A DNA stretch of 64,000 nucleotides from an uncultured Pelagibacteraceae bacterium (lineage in GTDB: Bacteria; Pseudomonadota; Alphaproteobacteria; Pelagibacterales; Pelagibacteraceae). This document shows, one piece after another, positions 1 through 64,000 of this stretch. How positions within the stretch are numbered: position 1 is the first letter of the stretch; each line of letters opens with the position of its first letter. A program made the position numbers and the translations under genes. A model generated the notes under the pieces. The model was not told the origin of the DNA, made no database searches, and saw nothing but the letters and a program-made list of their open reading frames with translations. The stretch lies in assembly GCA_902566705.1 (NCBI GenBank), contig CACFJT010000004.1:1-64000 (forward strand). The letters run 5' to 3'.

Positions 1-468
1 GTTTATGCATCAGCTTTTGTAAATGGTGTTTTCTCATTGAATAATGACAAACATCACGAAATTAGATCAATAATAAATCATTTAACTGAAAATACAAAAA
101 GTTATCAACTAATTAAAAGTGTTTTAGATGGAAGTTCTAAAGCAGTGTATCAAGGAAAAATATTTGTAAATTCAGATGCTCAAAAAACAGATGGATACCA
201 ATTGAGCAAAGCAATATTGTTAAATGAAGAGTCAGAGTTTAATGCTAAGCCAGAACTAGAAATTTATGCTGATGACGTTAAATGTTCGCATGGTTCAGCT
301 TCTGGTAGTTTAAACGAAGACTCTATATTTTATTTAATGTCTAGAGGTTTAAGTCATCAGCAGTCAAGAGATTTATTAATTAATGGTTTTTTACTAGATG
401 TGGTTGAAAAAATTACCGACTCAGAAATAAAAAATTTAATAAAAAATATGATTGGAATTAAAGAATGA
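1..468 (+). CDS. sufD: SufD-like Fe-S assembly protein, C-terminal part (gene starts upstream of window)
   Basis: Frame 1 is open from base 1 (VYASAFVNGVFSLNNDKHHEIRS...); 'CSHGSASGSLNEDSIFYLMSRGLS..A/Q.LLINGFL' is the SufB/D C-terminal signature; followed by sufS. Confidence 0.93.
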   Translation, partial: VYASAFVNGVFSLNNDKHHEIRSIINHLTENTKSYQLIKSVLDGSSKAVYQGKIFVNSDAQKTDGYQLSKAILLNEESEFNAKPELEIYADDVKCSHGSASGSLNEDSIFYLMSRGLSHQQSRDLLINGFLLDVVEKITDSEIKNLIKNMIGIKE

Positions 469-1682
469 ATGTTGATCAGATAAAAAAAGAATTTCCAATT
501 TTTGACGAAAAAATTCAAAATAACGATCTAGTATATTTAGATAGTGCAAATTCATCGCAAAAACCAAAGGTAGTTGTGGATAGAATTAATGAATTTTATA
601 CCAAACAATTTTCTAACGTTGGAAGAAGTGTTCATTATCTTGCAGTTGCGGCAACCAATTTATACGAAAATACAAGATCGTCAGTTCAAAAATATATCAA
701 TGCTAAAGATAAAAATGAAATTGTTTTTACAAAAGGTGCTACTGAAGCATTAAATTTAGTTGCTAATACATTGGGCCAAAGTTACTTACAGGAAGGTGAT
801 GAAGTATTGATTACAGAACTCGAGCATCATTCAAATTATGTGCCGTGGCATTTCTTAAGAAAATCAAAAAATATAAAAATAAATTTTGCTGAAATAAATG
901 AAGAAGGTGAAATTACTCTTGAAGAAATAGAAAAAAAAATAACACCAAAAACAAAGTTAATTTCGATTACTCATTTATCAAATGTAACAGGTGCAATTCT
1001 ACCAGTAAAAGAAATTACCCAGCTTGCACATTCAAAAGGAATAATTGTTGTAGTTGATGGATGCCAAGGAGCACCACATTTAAAATTAGATATGCAAGAT
1101 TTAGATTGTGATTTTTATGCAATTTCATGTCACAAAATGTATGGACCTACAGGTCTAGGAATCCTTTATGGTAAGAAAAAATGGTTAGAAGAATTACCTC
1201 CATACCAAGGTGGTGGAGGAATGATAAATGAAGTTAAAAAAGATAGGATTTCCTATGGTGAATTGCCCAATAAATACGAGGCAGGAACTATGGCAACAGC
1301 ACAAGTAATAGCTTTTGATCAATCAATAAAATTTTTAGAAAGCATTGGTATAGAAAATGTTATGAAGCATGAAGCTGATTTAGTTGAATACGGACAAGAA
1401 CTATTGCAAAAAAATAATTCAGTTAAACTTATTGGAAATCCAAAAAATAAAGGAGGAGTCTTATCGTTCACTATTGAAGGAGTTCACCCACACGATATAG
1501 CAACCATTTTGGATGAAGATGGGGTTGCAATAAGAGCAGGACATCATTGTTGTCAAATTTTACATGATAAATTAAATATCCCAGCAAGTGCAAGAGCATC
1601 AGTTGGTATTTACAATACAAAAGAAGATTTAGATCAGCTAAACCAGTCGATAAACAACTGTAAAAAAATATTTAATCTATAA
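465..1682 (+). CDS. sufS: Cysteine desulfurase SufS
   Basis: PLP aminotransferase class V; TKGATEALNLVA, SCHKMYGPTGLGILYGKK, RAGHHCCQ motifs. Confidence 0.96.
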   Translation: MNVDQIKKEFPIFDEKIQNNDLVYLDSANSSQKPKVVVDRINEFYTKQFSNVGRSVHYLAVAATNLYENTRSSVQKYINAKDKNEIVFTKGATEALNLVANTLGQSYLQEGDEVLITELEHHSNYVPWHFLRKSKNIKINFAEINEEGEITLEEIEKKITPKTKLISITHLSNVTGAILPVKEITQLAHSKGIIVVVDGCQGAPHLKLDMQDLDCDFYAISCHKMYGPTGLGILYGKKKWLEELPPYQGGGGMINEVKKDRISYGELPNKYEAGTMATAQVIAFDQSIKFLESIGIENVMKHEADLVEYGQELLQKNNSVKLIGNPKNKGGVLSFTIEGVHPHDIATILDEDGVAIRAGHHCCQILHDKLNIPASARASVGIYNTKEDLDQLNQSINNCKKIFNL

Positions 1683-2146
1683 TGAATTTAAAAGAACTTT
1701 ATCAAGAAATTATATTGGAGCATGGTAAAAATCCAAGAAATCTTAGAAAGACAGAAGGTTTTAATAAAGACGCCAAGGGTAACAACCCTCTTTGTGGTGA
1801 TAACGTTCATGTTTATTTAAAATTAAATGGACAAAAAATTGTAGAAGATGCATCATTTGAAGGGAGCGGTTGTGCTATTTCAATGGCCTCAGCCTCTATA
1901 ATGACAGATTTAATTAAAGGAAAAAATGAACATGAGGCTAAAGAAATTGTTGAGGATTTTTTAGGTATGATTAAAGAAAATCCTGAATTAAAATCTGAGT
2001 ATTTGAGTGAAGATGAAAAAACTAAACTAATGTGTTTATCTGGTGTTAAGCAATATCCAATGAGAGTTAAATGTGCAACTTTATCTTGGCATACAATGGT
2101 TTCGGCTTTTGATGAAAAAACAGAGGAAGTAAAAACTGAGAATTAA
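1682..2146 (+). CDS. sufU: SUF-type NifU/IscU-like Fe-S scaffold
   Basis: NPLCGDNVHVYLKL, GSGCAISMASASIMTD, CATLSWHTM; operon context. Confidence 0.9.
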   Translation: MNLKELYQEIILEHGKNPRNLRKTEGFNKDAKGNNPLCGDNVHVYLKLNGQKIVEDASFEGSGCAISMASASIMTDLIKGKNEHEAKEIVEDFLGMIKENPELKSEYLSEDEKTKLMCLSGVKQYPMRVKCATLSWHTMVSAFDEKTEEVKTEN

Positions 2147-2149
2147 ATT

Positions 2150-2449
2150 ATGACAAAAAAAGAAGAAATAATTGAGGAAATAAGAAAAATTTATGACCCT
2201 GAGTTACCTGTAAATATCTACGAGTTAGGTTTGATTTATGATATTAAGGTAAAAGAGGAAAAGTTTGCTATTATCAAAATGACACTGACTACTCCAAACT
2301 GTCCAGTTGCAGAAAGTTTACCAAAAGAGGTCAAAGAGGGCGCAATGCAAGTAGAAGGTATTGAGGATGTTGATCTTGAGTTAGTTTGGGATCCGCCATG
2401 GAATAAAGACATGATGTCAGAAGCAGCTAAATTGGAATTAAATTTGTAA
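2150..2449 (+). CDS. sufT: SufT-like DUF59/MIP18 protein
   Basis: DPELPVNIYELGLIYDI, TTPNCPVAESLP, VWDPPWNKDMMS. Confidence 0.92.
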   Translation: MTKKEEIIEEIRKIYDPELPVNIYELGLIYDIKVKEEKFAIIKMTLTTPNCPVAESLPKEVKEGAMQVEGIEDVDLELVWDPPWNKDMMSEAAKLELNL

Positions 2450-2781
2450 TGAACCCGATAATTAAATTAAGTGATAACGCAGCTTTGAGAATAAAAGAGA
2501 TAATGTCTAATGCTGAAAAAGACTCTATTGGTGTTAGAGTATCAGTTAAATCAGGTGGTTGTGCAGGAATGTCTTATGTAATGGAGTATACAAAAGAGTT
2601 AAATCCTAACGATGAGGTTATTGAAGATAAAGGTGTGAAAGTGTTCGTTGATTCAGCTGCTGTTATGTATCTGCTTGGCACTGAAATGGACTACAAAAAG
2701 AACGAATTATCCTCGTCATTTGTGTTCAATAATCCTAATGAAACTGAGCGTTGTGGCTGTGGAGAGTCCTTTAAAATATAA
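2449..2781 (+). CDS. sufA: A-type Fe-S carrier (SufA/ErpA-like)
   Basis: GGCAGMSYVMEY and C-terminal CGCGESF. Confidence 0.92.
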   Translation: MNPIIKLSDNAALRIKEIMSNAEKDSIGVRVSVKSGGCAGMSYVMEYTKELNPNDEVIEDKGVKVFVDSAAVMYLLGTEMDYKKNELSSSFVFNNPNETERCGCGESFKI

Positions 2782-2850
2782 TAAGTTGTATTATCCTACT
2801 TCTTGCATATCTGCATTGCATTGTTTGCATATCTAGTATATAGATTCTCC

Positions 2851-3021
2851 ATGAATAAATTTGAGTTTAAAAATCTTGTTAAAAACTTAAAAGACTCTTT
2901 AAAGGAAAAAGCATTCTTTAAAGAACTACGTAAAGAAGTCGAGACCGGTGCTAATGGAACACAAGATTACGTAGTCAAAAAAGGAATTAACAAAGATACA
3001 ATTGCATCGACAAGACAGTAG
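2851..3021 (+). CDS. Small basic protein (56 aa) of unknown function; ATG at 2851 preferred over the longer track ORF (2803)
   Basis: MNKFEFKNLVKNLKDSLKEKAFFKELRKEVETGANGTQDYVVKKGINKDTIASTRQ; soluble, charged; upstream extension crosses a repeat-containing intergenic stretch. Confidence 0.65.
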   Translation: MNKFEFKNLVKNLKDSLKEKAFFKELRKEVETGANGTQDYVVKKGINKDTIASTRQ

Positions 3022-3029
3022 CTAAAAAC

Positions 3030-4436
3030 TTAGCAGCTGTAATACATCTCAAACTCAACAGGATGAGGTGCGTGTTCAAATTTGTGTATTTCTTCGAACT
3101 TCAAAGCAATATAAGCATCGATTTGATCGTCAGTAAATACATCGCCTTGAGTTAAAAATTCTCTGTCTTTGTCTAGACTTTCCATTGCCTCTCTTAATGA
3201 TCCACACACAGTTGGAATTGATTTAACTTCCTCTGGTGGTAGTTCATACAAATCTTTGTCAAATGACTCTCCTGGATGAATTTTATTTTTAATTCCATCT
3301 ATTCCAGCCATTAACATTGCTGCAAAAGTTAAATAAGGATTACCTGATGCATCAGGAAATCTAATTTCACATCTTGCGCCTTTTTTACTTAAGGTAATAG
3401 GAATTCTGCACGATGCTGATCTATTTCTAGCTGAGTAAGCTAGTAATACTGGAGCCTCAAAACCAGGAATTAATCTTTTATAGCTATTTGTAGTTGCATT
3501 TGAAAATGCATTAATTGCTTTTGCATGTTTTAAAATTCCACCAATATAATGCAAAGCTGTTTCCGACAAACCTGAATAAGCATCACCAGAAAATACTGGT
3601 GTATCACCTTTCCATATTGATTGATGAGTATGCATTCCAGAACCATTATCACCCGCAACAGGTTTAGGCATAAATGTTGCTGTTTTTCCAAATGAATGAG
3701 TTACCATTTGAACAACATATTTGTATAACTGAACATTATCAGCTTGATCAACTAAAGTTCCAAAATACATTCCTAGTTCATGCTGACTTGGGGCAACTTC
3801 ATGGTGATGCTTTTCAACTTTAATACCGACTTCTTTTAAGTTTTTTAAATATTCACTTCTCATATCCTGTTCGCTATCTACAGGCGGAACAGGGAAGTAT
3901 CCTCCTTTAACACCAGGTCTATGACCCATGTTTCCATTTTCATATTCTTTCCCAGAATTATATGGACCTTCTTTACTGTCTAGGGCAAAGCCACACTCAT
4001 TCATATCATTTTTAATTCGCACATCGTCAAATACAAAAAACTCAGGCTCTGGACCAAAAAATGCTTTATCACCAATTCCAGAGGATTTTAAATATTCCTC
4101 TGCTTTTTTTGCTATACCTCTAGGATCTCTCTCATATGGTGTTTTCTTTATCGCATCAAGAATATCGCAAAACAAAACTACTGTATTATGAGACGTAAAA
4201 GGATCCATAAACATTCTTGAAGTATCAGGCTTTAAAATCATGTCAGACTCATTAATTGCTTTCCATCCTGCAATAGAAGAGCCGTCAAAAAACACTCCTT
4301 CATTTAACATTCCCTCATCAACTACCGTTGAGTCCATAGTTAAATGCTGAAGTTTACCTCTTGGGTCTGTAAATCTTAAATCTACAAATTCTGCATCTTT
4401 TTCTTTGATGTATTTTAAAACGTTAGCTGCACTCAT
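3030..4436 (-). CDS. glnA: Glutamine synthetase type I
   Basis: [44 protein letters not shown]. Confidence 0.98.
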
Positions 4437-4573
4437 TTTGTCTCCTATGTAATTTTGTTGGGCCTAATTACCAAAAAAATAATGGAAAATATTGCTTATT
4501 TAATAAATAACACCTATGCAATTTTCACATAAGTAGTGTAATTAGTCACTGAATTTTTAAAGAAATTAAAACA

Positions 4574-5056
4574 ATGAATTCAATACTATTTAAAGAGCCG
4601 GTTAAAAGAGCAGAAAAAGCAATTAAAGAATTTAATCCTAATCTGAGAGTTATAATTTTAGAGCAAACAGCAAGGACAGCACAAGATGCTGCTACAGCTT
4701 TAGGTTGTAAAGTTGGAGCAATTGTAAAAAGCTTACTTTTCAAAGCAGGTGAGGAATTTATTCTTTGTTTAATTTCAGGAGACAAAAGATGTTCTTTGAA
4801 TAAGTTAAAAAAAATCTTAAATGAAAAAGACGTTTCTATGGCTAATCCTGAAGATGTTAAAAAAGTAACAGGTTATACAATCGGGGGCGTTTCTCCAACA
4901 GGTCATTTGATAAAAATAAAAATATTTATTGATGAAAATTTAAAAAATTTTGACACTATCTTTGCAGCAGCTGGTCATCCAAATGCAGTTTTTAAAATAG
5001 AATTTGAAAGTTTAAAATCATTAACATCAGGTATAACACAAGAGATAACTGAATGA
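4574..5056 (+). CDS. YbaK/EbsC-type aminoacyl-tRNA deacylase-like protein
   Basis: AQDAATALGCKVGAIVKSLLFK...VTGYTIGGVSPTGH. Confidence 0.88.
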   Translation: MNSILFKEPVKRAEKAIKEFNPNLRVIILEQTARTAQDAATALGCKVGAIVKSLLFKAGEEFILCLISGDKRCSLNKLKKILNEKDVSMANPEDVKKVTGYTIGGVSPTGHLIKIKIFIDENLKNFDTIFAAAGHPNAVFKIEFESLKSLTSGITQEITE

Positions 5057-5940
5057 GAAAACCTAAATTAATTGATTATTTGTTGTTGACTTTATTGTCT
5101 CTTATATGGGCCTCAGCTTTTTTTAATATTAAAATTGCCACATATTCTTTTGGACCTATTACCATAGGTTTCTTAAGATCTTTTTTAGGTGCTATGCCTG
5201 TTTTAATATTATGCTTTTATAAAAATATTGAAATCGAAGCATTTTCAAAAGATTGGAAGTGGTTTGCAATTATAGGATTAATAAATTTAGCTATACCTTT
5301 CATGCTAATATCATATGGAGTAAATTATGTACAAAGTAACTTAGCAGCTATTTTAATGTCCACGACACCTTTGAGCTCAACAGTTTTAGCTCACTTTTTT
5401 TTAAAGGGAGAAAAATTTAATTTATTAAAAACAATAGGTTTATTGATAGGTTTTTCAGGAATAGTATTTTTATTTTCAGATAATTTTTTAATTAATGAAA
5501 ATAACTTTATAGCTGCACTTTTAATTTTGCTTGGATCCACTTGTTATGTAATTGGGGGAGTAATAACATTAAAAATTAGTAATAAAGAAAATGAAAATGT
5601 TACAGTTTCAATTTTAATTTGGTCAACAATTATACTTTTTCCGTTTGCCTTAATTTTTGAAAAACCTTGGATGTTAAATCCTTCAACAAACTCAATTATA
5701 TCTGTAATATATTTAGGAATTTTTCCAACTGGAATAGCATGGTTATTAAGATTTAAAATTTTAAAAACAAATGGATTAATTTTTCATTCACAAGTTTCAT
5801 ACATAATTCCAATATTTGGAATTATTTTAGGTTATATATTTTTAAATGAGATAATTACTTCAAAAATTATTGTTGCCCTAATTGCAGTATTTATCGGAAT
5901 ATATTTAGCAAGAAAAGCAGATTATAAAAATGTTACTTAA
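5053..5940 (+). CDS. EamA/DMT-family transporter
   Basis: ~10 hydrophobic segments; LLSLIWASAFFNIKIA and P..G.AW.L motifs. Confidence 0.92.
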   Translation: MRKPKLIDYLLLTLLSLIWASAFFNIKIATYSFGPITIGFLRSFLGAMPVLILCFYKNIEIEAFSKDWKWFAIIGLINLAIPFMLISYGVNYVQSNLAAILMSTTPLSSTVLAHFFLKGEKFNLLKTIGLLIGFSGIVFLFSDNFLINENNFIAALLILLGSTCYVIGGVITLKISNKENENVTVSILIWSTIILFPFALIFEKPWMLNPSTNSIISVIYLGIFPTGIAWLLRFKILKTNGLIFHSQVSYIIPIFGIILGYIFLNEIITSKIIVALIAVFIGIYLARKADYKNVT

Positions 5941-6838
5941 GATTTGCGATTGCTTTTATGTGTGAAGGACCTGTTTCACAACATCCTCCAAGAATAGTTG
6001 CCCCAGCTTCTTTAAATTTTTGAACAATTTCTTGAATTTTAATTGGCGTCAAATCTTGTCTTTTTCCTAAAATTTCGTTTGGATTAGATTTTTTACCTTT
6101 AAAAATAGATGTATAATTTTTCTTTAGTTTAGTTGTAACAAAGCCATTTAATTTGAAACCAAATGGTATATTTAAACTTTTTAACTCTAGTAAATTTTTC
6201 TCAAAATTTTCAGGAGAAACACATGACAACATCACTCCAAGAGTATTTTCATCGATTATATTTTTTATATCTTTGATTTTTTCTCCACTTGGTAAAGTAG
6301 TTCCCTCAGATATATGTAATCCAACTAAATAAGGTTTTTTAAATTCTTTCACTGCATCTATCCCACATTTAACCTCTTTAATACTGCTCCAAACATCAAA
6401 GTAAAAAAAATCAACATATGGATTTAACATTTTTGCTTGACTATGAAAGTTTTCAATAATTTCAATCTCATCTCTATCATCTGCTTCATATGTTAAATTT
6501 TGAGGAGGTATACCGCCAGCAATATAAGTATTAGGAAAATTCTGTTTTGCAGCTTGTGCAATTTCACCAGCTTTTTGATTTAAATATTTAAATTTATCTA
6601 AAAGGTTATTCTCTTTTAAACGTTTTTGTCGTGTTGCAAAAGTTGTAGTGACAATAACTTCTGCCCCAGCTTTTATGAAATCAACGTGGGTATTTAAAAC
6701 AAGTTGATGATAATTTGAATCCAATATAGCATTAGCACTCCACAGTGTTGAATTTGGCTTCATCCCTCTTGCAAGTAATTCTTGACCCATTCCTCCATCT
6801 AATATTCTTATTTTTTTAAAAAAATCTTTGTTAATCAT
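5933..6838 (-). CDS. Homocysteine S-methyltransferase-family protein
   Basis: LDGGMGQELLARG, C-terminal GGCCETGPSHI zinc motif. Confidence 0.92.
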   Translation of the reverse strand: MINKDFFKKIRILDGGMGQELLARGMKPNSTLWSANAILDSNYHQLVLNTHVDFIKAGAEVIVTTTFATRQKRLKENNLLDKFKYLNQKAGEIAQAAKQNFPNTYIAGGIPPQNLTYEADDRDEIEIIENFHSQAKMLNPYVDFFYFDVWSSIKEVKCGIDAVKEFKKPYLVGLHISEGTTLPSGEKIKDIKNIIDENTLGVMLSCVSPENFEKNLLELKSLNIPFGFKLNGFVTTKLKKNYTSIFKGKKSNPNEILGKRQDLTPIKIQEIVQKFKEAGATILGGCCETGPSHIKAIANLK

Positions 6839-7428
6839 TATTTTTTAAAAATTATTTTAGCATTAAAAGAAAAAGATCTTCTTTCAGAATTGATATTAAA
6901 AGGATATGCAGTATGCATTAAATAGTTTGGAAAAATTATTAAGTCTCGTTCTTTAGGTACAATATTGAAAATACTTCTGCTTAAAAAACCTCTTTGTCCA
7001 TTTATAAAATCAATTGTGCCATTAGTCTTATCTTTTTTATTTTTTACAAGTTTATTTTTAGTCATATCTTTTGGGATTTTTAAATATCCTACACCAGATA
7101 AATCTCCATCATGATAATGAATAGGATTATATTCATCTTTAAATTGGCTAACTACCCATAAATTTAGTATTTTTATATCTTTAACTTTTTTAATTTTTTC
7201 ATTTTTAAGAAAATCTTTGATATTTTTTTTTATTTCTCTTTCTAAATTTTTTTTTATAAAATTATTTGAAATTTTAATTTCTTTTTTAATTTGACTAGCT
7301 AGTTTGGAGCTATAATCGTTTTTTTTTGTTAAATCTTTATTATCAATTTCTTTATTTAAGATATCTAAAAATTTCTTTGAAATTTTTGTTTTTCCAATAG
7401 ATGGACCAAAAGGCTTTATATTTTTCAT
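6838..7428 (-). CDS. Putative 2OG-Fe(II) oxygenase (TIGR02466-like)
   Basis: NPIHYHDGDLSGVGYLKIP ... FPNYLMHTAYPF..ERRSFSFNAKI. Confidence 0.7.
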   Translation of the reverse strand: MKNIKPFGPSIGKTKISKKFLDILNKEIDNKDLTKKNDYSSKLASQIKKEIKISNNFIKKNLEREIKKNIKDFLKNEKIKKVKDIKILNLWVVSQFKDEYNPIHYHDGDLSGVGYLKIPKDMTKNKLVKNKKDKTNGTIDFINGQRGFLSRSIFNIVPKERDLIIFPNYLMHTAYPFNINSERRSFSFNAKIIFKK

Positions 7429-7465
7429 AATTCTCTAAATATCTTAAAAGCAAATTTATTCAATA

Positions 7466-8212
7466 TTAAGCTATAAGCTTAATTCCTATTCTTATTGCGA
7501 CAAAAATAACAAGAAAAGAAGTTAGTATAGCTAATATTTTGTTTGGTAGAAATTTAATGTTTAGTACGCTACCAATTTGTCCTCCAACAAGTACCGACAA
7601 AAACAATGGCCAATAGATAATTACCTGATCTAAAATCTGATCTTTTGTCAGCTGCCCAGCTATTCCAAATATAGAATTGATTAATATAAATAAAGATGCA
7701 CTACTAGTAATATGTCTAGCGTATCCAGCTTTCATTAAAAATAGAAGAGGGCTTAAAAAAATTCCTCCACCAATTCCTACTATACCTGACATAAAGCCAA
7801 TTATCGATCCAATAGAAATTGATATTAATTTTGGTATTTTGTTAATTTTAATTTTTTCTTTACTAAAAGATTTACTCTCAATTAGTAAAAAAATGCCTGC
7901 AACCGACAAAACACAAAATAATAAAACTTCAAATAAACTTTTTTCAATTGTTATTGATCCTCCAATAAATGCAAAAGGAATAGAGCCAATTAAATAAGGA
8001 AAAAGTAAATTAAAGTTTATATTTTTAGATCTTAAAAAATTGATAGAATTACCAGATACAACAATAATATTACATACAAGAGCTATAACAGGAAATATTG
8101 TGTAAGGTACACCCCAAATTAAAAGTATTGCAAGATATGTTGAGCCTCCCCCAAAACCAACACTTGAGTATATTAATGCAGTTACAAAGAAAAGAATTGA
8201 TAATATAATCAT
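7466..8212 (-). CDS. TauE/SafE-family membrane permease
   Basis: SSVGFGGGSTYLAILLIWG, GIVGIGGGIFLSPLL repeat architecture. Confidence 0.88.
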   Translation of the reverse strand: MIILSILFFVTALIYSSVGFGGGSTYLAILLIWGVPYTIFPVIALVCNIIVVSGNSINFLRSKNINFNLLFPYLIGSIPFAFIGGSITIEKSLFEVLLFCVLSVAGIFLLIESKSFSKEKIKINKIPKLISISIGSIIGFMSGIVGIGGGIFLSPLLFLMKAGYARHITSSASLFILINSIFGIAGQLTKDQILDQVIIYWPLFLSVLVGGQIGSVLNIKFLPNKILAILTSFLVIFVAIRIGIKLIA

Positions 8213-8221
8213 TTATAAATT

Positions 8222-8722
8222 ATGGATGTCAATATAGCTTTATTAACTGTAACAGATACAAGAACTTTTGATAATGATAAATCAGGTGCAATCTTGGTTG
8301 AAAAAATTAAAGAGGCTAAGCATAAATTGATCGATAGAAAAATTTGTAAAGATAATAAAGAGGATATTGTTAAAATTTTAAAAGAATGGACAAATCAAAA
8401 AAATATAGATGTCATAATCACTACTGGAGGAACAGGTCTAACTGGAAGAGATATAACTCCAGAAGCAGTAAATGAAATTGCAGATAAACATATACCTGGA
8501 TTTGGAGAGGTTTTTAGAACAATAAGTCTAAAAACAGTTGGAACTTCATCTATACAATCTAGGGCGTGTGCTGCATTATCAAATGGCAAATATATATTTG
8601 CATTACCTGGTTCATCAGGAGGAGTGACTGATGCATGGGATGAAATTTTAAAACACCAATTAGATGTTAATCACAAACCTTGCAATTTTGTTGAATTGTT
8701 TCCTAGATTAAAAGAAAAGTAA
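8222..8722 (+). CDS. moaB: Molybdenum cofactor biosynthesis protein B
   Basis: VIITTGGTGLTGRDITPEA, FALPGSSGGVTDAWDEIL. Confidence 0.94.
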   Translation: MDVNIALLTVTDTRTFDNDKSGAILVEKIKEAKHKLIDRKICKDNKEDIVKILKEWTNQKNIDVIITTGGTGLTGRDITPEAVNEIADKHIPGFGEVFRTISLKTVGTSSIQSRACAALSNGKYIFALPGSSGGVTDAWDEILKHQLDVNHKPCNFVELFPRLKEK

Positions 8723-8968
8723 TTATTTTTGATATTTTGCTTTCCACTCTGAGTAAGGCATTCCGTATACATGCTTTCTTGCATCAGGATCAGATATTTC
8801 CACTCCTTTTTTTTCTGCCTCTTCTCTATACCATCTTGATAAACAGTTTCTACAAAAACCAGCTAAATTCATTAGATCTATATTTTGAACATCTTTTCTT
8901 TCGTCTAAATGTTTCATTAGTCTTTCAAGAGTAGCTGATTGAATATCTTTTTTAAGACTCTCATCCAT
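8723..8968 (-). CDS. DUF1244 family protein
   Basis: MNLAGFCRNCLSRWYREEAE...GMPYSEWKAKYQ. Confidence 0.9.
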   Translation of the reverse strand: MDESLKKDIQSATLERLMKHLDERKDVQNIDLMNLAGFCRNCLSRWYREEAEKKGVEISDPDARKHVYGMPYSEWKAKYQK

Positions 8969-9545
8969 AATTTACGTCTCTATTTTTAATTTTTATTCTT
9001 AATGCTAATAACACTATTATTATTATAAAGTATATTAAAGGCTTAAAAAAAACAGTTTTTGATAACCATATATAATGTAGAGAACCAAAAATGGCTATTA
9101 CATAAACTAATCTATGCAATTTTTTCCAATTATTTTTAAGCAATCTCAACATTTTTTGTGAAGAGGTAATCACCAAAGGAATCAGTAATACCCATGCTGC
9201 AAAACCAATAAAAACATATTTTTTTTTTACAACATCATCTAATATTGGTTTCCAATCAAATCTGTAATCTAATCCAACGTAGGTTAACAAATGAAGTGTT
9301 GCATAGAAAAAAACAAATAAACCTAACATCCTTCTAAAACTTACCCAAATAGGTAATTTTGTAAATCTTTTGAGAGGACTCATGGATAGTGTTAAGCAAA
9401 TGAAAATTAAAGTCCACTCACCTGTAAAATGGGTAATTTCTTTTACCGGTTCAGGACCAAGTTTATTAAAAAAAATTTTATATAAGATTAGAAAAAAAGG
9501 AGTTGTGCTTAGAATAAATAAGCCTGGCTTTAAATATTTTCTCAT
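8961..9545 (-). CDS. msrQ: MsrQ (YedZ) haem-binding ferric reductase-like membrane subunit
   Basis: FTGEWTLIFICLTLSMSPLKR, RRMLGLFVFFYATLHLLTYVGLD, LHRLVYVIAIFGSLHYIW. Confidence 0.93.
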   Translation of the reverse strand: MRKYLKPGLFILSTTPFFLILYKIFFNKLGPEPVKEITHFTGEWTLIFICLTLSMSPLKRFTKLPIWVSFRRMLGLFVFFYATLHLLTYVGLDYRFDWKPILDDVVKKKYVFIGFAAWVLLIPLVITSSQKMLRLLKNNWKKLHRLVYVIAIFGSLHYIWLSKTVFFKPLIYFIIIIVLLALRIKIKNRDVNYG

Positions 9546-10450
9546 TAAAAATATTTTTTAAGATCCATACCAGTGTATAAACTTGCAACTTCATCTCCAT
9601 AGCCATTAAACATTAATGTTTTTACTCGTGGTGCCCAAACACCCTCACCAATTATTCTTTCAGTTGCTTGAGACCATCTAGGATGATCAACATTAGGGTT
9701 AACATTTGAGTAAAATCCATATTCTCTAGGTGAAGCCCACATCCATGAAGAGGTAGGCATGTTTTCGACTAATTTTATTTTAACAATTGCTTTTGCACTT
9801 TTAAAACCATACTTCCACGGAATAAAAATTCTAAACGGTGCCCCATTTTGATTTGGAAGTTTTTTACCATACAAGCCAGTTACAACAGTTGTTAAAGGAT
9901 GCATTGCTTCATCAATTCTTAAACCTTCATTGTATGGCCAGTTTAAAATTGGATATCTTTGACCTTTCATTTGCGTGGGATCATATACACTTTCAAATTC
10001 AACAAATTTTGCTTTATTTGTTAGATTAACTTTTGAGAGTAATTTGCTTAAAGAAAAACCCATCCAAGGAATTACCATTGACCATCCTTCTACACACCTT
10101 AATCTGTAAATTCTTTCCTCGGATACAAACATTTCAGAAATTTCTTCCATGGTTAGTTTAATTGGTTTTTCAACTTCACCTTCAATACTAATATCCCATG
10201 GTGTAGTCTTAAATATTTGCGAGTTTCTATAAGGATCACTTTTTGATGTACCAAACTCATAATAATTATTATATGTAGTTATATCTTTATAACTTGTTAG
10301 TTTATCTCTATCATTTGCTAAAGATTTACTTGCAAGAGTAATAGATGATATCGCAATAGAACTAGCACCTAATCCAATAGATTTAATAAAAGATCTTCTA
10401 TTTTTATAAATTTTTTCTGGTGTGATTTCTGAGTATTTAATTTTTTTCAT
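9545..10450 (-). CDS. msrP: MsrP (YedY) periplasmic Mo-dependent methionine sulfoxide reductase
   Basis: Tat-like NRRSFIKSIGLG; YRLRCVEGWSMVIPWMGF; GAPFRIFIPWKYGFKSAKAI. Confidence 0.95.
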   Translation of the reverse strand: MKKIKYSEITPEKIYKNRRSFIKSIGLGASSIAISSITLASKSLANDRDKLTSYKDITTYNNYYEFGTSKSDPYRNSQIFKTTPWDISIEGEVEKPIKLTMEEISEMFVSEERIYRLRCVEGWSMVIPWMGFSLSKLLSKVNLTNKAKFVEFESVYDPTQMKGQRYPILNWPYNEGLRIDEAMHPLTTVVTGLYGKKLPNQNGAPFRIFIPWKYGFKSAKAIVKIKLVENMPTSSWMWASPREYGFYSNVNPNVDHPRWSQATERIIGEGVWAPRVKTLMFNGYGDEVASLYTGMDLKKYF

Positions 10451-10889
10451 GAGGTATAGGATTTCCTTTTAACCAATCACTTTGATTATTTGTGTAGTGT
10501 TCTTTTTTCCATATAGGAGATCTTTTTTTAATTCCTTCTATAATATATCTAGACAAAACATATGCTTGATCTCTGTGTTTGCACGCAACAGCAATTATAA
10601 TACTTATTTCTCCAAGATTTAAATAGCCTTTAGCATGTTCTATAAAAACAGCTTTATCCTTAATATTAAGTTTTTTATCTGCCTCTTTATATATTTCCTC
10701 AAAACTTTTTATCACAAGCTCATCATGACTGTCGTAAGTAATACCAATTACACTTTTGTTATTATTATGATTTCTTACTGTACCAGTAAAAAATATTGAT
10801 GCCCCAAATTCGACAGAAGATATAAACCTTTCTGCATCCTTTATTGAAAGTTTTTTATCTTTGCTATCTACAATCTTTGTATAAAGCAT
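10437..10889 (-). CDS. moaE: Molybdopterin synthase large subunit
   Basis: GASIFFTGTVRNHNNNKSVIGITYDS, VACKHRDQAYVLSRYIIEGIKKRSPIWKKE. Confidence 0.95.
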   Translation of the reverse strand: MLYTKIVDSKDKKLSIKDAERFISSVEFGASIFFTGTVRNHNNNKSVIGITYDSHDELVIKSFEEIYKEADKKLNIKDKAVFIEHAKGYLNLGEISIIIAVACKHRDQAYVLSRYIIEGIKKRSPIWKKEHYTNNQSDWLKGNPIPHEKN

Positions 10890-11158
10890 TAACCTCCTCC
10901 TATAGGAGGTATGATACCGATTTTTTCGTTATTTGTTATTTTATAATTGTCGCTAACAATATTATTTTTCTCCGAACAAAAAGCTGAAGAATTGACAATT
11001 TTTTTATAGTTTTCATTTCCATTAAATTTTTCATCTAAATATTGAATTATTTTTTTTCGAATATCTTTTACTGTTGATTTTTGATCTAAATCAAATTCTA
11101 ATAAATTTTGTTCACTGAAATCTCTTGCTGCACCAAATAACTCAATTTTTACTTTCAT
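10889..11158 (-). CDS. moaD: Molybdopterin synthase small subunit (ubiquitin-like)
   Basis: LFGAARDFSE..., C-terminal IPPIGGG; between moaE and moaC. Confidence 0.93.
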   Translation of the reverse strand: MKVKIELFGAARDFSEQNLLEFDLDQKSTVKDIRKKIIQYLDEKFNGNENYKKIVNSSAFCSEKNNIVSDNYKITNNEKIGIIPPIGGG

Positions 11159-11165
11159 TATATTT

Positions 11166-11720
11166 TTAAAATAAATCTTTTAAAAAAATTGGTAGACCAT
11201 CAGGATTTTTCCACAACCCGTTTTTTCCACCTTCCTTGATTAATAATTTTACATTATCTATCTTGAGGTGTGGATTAATTATTTTACTTAAATCATAGAT
11301 TGTAATAAGAGCAGCATTAACACCCATGATAGCTTCCATTTCAACCCCTGTTTTTGCATAGGTTGAAACTATACAAAAAACTTCTAGAGATTTATCTTCT
11401 TCATTCATGATAATTTTTGTTTCGGTGTGGTCAATTGTTAAAGGATGGCAAAGCGGAATTAATTCACTTGTTTTTTTTACACCTAAAACCGCAGATACTT
11501 CTGCCAAGGTAATAGGATCACCTTTTGGCATTTCTTTATTTTTTATTAGCTCAAAAACTTTATCACCTACATAAATTTTTCCAGAAGCTAAAGCTCTTCT
11601 AAAAGTTTCTTTTTTTTTTGAAACATCTATCATTTTAAAAGAATTTTTTTTAAAAATTTCTTTTGCCCAATCTTTTAAATCATTATCGCTTACAATTTTT
11701 AAATTTTTCATATTATCCAC
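11166..11720 (-). CDS. moaC: Cyclic pyranopterin monophosphate synthase
   Basis: MIDVSKK..TFRRALASG, LIPLCHPL, GVEMEAIMGVNAALITIYDL. Confidence 0.96.
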   Translation of the reverse strand: MDNMKNLKIVSDNDLKDWAKEIFKKNSFKMIDVSKKKETFRRALASGKIYVGDKVFELIKNKEMPKGDPITLAEVSAVLGVKKTSELIPLCHPLTIDHTETKIIMNEEDKSLEVFCIVSTYAKTGVEMEAIMGVNAALITIYDLSKIINPHLKIDNVKLLIKEGGKNGLWKNPDGLPIFLKDLF

Positions 11721-12705
11721 CAGTAGTTGATAAATTTTTAGTTAAACCAGTTTCTCCTAGTTCTAAATGATGAGACTCTTTTTTGTAATTAAGTTGTTTT
11801 AATATTAGATCTTTAAGTTCATCTATTTGATTATCTTTTTGCATTAAATGTCTAATGTTTATTCCTGTATTTCCAAACAAACATAATCTTAAATCCCCTT
11901 TGGCAGTTATTCTTAATCTATTACAACTTTTACAAAAATCTTTAGAGTAGGGAGCTATCACACCAAATTTACCTTTATATTCAGGATTTATATAATTTTT
12001 TGCAGGGCCTGAGTCTTTTCCAAAAGTTTGTATTACCCAATTGTTTTTATTTAAATATTCAACAAATTTATTTGCTGATACATGATATTTTTTAAAATAA
12101 TCAATATTATCTCCTGTTTGCATCAATTCTATATACCTAAAATCAATTTTATTTTTCCAAATAAAATTAGCCCAATCTTGAAAATCTTTTTCAGAATTAT
12201 TTACTCCTTTAAGAAGAACTGCGTTAATTTTTATATTTTTAAAGTTTAATTTTTGTAACTTTTCAATACCATTTAAAATTTCTTGCAATCTATCATGACC
12301 TGTTATTTGTTCAAAAATTTTAGGATTTAAACTATCTATACTAATATTAATTCCATCTAGGCCACTATTATTTATTTGATCTGCAATTTTATCTAATCGA
12401 TAGCCATTTGTTGTTATAACTGTTTTTTTTATACCTGAATTTTTTTTAATAATTTTAATAATATCCAAAAAATCCTTTCTTACTGTAGGTTCTCCACCAG
12501 TTAATCTTATCTTAGAAACCCCGAGTTCTGACAAAGCTTTGGCAAGCCTTCCAATTTCATTAGTATTTATAAAAGTTCTATTATCACTTTTGTCAATCTT
12601 ATAACCATCTGGTAAACAGTAACCACATTTAAAGTTACATACATCAGAGATTGATAATCTTATATATGGAAATTTTCTTCCAAAACTGTCTTTAAGAATA
12701 CTCAT
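11713..12705 (-). CDS. moaA: GTP 3',8-cyclase (radical SAM)
   Basis: SISDVCNFKCGYCLPDG, KIRLTGGEPTVRKD, FCKSCNRLRITAKGDLRLCLF, C-terminal GG. Confidence 0.97.
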   Translation of the reverse strand: MSILKDSFGRKFPYIRLSISDVCNFKCGYCLPDGYKIDKSDNRTFINTNEIGRLAKALSELGVSKIRLTGGEPTVRKDFLDIIKIIKKNSGIKKTVITTNGYRLDKIADQINNSGLDGINISIDSLNPKIFEQITGHDRLQEILNGIEKLQKLNFKNIKINAVLLKGVNNSEKDFQDWANFIWKNKIDFRYIELMQTGDNIDYFKKYHVSANKFVEYLNKNNWVIQTFGKDSGPAKNYINPEYKGKFGVIAPYSKDFCKSCNRLRITAKGDLRLCLFGNTGINIRHLMQKDNQIDELKDLILKQLNYKKESHHLELGETGLTKNLSTTGG

Positions 12706-12747
12706 AAATTAAGTCATTATATTATACTCTATTATTAACAAGAAGAA

Positions 12748-13761
12748 TTAAAACTTAATTTTTATTTGTTTTCTTAGTTTTAATGAGCTTGAAGCAGCAT
12801 TAGCTATAATTAATGCTCTTCTTCCATCTTCAAAACTTGATATGGGGGCCTTTTTAGTTTTTGAATAAAAAGCTAATTCGTCAAGTTGAAGTCTGTAAGC
12901 ATCAACATATCTATCTATAAAAAAATTTAAAAGCGGTTTTCTCTGCGATGTATTATTTTTTGTAAAAATTTCTGTTTCATTTTCACTTTTATTTCCAGAT
13001 ATTAACATTCCTTTTGAGCCAAACAATTCAACTCTCTGATCATATCCAAAGCTACAGTGTCTTGAATTTGTAATTATACATTGTACACCTTTTTTTGATT
13101 TTAAAAGACATGAGGCTAATTCATAATCTTTAATTTTATCAAATCTTTTATCTGAAATATTACTAGCTGTAGTAAAAATATTTTCTATCTCATCTTTTTC
13201 TAAATAAAATCTAAGTAAGTCAAAATCATGAATCATCATGTCTTTGAATATACCTCCAGAAATTTTTAAATAATTTAATGAGGGTGGTGAAGGATCTCTG
13301 CTAGTGATAATTATTTTTTCAAGTCTTCCAATCTTTCCTTTAATCAGTTCTTGTTTAATTGAATTATGTCCTGGATCATACCTTCTATTAAAACCTAATT
13401 GTATTTTAGGTTGATACTTTTTAATTTCTCTTAAACATTTATTAACTTTATGAATGTTTAAATCTAAAGGTTTTTCACAAAAGACTATTTTTTTGAATTT
13501 TACAGCTTCTTTTATAAATTTAATATGAGTAGAGGTACTAGATGCAATAAATATTAAATCTATATTTCTGTCTCTAAAAGCTTTTTCGGTATTATTAATA
13601 TTAATTGTATCAAATTTTTTTGAAAATTTTTTGGCTAACTCTTTATTGATATCAAAAGTATATTTTAAATAAAAACTTTTATGGTTAATTAAGTTTTCAG
13701 CATGCATTTGACCTATTCTACCTAGACCAAATAACGCTACGTTTATTTGATTTTTACCCAT
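12748..13761 (-). CDS. Gfo/Idh/MocA oxidoreductase, inositol 2-dehydrogenase-like
   Basis: LFGLGRIGQMHAENL, FCEKPLDL, LGFNRRYDP, GGIFKDMMIHDFDLLRF. Confidence 0.9.
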   Translation of the reverse strand: MGKNQINVALFGLGRIGQMHAENLINHKSFYLKYTFDINKELAKKFSKKFDTININNTEKAFRDRNIDLIFIASSTSTHIKFIKEAVKFKKIVFCEKPLDLNIHKVNKCLREIKKYQPKIQLGFNRRYDPGHNSIKQELIKGKIGRLEKIIITSRDPSPPSLNYLKISGGIFKDMMIHDFDLLRFYLEKDEIENIFTTASNISDKRFDKIKDYELASCLLKSKKGVQCIITNSRHCSFGYDQRVELFGSKGMLISGNKSENETEIFTKNNTSQRKPLLNFFIDRYVDAYRLQLDELAFYSKTKKAPISSFEDGRRALIIANAASSSLKLRKQIKIKF

Positions 13762-14891
13762 TTTTTACTTTTTGACGAAACCTTGCACGCACTAATAAAT
13801 TTCGCTGTTTCTAAACCCTCATCTTCATTTGGATAAAAGTATCTTTTTTTTGTTTTGTTTTTCAAAGAGTCTGCAAACTCTTTATAAATATTCGCAAACG
13901 CATCAAGATACCCTTCAGGATGACCAAATTTTATTCTAGAGAATTGCTTTGAAAATTCTGAATTATGAAATCCTCTTTCTAATAATTTTACTGCACCTTT
14001 TTCTGGATTTAATTTAAGATAATTTGGATCATTTTGAACCCACTCTAAACTACCTTTAGAACCAAATACTCTAATTCTTAAACCATAAACGCCACCTTTG
14101 GCCATTACACTTGTCCAAAACATTCCTTTTGCACCATTGTTAAAATTGATCATAACCTGCGCATTATCATCCATTTTAATTTTTTTTGATATTTGTTTAA
14201 TATCTGCAAAAACTGTTTGTCCCTTCAAACCCGAAATATAAGAGGCTAAATGGTACGCATGAGTTCCAATTTCATTTAAAACAGCTGATGCCCCAACTAT
14301 TTTATTATCAATTTTCCATTTAAGTTTTCTTTTTACATTTTTTGAATTAATTTTTGTTCCACCAGACCAATCTTGAATATATTCAACATTAACATATTCA
14401 ACTTTACCAATTTTACCCTTTTCAACTAATTTTTTTGCTTCTCTCACCATTGGATAAGCAGAATAATTATGAGTTAGCGCATATTTTATTTTTTTATTTT
14501 TTTTTATTGATTTGAAAAGTTTTTTTGCTTGATCTAAATTTCCTGCAAAAGGTTTATCAGAAATTATATTTACATTTTTTGAAATGAATTTTTCAGCAAT
14601 AATTTGATGACTAGATGGAGGTGTCATTATTGCAACCACATCAATTCCATCTTTTCTCTTAGCTTCCTTCTCAGCCATTTCTTTATAATTTGAGTAACAT
14701 CTATCTGATGAAATACCCATACTCTTTCCAAACTTAGTAGAAATTTTTACACTTCTTGAAAAAACACCTGCAACTAATTCGTATTGATCATCAAATCTAG
14801 ATGAGATTCTATGAACATGACCAATCCAAGACCCAGGACCACCCCCAACAATTCCTAAACTTAATTTTTTAGTTTTATTTGATTTAAACAT
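13743..14891 (-). CDS. Gfo/Idh/MocA oxidoreductase; start preferred at 14891 (MFKSNKTKKLS) rather than track 14969
   Basis: GIVGGGPGSWIGHVHR, SDKPFAGNL, LTHNYSAYPMVREAK; the longer ORF would overlap the divergent iolE-like gene. Confidence 0.87.
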   Translation of the reverse strand: MFKSNKTKKLSLGIVGGGPGSWIGHVHRISSRFDDQYELVAGVFSRSVKISTKFGKSMGISSDRCYSNYKEMAEKEAKRKDGIDVVAIMTPPSSHQIIAEKFISKNVNIISDKPFAGNLDQAKKLFKSIKKNKKIKYALTHNYSAYPMVREAKKLVEKGKIGKVEYVNVEYIQDWSGGTKINSKNVKRKLKWKIDNKIVGASAVLNEIGTHAYHLASYISGLKGQTVFADIKQISKKIKMDDNAQVMINFNNGAKGMFWTSVMAKGGVYGLRIRVFGSKGSLEWVQNDPNYLKLNPEKGAVKLLERGFHNSEFSKQFSRIKFGHPEGYLDAFANIYKEFADSLKNKTKKRYFYPNEDEGLETAKFISACKVSSKSKKWVKIK

Positions 14892-14919
14892 TGAATATAT
14901 CTTAGCAAAAAAAATATTT

Positions 14920-15822
14920 ATGTCAGTAAAATTAGGAATAGCACCAATAGCATGGAGTAATGACGACATGCCAGAACTTGGTGGTGATACACCTTTGGAA
15001 CAATGTTTGTTAGAAGCAAGTCAGGCAGGATTTATAGGTATAGAGTCTGGTGGAAAGTTTCCAAAGAATTCAGAGGAATTAATTCCAAAATTAAATGAGT
15101 TTAAACTAAATCTTTGTTCTGGTTGGTATGGAGCAAATTTAAGAAAAAATACATTAGATGAGGAAAAAAAGTTTATACATGATCAGCTAAAATTGTTTAA
15201 AGATTGTAACGCACCTTGCATTGTTTTTGCTGAAGTTTCAGGATCAATTCAAGGAGATCCATATAAAAAACTTTCGAACAGACCAAAAATGGATATAGAA
15301 GAATCTAAAAATTATTATAAAAAAATTTCTGAGATGGGTAAATATTTACAAGATGAAGGTATGCCACTTGCTTATCATCACCACATGGGGACAGTTATAG
15401 AAACTGAGGAAGATACTACAAGATTACTTGAGAACACTGATGATAGTGTAAAACTTACTTTAGATACTGGTCACATGCTCTTTGCTCAAGGCAATTCTCT
15501 GAAAATATTAAAAAATTTTAGTGAAAGAGTTATTCATATACATTGCAAGGATATTAGAAAAAATGTTTTAGATAAATCATTAAAAGAAGACTTAAGTTTT
15601 AGAGATGCATTTTTAGAGGGTGCTTTTACAGTACCTGGAGATGGCTGTATTGATTACAAACCTTTATTTGATGCCTTGAAAGAAAAAAATTATTCAGGTT
15701 GGTTGGTAGTTGAGGCAGAACAAGACCCAGCAAAAGCAAATCCTTTTGAATATGCAAAGATTGGTTATAAATATTTAACTGAGACCTTAAATAAAAGTAA
15801 CATTGAGATCTACAAAAATTAA
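14920..15822 (+). CDS. IolE-like sugar phosphate isomerase/epimerase (myo-inosose-2 dehydratase family)
   Basis: LGIAPIAWSNDDMPELGGDTPLEQCLLEASQAGF, CSGWYGANL, AYHHHMGT, TLDTGHMLFA. Confidence 0.88.
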   Translation: MSVKLGIAPIAWSNDDMPELGGDTPLEQCLLEASQAGFIGIESGGKFPKNSEELIPKLNEFKLNLCSGWYGANLRKNTLDEEKKFIHDQLKLFKDCNAPCIVFAEVSGSIQGDPYKKLSNRPKMDIEESKNYYKKISEMGKYLQDEGMPLAYHHHMGTVIETEEDTTRLLENTDDSVKLTLDTGHMLFAQGNSLKILKNFSERVIHIHCKDIRKNVLDKSLKEDLSFRDAFLEGAFTVPGDGCIDYKPLFDALKEKNYSGWLVVEAEQDPAKANPFEYAKIGYKYLTETLNKSNIEIYKN

Positions 15823-15861
15823 CTATTTGTAAATATTAGTAAGTTTATTATTTCCAGATAT

Positions 15862-16827
15862 TTATAATTTTACAATTTTAGATTTTTCTAATTTTTCCTC
15901 AAAAAAATCAATAATGTTTTGTATTGTTTCTTTTCCCATTCTTGTCATACACTCATCAGTAAAAGCTGCAGTATGAGGACTTAAATAAACTTTTTCATTT
16001 ATAAGAAGTGGATTATTGTCATCAGGTGGTTCTTTTTTAAAAACATCAATACCAGCTCCAAAAATTAAATTTTCATTTAGCGCTTTATCAAGATCTTCTT
16101 CATGAATAATTCCACCTCTTGCTGCATTAACAATTATGCAGGTTTTTTTCATTGTTTTTAATAAATCATAATTAATTAAATTTTCAGTCTTGTCTGTCAA
16201 AGGCATATGTAGCGAAATAACATCCATTGTTTTTACTGCCTCAGCTAGATCCTCTACTTTTTTTCCACCTAATTCTTCAATTTTATCCTTGTCTACAAAT
16301 GGATCATAAACAAAAACATTCATTTCAAAGCCCAGACATCTTTTGATTAACGCTCTTCCTATTCTTCCAAAACCCATTATCAAAAAATTTTTTTTCCATA
16401 TTTCTATTGTTTTTGGTAATTTATTTCTTTCTTTAAAATTTCCCTCTCTTACTGTTTTGTCAAATAAGTCTTTTCTTTTTGCAATATTTAACAAAACAAA
16501 CATTACATGTTCTGCAACTGTAACAGCATTAGCGTTAGCTGTTATTGTTATTTTTATATCTTTTTCTTTAGCTTTTTTTAAATCGATATTGTCATAACCA
16601 ACACCATGTCTTGAAATAATTTTTAATTTTTTTGCTTCCTCAAATGTTTCTCCAGGAAGTTTAGCAGTTCTTATAGATGCACCATCACAATCTTTTAATT
16701 TTGATTTTAAATTTTCTAATGAAGTGTCGTCAGTTACTTCAACATGAAAATTGGGATTGTTATTAATTAATTCCATACCTTTTTCATGGACTTTTTGAAT
16801 AATTAATATCTTTTTTTTATTACTCAT
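15862..16827 (-). CDS. D-isomer-specific 2-hydroxyacid dehydrogenase
   Basis: SRHGVGYDNIDL, MGFGRIGRALIKRCLGFEMNVFVYDP, NAARGGIIHEEDL, LSPHTAAFTDE. Confidence 0.92.
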   Translation of the reverse strand: MSNKKKILIIQKVHEKGMELINNNPNFHVEVTDDTSLENLKSKLKDCDGASIRTAKLPGETFEEAKKLKIISRHGVGYDNIDLKKAKEKDIKITITANANAVTVAEHVMFVLLNIAKRKDLFDKTVREGNFKERNKLPKTIEIWKKNFLIMGFGRIGRALIKRCLGFEMNVFVYDPFVDKDKIEELGGKKVEDLAEAVKTMDVISLHMPLTDKTENLINYDLLKTMKKTCIIVNAARGGIIHEEDLDKALNENLIFGAGIDVFKKEPPDDNNPLLINEKVYLSPHTAAFTDECMTRMGKETIQNIIDFFEEKLEKSKIVKL

Positions 16828-16919
16828 AATTGTATATAAGTTTTTTAGAGAGCAATTTTAATACGAAAATTATTCTATAAAGTAAATTAGTTTTTTGATT
16901 AAATTTATGTTTATTAATA

Positions 16920-17900
16920 TTAAACTAAATTAGATAAGTCCCTTTTATTATTCTTATACGTTGGCAGAGGATACTTAAATGCATGTTTTCCGATACGTCT
17001 TTCTTTAGCATTCTCCCAAAGAGACAACCATTGTTTAAAGTTTTGAACTTTAAGATTTTTTTTATTTTTACTTCGTACATAAAAATTTGGAAGTGGTTCT
17101 CTTCCTGAAGGTTGTCCGGCAACATTATATCTTAAATCAGCACTGATTCTAAAATCATTTGATCTATTTGGTAAAGAGCAGTGTATAGAATGTTTGTGTA
17201 ATAATATTACATCTCCTATGTTAGCTTCTAAATAAATGTGTTTCATACTGTCTAGCAACTCACTATTTTTTAATTCCACCTGTCCTCTATATCCTGATAC
17301 ATGATTTAATAATCCCATTTTATTGATTTTTTTTACTGTAATCATGCATCCATTTTTTTTAGTAGTTTTGGTAAAAGGTATCCACACTGTAACCATATCA
17401 GTTAATTTTTGTCCTCTTGAATTTAAAACTGCAGCGTCTTGATGCCAAGGTGTTCTACCACTTAAGCCGTCAAGAATAGATCCTTTTGGCAATTTTTTTT
17501 CAGGTTGTTTAATTCTAGTATTTTGAACAGGATTAGACATTATTTCTTTACCTAAAATTTTTTCTACAACATCTAAAATTTTTTCATTAGTAATTAAGTT
17601 CCATAACGATTGAGTGGCGAAATAATCACTGTCTTGTTTTACATGGTCTCTAGGTAATCTTGTATTAAAATATTGATCCAGATCATAAATATTAAGTTTT
17701 GATATATATGAATATTTTCTTTTAAAATTCATGTTAAAAACTTTTTTCACCTCATTTTTTTTTACATATTTTTGAATGAGACAATCCATTACAAATTCCA
17801 TATCATTAAGGACTGGTTTTAAGTCTCTTTTAAAATTAAGTATATTTCTAATAATTAAGTACCCATTCTCATATAATTTTTTTTGAAGAGTGTTTTTCAT
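16920..17900 (-). CDS. Phytanoyl-CoA dioxygenase-like 2OG-Fe(II) oxygenase
   Basis: TPWHQDAAVL (HxD), GDVILLHKHSIHCSLPNRSND (distal His), ISADLRY. Confidence 0.8.
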   Translation of the reverse strand: MKNTLQKKLYENGYLIIRNILNFKRDLKPVLNDMEFVMDCLIQKYVKKNEVKKVFNMNFKRKYSYISKLNIYDLDQYFNTRLPRDHVKQDSDYFATQSLWNLITNEKILDVVEKILGKEIMSNPVQNTRIKQPEKKLPKGSILDGLSGRTPWHQDAAVLNSRGQKLTDMVTVWIPFTKTTKKNGCMITVKKINKMGLLNHVSGYRGQVELKNSELLDSMKHIYLEANIGDVILLHKHSIHCSLPNRSNDFRISADLRYNVAGQPSGREPLPNFYVRSKNKKNLKVQNFKQWLSLWENAKERRIGKHAFKYPLPTYKNNKRDLSNLV

Positions 17901-17931
17901 TGTTAAAATTTATTTTATCATTCAAATAATT

Positions 17932-18801
17932 TCAATGGTTTGGTGGTGTGGTTAAATAGTTCACGTCATGGAAAGAGGTTAACATTCTTTTTTTGTTACT
18001 AATTATGTGAGGGTAATATGAAATACCTTTATAATTCCATATAACTGGTTTATTTAAGGCATAACTTCCATAAATAAAAAAACGCTTAGGACAATTTTTC
18101 TCTATAAACCTTTTCACTCCATGATAGGAATTTGGAGTAGACTGAAAAAAAATAACGGTTCCTTTTTTTGGAGTAAAAGACTTGACTACTTCAAGTTCAG
18201 TTATTTTTGGAAATCTTCTAAAACTCTTTCTTAAATTTTTTTTTGCCTTTTTTCTATAAATTGTAAGAGAGCCACCATTCTTTTTTGGTATGTCTGTTAA
18301 ATAAATTAAGAAATTATATAGCCTAGTTATATCATCCCTATGAGGTCTTAATCTATATCCCCCTTTGGATACTGAAAAGTCTATATCTAAATTTACTCTA
18401 GGATTTGTATAATTGTTACCCAACATTTTTTTTAATTCACTAGAATTTAATTTTTTTTTTATAGTGAACTTTTTTGGATTAAAAGATTTTGGATTGTGTA
18501 AATTTACCCATGGTCCATCTTTAAAATTTTTTATAAAAATACTTTCAATCTTTTTATAAAATGACTTACTATTAAATAGTTTTAAAAGTTTTGCAGAGTT
18601 TTTTGAATTTTTGATATATAAATTAAAATTTTTTGAGCCTTTATTTATTCTGCTCCTACCACCCATAATCATATCGTCAAATGATTTTGAGTTGCTTATT
18701 TCTTTAATTAATAAGTTACAGATTTTTTTTGAAACAATGTTATGTCCAACTAAAACAGGAAAGTTACTTTTGATTTTTTTTAATTTATTTGTACTTAGCA
18801 T
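17932..18801 (-). CDS. Putative 2OG-Fe(II) oxygenase
   Basis: YRLRPHRDDITRLYNFLIYLTDIPKKNGGSLTIY (HxD), FFQSTPNSYHGVKRF (distal His). Confidence 0.75.
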   Translation of the reverse strand: MLSTNKLKKIKSNFPVLVGHNIVSKKICNLLIKEISNSKSFDDMIMGGRSRINKGSKNFNLYIKNSKNSAKLLKLFNSKSFYKKIESIFIKNFKDGPWVNLHNPKSFNPKKFTIKKKLNSSELKKMLGNNYTNPRVNLDIDFSVSKGGYRLRPHRDDITRLYNFLIYLTDIPKKNGGSLTIYRKKAKKNLRKSFRRFPKITELEVVKSFTPKKGTVIFFQSTPNSYHGVKRFIEKNCPKRFFIYGSYALNKPVIWNYKGISYYPHIISNKKRMLTSFHDVNYLTTPPNH

Positions 18802-19746
18802 TTAGCTGTACATACCTTCTTTCACTTTAATCATTTTATACATAAGGTCATTTAATGGTGTTTTAATACCATGTTTTTTACCTATTTTTGAAACTGCACC
18901 ACTAATAAAGTCTATTTCAGTTTTTCTCTTGTATTGAATGTCAAAAGCCATTGATGACTTGTTAGTTTGCATCGAATCTACAATTTTATTAAACATAAAT
19001 AAGCATTCATCTTCAGAGACTTTTACACCATCAGCAAGCGCAACTTCTCTAGTTTCTAAAATTATTTCTTTACCTAAACCAAGAGACACTTCATTTGCTT
19101 TGTTATTTACATACAAGTCAGTATGATGAAGATCAAAAATTGCAGATAATGGTCCAATTGCTGTTAAAGCAAAAAGTTTCATCCATTTTCTTTTCTTCAC
19201 ATCTTCTGCAGCAATCATTTCAAGATTATGAGCCGTAAAAGTGTCTGCTATTTCTTTAATTCGATCAGAAATTCCTCCCTCGTACTCACCAATCCAAGAT
19301 GGTAATGAACCATGATTCATTATATGTCCCGGACCTAAAATATTTGAAGCCTGAGTAGTTGTTCCACCAATAACTTTTTCATCGCCGACAATACTTTGAA
19401 TAATTGCTTCATGACCAATGCCATTTTGAAAAGACATGAACACTGTTTTGTCTTTGATAATATTTTTAATACTATTTAATGCTGGCTCTAAAGCTGTAGC
19501 TTTACACATAACAATTATAGCATCTACTTTTTCTATTAAGGATGGGTCTGAAGTGGCTTTAACTTTGATTAATCGATCACCACCATGTCCATCCATTTTC
19601 AAACCATTTTTATTAATTGCATCTACATGTTCTTTCCAAACATCAATTAAAATTACGTTTAAACCTTTTTCAGCAAGTAAACCGCCAAATAAACAACCCA
19701 TTGCTCCTGCACCAAGTACCGCTACTTTCAAATCTTTATTAATCAT
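18802..19746 (-). CDS. 2-dehydropantoate 2-reductase-family protein (PanE/ApbA-like)
   Basis: VLGAGAMGCLFGGLLAEKG; FQNGIGHEAIIQSIVG; IGGTTTQASNILGPGHIMNHG. Confidence 0.9.
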   Translation of the reverse strand: MINKDLKVAVLGAGAMGCLFGGLLAEKGLNVILIDVWKEHVDAINKNGLKMDGHGGDRLIKVKATSDPSLIEKVDAIIVMCKATALEPALNSIKNIIKDKTVFMSFQNGIGHEAIIQSIVGDEKVIGGTTTQASNILGPGHIMNHGSLPSWIGEYEGGISDRIKEIADTFTAHNLEMIAAEDVKKRKWMKLFALTAIGPLSAIFDLHHTDLYVNNKANEVSLGLGKEIILETREVALADGVKVSEDECLFMFNKIVDSMQTNKSSMAFDIQYKRKTEIDFISGAVSKIGKKHGIKTPLNDLMYKMIKVKEGMYS

Positions 19747-19773
19747 CGTTATTTTACTTAAAACTATTTATGT

Positions 19774-19804
19774 ATAGAAATTATATATATTATCTATAGA
19801 CATT
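19774..19804. promoter_or_regulatory. Operator-like element ATAGAAATTATATATATTATCTATAGACATT in divergent panE-like/DUF1907 intergenic region
   Basis: Near-duplicate in the divergent ALDH/iolD intergenic region at 24351-24380. Confidence 0.45.
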
Positions 19805-19834
19805 ATGCAAAATAAATAATAGCTTATTAACATC

Positions 19835-20812
19835 ATGCAATTAAAAATAGAAAAAGGAACTTTTAAAGATTATTCATTAGAAGATATTTCAGAAGCATTA
19901 AGAAAAGGATTGTCTGAAAATTTCAAAAAAGTTGAAGTAGAAGTGGTAGATTGCCCTAATCTTAGAGATTGGGATTGTCCATCAGAAGGAATTAGTGGAA
20001 ATCAAAAAATAATCGATGTTGGTGGAGAGCCTTATATGCATGATCCAAAATTTATTGGTGTGGAATTTGACTATCAAGAAATATCAAAAATGATTGATTC
20101 TGAAAAATCCTATGCTTTAGGGGCCGGATCAGGTGCGATGTCATGTTTAGATGGTCACTGTGGAGAATTAGTTATAAATGAAAATTTAATTACTGATGAG
20201 TCTAAATCAATAATAGCTAGAGTAAGTCCAGACAAAAAATGTATTGTTGAAAAATATTCTGCAAAAAAACACGGTGGACTTGGCAACATTTATTATACAG
20301 ACGGTAAACAAGGAAAAGTTATTAAAATTAAAATCAAAGGTAGAAGTGGAGAACAAGGTTCTTTACCTCAAGCAATTAGGTATTCTTTATCAAAGAATTT
20401 AGAAATTAAAAAAAATGAGCATATGTCTCTCTCAGGTGTATTTAGAGTATTAGATGGAAAAATAAGATCACATGTTCAACCTGATTATAAAGATATAAAA
20501 CATGAGTATTACGACCCAAAACAAATGAAATGTGTGAAAGATTTTCTTCAATTTTATGAACCTGTAGGACCAAAACTACAGTGTTATTCTGTTCTTTGGA
20601 CTGGTGATCCAACTGGAGGTGAATTAAATCTAAGAGAGTCTGGTGAGCATACTCATTTTCATTCTTATAATCACGATAGAGATGCTGGTCATTATCATTT
20701 TGATGTAACACCTAATGAAATAGAATATGAAGGATATTTTAATACTGCAACTGAAGTATACAGAGTAAACAATATTTACAAAGAACTATTAAATAAAAAT
20801 AGTATTGAATAG
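19835..20812 (+). CDS. DUF1907 (C11orf54/PTD012-like) putative zinc-dependent ester/lactone hydrolase
   Basis: Recognised from memory of human C11orf54: VVDCPNL, GGEPY, ALGAGSGA, VEKYS, GKVIKIKIKGRSG, GEHTHFHSYNHDRDAGHYHFDVTPNEIEYEGYF. Confidence 0.85.
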   Translation: MQLKIEKGTFKDYSLEDISEALRKGLSENFKKVEVEVVDCPNLRDWDCPSEGISGNQKIIDVGGEPYMHDPKFIGVEFDYQEISKMIDSEKSYALGAGSGAMSCLDGHCGELVINENLITDESKSIIARVSPDKKCIVEKYSAKKHGGLGNIYYTDGKQGKVIKIKIKGRSGEQGSLPQAIRYSLSKNLEIKKNEHMSLSGVFRVLDGKIRSHVQPDYKDIKHEYYDPKQMKCVKDFLQFYEPVGPKLQCYSVLWTGDPTGGELNLRESGEHTHFHSYNHDRDAGHYHFDVTPNEIEYEGYFNTATEVYRVNNIYKELLNKNSIE

Positions 20813-20839
20813 AAAACTGAATGTGTTTAAATTTATTTA

Positions 20840-21256
20840 ATGAAAAGACAGTTTAAATATCCAAAACACTTCGAAGAACAAAAAAAAATTCCAAAACTAA
20901 CTCAAAAAAGAATTCAACTAGCAGAAATATCACTTGGAGATTTTGAAGGAAGATTAGCTAATGAATTATTGAATTGGTTTTCCTTAACACCACAACATTG
21001 GATAATGTTACACATGGTTATGCTGGCTTATTACAAAAATAAATCAATTACTAAAAATCAATTACTTAAAGTGATTGAAAAATCATATTTGACCTCAAAC
21101 GTTTATATCGATACAGCAATTAAAAAAGGTTACTTTAGAATCATTAGAAACGAGAAAGACAAAAGATCCATTTTTATTTTACCTTCTGTAATTACCATTA
21201 AAACCTTTGAGGAGTTTATTGATAGAAGAGATATTCTTTATAAAGGAATTAAATGA
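20840..21256 (+). CDS. MarR-like winged-helix protein, putative regulator
   Basis: LTPQHWIMLHMVMLAYY..SITKNQLLKVIEKSYLTSNVYIDTAIKKGYFRIIRNEKDKRSIFILPS resembles wHTH plus wing. Confidence 0.55.
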   Translation: MKRQFKYPKHFEEQKKIPKLTQKRIQLAEISLGDFEGRLANELLNWFSLTPQHWIMLHMVMLAYYKNKSITKNQLLKVIEKSYLTSNVYIDTAIKKGYFRIIRNEKDKRSIFILPSVITIKTFEEFIDRRDILYKGIK

Positions 21257-22068
21257 AAAATATCTATACATGGGCTGCTAAACCAGCAAAGCGAACGTTA
21301 ACTGTTCGGGACTTAAAAGCAGCTAAGGGAAAAAGAAAATTTACACAAGTTACTGCGAACAGCATTGAAGAAGCAGAGGCAGCAGAAAAGGCAGGCTTTG
21401 ATATGATTATATCAAACGCAAAAAATATTATTCCTGTAAGAGAAGGTTCAAAAAATTTATTTTTAACGGCAGCTTTAGTATTAAATGAGTTTGTGACTAA
21501 AGATGATATTATGCGTGGGGCTTTTAAAGCTTTAGAAAATGGTGCAGATGCGGTTATGACTCCTAGAAGTATGGATATAGTTGAAATGTTATCTAAGGAA
21601 GACGTTCCAGTAATGGGTCATCTAGGTTTAGTACCAAGAAAATCTACTTGGGTAGGTGGGTTGAGAGCTATAGGTAAAACTGCTGATGAAGCGTATGAAC
21701 TTTTTCTAAAGTTTAAAAGATTAGAAGATGCTGGTGCTTTTTCTGCAGAGTGTGAGGTTATACCTGAAAACGTAATGGGCGAAATTTCAAAGCGTACAGA
21801 TATTGTAACTGTTTCGTTAGGATCAGGTAAAAATGCTGATGTGATGTATTTATTTATGGAAGATATTTGTGGAGACACCGAAAATCCTCCAAGACATTCA
21901 AAAGCATATGGAAATTTATTAGGACTAAAAAATGAGATAAAATTAGAAAGAGTAAAAGCCCTTAAAGCATTTAAAAAAGATTCAATGACAGGTAAATTTC
22001 CGGGTAAGAAACAATCTTCAAACTTAGAAAAAACAAAATTTGAAGAATTTTTAAATCTGTTGGATTAG
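21253..22068 (+). CDS. Divergent PanB-superfamily (ketopantoate hydroxymethyltransferase-like) protein
   Basis: DVPVMGHLGLVPRKSTWVGGLRAIGKT..EAYELFLKFKRLEDAGAFSAECEVIP aligns by eye with PanB; N-terminal catalytic motifs altered. Confidence 0.7.
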   Translation: MKNIYTWAAKPAKRTLTVRDLKAAKGKRKFTQVTANSIEEAEAAEKAGFDMIISNAKNIIPVREGSKNLFLTAALVLNEFVTKDDIMRGAFKALENGADAVMTPRSMDIVEMLSKEDVPVMGHLGLVPRKSTWVGGLRAIGKTADEAYELFLKFKRLEDAGAFSAECEVIPENVMGEISKRTDIVTVSLGSGKNADVMYLFMEDICGDTENPPRHSKAYGNLLGLKNEIKLERVKALKAFKKDSMTGKFPGKKQSSNLEKTKFEEFLNLLD

Positions 22069-22859
22069 TAAGTTGAGGAAACCTCTTTTTTACTGTCTAA
22101 ACCTTTTATTTCTTCTACGATAGATTTTCCTTTAGAATTTAAAATTCTTAAATCAGACGCAATTGTTACAAAATTAAATCCTTTTTTTATCATTTTTGAT
22201 GAGTACTCAGTTGTACCACAATGTATACCCGCAAAAATATTGTTTTTTTTAGCGTGCTCTAAAATTTTTAAAATTTCCGAATAAGCTTTTGTATTTTCTG
22301 GCCTGTCAAAACCTGGTTTTTCATTTAACGCTAAACTTAAATCTGCTGGTCCAATATAGATACCATCTAACCCAGGTGTTAACATAATTTCATCAAGCTT
22401 TTCTAGAGACTCTTTAGTTTCTATCATTGCTAATTTCAATATCTCATCATTAGCATGCTCAGCATAATCAACACCTCCATATATTAACCCTCTAATTGGA
22501 CCAAAACTTCTGTAGCCTTCAGCGGGATACATGCACGCTTGTACAAAATGTTCAGTTTGTTTTCTATTACTTACCATTGGGCAGATAATTCCATAGCAAC
22601 CTGCATCTAAAATTTTCATGATTTGACCAGGTTCATTCCAATTTACTCTAGCTAAAGGAGTTACATTTGTTGAAGATATTGTTTGAAGCATAGGGAGCGC
22701 ATTACTGTAATCTATTAATCCATGTTGCATATCAATTGTTAGAGAGTCCCAACCTTGACCAGACATTCCTTCGATTGATACAGTGCTAGGTATTGCACAC
22801 CAACCATTAATTACAGTTTTTCCTTCCTTCATCATTTGTTTGATCTTATTTTTTCTCAT
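22065..22859 (-). CDS. HpcH/HpaI-family 2-oxo acid aldolase
   Basis: DSLTIDMQHGLIDY, PLARVNWNEPGQIMKILDAGCYGIICPMV, GLDGIYIGPADLSLAL. Confidence 0.92.
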   Translation of the reverse strand: MRKNKIKQMMKEGKTVINGWCAIPSTVSIEGMSGQGWDSLTIDMQHGLIDYSNALPMLQTISSTNVTPLARVNWNEPGQIMKILDAGCYGIICPMVSNRKQTEHFVQACMYPAEGYRSFGPIRGLIYGGVDYAEHANDEILKLAMIETKESLEKLDEIMLTPGLDGIYIGPADLSLALNEKPGFDRPENTKAYSEILKILEHAKKNNIFAGIHCGTTEYSSKMIKKGFNFVTIASDLRILNSKGKSIVEEIKGLDSKKEVSSTY

Positions 22860-22862
22860 TTT

Positions 22863-24305
22863 TTAGATTTTTAATCCCATGTGGGTGTATTTCACATTCA
22901 GATAATCTTTTATTGCACCTGAACCACCTTCGCGACCATAACCAGTTTGTTTTATACCTCCAAAAGGAGCTTCAGCAATAGCAACAACACCTGTATTAAC
23001 AGCAACACAACCAGATTCTAGTTTTTCAGATCCAATATGAGCTTTATCCATAGAATTAGTGTAAAGGTAACTACATAAACCTAAGTCATTATCATTTGCT
23101 CTTTCAATAACTTCATCAAAAGTTTTAAAAGTTAAAATTGGAACTAATGGACCGAAAGGCTCTTCTTTCATTACTGTAAAATTATCTTTTACGTCATCAA
23201 ATACAGTTGGTTCATAATAATATCCTTTATTGAAGCCAGGGGGTCTTTGTCCACCCATCAAAACTTTGGCTCCTTCTTTTTTAGTTGTTTCAACTAATTT
23301 TTCTATTTCTTCCAATCTCTTAGCAGTAGTTAATGGTCCTAAATCTATACCTTCGTCCATACCATTTCCAATTTTTAATTTTTTTGCTCTTTTTACAAAA
23401 GCATTAACAAACTCATCTTTTCTATTTTCTTGAATATAAAATCTATTGGGAGAAATACAGACTTGACCATTATTTCTAAATTTACCGGTTATTGCTATAT
23501 CAGCTACTTTGTTCATATCCACATCTTCACATACAATAAATGGTGAATGTCCACTTAGTTCCATAGTAACTCTCTGAACTTTATCAGCAGCTTTTTTTAA
23601 AATAATTTTTCCAACTCTAGTTGACCCAGTAACTGAAACTTTTTTAATTATATCAGATTCCATTAACTCGTTGGAAACTTCTGCAGGATCACCTGATAAA
23701 AGATTTACTACACCATCTGGTACACCAGCTTCCTTACAGATATTTACTAATTCCATTACAGCTCCAGGAGTAATTACATCTGGCTTACATATAACAGAAC
23801 ATCCAGCAGCTAAAGAAGTTGAAATTTTTCTTGAGGCTAAAACTATTGGAAAATTCCAAGGAACTAGAGCAGCTACCACTCCTACTGGTTGATAATAAAC
23901 ATGTACTCTTGTATCTGGAAATCTACTTTGTTGAGTTTGACCATAAATTCTTTTTGTTTCTTCGGCATTCCATTCAAAAATATCAGCACCGCCACCAACT
24001 TCACCAACAGCTTCTGTAAGTGGTTTTCCTACTTCTAATGTTAACCATTTTGCAAGCACGTCCTTTTTTTTTCTCATTAGATCTGCAATTTTTCTCAGCA
24101 CATAAGCTCTCTGCCATGGCGCAGTATTTTTCCAAACCTCCAAACCTTTTTCTGCTGACTTTAACGCTTTTTGTACCTCAATAGTTGAAGCTTTCGATGC
24201 TTTTCCAATTACTTCTTCAGTTGCAGGATTGATTACTTCATAAGTTTCTTTTTTTTCGGCTTGTTGCCATTTCCCATCAATGAATTGTCCAAATTTTTCG
24301 TACAT
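22863..24305 (-). CDS. NAD(P)-dependent aldehyde dehydrogenase
   Basis: GVVAALVPWNFPI, VTGSTRVGKII, VTMELSGHSPFIV, NNGQVCISPNRF, EEPFGPLVPI. Confidence 0.96.
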   Translation of the reverse strand: MYEKFGQFIDGKWQQAEKKETYEVINPATEEVIGKASKASTIEVQKALKSAEKGLEVWKNTAPWQRAYVLRKIADLMRKKKDVLAKWLTLEVGKPLTEAVGEVGGGADIFEWNAEETKRIYGQTQQSRFPDTRVHVYYQPVGVVAALVPWNFPIVLASRKISTSLAAGCSVICKPDVITPGAVMELVNICKEAGVPDGVVNLLSGDPAEVSNELMESDIIKKVSVTGSTRVGKIILKKAADKVQRVTMELSGHSPFIVCEDVDMNKVADIAITGKFRNNGQVCISPNRFYIQENRKDEFVNAFVKRAKKLKIGNGMDEGIDLGPLTTAKRLEEIEKLVETTKKEGAKVLMGGQRPPGFNKGYYYEPTVFDDVKDNFTVMKEEPFGPLVPILTFKTFDEVIERANDNDLGLCSYLYTNSMDKAHIGSEKLESGCVAVNTGVVAIAEAPFGGIKQTGYGREGGSGAIKDYLNVKYTHMGLKI

Positions 24306-24350
24306 AGATTTTATTTTTAAGTTTACTTAATTAGGTTTTTTAATTTATAA

Positions 24351-24380
24351 ATAGAATTATATATAAAGACTATACATATT
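24351..24380. promoter_or_regulatory. Operator-like element ATAGAATTATATATAAAGACTATACATATT in divergent ALDH/iolD-like intergenic region
   Basis: Near-duplicate of 19774-19804. Confidence 0.45.
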
Positions 24381-24398
24381 AAAAGACAAACATACTTT

Positions 24399-26243
24399 AT
24401 GAAAAAAATTACTATTACATGCGCTCATGCAATCGTAAAATATTTGATAGCTCAAAAAATATTAATTAATGGTAAAAAAGAACCGTTATTTCCAGGTGTC
24501 TTTGGAATTTTTGGACATGGAAATGTTGCTTGTTTAGGTCAAGCACTAGAGGAAAATCAAAAAGAACTGCCAACATATAGAGGGCACCATGAACAAAATA
24601 TGGCTCTTACAGGAATTGGTTATACTAGGGCTAAAAGAAGACAACAAATTTTTGTAGCGACATCTTCTGTTGGGCCTGGTGCAACTAATATGGTCACAGC
24701 TGCAGCAGTTGCCATGAGTAACAGGTTGCCAATTTTATTTTTACCTGGAGACACTTATGCAAACAGAATGCCAGATCCAGTATTGCAACAAGTTGAGCAA
24801 TTTAATAATCCAGGAATAACAGCTAATGATGCGTTTAAACCAGTTACAAGATATTTTGATCGAATAACTAGACCAGAACAGATTATTCAATCATTCCCAG
24901 CAGCAGTTCATACAATGTTAGATCCTGCAGACTGTGGTCCAGCATGTATTGCTTTAAGCCAAGATGTACAAGGTCAAGCCTTTGATTATCCAGAAGAGTT
25001 TTTTAAAGAAAGAGTACATGCAATTAGAAGACCAAGACCAGATGAATTTCAAATTAAAGAGGCAGCAGAAAAAATTAAGTCATCTAAAAATCCAATTATA
25101 ATTTCAGGTGGTGGGGTTTTTTACTCAGATGCAATGGAGGAGTTGAGTCAGTTCGCGATCAAACATAATATACCAGTTACGCAAACTGTAATGGGATATT
25201 CTACAATGAAAAGAGACCATTCTCATTTTGCAGGTCAAATTGGTGGTTTAGGTGGAAAAAATACAAATACTTTAGCAAAAGAAACAGATTTAGCAATCGC
25301 AGTTGGAACCAAACTTGCAGATTTTACAACTGGATCATGGGCAAATTTTGAAAACAAAAATTTTAAACTAGTTTCAATAAATGTATCAAGATTCGATGCT
25401 AACAAACATTTAGCGCAAGCTGTTATTGGAGATGCTAAAGTTTCATTAACAGAGCTTTCACAAGTATTAGGTAATTGGAAAGCTGGAGAAGAATGGAATA
25501 AAAAATCTCAAATTGAACTCAAATCATGGAATGATCATATAGATAAAGAGAGTGCGCCAACAAATCAAGAAGTTCCAAGTTATGTCCAGGTAATTGGTGC
25601 AATTTATAGAAACTCTGACCCAACAGATATAGCAGTTACCGCAGCAGGAGGCTTAGTTGGTGAAGTTGTTCAAGTTTGGAGACCTAGAGAATTAAATACT
25701 CATGAAACAGAGTGGGGTTTTAGTTGTATGAGTTATGAAATTTCAGGAGCACTTGGAATAAAAATGGCAAATCCAGATAAAGAAGTAATTTCTTTTGTAG
25801 GAGATGGCTCTTATCTTTTAAATAACACAGATATTTATTCATCAGTTATTACAAAAAATAAATTAATAATTATAGTTTGTGATAACGGTGGGTTTGCAGT
25901 TATCAATCGACTTCAATTATTTAAAGGTGGTAAAGAATATAATAACTTATTAAAGAGCTCTAATACTCCTGGATTAGTTGATGTTGATTTTGCAAAACAC
26001 GCAGAAAGTATGGGAGCTAAATCAGAACATGTTAATTCAATTTCAGATCTTGAAGCTGCATTTAAAAGAGCAAAAGCATCTGATGTAACATACGTTATTT
26101 CAATTAAAACTCATGCCTATAAGTGGGTTGAGGGTTCTGCTTTTTGGGACAGTCCAACACTTGAAATTCCTAAAACTAAAGAAAATGAAGAGGCTTTAAA
26201 ACTTTATAAAGAAGGAAAAGATAAACAAAGACAAGGCGTATAA
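24399..26243 (+). CDS. iolD: IolD-like ThDP-dependent trihydroxycyclohexane-1,2-dione hydrolase
   Basis: GVFGIFGHGNVACLGQAL, YRGHHEQNMA, GPGATNMVTAAAVAMSNRLPILFLPGDTYANR, VGDGSYLLNNTDIYSSV. Confidence 0.93.
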   Translation: MKKITITCAHAIVKYLIAQKILINGKKEPLFPGVFGIFGHGNVACLGQALEENQKELPTYRGHHEQNMALTGIGYTRAKRRQQIFVATSSVGPGATNMVTAAAVAMSNRLPILFLPGDTYANRMPDPVLQQVEQFNNPGITANDAFKPVTRYFDRITRPEQIIQSFPAAVHTMLDPADCGPACIALSQDVQGQAFDYPEEFFKERVHAIRRPRPDEFQIKEAAEKIKSSKNPIIISGGGVFYSDAMEELSQFAIKHNIPVTQTVMGYSTMKRDHSHFAGQIGGLGGKNTNTLAKETDLAIAVGTKLADFTTGSWANFENKNFKLVSINVSRFDANKHLAQAVIGDAKVSLTELSQVLGNWKAGEEWNKKSQIELKSWNDHIDKESAPTNQEVPSYVQVIGAIYRNSDPTDIAVTAAGGLVGEVVQVWRPRELNTHETEWGFSCMSYEISGALGIKMANPDKEVISFVGDGSYLLNNTDIYSSVITKNKLIIIVCDNGGFAVINRLQLFKGGKEYNNLLKSSNTPGLVDVDFAKHAESMGAKSEHVNSISDLEAAFKRAKASDVTYVISIKTHAYKWVEGSAFWDSPTLEIPKTKENEEALKLYKEGKDKQRQGV

Positions 26244-26249
26244 ATCTTT

Positions 26250-27404
26250 ATGAATAAAATTTTTAAGGTCGGTCTTATAGGCTGTGGTCACATCGCCGAG
26301 ACATACTTTAGAGGGCAACAATATTTTAATAATTTTAAAATAATTGCCTGTGCAGATATTGATCAAAAAGCAGCCGATAAATGTGCAAAATTATACAATA
26401 TTAAATCTAAAACAGTTTCAGAAATCTTAAAAGATAATGAAATAGAAGTTATTTTAAATTTAACAATTCCACAATCTCATTATTCAGTATCAAAAAAAGT
26501 TTTGAACTCAGGTAAACATGTTTATTCAGAAAAACCACTAGCAACTTATTTTGCAAAAGGTAAAGAACTAGTCTCTCTAGCAAAAAAAAATAAACTTTAT
26601 CTTGGAAACGCTCCAGATACATTTTTAGGTGGAGGAATTCAAAAAGCTAGAGAATTAATTGATTCAGATTTGATTGGAGAGATTAAACTTGGTAATGCAA
26701 TTTTCGCATTTCCTGGAGTAGAGTCTTTTCATCCAAAACCTGAGTCTTGGTATAAAAAAGAAGGAGGTCCAGTAATCGATATGGGACCATATTTTTTTAC
26801 AACATTGGTAAATTTACTTGGACCTGCAAAACAAGTTCAAGGAAGAACATTAACTGCTTTTAAAAAGAGAATTTATGGAGTGGGACCTAAAAAAAACAAA
26901 TCATTTAAGGTGGAAACACCTACAACATATTTAGCGACAATCCAATTTCACAGTGGTGCTATAATTCAAGTAACACTCTCATTTGATGTAATTAATCATC
27001 AAAGAAACCATATGGAGCTTTATGGCACAAAAGGATCGATTATTGTTCCAGATCCCAATATGTTTGGGGGTTCTGTTTTTATTTCTGTTACAGAAGGTGG
27101 AAAATGGGGTGAACATAAAACAGACAAGATGCATTTAGGAAAAATAAACATAACCTCATCTAGTGGAAGATCAAATGAAGCTGCTACAAATGCAAACTAT
27201 CGGAGTGTTGGTTTATCTGAAATGTTATATTCTATTCAAAAAAACAAAAAACATAGGTGTTCAGGTGATTTATCTTTACATGTATTAGATATAATCGAGT
27301 CAACCATGAGGGCAGCTAACACAGGGACTCCTCAAAAAATAGAAACAATATGTGATAGACCAAAAAAATTTACTGAAGAAGAAGTAAAAAAAATTTTAAT
27401 TTAG
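26250..27404 (+). CDS. Gfo/Idh/MocA oxidoreductase
   Basis: GLIGCGHIAETYFRG, YSEKPLATYF, GGPVIDMGPYFFTTLVNLLGP. Confidence 0.93.
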   Translation: MNKIFKVGLIGCGHIAETYFRGQQYFNNFKIIACADIDQKAADKCAKLYNIKSKTVSEILKDNEIEVILNLTIPQSHYSVSKKVLNSGKHVYSEKPLATYFAKGKELVSLAKKNKLYLGNAPDTFLGGGIQKARELIDSDLIGEIKLGNAIFAFPGVESFHPKPESWYKKEGGPVIDMGPYFFTTLVNLLGPAKQVQGRTLTAFKKRIYGVGPKKNKSFKVETPTTYLATIQFHSGAIIQVTLSFDVINHQRNHMELYGTKGSIIVPDPNMFGGSVFISVTEGGKWGEHKTDKMHLGKINITSSSGRSNEAATNANYRSVGLSEMLYSIQKNKKHRCSGDLSLHVLDIIESTMRAANTGTPQKIETICDRPKKFTEEEVKKILI

Positions 27405-28427
27405 ATGTCAAAACCAATTGTTATATCTGATCCTTTTCCAAGAACATTGGATCTGATTTTTACAAAAAAAAAATTAAAAGAATTAAAAACAAAATATAAA
27501 GTTTTAATAGCACCTAATAAAAAAAAAAGACAATTTTATGAAAACTATATTAATAAAGCTACTTTCATAATGGGTCAGCCAGACTTAGATAAAAAAATTT
27601 TGTCAAAAGCAAAAAAATTAAAAGCAATAATAAATGTTGAAAGTAATTTTATGAACAATGTTGATTATACTTATTGTTCTCAAAAAGGAATTTATGTAAT
27701 TGCAACCTCTCCAGTATTTTCAAAGCCTGTAGCAGAAATTGCATTAGGAATGACACTTTCTTTGTTAAGAAATATTCATAATGCTCATTTTGATTTTGTA
27801 AAAGGTAAAGAGAAATATGGATTAGAAAGTAATTTAAAAGCATCACTTTTATCAGGAAAAAAAATTGGATTATTAGGATTTGGCGACCTAGCAAAATCGT
27901 TATATCCACTGTTGCTGCCTTTTACTAAAGATATAAATGTTTATGACCCTTGGTTGTCTAAGAACAAAATTAAAAGCTTTGGATTTAATCCAGTTAGCTT
28001 AAATAATATGTTCAAAACGTGCGAAATTATTTACGTATTAGCAGCAGTAACAACTAAAAATAAAAATTTAGTAAACAAACGTTTAATTAATAAAATGAAA
28101 ACAAACTCATTATTTATATTGATGAGTCGAGCAGCAGTTGTAAATTTTAAAGACTTGATCAAGAGAGTTAAAAAGGGAGATATTTATGTAGCTACAGATG
28201 TATTTCCTGAGGAGCCAGTGAGAAAAAATGACCCAATCAGAAAAGTTAAAAATATTTTGTTTTCAGCACACAGAGCTGGAGCTTTGACAGAGGCTTTTTT
28301 TGCTATGGGGGACATAGTTTTAAAGGACATGCATTTAATATCAAAAAATTTAAAACCTAAATTTTGTAAAAAGGCTGAATTAAAGACAGTAGGATTATTA
28401 GCTTCAAAACCAGTTGCAATTAATTGA
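27405..28427 (+). CDS. D-isomer-specific 2-hydroxyacid dehydrogenase-like protein
   Basis: IGLLGFGDLAKSLYPLLLPFTKDINVYDPW, DVFPEEPVRKNDPIRKVKNILFSAHRAG. Confidence 0.88.
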   Translation: MSKPIVISDPFPRTLDLIFTKKKLKELKTKYKVLIAPNKKKRQFYENYINKATFIMGQPDLDKKILSKAKKLKAIINVESNFMNNVDYTYCSQKGIYVIATSPVFSKPVAEIALGMTLSLLRNIHNAHFDFVKGKEKYGLESNLKASLLSGKKIGLLGFGDLAKSLYPLLLPFTKDINVYDPWLSKNKIKSFGFNPVSLNNMFKTCEIIYVLAAVTTKNKNLVNKRLINKMKTNSLFILMSRAAVVNFKDLIKRVKKGDIYVATDVFPEEPVRKNDPIRKVKNILFSAHRAGALTEAFFAMGDIVLKDMHLISKNLKPKFCKKAELKTVGLLASKPVAIN

Positions 28428-28449
28428 TATTTTAATAATTTTATAATTT

Positions 28450-29199
28450 ATGTCATCAACTACTAATCCACTACTAGAAGCAAAAGGAATAACAAAATAT
28501 TTTGGAACCATAACAGCATTGGAGAATGTAAACTTAAAAGTTCACGCGGGAGAATGCTTAGGTGTTGTTGGAGATAATGGTGCTGGGAAATCAACTTTGA
28601 TGAAAGTATTATCTGGTCTTTATAAACCTAGTGCAGGCTCATTATTCTTTCAGGGTAAAGAGGAAATTTTAGAAAGTCCAAGAGACTCTCAAAACTTAGG
28701 ATTAGAAATGGTTTATCAAGATCTCGCATTAGCAGGTAACTTACCAATAGGAGAAAATATATTTCTTGGAAGAGAACCCACTAAAAATTTAGGATTTATA
28801 AAATTATTAGACTTTAATAAAATAAAAGAATTAACAAATGCTCACCTAGATAAATTAAAAATAAATGTAAAAAGTGCAGATCAAAAAGTGGAGGAACTAT
28901 CAGGTGGTCAAAGACAAGCTGTTGCAATAGCCAGATCTACAGCTTTTAATGCTAAAGTAGTAATTATGGATGAACCAACTGCTGCATTAGCAATCAAAGA
29001 AGTGGGTAAAGTATTAGATCTGATTAATAGTTTAAAAAAAACAGGTGTTGGAGTGATTGTAATAAGTCATAGAATGGATGATATATTTACAGTATGTGAC
29101 AGAGTAATGGCTTTGTTTCAGGGAACAAATTTTGCAGAAGCAAGTCTATCAAATACTTCTAGAGATGAAGTGATAGGTTGGATTATGGGAAAAAAATAA
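28450..29199 (+). CDS. Sugar ABC transporter ATPase, single NBD (FrcA-like)
   Basis: GDNGAGKSTLMKVLSGL, EELSGGQRQAVAIARS, VIMDEPTAAL; 249 aa. Confidence 0.95.
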   Translation: MSSTTNPLLEAKGITKYFGTITALENVNLKVHAGECLGVVGDNGAGKSTLMKVLSGLYKPSAGSLFFQGKEEILESPRDSQNLGLEMVYQDLALAGNLPIGENIFLGREPTKNLGFIKLLDFNKIKELTNAHLDKLKINVKSADQKVEELSGGQRQAVAIARSTAFNAKVVIMDEPTAALAIKEVGKVLDLINSLKKTGVGVIVISHRMDDIFTVCDRVMALFQGTNFAEASLSNTSRDEVIGWIMGKK

Positions 29200-29201
29200 A
29201 C

Positions 29202-30215
29202 ATGGAAGATAAAGATAAAAAAATTGTAAGTCTTCATTTGAAACTAATGCCATATTTAGAAAAATATGGAATTCTTCTTTTATTAGTAATTATGATTTTG
29301 GTTATGCACATATTACAACCAGATGTTTTTTTATCTTGGAGAAATGTAACTAACGTTTTTAAACAAATATCTTGGCAGTCAATGTTAGCTTTGGGAGTAT
29401 TTATGGTAATTGTGACTGCTGGAATAGATCTTTCGGTCGGTTCAATCATGATGTTGTCATTAATGATTTTAGCTGTTGTTGCTAAAGCTGGAGCGCCTTG
29501 GTACATAGTGGTTATTACACCTCTTATTGCAGGGTTTTTATGTGGTCTATTTAATGGCCTAGGTATCACCTTACTTCGCATGCCACATCCTTTTATAATG
29601 ACTTTGGGTACACTTTATATATTTAGAGGAACTGGAAACTTAATTTCTGGAGGAACTCCTATAAGTGGTTTTACAGATGAAGTTAGGTATCTTGGCCATG
29701 GAAGAATTGATCTTCAATGGTTAGGATTAGAAAAATCGCAATACCTTCCTGTAAGTTTAGTATTAATTGCAATTGTATACATAATTTTTTGGATTTTCTT
29801 AAATCATAGCAAAACTGGAAAATGGATTTATGCAATTGGAGGAAATCCTAATGCTGCTAGAGCATCTGGAATAAATGTTAACAAAATTTTAGTTATAGTT
29901 TATTCATTATGTGGATTCTTATCTGGTATTGGTGCTTTAATTTTAGCAGGAAGAACTGACTCAGGCTATCCTAACGCTGGACTTCAATCTGAACTTGATG
30001 CGATCGCCGCATGTATAATTGGAGGAGCAAGTTTTTTTGGTGGAAGAGGTACAGTTTTAGGAGTATTTGCAGGTGTAATGATTATGGGAATTCTAAGAAA
30101 TGGTTTAAATTTGATGGATGTAAGTTCTTTTTGGCAACAAGTTCTTATAGGTTCTATAATAGTTCTTGCCGTTTACATAGACGTATTAAGAAGAGATTTG
30201 GGTACTAGAAAGTAA
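29202..30215 (+). CDS. Sugar ABC transporter permease (RbsC/FrcB-like); ATG at 29202 preferred
   Basis: VTAGIDLSVGSIMMLS, IYAIGGNPNAARASGINV, IAACIIGGASFFGGRGTVLG. Confidence 0.95.
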   Translation: MEDKDKKIVSLHLKLMPYLEKYGILLLLVIMILVMHILQPDVFLSWRNVTNVFKQISWQSMLALGVFMVIVTAGIDLSVGSIMMLSLMILAVVAKAGAPWYIVVITPLIAGFLCGLFNGLGITLLRMPHPFIMTLGTLYIFRGTGNLISGGTPISGFTDEVRYLGHGRIDLQWLGLEKSQYLPVSLVLIAIVYIIFWIFLNHSKTGKWIYAIGGNPNAARASGINVNKILVIVYSLCGFLSGIGALILAGRTDSGYPNAGLQSELDAIAACIIGGASFFGGRGTVLGVFAGVMIMGILRNGLNLMDVSSFWQQVLIGSIIVLAVYIDVLRRDLGTRK

Positions 30216-30334
30216 ATTATACGTAATTACACTCTTTAGTTGTATTCAATATTGTCTTATCACCTTTATAAATAGTTGAACTCTTCTCATTTTTTTTATT
30301 TAATTAATTTTTTAAATAACAATAGGGGAAATAA

Positions 30335-31267
30335 ATGAAAAACTTAACAAGAAAAATTGTTGTTTTTTTTACAGCAATTTTTTTATCAATCAGTTTAGGT
30401 TCAGTTTCTTTTGCTGATGGACATGGTAAAAAAATTCTATTCAGCATTAAAGGTCCTGGATCAGGAAACCCTTTTTGGGCATCTGTTACAAAAGGTGCTG
30501 AAGAGGAAGCTAAAAAACTAGGTGTAAAATTAATTTTAATTGCACCTCCTCAAGAAGGAGATGTTCAAGCACAGATTAACCAAGTAGAAGACCAACTAGC
30601 AAAAGGTGTGGATGCTTTAGCACTTGCACCAGGAGATCCAAATGCGTTTGCTCCGATCGTTGATGATGCTATTAAAAGTGGAGTTCCAGTAGTATTCGTT
30701 GATACGAAAGGAATAAACGAAGGAGTAACTTTTATTGGAACAAATAACATGAATGGTGCAGAGTTAGCTGCAAAATTTATTTGTGACAAAACTCCTAAAG
30801 GTTCTGATGTTGCAATTTTAACTGGTATTGAGTCACAATCTACAGCGTTGTTAAGAAGAGATGGTGCAATAAAAGGTTTTAAAAATTGTGGATTAAACAT
30901 TGTAGCAACTCAAACTGCTGAGTGGGATACTGCTAAAGGTAGATCTGTAACTGAGTCAATTATTTTAAAAAATCCAAACATCAAAGCAATATTTGCTTCA
31001 AATGATAATATGGGTTTAGGTGCTATGCAGGCTCTTAAAGATGCGGACATGAATGATGTGGTTGTGGTAGGATTTGATGCTACGCCAGATGCAGCTACAA
31101 GTATCTTAAAAGGAGAAATGACAGCAACAATTGCTCAGTTTTCTTATAATATGGGTGCATATGGAGTTAAATATGCTCTTGAATTAGCTAATGGCGGAAG
31201 TATTGATCCAAATATCGATACAGGAACACAATTAGTAACAAAAGAAAACGCTAACGATTTTAAATAA
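30335..31267 (+). CDS. Periplasmic sugar-binding protein (RbsB/IbpA-like)
   Basis: Signal peptide; peripla_BP_4-type sequence KGPGSGNPFWASVTKGAEEEAKKLGV...VVVGFDATPDAATSILKGEMTATIAQ. Confidence 0.95.
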   Translation: MKNLTRKIVVFFTAIFLSISLGSVSFADGHGKKILFSIKGPGSGNPFWASVTKGAEEEAKKLGVKLILIAPPQEGDVQAQINQVEDQLAKGVDALALAPGDPNAFAPIVDDAIKSGVPVVFVDTKGINEGVTFIGTNNMNGAELAAKFICDKTPKGSDVAILTGIESQSTALLRRDGAIKGFKNCGLNIVATQTAEWDTAKGRSVTESIILKNPNIKAIFASNDNMGLGAMQALKDADMNDVVVVGFDATPDAATSILKGEMTATIAQFSYNMGAYGVKYALELANGGSIDPNIDTGTQLVTKENANDFK

Positions 31268-31290
31268 TCATTAGATAATAAAATATTAAA

Positions 31291-31322
31291 AAGGGTGGAA
31301 TTTAATTCCACCCTTTTTTTTT
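31291..31322 (+). terminator. Rho-independent terminator after sugar-binding protein gene
   Basis: GGGTGGAA-TTTAA-TTCCACCC followed by 9 T. Confidence 0.93.
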
Positions 31323-31340
31323 ATGTAATATAATATTTTA

Positions 31341-31802
31341 ATGTTAATAAATATTAATCCAGTTTTAAGCCCTGAATTGTTATTTCATCTAAGATCTATG
31401 GGTCATGGAGAAAAATTAATTTTAGCTGATGCGAATTTTCCTGCTAATACTTCTAATGATAAAGTAATAAGATTAGATGGAGTTAATATTAAGGAAGCAG
31501 CCTCAGCAATCCTTTCAGTTTTTCCTCTAGATAGTTTTATTGTTACACAAGGTGGATCTCCAGCTTTGAGAATGGAAGTGGATGATAAACCAGACGAATT
31601 AACTGAGACGCATAAAGAATTTATTGATGTAGTTAAAAATGTTTCTGGAGAAAATTGGAGGGTTGGTTCAATAACAAGGCAAAATTTTTATGAAGAAGCA
31701 AAAAAAGCATACTGTATAGTTACAACTACTGATGCTAGACCTTTTGGATGTTTTGTTTTAACAAAAGGAGTAATTTTACCAGATGGCAAGGTTTGGTCAT
31801 AA
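31341..31802 (+). CDS. RbsD/FucU-family sugar mutarotase
   Basis: INPVLSPELLFHLRSMGHGEKLILADANFPA. Confidence 0.92.
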   Translation: MLININPVLSPELLFHLRSMGHGEKLILADANFPANTSNDKVIRLDGVNIKEAASAILSVFPLDSFIVTQGGSPALRMEVDDKPDELTETHKEFIDVVKNVSGENWRVGSITRQNFYEEAKKAYCIVTTTDARPFGCFVLTKGVILPDGKVWS

Positions 31803-31812
31803 AAGTTAATAA

Positions 31813-32724
31813 ATGAAATCTATTTCTATATTTGGAGTTTTCGTAGCAGATTTATGTTTTATAGGAGACAGAATTCCGAACAAAGGTGAAACAATTTTAG
31901 GAAAAAAACATGTAGTAGGTCCAGGTGGAAAAGGGTCAAATCAATCGATTGCAGCTGCTAGATTAAATGGAAATGTAAGTTTTATTACTAAAGTTGGTAA
32001 AGATAGTCATTCTGAAATGGCATTAAACCTTTATAAAGAAGCTGGAGTAAAAACTCATTCAATTATTCAAGATAACAAACTTTTTACAGGAGTTGCTGGT
32101 ATTATGATCGATAAAGGTGGAAATAATGCTATCAATATTATCTCTGGAGCAGCCGAACATTTAGTTACTGGAGATATAGATAATAAAGTTGAAACAATTA
32201 AAAATTCAGAAATATTTCTGACACAAATGGAAACTCCCTATGAAACTACTATTTATGCACTAAAAAAAGCGAAAGAACATAAATGTATAACTATTTTAAA
32301 TCCTGCTCCAGCACGTAAAATTGATGAGGATATTTTTAAAATAATAGACTTTTTTACACCTAATGAAACAGAAGCTGAATTTTATTTAAATAAAAAAATT
32401 GAAACAAGTGAAGATATAAAAAATGCAGCTAATGAGTTGTTAAAAAAGGGTATAAAAAATGTGATTATTACATTAGGTGAAAAAGGTATTTATTTCGCAA
32501 ACGGAAAAGAAAACTTTTTCCTGGAAGCTTATAAACTAAAACAACCTGTAATAGATACTACAGGAGCAGGAGACGCTTTTAATGGAGCTTTTGCTGTTGG
32601 TTTAGCAAATGATCTTGATATAAAAGAAGCTTTAACTTTTGCAAATAAAGTTGCGGGTGTTTCAACAACAAAATCAGGTGCTGCTACATCTATGCCTTTT
32701 GCTAAAGAACTAACAGACAATTAA
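31813..32724 (+). CDS. rbsK: PfkB-family kinase, ribokinase-like
   Basis: GPGGKGSNQSIAAARL, TPNETEAE, DTTGAGDAFNGAFAVGLA. Confidence 0.92.
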   Translation: MKSISIFGVFVADLCFIGDRIPNKGETILGKKHVVGPGGKGSNQSIAAARLNGNVSFITKVGKDSHSEMALNLYKEAGVKTHSIIQDNKLFTGVAGIMIDKGGNNAINIISGAAEHLVTGDIDNKVETIKNSEIFLTQMETPYETTIYALKKAKEHKCITILNPAPARKIDEDIFKIIDFFTPNETEAEFYLNKKIETSEDIKNAANELLKKGIKNVIITLGEKGIYFANGKENFFLEAYKLKQPVIDTTGAGDAFNGAFAVGLANDLDIKEALTFANKVAGVSTTKSGAATSMPFAKELTDN

Positions 32725-32726
32725 GT

Positions 32727-33722
32727 TTAATTCTTTTTATTTTCTGCCATCGATAATGCAATTTTAAATGAGTTTAAAATCGGAGCTAGATTAGCCTCAT
32801 TTTTTCCAGCAATAGCAAATGCTGATCCATGTGCAGTAGTAGTTACTGGTACAGTCAATCCACCTTGAACTGTAACTCCTCTATCAAAGCCAAATGCTTT
32901 AAGACCAGATTGAAGTGCATCATGATACATACCAACCATACAATCATGGTTTTTGTTTTTAAAAGCTACTACAAAAGATGTATCGCATGGTAATGGACCA
33001 TCGACATTGTAGCCAAGTTTTTTTGCCTCTTCAATAGCAGGAATGATTTCATCTTTTTCCTCTGTCCCAAATTCTGCATGTGGATTTAGAGCTTGAATAG
33101 CAATTCTAGGATTTTTAACACCATTTAACTCCATAACCTCATTTATTAATTTTATAGGCTTCATTATATTTTCTTTAGTAATATGTTGAGCAACTTCTTT
33201 AATTGGAATATGAGAGGTTACTCTTGCTGTCCAAAAATTATCTATTACATTAAACTCACAACAAAAACTATTTACTTCAAGTTTTTCAGCCATTAACTGT
33301 AATTCGTCTGAATGTTTATTGCCTCCAAGTTTTAAACTTGTCTTATTCATTGGTGCAAAATTAATTGCATCTATTTTTTTTTCTTTAGCAAGAGTTAAAG
33401 CTAAATCTAAAGCTTGTAATACACTTTCCCCAGATTCTTTTGATGGTTCCGCTAATTTATATTTATGATTTTTTCCTTTAGAAATATCTAATAAAAATCT
33501 ATTTGATTTATCGAAATTTACCTCATCAAAATTTTCTACAACATCTATATTATGTGAAATTCCTGTAATACTATTTCCACTTTCAAATACTTGCTTTTCA
33601 CCAATAATTACGACATTTGCTTTTTTTGTCATCTCATCATTTAAAAGCTTTGAAATTAATTCTGGTCCAATCCCAGCCGGATCACCAAGCAGAAGAGCAA
33701 TGTTAGATTTATTTTCAGTCAT
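32727..33722 (-). CDS. PdxA/PdxA2-like 4-phosphohydroxy-L-threonine dehydrogenase family
   Basis: LLGDPAGIGPELISKLL, FAPMNKTSLKLGG, ALNPHAEFGTEEKDEIIPAIEEAKKLG, YHDALQSGLKAFGFDRGVTVQGGL. Confidence 0.93.
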   Translation of the reverse strand: MTENKSNIALLLGDPAGIGPELISKLLNDEMTKKANVVIIGEKQVFESGNSITGISHNIDVVENFDEVNFDKSNRFLLDISKGKNHKYKLAEPSKESGESVLQALDLALTLAKEKKIDAINFAPMNKTSLKLGGNKHSDELQLMAEKLEVNSFCCEFNVIDNFWTARVTSHIPIKEVAQHITKENIMKPIKLINEVMELNGVKNPRIAIQALNPHAEFGTEEKDEIIPAIEEAKKLGYNVDGPLPCDTSFVVAFKNKNHDCMVGMYHDALQSGLKAFGFDRGVTVQGGLTVPVTTTAHGSAFAIAGKNEANLAPILNSFKIALSMAENKKN

Positions 33723-33791
33723 TTTTTCCTTTACGTCTTGTAGCAGATTATGTTTAAATTATTAAATATAAATTAACTAAAGAGGGAAATA

Positions 33792-34766
33792 ATGAAAAAA
33801 AGCTTTAAACTATTTTTAGCAGCTGCTTTTCTAGTAACTGAATTTTTTGTTGTAGCTCTTCCATTAATGATCACATCAGCTAAAGCTGATGGACATCCAA
33901 TACAAGCAATTACACACGCTGGTTTTGGTGGTGGAACTGACGTTACTACTAGAATGATGTTATTAAGGGCAAGAAGAGTCCTTAAGCAAGACATGCAATT
34001 AGTAAACAAAAAAGGTGGTGGTGGAGCCGCATCTATGGATTACATGATGTCTTTACCAGCTGATGGAAATCATACTTTAACTTGGACAACAGGTCATGCT
34101 GTTTCTATGGCTTTAGGAAAAACTAAAGTTAAGTTAAGTGATATGCAACCACTTGCTAGAGGAACAGATGACCCACAGTTATTTGTTGTAAATTGCAAAA
34201 ATGACATCAAAGATGCTAAAAAATTTATTAGCACACAAAAATCAAAATCGCTAAAGTATGGAACTACTCATACTGGGGGTATTGACGATGTCAGTGCAAT
34301 CGCATTTACAAAAAAAGGTGGATTAAAAGATCCAACTATCGTTGCGTACAAAGGTGTTGCACCAATTAAAACAAACCTTATCAAAGGAGATATTGATGTA
34401 GGTGTTTTAAACCTAGGTGAAGCATTAACTGAAATTAATGAAGGTAAACTTTGTGTTTCAGTTGTATTAGCAAACAATAGAATGGCTAAAATTGGAGACT
34501 CTCCAACAGCAAAAGAACTAGGTATACCTGTTTCTTTATCTACTGTTAGAGGTTTCGTAACTAAAAAAGGTGCTCCAGCTGATAGAGTAAAACAATTAGA
34601 AGCTGGAATGATGAAAGCTATGAGCCATAACTACTACAAAAATTTCTTAACAGAAATTGGTCTTGATGAGACAAGTGTTGTAGGTGCAGATGAATGGGGT
34701 AAGCAAATGGAAGAAATGCTTGCTGAAATGACTGCTCAGCTTAAAGCTTTAGGTTACATTAACTAA
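33792..34766 (+). CDS. tctC: Tripartite tricarboxylate transporter substrate-binding protein (TctC-like)
   Basis: Signal peptide; THAGFGGGTDVTTRMMLLRARRVL, KKGGGGAASMDYM; followed by TctB/TctA. Confidence 0.9.
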   Translation: MKKSFKLFLAAAFLVTEFFVVALPLMITSAKADGHPIQAITHAGFGGGTDVTTRMMLLRARRVLKQDMQLVNKKGGGGAASMDYMMSLPADGNHTLTWTTGHAVSMALGKTKVKLSDMQPLARGTDDPQLFVVNCKNDIKDAKKFISTQKSKSLKYGTTHTGGIDDVSAIAFTKKGGLKDPTIVAYKGVAPIKTNLIKGDIDVGVLNLGEALTEINEGKLCVSVVLANNRMAKIGDSPTAKELGIPVSLSTVRGFVTKKGAPADRVKQLEAGMMKAMSHNYYKNFLTEIGLDETSVVGADEWGKQMEEMLAEMTAQLKALGYIN

Positions 34767-34789
34767 TATAATTAAAAGTACATTTGCAT

Positions 34790-35296
34790 ATGAGTAATGT
34801 ACGAAAACAAAAAAGGGCAAACAAAGGTTTGCCCTTTTTTTTTAAAGATGAATTTAAAGTTTCATTTGTTATTATTTTTGTATCAGCGATTTTACTAATA
34901 ACTACTTTCACATTCGACATAGTACCTCCAATTTTAAATAGAGGAATTCAGCCAGCAACATTCCCAAAAGCGCTCTTGGTCCTAATAATAGTAATGACAA
35001 TATTAATTTATTATTTAGCAACTAAAAATCCTTGGAAAGTAGAAAAGAAATTACCAAGATCATTCTTTCTAACTTTATCAAGTTTTGTTATTTTTGTAGT
35101 AGTTTCTAAAACACTTGATTTCTTTTTAGCAATATCAGCTTTATCTATCTTTGTCTCTTATTGTTGGGGAGAAAAAAGATTATTTTATTTATTACTAGTT
35201 GGGATTATTTTCCCGATTATTGTTTTTATATTCTTTGAAACTATTTTAGGTTTAAGATTTCCCCCAGGAATAATTACCAACATTTACTATAATTAA
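34790..35296 (+). CDS. tctB: TctB-like small membrane subunit (start uncertain; only in-frame ATG is 34790)
   Basis: 4-TM hydrophobic protein upstream of TctA; IQPATFPKALLVLIIVMTILIY. Confidence 0.82.
   Translation: MSNVRKQKRANKGLPFFFKDEFKVSFVIIFVSAILLITTFTFDIVPPILNRGIQPATFPKALLVLIIVMTILIYYLATKNPWKVEKKLPRSFFLTLSSFVIFVVVSKTLDFFLAISALSIFVSYCWGEKRLFYLLLVGIIFPIIVFIFFETILGLRFPPGIITNIYYN
34815..34843 (+). terminator. Intrinsic terminator-like hairpin between tctC and tctB, overlapping predicted tctB 5' coding region
   Basis: GGGCAAAC-AAAG-GTTTGCCC followed by 9 T. Confidence 0.88.
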
Positions 35297-36778
35297 ATGG
35301 ATAATTTATTATTAATGCTAGCACCACTTTTCAGTTCTAAACTATTATTAGTTTTATTTTTTGGAACTTTATTTGGTTTGATATTAGGTGTGTTGCCAGG
35401 GTTAGGACCAACAACAGGTGGAGCATTGATCTTACCTTTCACAATGACTCTAGATCCATTATCTGCAATTGTTTTATTAACTTCAATTTATTGTGCAGGA
35501 ACCTATGGTGGTGCAATAACAGCTGTACTTATTAATACACCAGGTACCCCAGCAGCTGCAGCCACTTGTTTAGATGGCTATCCTTTAGCACAAAAAGGTG
35601 AAGCTGGAAGAGCTTTAGGTATGGCTACAGTCTCAAGTACTGTTGGAGGTATTTTTAGTGTGATTATACTTGTTTTCTTTGCTCCTATATTGGCGCAACT
35701 TGCTTATGAATTTGGTCAGCCAGAATATTTTGCATTAGCAATATTTGGTTTGACGATGCTTGCTTCAATAGGCGAAGGTAGTCCAATTAAAAATTTAATC
35801 GCAGGTGCATTTGGAATATTGATTTCTACAGTTGGTAAAGATTTTATGACATCAATTGATCGTTTTACTTTTGGGATAAATGAATTAACTGAAGGAATAG
35901 GATTTATACCAGTTGTTGTTGGTTTATTTGCAATGAGTGAAATGCTAACTCAATCTACTTTAATTAATCAGATATTCAATAGAATCGCACTTAAAGCAAT
36001 TAAGTTACCAACTAAAGATGATTATAAAAAAACTTGGAAAACTATTTTAAGATCAAGTGGGATTGGGTCTTTCATTGGAGTATTACCTGCAGAAGGTGGA
36101 ACAGTTGCATCTTTAATTGGTTACTCTGAAGCTAAAAGATTTTCAAAAAATCCAGAAGAATTTGGTAAAGGATCTATTGAAGGTATTGCTGGTGCAGAAG
36201 CTGCAAATAATGCTGCAACGGGAGGTGCGATGGTTCCAACTTTAGCACTCGGTATCCCGGGCAGTGCAACAACTGCAGTTATTCTTACAGGATTGATTAT
36301 TCATGGTGTTAGACCTGGCCCAGATTTATTTAGAGAACAACCAGATTTTTTGTATGGAATATTTGGTGCTATGTTGATTGCCAATATCCTATTTTTTATA
36401 TTTGGATTTTTTGGAGCAAAAATTTTTGCAAGAATAACTTTAGTTCCAAATAAAATTTTATGGCCAATGATATTTGCAGTTTCTGTATGTGGAACTTATT
36501 CTTTAAACCAATCAATAATTGATGTTTGGATAATGTTATTTTTTGGAGTACTGGGTTTCTTTATGAGAAGATATGGTTTTTCTGTTGTTCCAGTTATTAT
36601 TGGATTAATTTTGGGTGAGTTAGTTGAAGGAACTCTAAGACAATCTTTAGTTATATTCGATGGTAATTGGTTGATGTTTTTCACAAGACCAATTGCTTTA
36701 ACATTCTTTATTTTATCTTTAATTGCTTTAGCTTTTCCTTTAATAAGATCAAGAAAATTAAAAAGAAATAATGATTAA
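35297..36778 (+). CDS. tctA: Tripartite tricarboxylate transporter large membrane subunit TctA
   Basis: [73 protein letters not shown]. Confidence 0.96.
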
Positions 36779-37520
36779 GTTTGATTTAAATAATAGAGTA
36801 GCGGTTGTTACGGGTGGGGCCCAAGGTTTTGGTTTAGCTATAACAAAAAGATTTATTGAGGCTGGCGCAAAAGTTATAATATGGGATATTGATGAAATTG
36901 AGGTTAAAAAGGCGATCAATAAAGTAAAATCAGAAAATTTAAATCATCAAATAGTTGATGTTACTGATTTTGATGTAGTTCATAAAAATTTGGAGGAAAT
37001 AGAAAGGAATTACGGCAAAATAGATATTTTCATAAATAATGCTGGCATAACTGGAACGAATACCACTGTCGCTGATTATCCTTTGGACGAATGGAAAAAG
37101 GTAATAAATGTAAACTTAAATTCCATTTTTTACTGTTGTAAGGCTGTTGTTCCCTTTATGATGAAAAATGAATATGGGAGAATTGTAAATATTTCTTCAA
37201 TTGCTGGGAAAGAAGGGAATCCAAATGCTAGTGCATACAGCACTTCCAAAGCAGGAGTAATTGGATTAACAAAATCATTGGGTAAAGAACTTGCAAATAA
37301 AAATATCGCTGTCAATTGTGTAACTCCTGCAGCTGCAAAAACTAGAATATTTGAACAAATGACAGAGGAACATATTAATTATATGTTATCAAAAATTCCT
37401 AGAAATAAATTTGCAAAGGTAGAAGAATTAGCTTCCTTAGTCACGTGGTTAGCTAGTGAAGAAAATTCGTTTTCTACAGCTGCTGTTTTTGATTTGAGTG
37501 GTGGGAGGGCTACTTATTAA
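36771..37520 (+). CDS. SDR-family oxidoreductase
   Basis: VVTGGAQGFGLAITKRF, NNAGITG, YSTSKAGVIGLTKSL. Confidence 0.94.
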   Translation: MIKFDLNNRVAVVTGGAQGFGLAITKRFIEAGAKVIIWDIDEIEVKKAINKVKSENLNHQIVDVTDFDVVHKNLEEIERNYGKIDIFINNAGITGTNTTVADYPLDEWKKVINVNLNSIFYCCKAVVPFMMKNEYGRIVNISSIAGKEGNPNASAYSTSKAGVIGLTKSLGKELANKNIAVNCVTPAAAKTRIFEQMTEEHINYMLSKIPRNKFAKVEELASLVTWLASEENSFSTAAVFDLSGGRATY

Positions 37521-37521
37521 T

Positions 37522-38424
37522 ATGCAAGTAGGTATTGATGTTGGAGCTACTAAAATTGAAAGTGTAGTTCTTGAACACGATGGTCAAGAAAAACATAGAT
37601 CAAGAATATCATGTCCAAAAGATTATACTCAAATTGTAACTGCAATAAGAGACATTCATAAAAAATTAGAACAAGAATTTAAAAAAGAACTTCCAATTGG
37701 AGTTTGTCATCCAGGAGTACACTCTCCACAAACGGGATTGGTAAAGAATGCTCCAAATATTACATGGTTAGAGAAAAAACCTTTTCAAAATGATTTACGT
37801 AAAGCACTTGGAAAGGAAGTTTTTTGTGAGAACGATGCGAATTGTTTTGCATTATCTGAATCTATAGATGGATCAGGAAAGCATTATAAAATTGTCTACG
37901 GTATTATTTTAGGATCTGGTGTAGGTGGTGGATTAGTTATAGATAAAAAAATTGTTAGTGGCCCTAACGGTGTTGCAGGAGAATGGGGTCATAATCAAAT
38001 ACCATATTTCGCAGCAAAAAAAGAAAAATTTGACTCTAGTAATGCACGTGAAGCAGAGATTGAAAGTTTTTTATCAGGGCTAGGTTTAGCTAGAAGGTTT
38101 AATAAAATTTATGGAAAAAATTTAAAAACAAATGAAATCTTTGAATTAAATAGAAAACATGATTTGGATGCAGAAAGATTTATAGATGATTTCAAAGTAA
38201 ATTTAGCAATGTCACTCTCAAGTATAATAAATATTTTAGATCCAGATGCTTTTGTTTTTGGCGGTGGTGTTTCAAATGAAATAGATTTTTTACATGAGGT
38301 AGATTCATTGGTAAGAAAATTTGTAATTGGAAGGGAATATGAAGGCGTCTTTTTAAAACCAAAATTTGGTGATGCTAGTGGCGTTCGTGGTGCTGCAAGA
38401 CTAGGCAGAAGCGCGACATATTAG
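37522..38424 (+). CDS. ROK-family sugar kinase-like protein; ATG at 37522 preferred
   Basis: MQVGIDVGATKIESVVL, CENDANCFALSES, GVAGEWGHNQIP, FGGGVS; canonical CxCGxxGC absent. Confidence 0.88.
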   Translation: MQVGIDVGATKIESVVLEHDGQEKHRSRISCPKDYTQIVTAIRDIHKKLEQEFKKELPIGVCHPGVHSPQTGLVKNAPNITWLEKKPFQNDLRKALGKEVFCENDANCFALSESIDGSGKHYKIVYGIILGSGVGGGLVIDKKIVSGPNGVAGEWGHNQIPYFAAKKEKFDSSNAREAEIESFLSGLGLARRFNKIYGKNLKTNEIFELNRKHDLDAERFIDDFKVNLAMSLSSIINILDPDAFVFGGGVSNEIDFLHEVDSLVRKFVIGREYEGVFLKPKFGDASGVRGAARLGRSATY

Positions 38425-38535
38425 AACTTCAACCTTAAATTGAATTTACTTTTTTAACTTTTTTAATTTACTAAAAAAAATACTGCAAAATAAGGATAAA
38501 AAGCAATATCAATTTTTAGTTGCATAGCGTTTTTT

Positions 38536-38555
38536 TAATTATCAATTGGTAATTA
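38536..38555. promoter_or_regulatory. Near-perfect 20-bp palindrome upstream of sugar-binding protein gene
   Basis: TAATTATCAATTGGTAATTA, one mismatched symmetric pair. Confidence 0.4.
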
Positions 38556-38616
38556 TTCTACTTATAGTTTCGTTTTTAAAAAATAGTTAACTAAATAAAA
38601 AAGAGGAAGATACGAT

Positions 38617-39873
38617 ATGAAAAAACTAATAATTGCTTTAATTACATTAGCGTTCACATCTACTTCATCAATCGCAGGACCTAAGATAGAGGTATTGCAC
38701 TGGTGGACGTCTGGAGGGGAAGCTGCTGCACTTAAAGTTTTAAAAGATGATTTTGCTGCAAATGGTGGTGAATGGATGGACATGCCTGTAACAGGTGGTG
38801 GTGGAGACGCTGCTAACGTTGCTTTAAAAGCAAGAATAGTTGCTGGTGATCCTCCTTCAGCATCTCAAATTAAAGGTCCTACAATTCAAGAGTATGACCA
38901 AGAAGGTGTTGTGGCTCCATATAATATTGATCCAATTGCTCAATCTGAAGGTTGGGATAAACTTTTAGATCCGATGATTGCTGCTGTACATAAATGTCAA
39001 AATAACAGTGGACCATATTGTGCTGCACCAGTTAACATTCATAGAATTGACTGGATGTGGGCAAACAAAGCTGTATTTGACGCTAATGGTATTTCAGTTC
39101 CAACAACTTGGGATGAAGTAAATGCTGCTGCAGAAAAATTAAAAGCTGCAGGAATAATTCCATTTGCTCACGGTGGTCAAGCTTGGCAAGATGCTACAGT
39201 ATTTGAAGCAGTTGCTATGGGTATTGGTGGAAATAATTATTACAAAAACTGTTATGTTGATCTAAAAGAAAGTTGTTTAAGAAGTGAGACTACAGTTAAA
39301 GTTTTTGATCAAATGAGAAAACTTCAAAGTTATACTGATGAAGGTAGTCCAGGAAGAGACTGGAACGTTGCTACTGGAATGGTAATTGAGGGAAAAGCTG
39401 GTTTCCAAATAATGGGTGACTGGGCAAAAGGTGAATTTACAGCTGCTGGAAAAGTTCCAGGTGTAGATTACTACTGTGCTCCTACGCCTTCAAATAATGG
39501 ATATTTATACAATGTAGATAGCTTCATATTCTACAAAACTAGTGATCCAGAAAAACAAGAGGGTCAAAAACTACTAGCAAAACTTATGATGGGTAAAAAC
39601 TTCCAAAAAGTATTTAACCTATACAAAGGTTCAATCCCAGCTAGACTAGATGTTCCAATGGATGAGTTTGATAAATGTGCGAAAACTTCTAACTCTGATA
39701 TAAAAACAGCTGGTGCTAGTGGCGGATTAGTTCCAAGTTTTGCTCATGGTATGGCTCAAGGAAATACTATGAAAGCTGCACTTCAAGATATTATTACAGA
39801 ACACTTCAATTCTGATATGTCTTCAGTAGACGCTGCGAATGCTTTAGCTGACTCAGTTTTAGCAAATATGTAG
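38617..39873 (+). CDS. Carbohydrate ABC transporter substrate-binding protein (family 1)
   Basis: Signal peptide; VLHWWTSGGEAAALKVLKDDFAANGGEW, GDPPSASQIKGP, GDWAKGEF. Confidence 0.95.
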   Translation: MKKLIIALITLAFTSTSSIAGPKIEVLHWWTSGGEAAALKVLKDDFAANGGEWMDMPVTGGGGDAANVALKARIVAGDPPSASQIKGPTIQEYDQEGVVAPYNIDPIAQSEGWDKLLDPMIAAVHKCQNNSGPYCAAPVNIHRIDWMWANKAVFDANGISVPTTWDEVNAAAEKLKAAGIIPFAHGGQAWQDATVFEAVAMGIGGNNYYKNCYVDLKESCLRSETTVKVFDQMRKLQSYTDEGSPGRDWNVATGMVIEGKAGFQIMGDWAKGEFTAAGKVPGVDYYCAPTPSNNGYLYNVDSFIFYKTSDPEKQEGQKLLAKLMMGKNFQKVFNLYKGSIPARLDVPMDEFDKCAKTSNSDIKTAGASGGLVPSFAHGMAQGNTMKAALQDIITEHFNSDMSSVDAANALADSVLANM

Positions 39874-39888
39874 TTCATAAAAAATTAA

Positions 39889-39920
39889 AAGGCCACTTTT
39901 GATTAAGTGGCCTTTTTTTT
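39889..39920 (+). terminator. Intrinsic terminator between binding-protein and permease genes
   Basis: GGCCACTT-TTGATT-AAGTGGCC followed by 8 T. Confidence 0.93.
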
Positions 39921-39944
39921 AAATCTTAATAAAAAATATTTATA

Positions 39945-40820
39945 ATGTTTAAGTGGTTAGAAAAAAATTTGCCTAAAATTGTAATGGCTCCAGCAGTAGG
40001 TTTAATTGGTTGGTTTGTTTATGGATTTGTACTTTGGACTTTATATATATCTTTTACAAATTCTAAAATTTTACCAAAGTACGAACTATGGGGTTTTGGA
40101 CAATATGAGAAACTTTGGGCATCAAGGAAATGGCTTATAGCAGTAGACAACTTACTTATATTTACAGCTCTTTTTTTAATTTTCTGTGTGGTGATTGGAA
40201 TTATTCTTGCAATATTTTTGGATCAAAAAATTAGAGCAGAGGGTTTATTAAGAACAATTTATTTATACCCAATGGCTCTGTCATTCATTGTTACAGGAAC
40301 TGCATGGAAATGGATATTAAATCCAACTTTAGGTATACAAAAAATGTTTAGAGATTGGGGTTTTGAGGACTTTACCTTTGATTGGTTGGTAGATAGAGAA
40401 ATGGCAATTTATACCATAGTAATAGCAGGTGTTTGGCAATCTGCAGGTTTTGTAATGGCGTTATTTCTAGCAGGATTAAGATCAGTTGAGGACGAAATTG
40501 TTAAGGCTGCAAAAATAGATGGTGCAAGTCTATTTACAGTTTACTGGAAGATTTTACTACCAATGATGAGACCAGTTTTTTTTACAAGTTTTGTAATTTT
40601 AGTTCATATATCCATAAAAAGTTATGATCTTATAGTGGCATTAACTCAAGGTGGACCAGGTATTTCTACAACTATGCCTGCGTTGTATATGACACAAACA
40701 GCATTTCACAAAAGTCAGGTTGGTTTATCTGCTGCAAGTGCGATGATGATGTTTATGGCTGTAGCTGCTGTAATTATTCCATATTTATATTCAGAGTTAA
40801 GGAGAGAAAATGCAAGGTAA
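39945..40820 (+). CDS. Sugar ABC transporter permease (MalF/UgpA type)
   Basis: EAA-loop EIVKAAKIDGASLFTVYWKILLPMMRP; TQGGPGISTT. Confidence 0.95.
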   Translation: MFKWLEKNLPKIVMAPAVGLIGWFVYGFVLWTLYISFTNSKILPKYELWGFGQYEKLWASRKWLIAVDNLLIFTALFLIFCVVIGIILAIFLDQKIRAEGLLRTIYLYPMALSFIVTGTAWKWILNPTLGIQKMFRDWGFEDFTFDWLVDREMAIYTIVIAGVWQSAGFVMALFLAGLRSVEDEIVKAAKIDGASLFTVYWKILLPMMRPVFFTSFVILVHISIKSYDLIVALTQGGPGISTTMPALYMTQTAFHKSQVGLSAASAMMMFMAVAAVIIPYLYSELRRENAR

Positions 40821-41715
40821 TTTAAAATCATCTTCTTACCAACAATTAGAGCAAAAATCTAAATATACAAACATGTTTTTGAGGTGGTTCTTGTATTTTA
40901 TATTAATTGTTTTTGCTTCTTATTTCATTTTTCCTCTTTATGTTATGGTAGTTACTTCTTTAAAAACAATGGAAGAGATCCGTCAAGGAACTCTTTTAAG
41001 TTGGCCAAACGGATTAAATTTAGAATCTTGGGCTGTTGCATGGGGAGGTCGAGGTTATGGAGCCGGTGACACTTTTTTAAGACCATATTTTTGGAATTCA
41101 ATAAAGATGGTTGTGCCAGCAGTATTTTTTTCAACATTTATTGGAGCGATGACGGGTTATGTTTTAACTAAATGGAGATTTAAAGGAGATCAGTGGGTTT
41201 TCCTTTTTTTATTATTTGGATGTTTCATACCTTTTCAAGCAATATTACTACCAATGGCCAGAACCCTTGGAGTATTAGGAATTTCAAATTCAGTAATTGG
41301 GTTAGTTTTAGTTCATACAGTTTATGGAATACCTTTTACTACATTATTTTTTAGAAATTATTATATTTCTGTTCCAACAGAATTAGTTAAAGCTGCCAGA
41401 ATAGATGGAGCTGGGTTTTTTAAAATATTTTTCAAAATTTTACTTCCAATATCAGCGCCAATTATTGTCGTAACTGTAATTTGGCAGTTTACACAAATAT
41501 GGAATGATTTTTTATTTGGATCAACTTTCTCATTTGGAGAGGCAGCACCTATACAGGTTGCATTAAATAATATGGTTTTGTCAAGTACAAGTGTAAAAGA
41601 ATATAATGTAGATATGGCTTCAGCTATTATAGCCGGCATTCCAACACTTATAGTTTATGTATTAGCAGGTAAATATTTTATTAGAGGATTAACTTCAGGA
41701 GCAGTGAAAGGATAA
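40810..41715 (+). CDS. Sugar ABC transporter permease (MalG/UgpE type)
   Basis: ELVKAARIDGAGFFKIFFKILLPISAPI; IWNDFLFGSTF. Confidence 0.95.
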   Translation: MQGNLKSSSYQQLEQKSKYTNMFLRWFLYFILIVFASYFIFPLYVMVVTSLKTMEEIRQGTLLSWPNGLNLESWAVAWGGRGYGAGDTFLRPYFWNSIKMVVPAVFFSTFIGAMTGYVLTKWRFKGDQWVFLFLLFGCFIPFQAILLPMARTLGVLGISNSVIGLVLVHTVYGIPFTTLFFRNYYISVPTELVKAARIDGAGFFKIFFKILLPISAPIIVVTVIWQFTQIWNDFLFGSTFSFGEAAPIQVALNNMVLSSTSVKEYNVDMASAIIAGIPTLIVYVLAGKYFIRGLTSGAVKG

Positions 41716-41717
41716 TA

Positions 41718-42812
41718 ATGAAAACATTAAAAATTGAAGAGCTATCAAAAAACTTTGGATCGACTGAGGTTTTAAAAAAAATTAATTTAGAAATAGATGA
41801 AGGAAATTTCCTAGTTCTTTTAGGACCATCTGGATGCGGAAAATCAACCTTATTAAATATTATTGCAGGATTAGAAACGATTAATGAAGGTGATGTTTTT
41901 ATTGATGATTATAATGTTAGCAAAGTAGAGCCAAAAGACCGGAATATTGCTATGGTTTTTCAATCTTACGCTCTGTATCCATCTATGAATGTTAAGGAGA
42001 ATATGATTTTTGGTCTTAAACAGGCAAAAACATCTAAGGAAAAAATACAAGAACAGTTAGAAAAAGTCTCAAAATTTCTTCAGGTAGATCAATTGTTAGA
42101 GAGAAAACCTTCTCAATTATCTGGAGGACAACGACAACGTGTTGCTATTGGTAGAGCTCTCGTAAGGGAACCAAGAATATTTTTGTTTGACGAACCTTTA
42201 TCTAACTTAGATGCAAAGCTACGGGTTGAAATGAGGAGAGAAATAAAAAAACTTCATCAACAACTAAAAACAACAGTTGTTTATGTGACCCATGATCAAA
42301 CAGAGGCAATGAGTTTGGGTACTAACATTGCAATTATGAATCATGGAGTAATTCAACAAAATGATACTCCTGAAAAAATTTACAACAAGCCAAGCAACAC
42401 TTTTGTTGCAGACTTTATTGGATCTCCATCAATGAATCTTATTAAGGGGATCTTAAAAGAAAATTCAGGAGACTTATTATTTACAGTGGGTGGATCAAAT
42501 TTAGAAATTCCAATAAGAGATTATGATTTTAAAGATAAATTAAATTTAAATAATAAAGAAGTTTTCTTTGGTATAAGACCAGAACATATATTTTTTAAAA
42601 AATTTAATGAAAGTGATTTTGAAATTAATTTAAGAGCAGATCTAAGTGAGTACATAGGTCATGAGCAAATAATGACATTTGATTATGCAAATCAAGAAGT
42701 TTTAGCTAAATTTCCATCTACAATTAAAATAGATCTGGGGAAAGAAACAAAATTATATTTTGATTTAACTCAAGCATCTTTATTTGACGCTCAAACAGAG
42801 GAAAGAATATAG
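41718..42812 (+). CDS. Sugar ABC transporter ATPase (UgpC/MalK type)
   Basis: GPSGCGKSTLLNIIAGLE, LSGGQRQRVAIGRALVR, FDEPLSNLDAKLRVEMR, GIRPEHIF. Confidence 0.96.
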   Translation: MKTLKIEELSKNFGSTEVLKKINLEIDEGNFLVLLGPSGCGKSTLLNIIAGLETINEGDVFIDDYNVSKVEPKDRNIAMVFQSYALYPSMNVKENMIFGLKQAKTSKEKIQEQLEKVSKFLQVDQLLERKPSQLSGGQRQRVAIGRALVREPRIFLFDEPLSNLDAKLRVEMRREIKKLHQQLKTTVVYVTHDQTEAMSLGTNIAIMNHGVIQQNDTPEKIYNKPSNTFVADFIGSPSMNLIKGILKENSGDLLFTVGGSNLEIPIRDYDFKDKLNLNNKEVFFGIRPEHIFFKKFNESDFEINLRADLSEYIGHEQIMTFDYANQEVLAKFPSTIKIDLGKETKLYFDLTQASLFDAQTEERI

Positions 42813-42813
42813 T

Positions 42814-43575
42814 ATGAAAGTAAAATATTCAGATTTAAAAAATAAGAGAATATTTATAACTGGTGGAGGTTCAGGAATAGGAGCATCAATTGTTGAGCAT
42901 TTTTGTGAGCAAGGAAGCGAAGTTCATTTTGTTGATATTAATTTAAAAGAAACAAGGAAATTATTAAACAAAATAAAAAAAAATAAATTTAGATTACCGA
43001 CATTTATAGAGTGTAATTTATTAGATATTAATAAATTAGAAAAAATTATTAAAAAAATTATTTCTACCAAAGGACCAATACATGCTTTAATTAACAATGC
43101 AGCCAACGATGATAGGCATACTACAGATCAGGTTGATGAAAAATATTGGCAAAATAGAATGGATGTAAATTTAAAACATTATTTCTTTGCTGCAAAGGCA
43201 GTTATAAAAGGAATGAAAAAAATTAAAGCAGGATCTATTGTAAATTTAAGTTCAGTCTCATGGATGTTAGGAGAAGGAGATAAAGTAGTTTATGAAACGG
43301 CTAAATCTGCTGTTGTAGGTTTAACAAGATCATTTGCTCAAGAATATGGAAAATACAATATTAGAACAAATTCAGTTGTACCTGGTTCAATTGCAACTGA
43401 AAGACAAATTAAACATTGGTTAACACCAAAATATAAAAAGCTTATCTTGGACAGCCAAGCTTTAAAAAGACAGTTAAAACCAAACGATGTAGCTCAGTTA
43501 GTGATGTTTTTAGCGTCAGATCAATCATCTGGATGTACAAAACAAAGCTTTATTGTTGATGGTGGTATAACTTGA
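42814..43575 (+). CDS. SDR-family oxidoreductase; ATG at 42814 preferred
   Basis: FITGGGSGIGASIVEHF, NNAANDDRH, YETAKSAVVGLTRSFAQEYG. Confidence 0.93.
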   Translation: MKVKYSDLKNKRIFITGGGSGIGASIVEHFCEQGSEVHFVDINLKETRKLLNKIKKNKFRLPTFIECNLLDINKLEKIIKKIISTKGPIHALINNAANDDRHTTDQVDEKYWQNRMDVNLKHYFFAAKAVIKGMKKIKAGSIVNLSSVSWMLGEGDKVVYETAKSAVVGLTRSFAQEYGKYNIRTNSVVPGSIATERQIKHWLTPKYKKLILDSQALKRQLKPNDVAQLVMFLASDQSSGCTKQSFIVDGGIT

Positions 43576-43580
43576 TCTAG

Positions 43581-44549
43581 GTGAAAGTTGAAAGCTCTAC
43601 AATTCAAAATAAATTTCTAAGAGTTCAAACTCTTAATTATGGTTCTAGTCTTTTTGAAGTTTATCACAAGAAAAAGAAAATAAATTTAATTTTAAATTTA
43701 GGATCAAAAAAAAACTATCTTTACAAACACCCAAGTGTTGGATCGACATGTGGTAGATATGCAGGTAGAATTTCTAATGCAAAATTTAAAATAGGTAATA
43801 AAAATTTTTTTTTAAATGCAAATGAGGGAAAAAATATACTTCATGGTGGTAAAGTTGGTTTTTCAATTCTCCCGTGGACAAAATTAAATCAAACAAAAGA
43901 CAAAATAGTATATCAAATCCATTCAACAGATAAAGATCAGGGATTTCCAGGCAATTTAATTGTCAATTGTACTTATCAATTAAGAAATAAATTTCTCATT
44001 ATAAAATATGAATATAAATCTAATAAAAGTACTCATGTTAATTTAACTAATCATAGTTATTGGAATTTAGAACAAAATAAAAAAAATATGATTTATAACC
44101 ATGAGTTAAAATTAAACTCATCTAAATACCTTCAAATAAATAAAAATTATATCCCAACTGGTAGATTTAAAAATATAAAAAAATCTATTTACGATTTTTC
44201 AAAATTTGAAAACATTGAAAAAAAGTTAGTTTATTTTAAAAATAAAAAGCTTGATACTAAATTTAAAGGTTTTGATACTACTTTTATTATAAAAAAAAAT
44301 ATAAGAAATTATGTTGGAACTTTAAAAAATAATAATACTAATATTCAAGTTGATTTTTTTTCAAATTTACCTGGCGTTCAACTATATTCAGCACAAAATC
44401 TAAATTACAAAAAAAGATTATTTCCTTATCAAGGCATTTGTTTAGAAACACAATATTTTCCTGATACACCTAATAAAAAAAACTTTCCAAGCACTTTAAT
44501 TAAACCTAATAAAATGTATACATGCTTTACAAAAATCAAAATTAGTTAA
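43581..44549 (+). CDS. Aldose 1-epimerase (GalM-like), GTG start
   Basis: VGSTCGRYAGRISNAKFKIG, LHGGKVGFS, LTNHSYWNL, CLETQYFPDTPNKKNFPSTL. Confidence 0.93.
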   Translation: MKVESSTIQNKFLRVQTLNYGSSLFEVYHKKKKINLILNLGSKKNYLYKHPSVGSTCGRYAGRISNAKFKIGNKNFFLNANEGKNILHGGKVGFSILPWTKLNQTKDKIVYQIHSTDKDQGFPGNLIVNCTYQLRNKFLIIKYEYKSNKSTHVNLTNHSYWNLEQNKKNMIYNHELKLNSSKYLQINKNYIPTGRFKNIKKSIYDFSKFENIEKKLVYFKNKKLDTKFKGFDTTFIIKKNIRNYVGTLKNNNTNIQVDFFSNLPGVQLYSAQNLNYKKRLFPYQGICLETQYFPDTPNKKNFPSTLIKPNKMYTCFTKIKIS

Positions 44550-44552
44550 TTT

Positions 44553-45590
44553 ATGTGTAAAAGAATAAATATTTCAATTGTTGGAACAGGATTAATGGGT
44601 TTACAACATATAAAAGCTATTCAAAAATCAAAGAAAGCAAATCTTCATTCAATAGTAGATATTAGCAATAATGCAAAAAATTTATCAAAAAAATTTAAAA
44701 TTCCATTGTATTCAAATGTATCAGATCTTTTAAACTCAAAAAAACTTGATGCTGTAATAGTTGCTACTCCTAATCAATTGCATGAAAAACATACTGTAAG
44801 TTTTTTAAAAAATAAAATACCTGTCTTGTTAGAAAAACCTATTTCAGACAACATTCAATCTGCAAAAAAAATTATAGTTAGTGCCTATAAGAATAAAACT
44901 CCATTGCTAATTGGATATCATCGTAGACACAATTCAATAGTCTCTAAAGTAAAAGAAGTTATTGACAAAGGCAAATTAGGTAAAATTGTTTCTGCAAACG
45001 TTTTGTGTTGGTTGTATAAACACAAAGCATATTATAAAGAAAAATGGAGAGTTAGCAAAGGTGGTGGGCCTTTAGGCATTAATTTAGTTCATGACATTGA
45101 TATGATTTGTTATTTATTGGGTTCAATAAAATATGTTCAAGCATTTACAACAAATATAACCAGAAAATTTAAAGTAGAAGATACAGCTACAATAAGCTTG
45201 GTCTTTAATTCAGGAGCACTTTGTACACTAAATTTATCAGATACAATTGTTGCACCATGGAGTTATGAATTAACTGCCGGAGAAAATCCTGCATACCCAA
45301 TTACAAACCAGTCTGCATATATGATTGGAGGCACAAAAGGTTCTTTACAGTTTCCTAATCTTAAATTTTGGTTCTATAAAAAAGAACGAAGCTGGTGGAA
45401 AAAGATTTTTGTTAATGAAGATAAAAACAAAAAAGATGACAATACATTAGTAAACCAAATTGACCATTTTGCTGATGTAGTGACTAAAAAAGCCAAACCA
45501 AAAGTGAATGGTAATGATGGTTTAACTTCTCTCAAAATTTTTGCAGCAATAACTAAAAGTGCAAAAACTGGTAAAAAAGTAAGAATATAA
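44553..45590 (+). CDS. Gfo/Idh/MocA oxidoreductase
   Basis: IVGTGLMGLQHIKAIQ, LLEKPISDN, IGYHRRHNSIV, GGGPLGINLVHDIDMICYLLG. Confidence 0.93.
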   Translation: MCKRINISIVGTGLMGLQHIKAIQKSKKANLHSIVDISNNAKNLSKKFKIPLYSNVSDLLNSKKLDAVIVATPNQLHEKHTVSFLKNKIPVLLEKPISDNIQSAKKIIVSAYKNKTPLLIGYHRRHNSIVSKVKEVIDKGKLGKIVSANVLCWLYKHKAYYKEKWRVSKGGGPLGINLVHDIDMICYLLGSIKYVQAFTTNITRKFKVEDTATISLVFNSGALCTLNLSDTIVAPWSYELTAGENPAYPITNQSAYMIGGTKGSLQFPNLKFWFYKKERSWWKKIFVNEDKNKKDDNTLVNQIDHFADVVTKKAKPKVNGNDGLTSLKIFAAITKSAKTGKKVRI

Positions 45591-45636
45591 AATTTTTATT
45601 AAAATTTAAATCATTCATTGTTTTGACATATTTTAT

Positions 45637-46161
45637 TTGTTAACTTTTTACATGAAAAAAATTATCTTACTTGTTTTATTTAGTTTATTATTTTTCTCAA
45701 ATTCAAATGCTGCATGTGATGATCCTTTAACAGAAGGTGTAGATTATTCTAATTGTAGATTTTCAGACTCTCAAGATTTACAAGGCAGCTTTCTTCCAAA
45801 TTCAAATCTTTCTTTTGCAAGTTTTATTCAAGTAAATTTTGATAAAAGTATTATGATGACATCAAATTTATCATTTGGAACTTTCCCTGAGTCTACATTT
45901 GTAAGAGCTAATCTCTATGAATCAATTTCTATAGGTGCAAACTTTGAAAAAACTAATTTTACTGGAGCTAACTTAACTAGAGTTGATTTTATGGGTGCAA
46001 CATTGATTGAAGCCAATTTTCAAAACTCTAACTTAATGGAAGCTAATTTTACATCATCTAATATTATAAATGCTAATTTTGATGGAGCTAATTTAACTGG
46101 AGCTACTTGGACTAATGGTCAAAAGTGTGGACCAGAGTCGATTGGTACTTGTAAACAATAA
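45637..46161 (+). CDS. Secreted pentapeptide-repeat protein
   Basis: Signal peptide; ANFEKTNFTGANLTRVDFMGATLIEANFQNSNLMEANF... Confidence 0.9.
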   Translation: MLTFYMKKIILLVLFSLLFFSNSNAACDDPLTEGVDYSNCRFSDSQDLQGSFLPNSNLSFASFIQVNFDKSIMMTSNLSFGTFPESTFVRANLYESISIGANFEKTNFTGANLTRVDFMGATLIEANFQNSNLMEANFTSSNIINANFDGANLTGATWTNGQKCGPESIGTCKQ

Positions 46162-46164
46162 TCA

Positions 46165-46458
46165 ATGAATTCCTCAGTAAATACTGATGATGTTATTTTT
46201 AATTTTTTTAAACAAATTTGTGATGAAAAAGATGATCAAAAATGTGTTGAGCTTGGGAAAGAATGGATAAAAGCAATGGAAACAAATTTGTCTGAAATGG
46301 AGAAAAACTTAAATGGAGCCGATTACATTAAACATAAAGATGATATTCAAAGTAACAGAAACCATCTTAAGAGCTTAAAAAATAAAACTTCATCCGAGTG
46401 GAGAGAATACGCTACACAATGTATGATCGATATAATGAACCACAAAAATCAGAAATAA
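46165..46458 (+). CDS. Small hypothetical protein
   Basis: 97-aa ORF directly after pentapeptide gene; no recognised domain. Confidence 0.6.
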   Translation: MNSSVNTDDVIFNFFKQICDEKDDQKCVELGKEWIKAMETNLSEMEKNLNGADYIKHKDDIQSNRNHLKSLKNKTSSEWREYATQCMIDIMNHKNQK

Positions 46459-46509
46459 TTAAATTTTAAAAAGACTTTCCATAATAAAAAAAATGTATTA
46501 AGTATATTA

Positions 46510-46577
46510 ACAAGGGGTGTCTTAACAGACTGAGATCATACCCAAAGAACCTGTCCGGTAATTCAGAAAGGGATAAA
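46510..46577 (+). promoter_or_regulatory. TPP (THI-box) riboswitch
   Basis: GGGGTGTC...ACTGAGA...TACCC...GAACCTG..CCGG.AATTC...AAGGGA core elements in order, just upstream of transporter ATG. Confidence 0.93.
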
Positions 46578-48017
46578 ATGGATAAAACATATTTTTTAAC
46601 TCAATCAACCTCATTAATATTAGTTATTACAATCAGTTTAATATTTGCTTTCTTGGGAATTTTTCATTCTAAAAAATTTAAAGGAATTAATAATTATTTA
46701 ACTGCAAATAGAAACATTGGTTTATTTTCACTTACTACAAGTCTTGTAGCATCAGCTTTAGGAGCCTGGATTCTATTTGGTCCAGTTGCGGCTGCAACAT
46801 GGGGTGGAGTAGGTGCTATTATTGGATATGCATTAGGTACAGCTTTTCCAATGATTTTCTTAATTTATTTTGGAAAAAAAATTAGAAATGAATTTCCAAG
46901 GGGGTCTTCTTTAGTTGAGTTTATGAGAAAGAAATTTAGAAAAAGCCTATTTAAGTTAATTTTGTTAATGACAATCTTTTATATGTTCATTTTTCTTTGT
47001 GCAGAAGTAACGGCGGTTGCTGTATTAATCAATTATATATCTGGAACAGAATTATGGATTACAGCGTTAATAGTTTTGGTAGCTACCTTAAGCTATACTC
47101 TTTATGGGGGATTAAGAGCATCAATATTTACTGATAATATTCAAATGATTGTAATTGGTATTATGCTATTTATTTTAATTTCAATTATTAGTTCCTCTTC
47201 AGGAAATAATTTTTCTTTTAATTTAATTCATGAGAAAAATCCTCAATTATTAAGTTCAAAATATATTCCAGGGTACACTGCTGGATTAACCTTTTTTATT
47301 GCAGTTGCAGCAACCAATTTGTTTCATCAAGGAAATTGGCAAAGAGTATATGCAGCAAAAGATTATCAAACATTAAAAGGGGGTTTGTTAATTTCTTTCT
47401 TTATTATTGTTCCAATTGTTTTCTTAATGGGTTTTATTGGAATGGTTTCATTTTCAATGGATCCATCTATTAGACCTGATTTAGGATTTTTTATTTTATT
47501 ATTAAAAGATCAAACAGAAATTTTGTCCTTATTGATTGTTATCCTTGGTCTTGCATTAACAATTTCGACTGTTGATACTTTGGTTAATGCTATTTCTAGT
47601 TTGTTTGTAGTTGATGGTACAGCAACTTTTAATTTAGATAAAAAAACTAATTATTTAAAAATATCTAAATATTTCATTTTAATATTGTCTGTAATTGCTT
47701 TTGGTGTTGCCTCAAAAGGATTTGATATTTTATATTTATTCTTACTTGCAGATTTATTTTGTTGTGCTTTTGTAGTAACTGTTTTTTATAGTTTCTATAA
47801 CAAAGTTAATGAAAATGTTGCTTATGTTTCAATTATAGTTGGCCTTGTAGCTGGATTTTTAATGTTTCCATTTCCAGATTTTTCCAAAAGTTTATTAGTT
47901 GGAGTAATTTTTCCTACAGATTTTTTTTCACCTTTTATAGCTGAATATTTATTATTTTTATCTTTTTTGATTGCAACTTTCTTGCCTGCAATAATTTTGA
48001 AAACTAAATTTAGATAG
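46578..48017 (+). CDS. thiV: SSS-family transporter, predicted thiamin/HMP-related (ThiV-like)
   Basis: SSS-type membrane protein (TLSYTLYGGLRASIFTDNIQ; NLFHQGNWQRVYAAKD) directly behind TPP riboswitch. Confidence 0.85.
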   Translation: MDKTYFLTQSTSLILVITISLIFAFLGIFHSKKFKGINNYLTANRNIGLFSLTTSLVASALGAWILFGPVAAATWGGVGAIIGYALGTAFPMIFLIYFGKKIRNEFPRGSSLVEFMRKKFRKSLFKLILLMTIFYMFIFLCAEVTAVAVLINYISGTELWITALIVLVATLSYTLYGGLRASIFTDNIQMIVIGIMLFILISIISSSSGNNFSFNLIHEKNPQLLSSKYIPGYTAGLTFFIAVAATNLFHQGNWQRVYAAKDYQTLKGGLLISFFIIVPIVFLMGFIGMVSFSMDPSIRPDLGFFILLLKDQTEILSLLIVILGLALTISTVDTLVNAISSLFVVDGTATFNLDKKTNYLKISKYFILILSVIAFGVASKGFDILYLFLLADLFCCAFVVTVFYSFYNKVNENVAYVSIIVGLVAGFLMFPFPDFSKSLLVGVIFPTDFFSPFIAEYLLFLSFLIATFLPAIILKTKFR

Positions 48018-48378
48018 AGGATTTTAAAGCGTCATATATAAGTTCTTTGGTGGTCTCACCAATACTTCTGTAAACTTCTTTATTATCCTTAAAAATTAAA
48101 AGTGTTGTTTGATATTGAACATTAAAAAATTGAGCAATTTCTTTATTTGTTACATCAAAAGCAAAGTATTCCATATTATCAAAATCTTTTTTTGCTTTTT
48201 TTAGCACTTCCATTTGACCTGCACATGATGAGCAATATTTAATCCAAGAACTTACCACAACAATTTTTCCATCCGATAGAGCTTTATCAAATAATTGTTT
48301 ATTATAAGTTGTTTCTTTACCAGTTGCTTTAGAAGTTAATGCTAATACAAAACAAAGAAATACTAAAAATTTTTTCAT
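48010..48378 (-). CDS. Exported thioredoxin-fold protein with CSSC motif
   Basis: Signal peptide; VVSSWIKYCSSCAGQMEVL...YQTTLLIFKDNKEV. Confidence 0.78.
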   Translation of the reverse strand: MKKFLVFLCFVLALTSKATGKETTYNKQLFDKALSDGKIVVVSSWIKYCSSCAGQMEVLKKAKKDFDNMEYFAFDVTNKEIAQFFNVQYQTTLLIFKDNKEVYRSIGETTKELIYDALKSSI

Positions 48379-48404
48379 AAGTTATTTCATTTATCTGAAA
48401 TTTT

Positions 48405-48427
48405 AATTTATTGTAATACAATAAATT
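48405..48427. promoter_or_regulatory. Perfect inverted repeat AATTTATTGT-AAT-ACAATAAATT in divergent intergenic region
   Basis: 10-bp perfect arms with 3-nt spacer between divergent genes. Confidence 0.5.
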
Positions 48428-48448
48428 GTCTCTATATATGATTATTAA

Positions 48449-49384
48449 ATGTCTAGGGATCAAATTACGATAAATAACTTATCAAAAGTCTATGACAATG
48501 GATTTGAAGCATTAAAAAACATAAATCTTAACATTAAAAAGGGAGAAATTTTTGCGATGCTTGGACCAAATGGCGCAGGAAAGACTACTCTTATAAGTAT
48601 TATCTGTGGAATAGTAAGACCATCTTCAGGCAAAGTTACTGTGGACGAATTTGATATTATTGACGATTATAGAGAAACAAGGTCAAAAATTGGTTTAGTT
48701 CCACAAGAGCTTACTCTGGAACAATTTGAAACCGTATTTAATAACGTTTCCTATTCTAGAGGTCTATATGGAAAGAAACCTGACTCAAAACATATTGAGA
48801 AAGTTTTAAAAGATTTGAGTTTATGGGATAAAAAAGATTTAAGACTTAGACAGTTATCTGGAGGAATGAAAAGAAGAGTTTTGATTGCAAAAGCATTATC
48901 TCATGAACCAACTATTTTGTTTTTAGATGAACCAACTGCTGGAGTTGATGTTGAGTTAAGACAAGATATGTGGAAAGTTGTTGAGAATTTAAGAAAAACT
49001 GGTGTTACAATAATTTTAACTACACACTACATAGAAGAAGCAGAGGCTATTGCAGATAGAGTGGGAGTAATCAATCAAGGAGAAATCATAGTTATTGATG
49101 AAACAAAAGAATTATTAAAGAAAATGGGTCATAAGAAACTTACAGTAGACTTACAGGAAGAAGTCAAAGAAATACCAAACAGTTTAGAAAAATATAATCT
49201 GGAAATTGGAAAAGATAAAATATCAATTGATTATACTTACAATGTTCAAGCAAAACAAACTGGTATTACAAATTTACTTCAAGATTTAAAAGATGCAGGA
49301 TTTAAACTGAAGGATCTAAAAACAGAACAGAGTACACTAGAAAAGATTTTTGTCAGTTTAGTAAAGGAAAACAATGAAATTTAA
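48449..49384 (+). CDS. ABC-2 type transporter ATPase
   Basis: [47 protein letters not shown]. Confidence 0.96.
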
Positions 49385-50141
49385 TTATTATGCATTTAAA
49401 GCAATTTATCTTCATGAGATGGATAGATTTAGACGAACATTGATGCAATCTTTATTATCGCCAGTATTATCTACTTCTCTATATTTTATTGTTTTTGGTT
49501 CAGTAATCGGAGGGTATGTTGAAAATATTGATGGCATTAGTTATGGATCATATATTGTTCCTGGTTTGTTGATGCTTACATTATTAACTCAATCAATTAG
49601 TAACACATCTTTTGGTATTTTTTTTCCTAAATTTAATGGAACAATTTATGAAATTTTAGCAGCGCCAATATCAACATTAGAAATAGTTCTTGCTTTTGTT
49701 GGCGCAGGTGCAACTAAAACTTTAATTGTAGGTTGTATGATATTTATTACTTCAACTTTTTTTGTTGAAGTAGAAGTACAATTCCCAATATTAATGATTT
49801 TTCTTTTAGTATTAGTTTCATTTACTTTTGCATTATTTGGTTTTTTAATTGGATTGATGAGTTCTAACTTCGAACAAATGTCAATAATTCCCACACTTGT
49901 TATAACTCCAATGGTTTTTTTAGGTGGAAGTTTATATTCTTTAGATATGCTTCCAGAGTTTTGGCAAATAGTTACATATTTTAATCCAGTAGTATACCTA
50001 ATCAATGGATTAAGATTTTCATTTTATGGAGTATCAGATTTTAATATATGGATAAGTGTTGGTTTAATGTTAAGTTTTTTGATTATTTGTATAGTGATAG
50101 TAACAGGTCTTCTTAAAAAAGGTTATAATATTAAAACATAA
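49374..50141 (+). CDS. ABC-2 type transporter permease
   Basis: [62 protein letters not shown]. Confidence 0.94.
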
Positions 50142-50144
50142 ATA

Positions 50145-50309
50145 ATGATTAAATATATTCTTCCAGCTATTATTATTTTTTTGATTGTTTTATTTTGGGA
50201 GAAAATTACTGAATTTGTAGAAAAAAAATTCAATATTAAGCTTAATTATATTGTCGTTAGTTCCATTATTGCTGCAATAGCGATTATTCTTTTGCTCCTA
50301 AATTACTGA
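50145..50309 (+). CDS. Small putative two-TM membrane protein (54 aa), not in the supplied ORF track
   Basis: ATG..TGA: MIKYILPAIIIFLIVLFWEKITEFVEKKFNIKLNYIVVSSIIAAIAIILLLLNY; fits between stop of ABC-2 permease (50141) and start at 50315. Confidence 0.65.
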   Translation: MIKYILPAIIIFLIVLFWEKITEFVEKKFNIKLNYIVVSSIIAAIAIILLLLNY

Positions 50310-50314
50310 GATTT

Positions 50315-50584
50315 ATGATCACTTTGGAGGTTTCTAAATTTGAAATTGAGGAAACTGAGGGTGTTTTTACTTTTAAAAATGAAAATACAACAATAGGCTT
50401 TGTTAGATTTAACGAGATAGGTGAGATAGAGTATATTTTTGTTAATCCAATTTTTAGAAAACAAGGGTTAGCAACTAAATTATTACGATTAGTAAAACAA
50501 AAAACTGGAAAAGAAATAATTCTTCAGGAACCAATTAGCCCATTAGGGTCGAAATTATTAAAATCATTAAATAAATGGAAATAA
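50315..50584 (+). CDS. Small GNAT-like acetyltransferase
   Basis: GFVRFNEIGEIEYIFVNPIFRKQGLATKLLRLVKQK. Confidence 0.8.
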   Translation: MITLEVSKFEIEETEGVFTFKNENTTIGFVRFNEIGEIEYIFVNPIFRKQGLATKLLRLVKQKTGKEIILQEPISPLGSKLLKSLNKWK

Positions 50585-51321
50585 ACTTATTATTTTTTTT
50601 AACAGTTGTTCCAGCAATAATTTTATACGGCATTGCAAAATCAGGCCTAGGCGGATCAATGACTTTAATTTCTGTTCCATTAATGACAATAGTGATGCCG
50701 CTAAATCAAGCTTTAGGAATTATTTTACCAATTTTAATATTTTCAGATTTTATTGCTGTTTATAAATATAGAAAAGAATTTGACTTAGGAACTTTAAAAT
50801 TAATGGTTCCATTTGCAGCTATTGGTATATTTATTGGATCACTAACTTTTTCATATTTTTCAGAGGAATTGTTAAAATTTATTATTGGAGTTATGGGATT
50901 CTTGTTTGCAGGTCATTACTTTTTTTTTAAAAAAAACAAAGAAAAAAAATCAGAAAAAAACTTTTTAAAAGGTGGTGCTTGCTCGGTGGTAGCAGGATTT
51001 ACAAGTTTCTGTGTACATGCGGGAGGAACACCTACTAGTCTTTATTTACTTCCACTTAGAATGCAAAAAGAAATTTATGTAGGCACAAGAATATTTTTTT
51101 TTACTTTTGTAAATATAATTAAACTTCCACTGTATATTAGTTTATCAATGATAAACTTTGAGTCTTTCAAACAGTCAGCAACATTGTTTCCAGTTGCATT
51201 ATTTGGAATATTAATTGGATATCAATTACTTAAAATTATTGAGGAAAAATTATTTTATAATATTTTATATGCTCTAATTTTTGCTACTAGTGCAAAGCTT
51301 TTGTATGATTATCTGATATGA
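50575..51321 (+). CDS. TauE/SafE-family membrane permease
   Basis: YGIAKSGLGGSMTLISVPLMTIVMP...GFTSFCVHAGGTPTSLYLLPLR. Confidence 0.9.
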   Translation: MEINLLFFLTVVPAIILYGIAKSGLGGSMTLISVPLMTIVMPLNQALGIILPILIFSDFIAVYKYRKEFDLGTLKLMVPFAAIGIFIGSLTFSYFSEELLKFIIGVMGFLFAGHYFFFKKNKEKKSEKNFLKGGACSVVAGFTSFCVHAGGTPTSLYLLPLRMQKEIYVGTRIFFFTFVNIIKLPLYISLSMINFESFKQSATLFPVALFGILIGYQLLKIIEEKLFYNILYALIFATSAKLLYDYLI

Positions 51322-51372
51322 TTTAATAACGCATTAAAAATTTCAAATAAATGATAGATAATTAATATTAAA

Positions 51373-51927
51373 ATGAAAAAAAAATTTAATCCAAGAATTA
51401 AAGCAAGATTAAGAAAAAATAGACAGGTTTTAACTAAAAATATTGATAATTTTTTTGGGTGGGTTAAAGGTGCAAAACTTATTGAGCTTAAAGAATGTAA
51501 TCCCGAAGAGGATCCAGTTAGACCAGAATTGGATAATAAGTTCAGAACAGGATATGGAAGAAAAATTTTTGGTGTTGAATATCAAGGAGAAATTCATGCC
51601 GTAATGTGTTTTGCTTACACAAATGAAATTCCAAAAAGTGTTGAAGAGTTAGAAAAGTTAAGCACTGATGCATTTCTACAAACTGCTATGAGAGATCAAT
51701 CAGGTGGTCAAATAGCCGTTGCTTATACTGTCTGGTCCAAAAAAAAAGGTGGGGGAAAATTAATTGTAAAAGAAGTATTTAAAAATATAAAAAAATCCAA
51801 TCATTTAAATAGATTGGTAACCCTTTCACCACTAACAGAAATGGCAACTAATTTTCATGAAAGAAATGGAGCTAAATTAATTCAAATCAACGAAACTACA
51901 CAAAATTTTGAATACAAAGTTATGTAA
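51373..51927 (+). CDS. Uncharacterised protein, possible GNAT-fold
   Basis: 184 aa; KGGGKLIVKEVFKNIKKSNHLNRLVTLSPLTEMATNFHERNGAKLI resembles GNAT C-terminus. Confidence 0.55.
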   Translation: MKKKFNPRIKARLRKNRQVLTKNIDNFFGWVKGAKLIELKECNPEEDPVRPELDNKFRTGYGRKIFGVEYQGEIHAVMCFAYTNEIPKSVEELEKLSTDAFLQTAMRDQSGGQIAVAYTVWSKKKGGGKLIVKEVFKNIKKSNHLNRLVTLSPLTEMATNFHERNGAKLIQINETTQNFEYKVM

Positions 51928-51929
51928 CA

Positions 51930-52496
51930 ATGAGAATAATTAAACTTTATTTTATAGTATTTTGTACTTTATTTATTTTACCATATTCTGCAGTTATGGC
52001 TTATGAAGAAGCAAATTATGAAGTTGTCTCAAAAAATGAGGTATATGAGATTAGGAAATATTCTGATCGTTTAGCGGTAGAAACAATGACATCTGGAATA
52101 GATAGTAACTTTAGAAAATTATTTAATTACATTTCAGGTAGAAATGATACCCAGGAGAAAATTAAAATGACAACTCCAGTTACCCAAGTCGAGAAAAATG
52201 GAAATATGAGTATGCAATTTTATTTACCTTCTAAATTTAATTCAGAAAATACACCAAATCCAAGCAGTAAAGATGTTAAAATAGTTAATATTGAAGGGGG
52301 ATACTACGCGGTGTTGAGGTATTCTGGGCGAGCATCAGATGGAAATTTTCTTAAACATAAAGAAATTTTAGAAAAAGAGTTACAAAAAAATAGCATATCA
52401 ATTATAAGCCCACCAATTAGAGCAACATATGACAGTCCATTTACCTTACCAATGAATAGAAGAAATGAGGCTATGTTTAAAGTGGAATTAAATTGA
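51930..52496 (+). CDS. SOUL haem-binding family protein
   Basis: Signal peptide; YEVVSKNEVYEIRKYSDRLAVET, KIKMTTPVTQ, PFTLPMNRRNEAMFKVE. Confidence 0.92.
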   Translation: MRIIKLYFIVFCTLFILPYSAVMAYEEANYEVVSKNEVYEIRKYSDRLAVETMTSGIDSNFRKLFNYISGRNDTQEKIKMTTPVTQVEKNGNMSMQFYLPSKFNSENTPNPSSKDVKIVNIEGGYYAVLRYSGRASDGNFLKHKEILEKELQKNSISIISPPIRATYDSPFTLPMNRRNEAMFKVELN

Positions 52497-52909
52497 AGAA
52501 ATACAAATTTAAAGCAATGGTATTGTCTTGTGTAGATCCAAGATTTCAACATTTAGTTCATAATCACTTAAAGAAAAAAAAATTGACAGGAAAATATAGT
52601 GCATTCACAATTGCAGGTGCTGCAGTTGGAGTTACACATAATAAATTTAAGCAATGGCATAAAACGTTTTATGATAATTTAGGAACTTCTATTCAATTAC
52701 ATAAAATAGAAAAATTAATTGTTATTAATCATAAAGATTGTGGTGCAGCTAAAATTGCTAACGGAAAAAAAGAATTTAGCCCAGCTAATGAAAAAAAAAT
52801 TCATAAAGATTCGTTTTCTAAAATTAAAAAACAAATCAAAAAAAGATTTCCAAAACTAAAATTAGAATTAAATCTAATTTCTTTAAATAGTAAAATTACT
52901 AAATTCTAA
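52493..52909 (+). CDS. Short carbonic-anhydrase-like protein
   Basis: CVDPR near N-terminus and INHKDCGA, the two beta-CA-type Zn motifs; only 138 aa. Confidence 0.6.
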   Translation: MKKYKFKAMVLSCVDPRFQHLVHNHLKKKKLTGKYSAFTIAGAAVGVTHNKFKQWHKTFYDNLGTSIQLHKIEKLIVINHKDCGAAKIANGKKEFSPANEKKIHKDSFSKIKKQIKKRFPKLKLELNLISLNSKITKF

Positions 52910-55444
52910 TTATTGATTTCTTATTAGAGGATAAACTTTAGGGTTCAGATATTTTAAGTTTGTTAGCAATATTAAAATTAAAGTAACAAATCCAATTGAA
53001 CATCCCAAATAAATTAAAACATTAAATTCAAACATCCATTCTAGCTCAAAAATATTTTCCATTATAAATTTTGAACCAATCACTGCAAAAAATATTGCAA
53101 TCAAAATTACAGATTTAAAAATAATAATGAATTCAATTAACGATGAAAAAACAATTTGTTTTTTTGAAAAACCTAAAATTTTAAATACTAAATTTTGATA
53201 TTCTTTAACTTTTCCTTGAACTATGATTGCACTTGAAATTACAATTAAACCAATAACAATGGTAACCGCTGAAATTAAAGTAACTGCAATAAATACTTTA
53301 TTTAAAACAGCTGTAACTTTAGATAAATAATCTGCAATTTTTATCATTGATAAACTTGGCATGATTTCAAGCATTACAGTTTCATCAAATTTATTTGAAT
53401 TAAATTTTGCAGTAGCCAAATATTCGTGTGGAATATTTTTTGCAAATTGAGGATTAAATAACATTACAAAGTTGATGCTTAAATCTCGATAATCCACTTC
53501 TCTAAAATTAATAACCTCTCCTTCAATTTCTCTTCCATAAACATTTAAAGTGAAAATATCACCTAACTGAATATTAAAATCTTTAGCGACTTTTGCATCT
53601 AGAGATATTTGAAGTTGATTTGGGTTTGATAAATCCCACCATTTACCCTCTAAAATTGGATTATCTTCAGGTATATTTTCCACCCATGATGATCTTCTTT
53701 CGCTACTAATTACCCAGAAACTATCATTATCTGGTTTAATATAAGTGTTAGGATCCACACCATTAATTTTCACAATTCCAGAGGATACCATTGGGACAAT
53801 TTCAATAGATGCATCTGGATCCATATTTAAAATTCCTTGTTCAAATTTCCCTCTTTCTCCTTTTTGAATACCGACAAAGAAATAATCAGGTGCAATATCA
53901 GGAATAGATTTAGCAATTTCTCTTTGAAAATTTGTACCAACTAAGGCTAGGGTTAGTAACAAAGTAACCCCTAAGCCAAGAGACATAACGGTAATGGGAG
54001 TTATACTTTTTGTTTGGGTAATATTTTTAATTGAAACTTTAAGAGAAATTATTGGACTAGATTTGAATTGTTTTAGAAAAAAAATAATTAATTTTGAAAG
54101 TAAGAAAAATACAATTAAACAAACAAAAAAAGCAGCAAAGTAACCTAAGCTATAAGAAGGTTGCTCAGATCCAACTGTGAATAATAAAATTAAAATAGAT
54201 AATAAAACGAAGCTTAAAAAAACTGATTTCTTAGAATAATAAAATTGAAGATTTTGAAATACGTTTCTAAATAAATTAGAAGCTTTTACTTGGTCAATAG
54301 AACTAATTGTTGGAATAGAAAAAATTACAAGCACCAATAATCCTACAAAAAATATTTTTAAAAAATTAAAAATTGAAAACACTGGAAAAACGTTTAATCC
54401 CAATCCATCAGATAAATACTTATCTACTATTGGCACAATTAAGAAACTTGATCCATAAGCTACAACAGTGATGATAAACAAAAGTATAAATAACTGAAGG
54501 TAATATAGTGTTTTAATATTGCCTGGATAAAAACCAACTGCTTTACGTACTGCTATAGACATGTTGTTTTGATTAATAAATGAAAGCAAAGTATTTGCTA
54601 TTCCAATACCTGCTATCAGCATAGCACTGATAGATACAAGAGATAAAAATTGTGAAAAATTATTAATAATTCTTTTTATTCCACTTGCAGAATTTTCAGG
54701 ATATCTAAGTTTTACTTTTTGGTCGTCTTTAAAGATTTCCTCAATTCTTTGTTCAATTTCGTCTGGTGTATCATTTTCATTAAACTTTACTTTATATTCA
54801 TAATTTAAAAAGCTTCCAATTCCATTAAGCTTTAAAATTTCCAAAGTTTGTTTTCCTGCTAAAGCCCAATCGCCAAATGCAACAAATCCACTTACATCTG
54901 GTACTGATTTGATAATTCCAATTACTGTAAAATTTTGATCTTGAACTTTTACTATTTCGTTAATTTTAATATTTAAGGTTTTTGACAAACTTTCATTGAT
55001 AAGGATAGTGTTAGGTTCTTTTTGCATTCTTTCATATGCACCAATTGGTTCATAAACAATATTTCCATATAAAGGATATTTTTCATCTACAGTTTTAATT
55101 CTAGTAAATAATGATTTATTTTTTTCTCTTTCAGTGGTTGAAAGCATAGTACTGAACTCAATCATTTGAGAAACAGTTGCAAATTCTTTTACTTGGTTAA
55201 CTAAATCTAAATTTCCTTGATTACGATTGTAATCAATCTCTAAATCCCCACCTAAAAGTGCTTTTGCATTATCATTTAGTTCTTTTTTAAGACTATCTTC
55301 AATTGTGAAAATAGCACTTAAGATAAAAAGACTTATAAATAGTGTAACAATGATGCTTGAAATTTTATGATAATTTCTGCTTAAATCTTTTAAAGCATAT
55401 TTAAAAATCAAACTAAATTCTGAGGGATTATTTAATTTTTCCAT
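52910..55444 (-). CDS. ABC transporter permease with two FtsX domains (YbbP-like)
   Basis: 844 aa with repeated FtsX-type TM blocks; linked to LolD-like ATPase and divergent tesA. Confidence 0.92.
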   Translation of the reverse strand: MEKLNNPSEFSLIFKYALKDLSRNYHKISSIIVTLFISLFILSAIFTIEDSLKKELNDNAKALLGGDLEIDYNRNQGNLDLVNQVKEFATVSQMIEFSTMLSTTEREKNKSLFTRIKTVDEKYPLYGNIVYEPIGAYERMQKEPNTILINESLSKTLNIKINEIVKVQDQNFTVIGIIKSVPDVSGFVAFGDWALAGKQTLEILKLNGIGSFLNYEYKVKFNENDTPDEIEQRIEEIFKDDQKVKLRYPENSASGIKRIINNFSQFLSLVSISAMLIAGIGIANTLLSFINQNNMSIAVRKAVGFYPGNIKTLYYLQLFILLFIITVVAYGSSFLIVPIVDKYLSDGLGLNVFPVFSIFNFLKIFFVGLLVLVIFSIPTISSIDQVKASNLFRNVFQNLQFYYSKKSVFLSFVLLSILILLFTVGSEQPSYSLGYFAAFFVCLIVFFLLSKLIIFFLKQFKSSPIISLKVSIKNITQTKSITPITVMSLGLGVTLLLTLALVGTNFQREIAKSIPDIAPDYFFVGIQKGERGKFEQGILNMDPDASIEIVPMVSSGIVKINGVDPNTYIKPDNDSFWVISSERRSSWVENIPEDNPILEGKWWDLSNPNQLQISLDAKVAKDFNIQLGDIFTLNVYGREIEGEVINFREVDYRDLSINFVMLFNPQFAKNIPHEYLATAKFNSNKFDETVMLEIMPSLSMIKIADYLSKVTAVLNKVFIAVTLISAVTIVIGLIVISSAIIVQGKVKEYQNLVFKILGFSKKQIVFSSLIEFIIIFKSVILIAIFFAVIGSKFIMENIFELEWMFEFNVLIYLGCSIGFVTLILILLTNLKYLNPKVYPLIRNQ

Positions 55445-56093
55445 CTTTAATTTTTATTTTTCTTCTAGCTTTGTCAGCAAGTTTAGGGTCATGAGTTACT
55501 ATGATTAAAGAGGAGCCTTCTTCCTTGACATATTTAAATAAAATATTTGCAATCATGATAGAGTTTTCAGTATCCAAGTTTCCTGTTGGTTCATCTGCCA
55601 AGATTAATTCAGGCTTCATTGCAATTGCTCTAGCGATAGCAACTCTTTGTTGTTCACCACCTGATAATTGACTTGGTAAATTATTAAAACGATGTCTCAA
55701 ACCAAATCGATCTAATAAAATTTTTGCTTCTTTCTCTGGATTTTTAAAATTGTTAAGTTCAAGCGTTAAAGCAACATTTTCAACGGCTGTATAATTAGGA
55801 ATTAAATAAAACGACTGAAAAATTATTCCAATATTTTTCTTTCTTATCTCAGATACTTCATCTTCACTAAGGCCTGTTATTTCTTGATCATTAAATATTA
55901 TTTTACCAGAAGTTGGTTTTTCTAAGCCCCCAATTAACATTATTAAACTAGTTTTCCCTGAGCCGCTTTCTCCAACTACTGAAACAGTTTCTTTTTTCTT
56001 AAAATTTAAATCAATATTCTTTAAAACATTGATACTATCTTTACCAGTTTGGTATTTGAGATTTATTTTATTTAATTTAAGAAGAGTACTCAT
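55428..56093 (-). CDS. LolD-like ABC ATPase (YbbA-like); ATG at 56093 preferred
   Basis: GESGSGKTSLIMLIGGLE, QLSGGEQQRVAIARAIAMKPELILADEPTGNLD. Confidence 0.95.
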   Translation of the reverse strand: MSTLLKLNKINLKYQTGKDSINVLKNIDLNFKKKETVSVVGESGSGKTSLIMLIGGLEKPTSGKIIFNDQEITGLSEDEVSEIRKKNIGIIFQSFYLIPNYTAVENVALTLELNNFKNPEKEAKILLDRFGLRHRFNNLPSQLSGGEQQRVAIARAIAMKPELILADEPTGNLDTENSIMIANILFKYVKEEGSSLIIVTHDPKLADKARRKIKIKDGKIK

Positions 56094-56703
56094 GAATAAA
56101 ACTATATTTATAAAAATTTTGATATTCTTTCTAGTGCACATAAACGTAAGTGCAATAGAAAAGGTAGTTTTATTTGGTGATAGTTTGATGGCAGGTTATG
56201 GATTACCTAAAGAACATCATTTATCAATAGTTTTAGAAAAAAATCTAAAGCAGGCTGGTTTAGATATTAAAGTCATTAATGGAAGTGTCTCTGGAAGCAC
56301 GTCATCAGGTGGATTGAATAGAGCTGATTGGAGTTTATCTGAACCAGGAATAGATTTAATTATTTTAGGATTAGGAGCCAATGATATGCTCAGAGGAATT
56401 CAACCAGAAGAAACCAAGAGAAATTTAGAACAAATAATAAATCTTGCTCAGAATAAGAAGATTAAAATTATTTTAGCTGGAATGGTAGCTCCAGATACTC
56501 ATGGGAGAAAATATAAAAAAGAGTTTGATGCTATTTACCCAAAGTTATCAAAAAAGTATAATTTAGCATTAATCCCATTTCTTCTTAAAGGTGTGGCACT
56601 TAATCCAAGTTTGAATCAGCAAGACGGTATACACCCCAACAAAGATGGAACAATTAAAATAAGTGAAACAATAAAAAAAAGTATTATTAATATAATTAAT
56701 TAA
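56092..56703 (+). CDS. tesA: GDSL/SGNH arylesterase, TesA-like; ATG at 56092 preferred
   Basis: Signal peptide; VVLFGDSLMAGYGLP, GLGANDMLRGI, DGIHPNKDG. Confidence 0.94.
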   Translation: MNKTIFIKILIFFLVHINVSAIEKVVLFGDSLMAGYGLPKEHHLSIVLEKNLKQAGLDIKVINGSVSGSTSSGGLNRADWSLSEPGIDLIILGLGANDMLRGIQPEETKRNLEQIINLAQNKKIKIILAGMVAPDTHGRKYKKEFDAIYPKLSKKYNLALIPFLLKGVALNPSLNQQDGIHPNKDGTIKISETIKKSIINIIN

Positions 56704-57159
56704 ATGAAAATCTTTATATTTACATTCACTTTATTTTATTTCTTTAGTTTTGCCCAAGCTCAAAATACAAATATTACCCTAAATTCTGATTTGAACTTAG
56801 TTTGTAAATTTGAAAAAGTTATTTTGAAAAATCCAAACCATAACTTTGAATCTTTCACAAAAGATCAAATTAAAAGAAAAGATATAAATAAGTTAATAAT
56901 TGAGTCTAAAACTCCTAATACTTTAAACGTAAAAAATTTATCTAAATTTATTGATAAAATTGACTTAGAAGTAAAAATTTCTAATAAAGATATTGTTTTA
57001 ATCCAGGCATTTGATGAAGAGAGAAATTACTCAGAATCTGCAGTTTTTACAAAAAAAACGGGTGAACTTATTCATGAAATTACTACCAATATAAAACAAG
57101 AGGAAAAAGAAAAAGATATTTCTTTTTATAGTTGTAAAAATAATAACAAAGACACTTAA
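56704..57159 (+). CDS. Hypothetical exported protein
   Basis: Signal-peptide-like N-terminus (IFIFTFTLFYFFSFAQAQ). Confidence 0.65.
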   Translation: MKIFIFTFTLFYFFSFAQAQNTNITLNSDLNLVCKFEKVILKNPNHNFESFTKDQIKRKDINKLIIESKTPNTLNVKNLSKFIDKIDLEVKISNKDIVLIQAFDEERNYSESAVFTKKTGELIHEITTNIKQEEKEKDISFYSCKNNNKDT

Positions 57160-57199
57160 GACCGAAGACTTTAATTCTGATATTTGATAACATTAAGTT

Positions 57200-57748
57200 A
57201 TGAAGAATTTATTCTTAGTAATTTTGTTTTATATGTTTTCACAGGTTAGCTCTTTAGCAAGCGAAAGGGATACTAGATTGAACCAATTGTTTAATGAACT
57301 AAAAGTTAATAAATCTAAAGTAGCTTTTATAATTGAACAAGAAATTTGGGCTTTATGGAGCACACATCCAACAGATGTAAAACTGACTGAAAGATTAGAG
57401 GAGGGCTCTCAATTTGTGAGGAGTCAAAATTATCTAAAAGCAAAAGATATTTTTACTGAAGTTATTAATCTTGATCAAACTTGGGCTGAAGCATGGAATA
57501 AAAGAGCTACAGTTTTTTATATGCTAGGAGAATTTCAAAAATCACAAGATGACATAGATAAAGTATTAGCCTTGGAACATAGACACTTTGGAGCTTTAGC
57601 AGGACAAGGTTTGGTAAATATTCAACTTAAGAATTATGAAAAAGCGATTAGAAGTTATGAACAAGTGCAAAAAATTTATCCAGCTATGAGATCACCAAAA
57701 ATAATGATCAAGCAAATAGAGGAATTAATTAAAGAACAAACAATATAA
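57200..57748 (+). CDS. Exported TPR-repeat protein
   Basis: NYLKAKDIFTEVINLDQTWAEAWNKRATVFYMLGEFQKSQDDIDKVLALEHRHFGALAGQGLV. Confidence 0.88.
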   Translation: MKNLFLVILFYMFSQVSSLASERDTRLNQLFNELKVNKSKVAFIIEQEIWALWSTHPTDVKLTERLEEGSQFVRSQNYLKAKDIFTEVINLDQTWAEAWNKRATVFYMLGEFQKSQDDIDKVLALEHRHFGALAGQGLVNIQLKNYEKAIRSYEQVQKIYPAMRSPKIMIKQIEELIKEQTI

Positions 57749-58368
57749 TGTGTGGTAGATATGTAGTAAAAAATCCAGTAACTAAAACTGATAAATTAGT
57801 TAAATCAGCAATACAGGTTGATGATACAGAAAACTATAACGCTCATCCATATCAAAAACTTCCTGTAATAAAAAGATATAAAAATGGTAATACTATTGAA
57901 AATCTTCAATGGGGTTTAGTGCCAGGTTGGGCTAAAGATAAAGATTTTAAAGCTTTAATTAATGCAAGACTTGAGACTATTGACGAAAAAGTTTCATTTA
58001 AAAAATTAATTAAAAATAATCGATGCGTCGCAGTTGCCGATGGTTTTTATGAATGGAAAAGAGAGGAAAAAGAAAAAACCCCATATTATTTCACCCGTAA
58101 AGATACTAAATCTATTTATTTAGCAGGTATTTTTGAAGAAGATCAATTTTGTCTAATTACCGAAGATGCAAAAGATAATATTAAGGAAATTCATCATCGT
58201 CAGCCAGTTATCCTTAACCAAAATGATATTAATCGTTATTTAAATATAGAACTTCAGGGATCAGCATTTTTAAAAGAACGTAAAATACCTGACCTTATTT
58301 TTCATGAAGTTTCAAAAGATGTTAATAAACCTACAAATAATAGCGCGTCCTTAATTCAAAAAGTCTAA
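57748..58368 (+). CDS. SRAP (HMCES/YedK) family protein
   Basis: MCGRYVV, LQWGLVPGWAKD, INARLETI, RCVAVADGFYEWKRE. Confidence 0.96.
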   Translation: MCGRYVVKNPVTKTDKLVKSAIQVDDTENYNAHPYQKLPVIKRYKNGNTIENLQWGLVPGWAKDKDFKALINARLETIDEKVSFKKLIKNNRCVAVADGFYEWKREEKEKTPYYFTRKDTKSIYLAGIFEEDQFCLITEDAKDNIKEIHHRQPVILNQNDINRYLNIELQGSAFLKERKIPDLIFHEVSKDVNKPTNNSASLIQKV

Positions 58369-58854
58369 TTAGTCTCTAAAATTAACAAAATCTATAGGTA
58401 GACCTATGTCAATTGCTTTGATTGCAGCAATCGCCTCTTGAAGATCATCTTTCTTTTTTCCATCTACTCTTAATTCATCACCTTGAATTTTAATTTGAAT
58501 TTTAAATTTTAATTTTTTGATGTTAGCAATAATTTTTTTTGAATTTTCTTGGCTAATACCTTCTTTTAATTCGCTTACTTGTCTAATAGATCCACCAGAT
58601 GCTCCTTCTGATTTTTTAACTTCTAATACTCTAGGATCTACTTTTCTTCTGACTAAATTGGTTTGTAATAATTCATTTACCTGCCTTAATTTTAATTCAT
58701 CAGGGGCATTAGTTGTAACTGTTTTGTCTTTTCGCTCAATAGATATTTGAAGTCCTTTAAAGTCATATCTGTTATTTATTTCTCTTAAACAATTAGATAA
58801 AGCATTATCAAATTCTTGATAATTAATCTTACTAATTATATCAAACGATGGCAT
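58369..58854 (-). CDS. yajQ: YajQ/DUF520 nucleotide-binding protein
   Basis: MPSFDIISKINYQEFDNALSNCLREINNRYDFKG; C-terminal LPIDFVNFRD. Confidence 0.96.
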   Translation of the reverse strand: MPSFDIISKINYQEFDNALSNCLREINNRYDFKGLQISIERKDKTVTTNAPDELKLRQVNELLQTNLVRRKVDPRVLEVKKSEGASGGSIRQVSELKEGISQENSKKIIANIKKLKFKIQIKIQGDELRVDGKKKDDLQEAIAAIKAIDIGLPIDFVNFRD

Positions 58855-58895
58855 AATTAATTTTTATTATAATTTTACTTAAATATATTTCTTTT

Positions 58896-59897
58896 TTAAA
58901 AAATTCTTTTTTTCCAAGTTTCAGGTGTTTTTTCATTAAATATTTCCAAATCATAGTCATAACTAAATTCTTTAACACCTCTTTTTTTAATATAATCAAT
59001 AATATCATCCAGACTCTCGTTAATATTTTTAATTTTTTTGTAACCTAAAATGTTTTTTGATTTTTCCGCACTGCAATTTGCATATTTAACCTCATTTGTT
59101 CTGTCAGGAAAATATCTTGGCTCTTTATTAAATTTTAATTTATTTGAAATTAATTTGTATAGTTCATTTATAGAAACATAATTATCATCTGGTCCTATAT
59201 TAAAAATTTCTGACTTTATATTTTTATCAGTAACAAGTTTGTCTATACAAAAGATACAGTCTGATATATCTGAAAATGATCTTTTTTGTTCTCCATCTCC
59301 ATAAATGATAGGTTGTTTATTTTGGAGCATCAAATTTACCATTATAGAGGCTACGTTTCTAAAGGGGTCATCATATCTTTGTTTACTACCAATTATATTG
59401 TGCGGTATAGCAATGTTGTATTCAATATTGTGAACTTCACAAATATTAACTAAAATTTTTTCTGCTGCTAATTTAGATATTCCATATGGATCTATCGGAC
59501 TGGGTTCATCTTTTTCTTTAAATGGTGGTTTTAAGTTTCCATACCTTGCCATTGAAGAGCAAAAAACTATCCTTTTTACTTTATTATTAGCTGCAGCACT
59601 AAATACAGAAGTAGACCCTGATATAATATTTTTACAAATTAAATGAGGAGAGAAAACTGATAAACCTTCGTGAGCATAAGCTGCAGCATGTATTACTACA
59701 TCAACATCTTTTAAGACTTTGTCCATTCTTAAAAAATCCTCACAATCAAAATTATAAAAATTTACTTTAGGATCTACATTATCCCTATATCCTCCGATTA
59801 AATTATCATTTCCACTTACTTTAAATTTTTTATTTAAGTAATAATCTGCTAAATGTGAGCCCAAAAAGCCTGCTACACCAGTAATAAATATATGCAT
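58896..59897 (-). CDS. NAD-dependent epimerase/dehydratase (nucleotide-sugar)
   Basis: FITGVAGFLGSHLADYYL, VIHAAAYAHEG, YGISKLAAEKI. Confidence 0.94.
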   Translation of the reverse strand: MHIFITGVAGFLGSHLADYYLNKKFKVSGNDNLIGGYRDNVDPKVNFYNFDCEDFLRMDKVLKDVDVVIHAAAYAHEGLSVFSPHLICKNIISGSTSVFSAAANNKVKRIVFCSSMARYGNLKPPFKEKDEPSPIDPYGISKLAAEKILVNICEVHNIEYNIAIPHNIIGSKQRYDDPFRNVASIMVNLMLQNKQPIIYGDGEQKRSFSDISDCIFCIDKLVTDKNIKSEIFNIGPDDNYVSINELYKLISNKLKFNKEPRYFPDRTNEVKYANCSAEKSKNILGYKKIKNINESLDDIIDYIKKRGVKEFSYDYDLEIFNEKTPETWKKRIF

Positions 59898-59958
59898 TTC
59901 ATAGTTTTGTTATAACTATTTAATAAAATTTTCAATTGTAATAAATTATTATTTTCTT

Positions 59959-60918
59959 ATGGAAACAACAGTAGTTATACCATGTATTAATTCAGAGGAC
60001 GTAATAGTTGATTGTATAGAGTCATTAAACTCTAAAGAAATTCCAATAATAATAGTTGATAATGGAAGTAACGATCAAACTTTAAAAAAAGTCTTAAATT
60101 TGAAACTAAATATCACAGTGATCCAAGCAAATAAAAATCTGGGTTGGGGAAACGCTGCAAATTTAGGAATTCAAAAAGCTAATACTAAATATGCATTATT
60201 ATTAAATCCAGACATTAAATTTATGACAAAAAACCCAATTAATAATTTTGAAAAATTAATTAAGCAATACCCTAACATAGGGATGGCATCATGCATTACA
60301 CGTAATGAAAAAATGGAAAAAGAAAATGGAAGAATAACTTTTTTTTCTAAAATTGAAAAAAATACTTTAAAAAATATCAGAGAGATTCCTGAAGGAGATA
60401 CTTGTAGTACAATTAGTTGTGTTTATGGAGGTGCTATCATTTTTTTTGATGTTAAAAAATTTCATTCTGTAAATGGCTTCGATAAAAATTGTTTTCTTTA
60501 TTTAGAAGAAGATGATTTGTGTTATCGAATGAAAAAAAAATATCATATGAATGTAATTTTTCCATCCATAGAGGCCTTACATTTAGGAAGTCATTCATCT
60601 AAGATACCAAATCTTACATGGTGGAAAAATTGGCATTGGGTTTGGTCAGATTTGTATTTTAAAAAAAAATATAATTTTAAATTTATATTTTTAAATAATT
60701 TATATAAAATTTTTAGTTGGTCATTAAAAACTTCAATATACTTTTTAATAAATAAGAAAAAATATTATCTTTATTCTGGAAGATTAAATGGCGCACTTGC
60801 CTTTTTATTTGGTAAAAAAGCTATGGATAATACCCCTTTGGCTAACTTTAATAATGCAAAAGGAATTTTTGGTAGTATAAAAATAAACAAAAATGAAAAT
60901 TATACATTATCAAAATAA
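59959..60918 (+). CDS. GT2-family glycosyltransferase
   Basis: TVVIPCINSEDVIVDCIESL, IIVDNGSNDQT, NLGWGNAANLGIQKA, LLLNPDIKF, EEDDLCYRMKK. Confidence 0.94.
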   Translation: METTVVIPCINSEDVIVDCIESLNSKEIPIIIVDNGSNDQTLKKVLNLKLNITVIQANKNLGWGNAANLGIQKANTKYALLLNPDIKFMTKNPINNFEKLIKQYPNIGMASCITRNEKMEKENGRITFFSKIEKNTLKNIREIPEGDTCSTISCVYGGAIIFFDVKKFHSVNGFDKNCFLYLEEDDLCYRMKKKYHMNVIFPSIEALHLGSHSSKIPNLTWWKNWHWVWSDLYFKKKYNFKFIFLNNLYKIFSWSLKTSIYFLINKKKYYLYSGRLNGALAFLFGKKAMDNTPLANFNNAKGIFGSIKINKNENYTLSK

Positions 60919-60939
60919 AATAAAACAAAAAATATAAAG

Positions 60940-62052
60940 ATGTTAAATTATATAATTCCTTTTTTAATTTTAATTCTTATTGTTGTTTTTATTCACGAAT
61001 ATGGACATTACTACTTTGCGAGAAAATATGGAGTAGGTGTTACAGATTTTTCAATTGGTTTTGGTAAAGAATTATTTGGTTGGAATGATAAATCAGGCAC
61101 AAGATGGAAAATATGTGCAATTCCTTTAGGTGGGTACGTAAAATTTTTTGGAGATAGAAATGTTTATTCACAAGCTGATCATCTAGAAATTTTAGAAAAA
61201 TATAACGAAGAAGAAAGAGAAAAATTATTTATTTTAAAACCTTTATATCAAAGAGTTTTAATTGTATTTGGTGGTCCTTTAGCTAATTTTTTACTAGCAT
61301 TAGTTATATTTTTTTTTATTTATACTTTTGTAGGTAAAGATTTTACTCCTGCAGTTATAAATGAAGTTCAAGAAGATAGCCCTGCAATGGTAGGAGGGTT
61401 AAGAGCTGAGGATATAATTTTAGAAATAGATGGAAATGAAGTTAAAAGTATTATGGAAGTTTCAAAATTTATAACCATGTCGACTGGTGATTTTATTGAT
61501 TTTAAAGTTAAGCGATCTTACGATGAATTAATTTTAAAAATTAAGCCTAACATAGTTGAAGGTGATGATGGATTGGGAAATAAAATTAATAAAAGAATGG
61601 TTGGTATTAAGCTTGGTGCATATAATAATAAAATCAACCACGTTAAATTAGGACCTACTCAGGCTTTATACCATGCTGGTTATGAAGTTTATTTTGTAAG
61701 TGTTTCCTCTTTAAAATACATCGGAGGAATGATTTTAGGTAAAGCAGACACTTCTCAATTAGGGGGTCCAATTAGAATTGCAAAAATTTCTGGACAAGTT
61801 GCAACGTTTGGAGTGTTGGCTTTCATTAGTATGATGGCTTATATTTCTATAAGTTTAGGGCTTATAAACCTGTTTCCAATTCCAATGTTAGACGGAGGAC
61901 ATTTAATGTTTTACGCATTTGAGAAAGTTTTAGGTCGACCATTATCTCAAAAAACTCAAGAAGGTTTTTTTCGAATCGGTATGTTTTTGTTGCTATCATT
62001 GATGTTTTTCACCACATTTAATGATCTTAAAGACTTAGGTTTATTCAAATAA
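60940..62052 (+). CDS. rseP: RseP site-2 protease
   Basis: VFIHEYGHYYFARKYGV (HExxH), PLGGYVKFFGD, PDZ-like GGLRAEDIILEIDG, NLFPIPMLDGGHL. Confidence 0.96.
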   Translation: MLNYIIPFLILILIVVFIHEYGHYYFARKYGVGVTDFSIGFGKELFGWNDKSGTRWKICAIPLGGYVKFFGDRNVYSQADHLEILEKYNEEEREKLFILKPLYQRVLIVFGGPLANFLLALVIFFFIYTFVGKDFTPAVINEVQEDSPAMVGGLRAEDIILEIDGNEVKSIMEVSKFITMSTGDFIDFKVKRSYDELILKIKPNIVEGDDGLGNKINKRMVGIKLGAYNNKINHVKLGPTQALYHAGYEVYFVSVSSLKYIGGMILGKADTSQLGGPIRIAKISGQVATFGVLAFISMMAYISISLGLINLFPIPMLDGGHLMFYAFEKVLGRPLSQKTQEGFFRIGMFLLLSLMFFTTFNDLKDLGLFK

Positions 62053-62209
62053 TTTAAGCAATCAAAGTTTTAAAAAAGTCAATAAAAACAACGTTTATTA
62101 AGGTTTTTACAAGATATAGTGTGTTTAAAAAAAATTAACACTAAAAAAAAGCTTGATTTATCAACGTTTATGACAAGTATAAATAATAACCAACATAACC
62201 GGAGCTAAA

Positions 62210-62485
62210 ATGAACAAAAAACAACTAATTGCTAAGCTTTCTGGCTCATTAAATTTGAGCAAAGCAGATGCTGAGCGAACTTTTGATACAATTACCAACA
62301 CTATTTTAGATGCTTTAAAAGGTGATGACTCTGTAAAAATTGCAGGTTTTGGTACGTATAAAGTAGCTAAGAGAAAAGCTAGAGTTGGAAGAAACCCACG
62401 TACTGGTGAACAAATCCAAATTGCAGCTTCTCAAAAGGTAAAATTCTTACCAGCTAAAGCTTTAAAAGAAGTATTCAACAGATAA
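62210..62485 (+). CDS. HU-family DNA-binding protein
   Basis: MNKKQLIAKLSGSLNLSKADAERTFDTITNTILDALKGDDSVKIAGFGTYKVAKRKARVGRNPRTGEQIQI. Confidence 0.98.
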   Translation: MNKKQLIAKLSGSLNLSKADAERTFDTITNTILDALKGDDSVKIAGFGTYKVAKRKARVGRNPRTGEQIQIAASQKVKFLPAKALKEVFNR

Positions 62486-62496
62486 TATTTTTTTTT

Positions 62497-62532
62497 ACAG
62501 CCCTAACGTTTAAAAAGACGTTTAGGGCTGTT
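62497..62532 (+). terminator. Stem-loop after HU gene, possible terminator (no clear T-tract on the 3' side)
   Basis: ACAGCCCTAACG...GACGTTTAGGGCTGT. Confidence 0.5.
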
Positions 62533-62535
62533 ACT

Positions 62536-62554
62536 ATATGCAAATATTGCATAT
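62536..62554. promoter_or_regulatory. Perfect inverted repeat ATATGCAA-ATA-TTGCATAT upstream of amtB
   Basis: 8-bp perfect arms, 3-nt spacer; related sequence upstream of glnA. Confidence 0.6.
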
Positions 62555-62598
62555 CCACTTTTCCTAATCAGCGTTACTTTTAAATTATATTAAAACTA

Positions 62599-62629
62599 TA
62601 AGACACCTCTTAAACAAGTGGAGGTCTTA
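62599..62629 (+). promoter_or_regulatory. 5'-leader hairpin covering amtB Shine-Dalgarno
   Basis: TAAGAC-AC-CTC...GAG-GTCTTA; includes GGAGG and first base of ATG. Confidence 0.45.
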
Positions 62630-63930
62630 TGACTAAATTTATAAAAAAAATGTCCGCACCAATTCTTAGTTTAGTATTTTTATTAAACATGAGTAGTGCG
62701 GGTATGGCAGAGACAACAGTTTCTGCTGAAGTTCAAGCTATATTCAATTCACTACTTTTTTTAATGTGTGGTTTCATGGTCATGTTCATGGCAGCAGGTT
62801 TTGCGATGCTAGAATCTGGCATGGTAACTTCTAAAAGTGTTTCTGTAATTTGCGCAAAGAACATTGGTCTTTACTCAATTGCAGGAATAATGTTTTGGTT
62901 ATTTGGATATAACTTAGCGTATGGTATACCTGAAGGTGGATATATCGGAACATTCACACCTTGGTCAGATGCAAGTTCAGTTGATACTGGATATGCAGAT
63001 GGATCTGATTGGTATTTTCAAATGGTTTTTTGTGCAACAACAGTTTCAATTTGTTCGGGAGCAATGGCTGAGAGAGTAAAACTTTGGCCGTTCTTTCTTT
63101 TTGCAGCTATTTTATCTGGAATTATTTATCCAATCGTTATGGGTTGGCAATGGGGCGGAGGCTGGTTAGCAGAACTAGGCTTCTCTGATTTTGCTGGTTC
63201 TACATTAGTCCACTCAACAGGTGGTGCAGCTGCTTTAGCTGGCATTATGTTGTTAGGTGCTAGATATGGAAGATTTGGTAGTAAAGGTGAAGCAAAAGCT
63301 ATAAAACCTTTTGCTGCTTCTTCAATTCCATTAGTAACAGTTGGAGTATTCATTTTATGGTTGGGTTGGTTTGGATTCAATGGTGGATCTCAACTAGCTA
63401 TAGGAACATTTGATGACGCTGTCGCTGTATCGAGTATTTTTATAAATACTAATCTTGCTGCTGCTGGTGGTGTAATGGCTGCTGCAATAATTACAAGATT
63501 AATGTTCGGTAAAACTGACGTTATTCAAATGTTAAACGGAGCAATTGGTGGTCTTGTGGCAGTAACTGCCGAACCATTAGCACCTTCGCCTTTAGCAGCT
63601 ATCTTCATTGGAGCTGTTGGTGGTTTAATCGTTGTATTTGGAACAAAATTACTATTTAGTTTCAAATTAGACGATGTAGTAGGTGCAATTCCAGCCCACA
63701 TGTTTGCTGGAATATGGGGAACATTAGCAGTGCCATTAACAAATACTGATGCATCGTTTAGTGCACAATTAATTGGTGTGCTTTCAATTAACATTTTTGT
63801 ATTTGTGGTGTCATACATCGTGTTCTCTGTAATGAAAGCTACTTTTGGAATTAGACTAAGTAAAGAGGCTGAGGCTAAAGGTACTGACGTAACAGAAACA
63901 GGAGTAATAGCATACGCAATACGAGACTAA
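62629..63930 (+). CDS. amtB: Ammonium transporter
   Basis: FMVMFMAAGFAMLESGMV, HSTGGAAALAG, WLGWFGFNGGS, PAHMFAGIWGTLAVPL. Confidence 0.98.
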   Translation: MTKFIKKMSAPILSLVFLLNMSSAGMAETTVSAEVQAIFNSLLFLMCGFMVMFMAAGFAMLESGMVTSKSVSVICAKNIGLYSIAGIMFWLFGYNLAYGIPEGGYIGTFTPWSDASSVDTGYADGSDWYFQMVFCATTVSICSGAMAERVKLWPFFLFAAILSGIIYPIVMGWQWGGGWLAELGFSDFAGSTLVHSTGGAAALAGIMLLGARYGRFGSKGEAKAIKPFAASSIPLVTVGVFILWLGWFGFNGGSQLAIGTFDDAVAVSSIFINTNLAAAGGVMAAAIITRLMFGKTDVIQMLNGAIGGLVAVTAEPLAPSPLAAIFIGAVGGLIVVFGTKLLFSFKLDDVVGAIPAHMFAGIWGTLAVPLTNTDASFSAQLIGVLSINIFVFVVSYIVFSVMKATFGIRLSKEAEAKGTDVTETGVIAYAIRD

Positions 63931-63942
63931 TTGCATGTAATA

Positions 63943-63989
63943 TAGAGGCTCTTCGATCTCCATGTCGTTATCTCATTGAAGAGCCTCTA
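63943..63989 (+). other. Long-loop stem-loop downstream of amtB
   Basis: TAGAGGCTCTTC ... 23-nt loop ... GAAGAGCCTCTA, 12-bp perfect stem without T-tract. Confidence 0.6.
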
Positions 63990-64000
63990 AAATAAAAAAT

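Follow-up and report, generated by a model that had tools for sequence, protein, structure and literature searches.

The 64,000-nucleotide stretch of DNA analysed here (hereafter the window), from contig CACFJT010000004.1 of an uncultured Pelagibacteraceae genome, carries on its forward strand an open reading frame (19835-20812, ATG to TAG) that encodes a protein of 325 amino acids. Residues 22-311 of this protein align with positions 1-285 of the 285-position PF08925 (DUF1907) profile (E = 8.5e-61, 206.3 bits, against a gathering score of 25 bits), and a phmmer search of the PDB matched residues 10-313 to human PTD012/C11orf54 (PDB 1xcr, chain 1xcr_A; E = 6.6e-40), with approximately 39% identity over 284 residues aligned with MAFFT. 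The positive profile search, spanning the full length of the family model, and the match to the human structure bear out the assignment to the DUF1907/C11orf54 family made in a preliminary description of the locus, and the motifs named there, together with the HTHFH...GHYHFD cluster, are found in the reading frame. The SAR11 gene is hence a bacterial member of an already known family, real and well conserved, in a new bacterial context.

The metal-site histidines of the SAR11 protein (H272, H274 and H286, and also H288) correspond to SEQRES positions 267, 269, 279 and 281 of the human protein and are kept in at least 97% of 77 distinct SAR11 sequences; they are likewise invariant in a 23-sequence alignment. 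We take zinc in human PTD012 to be held by a three-His site of the form HxH...H. The conservation of the His cluster among homologs that the preliminary description had anticipated was thus found on both sides, in human and SAR11 copies alike, and comparison of the 77 SAR11 sequences with the human segment yielded 91 positions at which the human residue is shared and conservation within SAR11 reaches 97% or more. The dN/dS ratio between SAR11 copies ranges from 0.045 to 0.14, indicating that the gene is under purifying selection. An AlphaFold2 model built from 23 SAR11 sequences was poor (pLDDT 49) and was set aside as a source of ligand geometry; a Foldseek search with this low-confidence model returned 1xcr as its sole significant match (E = 9e-17, rmsd 13.6), without recovering acetolactate decarboxylase. 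Given its sequence homology to 1xcr (E = 6.6e-40), the SAR11 protein would be expected to adopt the PTD012 fold.

The distribution of the gene is narrow. The source genome, a SAR11 genome estimated as 88% complete, harbors a single copy, and DUF1907 was detected in 5 of the 61 genomes of a search among relatives, the source genome included. Outside SAR11, no copies were detected in 386 other alphaproteobacterial genomes, drawn evenly at the class level, or in 398 other genomes of the same phylum, drawn evenly at the phylum level. A GTDB scan returned 164 DUF1907 coding stretches, and the 80 kept of these all belong to the Pelagibacteraceae. No DUF1907 copies were detected by tblastn in plasmid and phage collections, and the protein had no match in PHROG or PADLOC.

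Divergently transcribed from the DUF1907 gene lies a gene for a dehydrogenase of the ApbA/ketopantoate reductase family (18802-19746, reverse strand), followed on the same strand by genes encoding a 2OG-Fe(II) oxygenase superfamily protein (17932-18801) and a PhyH-type 2-oxoglutarate dioxygenase (16920-17900). Downstream of DUF1907, on the forward strand, are genes for a small HTH regulator (20840-21256), with a weak SarA/Rot-MarR-like match below curated cut-offs, and for a PanB-like TIM-barrel protein (21253-22068) that scores 89 bits against the PanB equivalog cut-off of 208. Across SAR11 loci with enough flanking sequence, a few of which perhaps come from the same genome and among which close relatives are not independent, the ApbA gene adjoins DUF1907 in 76 of 76 cases, the 2OG oxygenase gene is present in 66 of 67, the PhyH gene in 64 of 64, the HTH gene in 80 of 81 and the PanB-like gene in 69 of 77. 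The PanB-like gene, missing from the other 8 of these 77 loci, is dispensable. Genes for an HpcH/HpaI-type aldolase (71/71 loci), an aldehyde dehydrogenase (ALDH; 67/67) and IolD (64/64) also accompany DUF1907. The ApbA and HpcH counts bear out the repeated association with genes for dehydrogenases and aldolases that was foreseen at the outset. Proteins of the same PanB-like subfamily, which scores below the cut-off for canonical PanB, also occur in other Alphaproteobacteria that lack DUF1907; at least two of their genes adjoin one for a PhyH-type dioxygenase.

In DUF1907-bearing genomes, these six genes form a block (PhyH-2OG-ApbA / DUF1907-HTH-PanB-like) between hpcH and the gene for a D-2-hydroxyacid dehydrogenase (2HADH1; 15862-16827, reverse strand), whereas in SAR11 genomes that encode IolD and lack the block the order is iolG-(GfoB)-iolE-2HADH1-HpcH-ALDH/iolD-GfoC, with hpcH and 2HADH1 contiguous. 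Since DUF1907-free relatives keep the inositol genes contiguous, DUF1907 is part of a discrete cassette within an inositol locus. A different block, encoding a sugar ABC transporter, a TIM-barrel protein and a Gfo-type protein, lies beside the cassette in some genomes (upstream of the PhyH gene in four loci and others) and separates it from iolE in at least one genome, suggesting a variable site.

The genes surrounding the cassette had been described as a sugar-acid catabolic cluster. The sugar/polyol-type dehydrogenases and the HpcH/HpaI aldolase of that description are present, but the region is more aptly called an inositol catabolic locus, with three genes passing their NCBIfam equivalog cut-offs: iolG, for inositol 2-dehydrogenase (12748-13761, reverse strand; 358.7 bits, cut-off 355), iolE, for inosose dehydratase (14920-15822, forward strand; 405 bits, cut-off 290), and iolD, for trihydroxycyclohexane-1,2-dione hydrolase (24399-26243, forward strand; 800 bits, cut-off 715). 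The gene for the HpcH/HpaI-type aldolase (22065-22859, reverse strand), present also in cassette-free relatives, and that for ALDH (22863-24305, reverse strand) lie between the cassette and iolD, a Gfo/Idh/MocA dehydrogenase gene (26250-27404, forward strand) lies downstream of iolD, and almost every DUF1907-bearing genome tested for iolE proved to have it. Like the canonical iol cluster, the SAR11 locus encodes IolG, IolE and IolD; unlike it, it lacks IolB and IolC, carries instead genes for the HpcH aldolase, ALDH and a 2-hydroxyacid dehydrogenase, and in some lineages includes the DUF1907 cassette. IolB (PF04962) was absent from the source genome, from 33 DUF1907-bearing genomes and from 7 more iolD-bearing genomes, and searches for IolC returned nothing above cut-off in 11 genomes, most of the genomes in both cases being incomplete. 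The same composition, in which iolD keeps the HpcH, ALDH and 2-hydroxyacid dehydrogenase genes as neighbors, recurs in other SAR11 inositol loci besides that of the window (12748-26243). A published iol survey demanded three of iolB/C/D/E (PMC9430895); SAR11 loci with only two of these would therefore have gone uncounted.

The 88-bp intergenic region between the ApbA and DUF1907 genes contains an operator-like inverted repeat (19767-19803) with the core TATAGA-N14-TCTATA at 19773-19798. This core occurs once in the window, against a mean of 0.06 in shuffled sequence. Of 85 loci, 83 have the palindrome no more than 130 bp upstream of DUF1907, and it occurs elsewhere just twice in 1.36 Mb. Two loci are exceptions: in one the contig begins within DUF1907 itself, and in the other, G004, the HTH gene is missing, as in no other genome. 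This co-loss, although a single event, suggests that the palindrome is read by the HTH protein. A second, weaker operator-like copy (24344-24381) lies in the divergent ALDH/iolD promoter of the main cassette lineage only. Its alignment score of 20, compared with 13.3 ± 1.6 for shuffled sequences, was reached in 4 of 2000 shuffles, and among 256 AT-rich 93-bp stretches of the window this one ranks first. Neither the cassette-free genomes nor the G004/G005/G031 lineage has this copy. It is plausible that the cassette and the inositol genes are controlled together. In the main cassette lineage the ALDH/iolD promoter itself (24306-24398 in the window) spans 92-93 bp, against 52-57 bp in most others, and the operator-like stretch sits in the extra part.

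The preliminary description had treated the substrate class of the DUF1907 family as an open question, a premise overtaken by recent work. According to a 2025 PNAS commentary (PMC12435205), Malatesta et al. (2025; 10.1073/pnas.2506597122) report human C11orf54 as a beta-keto-L-gulonate (3-dehydro-L-gulonate) decarboxylase (EC 4.1.1.34), an activity also given for it in a 2026 JACS paper (PMC12921845). The commentary also cites acetolactate decarboxylase (4BT4) as a structural match of C11orf54, at 3.0 A over 210 residues, notes that rotifers present DUF1907 fused to 3HCDH dehydrogenases and traces the esterase annotation of the family to hydrolysis of p-nitrophenyl acetate. In our profile comparison, similarity between DUF1907 and acetolactate decarboxylase (PF03306) was not significant (hhalign probability 0.2%, E = 0.36), and the best local alignment, also without a significant score, falls on the His motif, pairing EHTHF..DRDAGHYHFD with YHEHF..DRQGGGHLLD. 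The two proteins are alike in their similar metal motif (HxHF...DRxxGGH..D) and in the zinc-dependent alpha-hydroxy-beta-keto acid chemistry expected of them, but they belong to different Pfam families with no significant sequence or profile relationship here, and the link in fold comes from the literature. Acetolactate, like 3-dehydro-gulonate, is a 2-hydroxy-3-keto acid. From known chemistry, such acids would suit chelation by a three-His zinc site and loss of CO2 via an enediolate.

Taken with the gene context, these data lead us to favor, with some confidence, the reading that the SAR11 protein is a Zn-dependent decarboxylase, a homolog of C11orf54 with a corresponding predicted fold and metal site, that would act on a 2-hydroxy-3-keto (3-dehydro) sugar acid made by its ApbA-family partner. 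In the proposed sequence of events, the ApbA-family dehydrogenase would oxidize the 3-hydroxyl of a sugar acid to give a beta-keto acid; the three-His zinc of the DUF1907 protein would chelate the 2-hydroxyl and 3-keto oxygens of this substrate; and CO2 would be driven off with stabilization of the enediolate, leaving a ketose, which for 3-dehydro-L-gulonate would be L-xylulose. Both genes lie in the cassette, probably under control of the adjacent HTH regulator. Because the cassette is nested in the IolG-IolE-IolD locus, the protein probably acts on an acid derived from inositol or a uronate: 3-dehydro-L-gulonate is the obvious first candidate, and the locus suggests an acid that stems from inositol. 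The invariable adjacency of the ApbA gene parallels the logic of the rotifer DUF1907-3HCDH fusion, and the SAR11 system shares with human C11orf54/PTD012 full-length homology, the metal-site histidines and a putative pairing with a hydroxyacid dehydrogenase. It differs in being bacterial and in its cassette, which includes two 2OG/PhyH oxygenases and an HTH regulator; that its partner is of the ApbA type, unlike the 3HCDH of the rotifer fusions, counts against decarboxylation, as do the non-significant profile match to acetolactate decarboxylase, the poor AlphaFold2 model and the lack of identified genes for providing L-gulonate or utilizing L-xylulose. We found no published assay of a bacterial DUF1907 member.

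A narrower form of this reading, in which SAR11 uses exactly the human substrate and converts 3-dehydro-L-gulonate to L-xylulose in a glucuronate/gulonate-to-pentulose route, has a direct functional precedent in the human enzyme. In animals, inositol also feeds the gulonate pathway through glucuronate, and the SAR11 DUF1907 gene sits in an inositol locus. The product of IolD, however, is 5-deoxy-glucuronate and not glucuronate, and genes by which L-gulonate would be supplied or L-xylulose consumed were not identified: neither a glucuronate reductase nor a 3HCDH-type L-gulonate 3-dehydrogenase, an L-xylulose reductase or a kinase was identified with the cassette. We therefore regard this narrower form as tentative and rather doubtful. 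The ApbA/PanE-family and PanB-like proteins that flank DUF1907 might instead mean that the cassette serves a pathway related to pantoate, or another one not involving sugars, in which DUF1907 would decarboxylate a branched beta-keto acid. The ApbA protein keeps the layout of its family, but the two Asn common to its five best-matching solved homologs, a pair found in solved ketopantoate reductases, are replaced by L194 and G198. This Asn pair binds pantoate in E. coli PanE, and its replacement suggests that ApbA probably acts on a substrate other than ketopantoate. With the PanB-like protein far under the PanB cut-off and not constant at the locus, and with its relatives in other Alphaproteobacteria occurring without DUF1907, some beside PhyH, a pantoate-related role appears improbable.

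The role originally proposed for the protein, that of a Zn-dependent sugar lactonase opening lactones produced by neighboring sugar/polyol dehydrogenases, agrees with the presence of Gfo/Idh/MocA dehydrogenases nearby and with the p-nitrophenyl acetate hydrolysis attributed to human PTD012 (PMC7718763; cited in PMC12435205). The Gfo/Idh/MocA genes, however, belong to the inositol locus and persist in relatives without DUF1907, whereas the constant partner is an ApbA-type (ApbA/6PGDH-superfamily) hydroxyacid dehydrogenase, expected to yield keto acids and not lactones. The protein had no match to known lactonase families in Pfam or NCBIfam, and with the human homolog now reported as a decarboxylase we consider a lactonase very unlikely. 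Effects of human C11orf54 on HIF1A and DNA repair are reported (PMC10241914), and moonlighting roles have been proposed for the human protein. By analogy, the SAR11 protein would have kept the zinc fold while acting in regulation or in another role without catalysis; given the conserved active-site cluster and the mostly enzymatic gene context, we lend this almost no credence. A decarboxylase acting with an ApbA-type dehydrogenase is the best reading of the locus.

Under this reading, the bacterial locus, with its strictly linked dehydrogenase, would lend independent genomic support to a scheme of dehydrogenation followed by decarboxylation in a family whose human member was uncharacterized until 2025, and it offers a tractable place for finding further DUF1907 substrates. 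It also points to an incompletely understood inositol-type carbon route in SAR11, among the most abundant bacterial groups of the ocean. The absence of IolB, and of IolC above cut-off, puts in question the fate of the 5-deoxy-glucuronate formed by IolD. We speculate that ALDH, 2HADH1 and HpcH might provide a route by oxidation to 5-deoxy-glucarate and its 2-keto form and aldol cleavage to hydroxypyruvate and malonate semialdehyde. A possible extension, which we advance with considerable reserve, is that in cassette-bearing lineages this IolB- and IolC-free route would be supplemented by ApbA- and DUF1907-dependent oxidative decarboxylation of an inositol-derived deoxy-uronate or aldarate to a shorter ketose, with one HTH regulator also controlling ALDH/iolD. 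A direct replacement of IolB by DUF1907 was rejected as the main reading, as iolD-bearing relatives without DUF1907 also lack IolB. Adjoining the inositol locus, the window further encodes a ribose-type ABC transporter with a ribokinase and a tripartite tricarboxylate (TctABC) transporter near PdxA (28450-32724 and 33792-36778).
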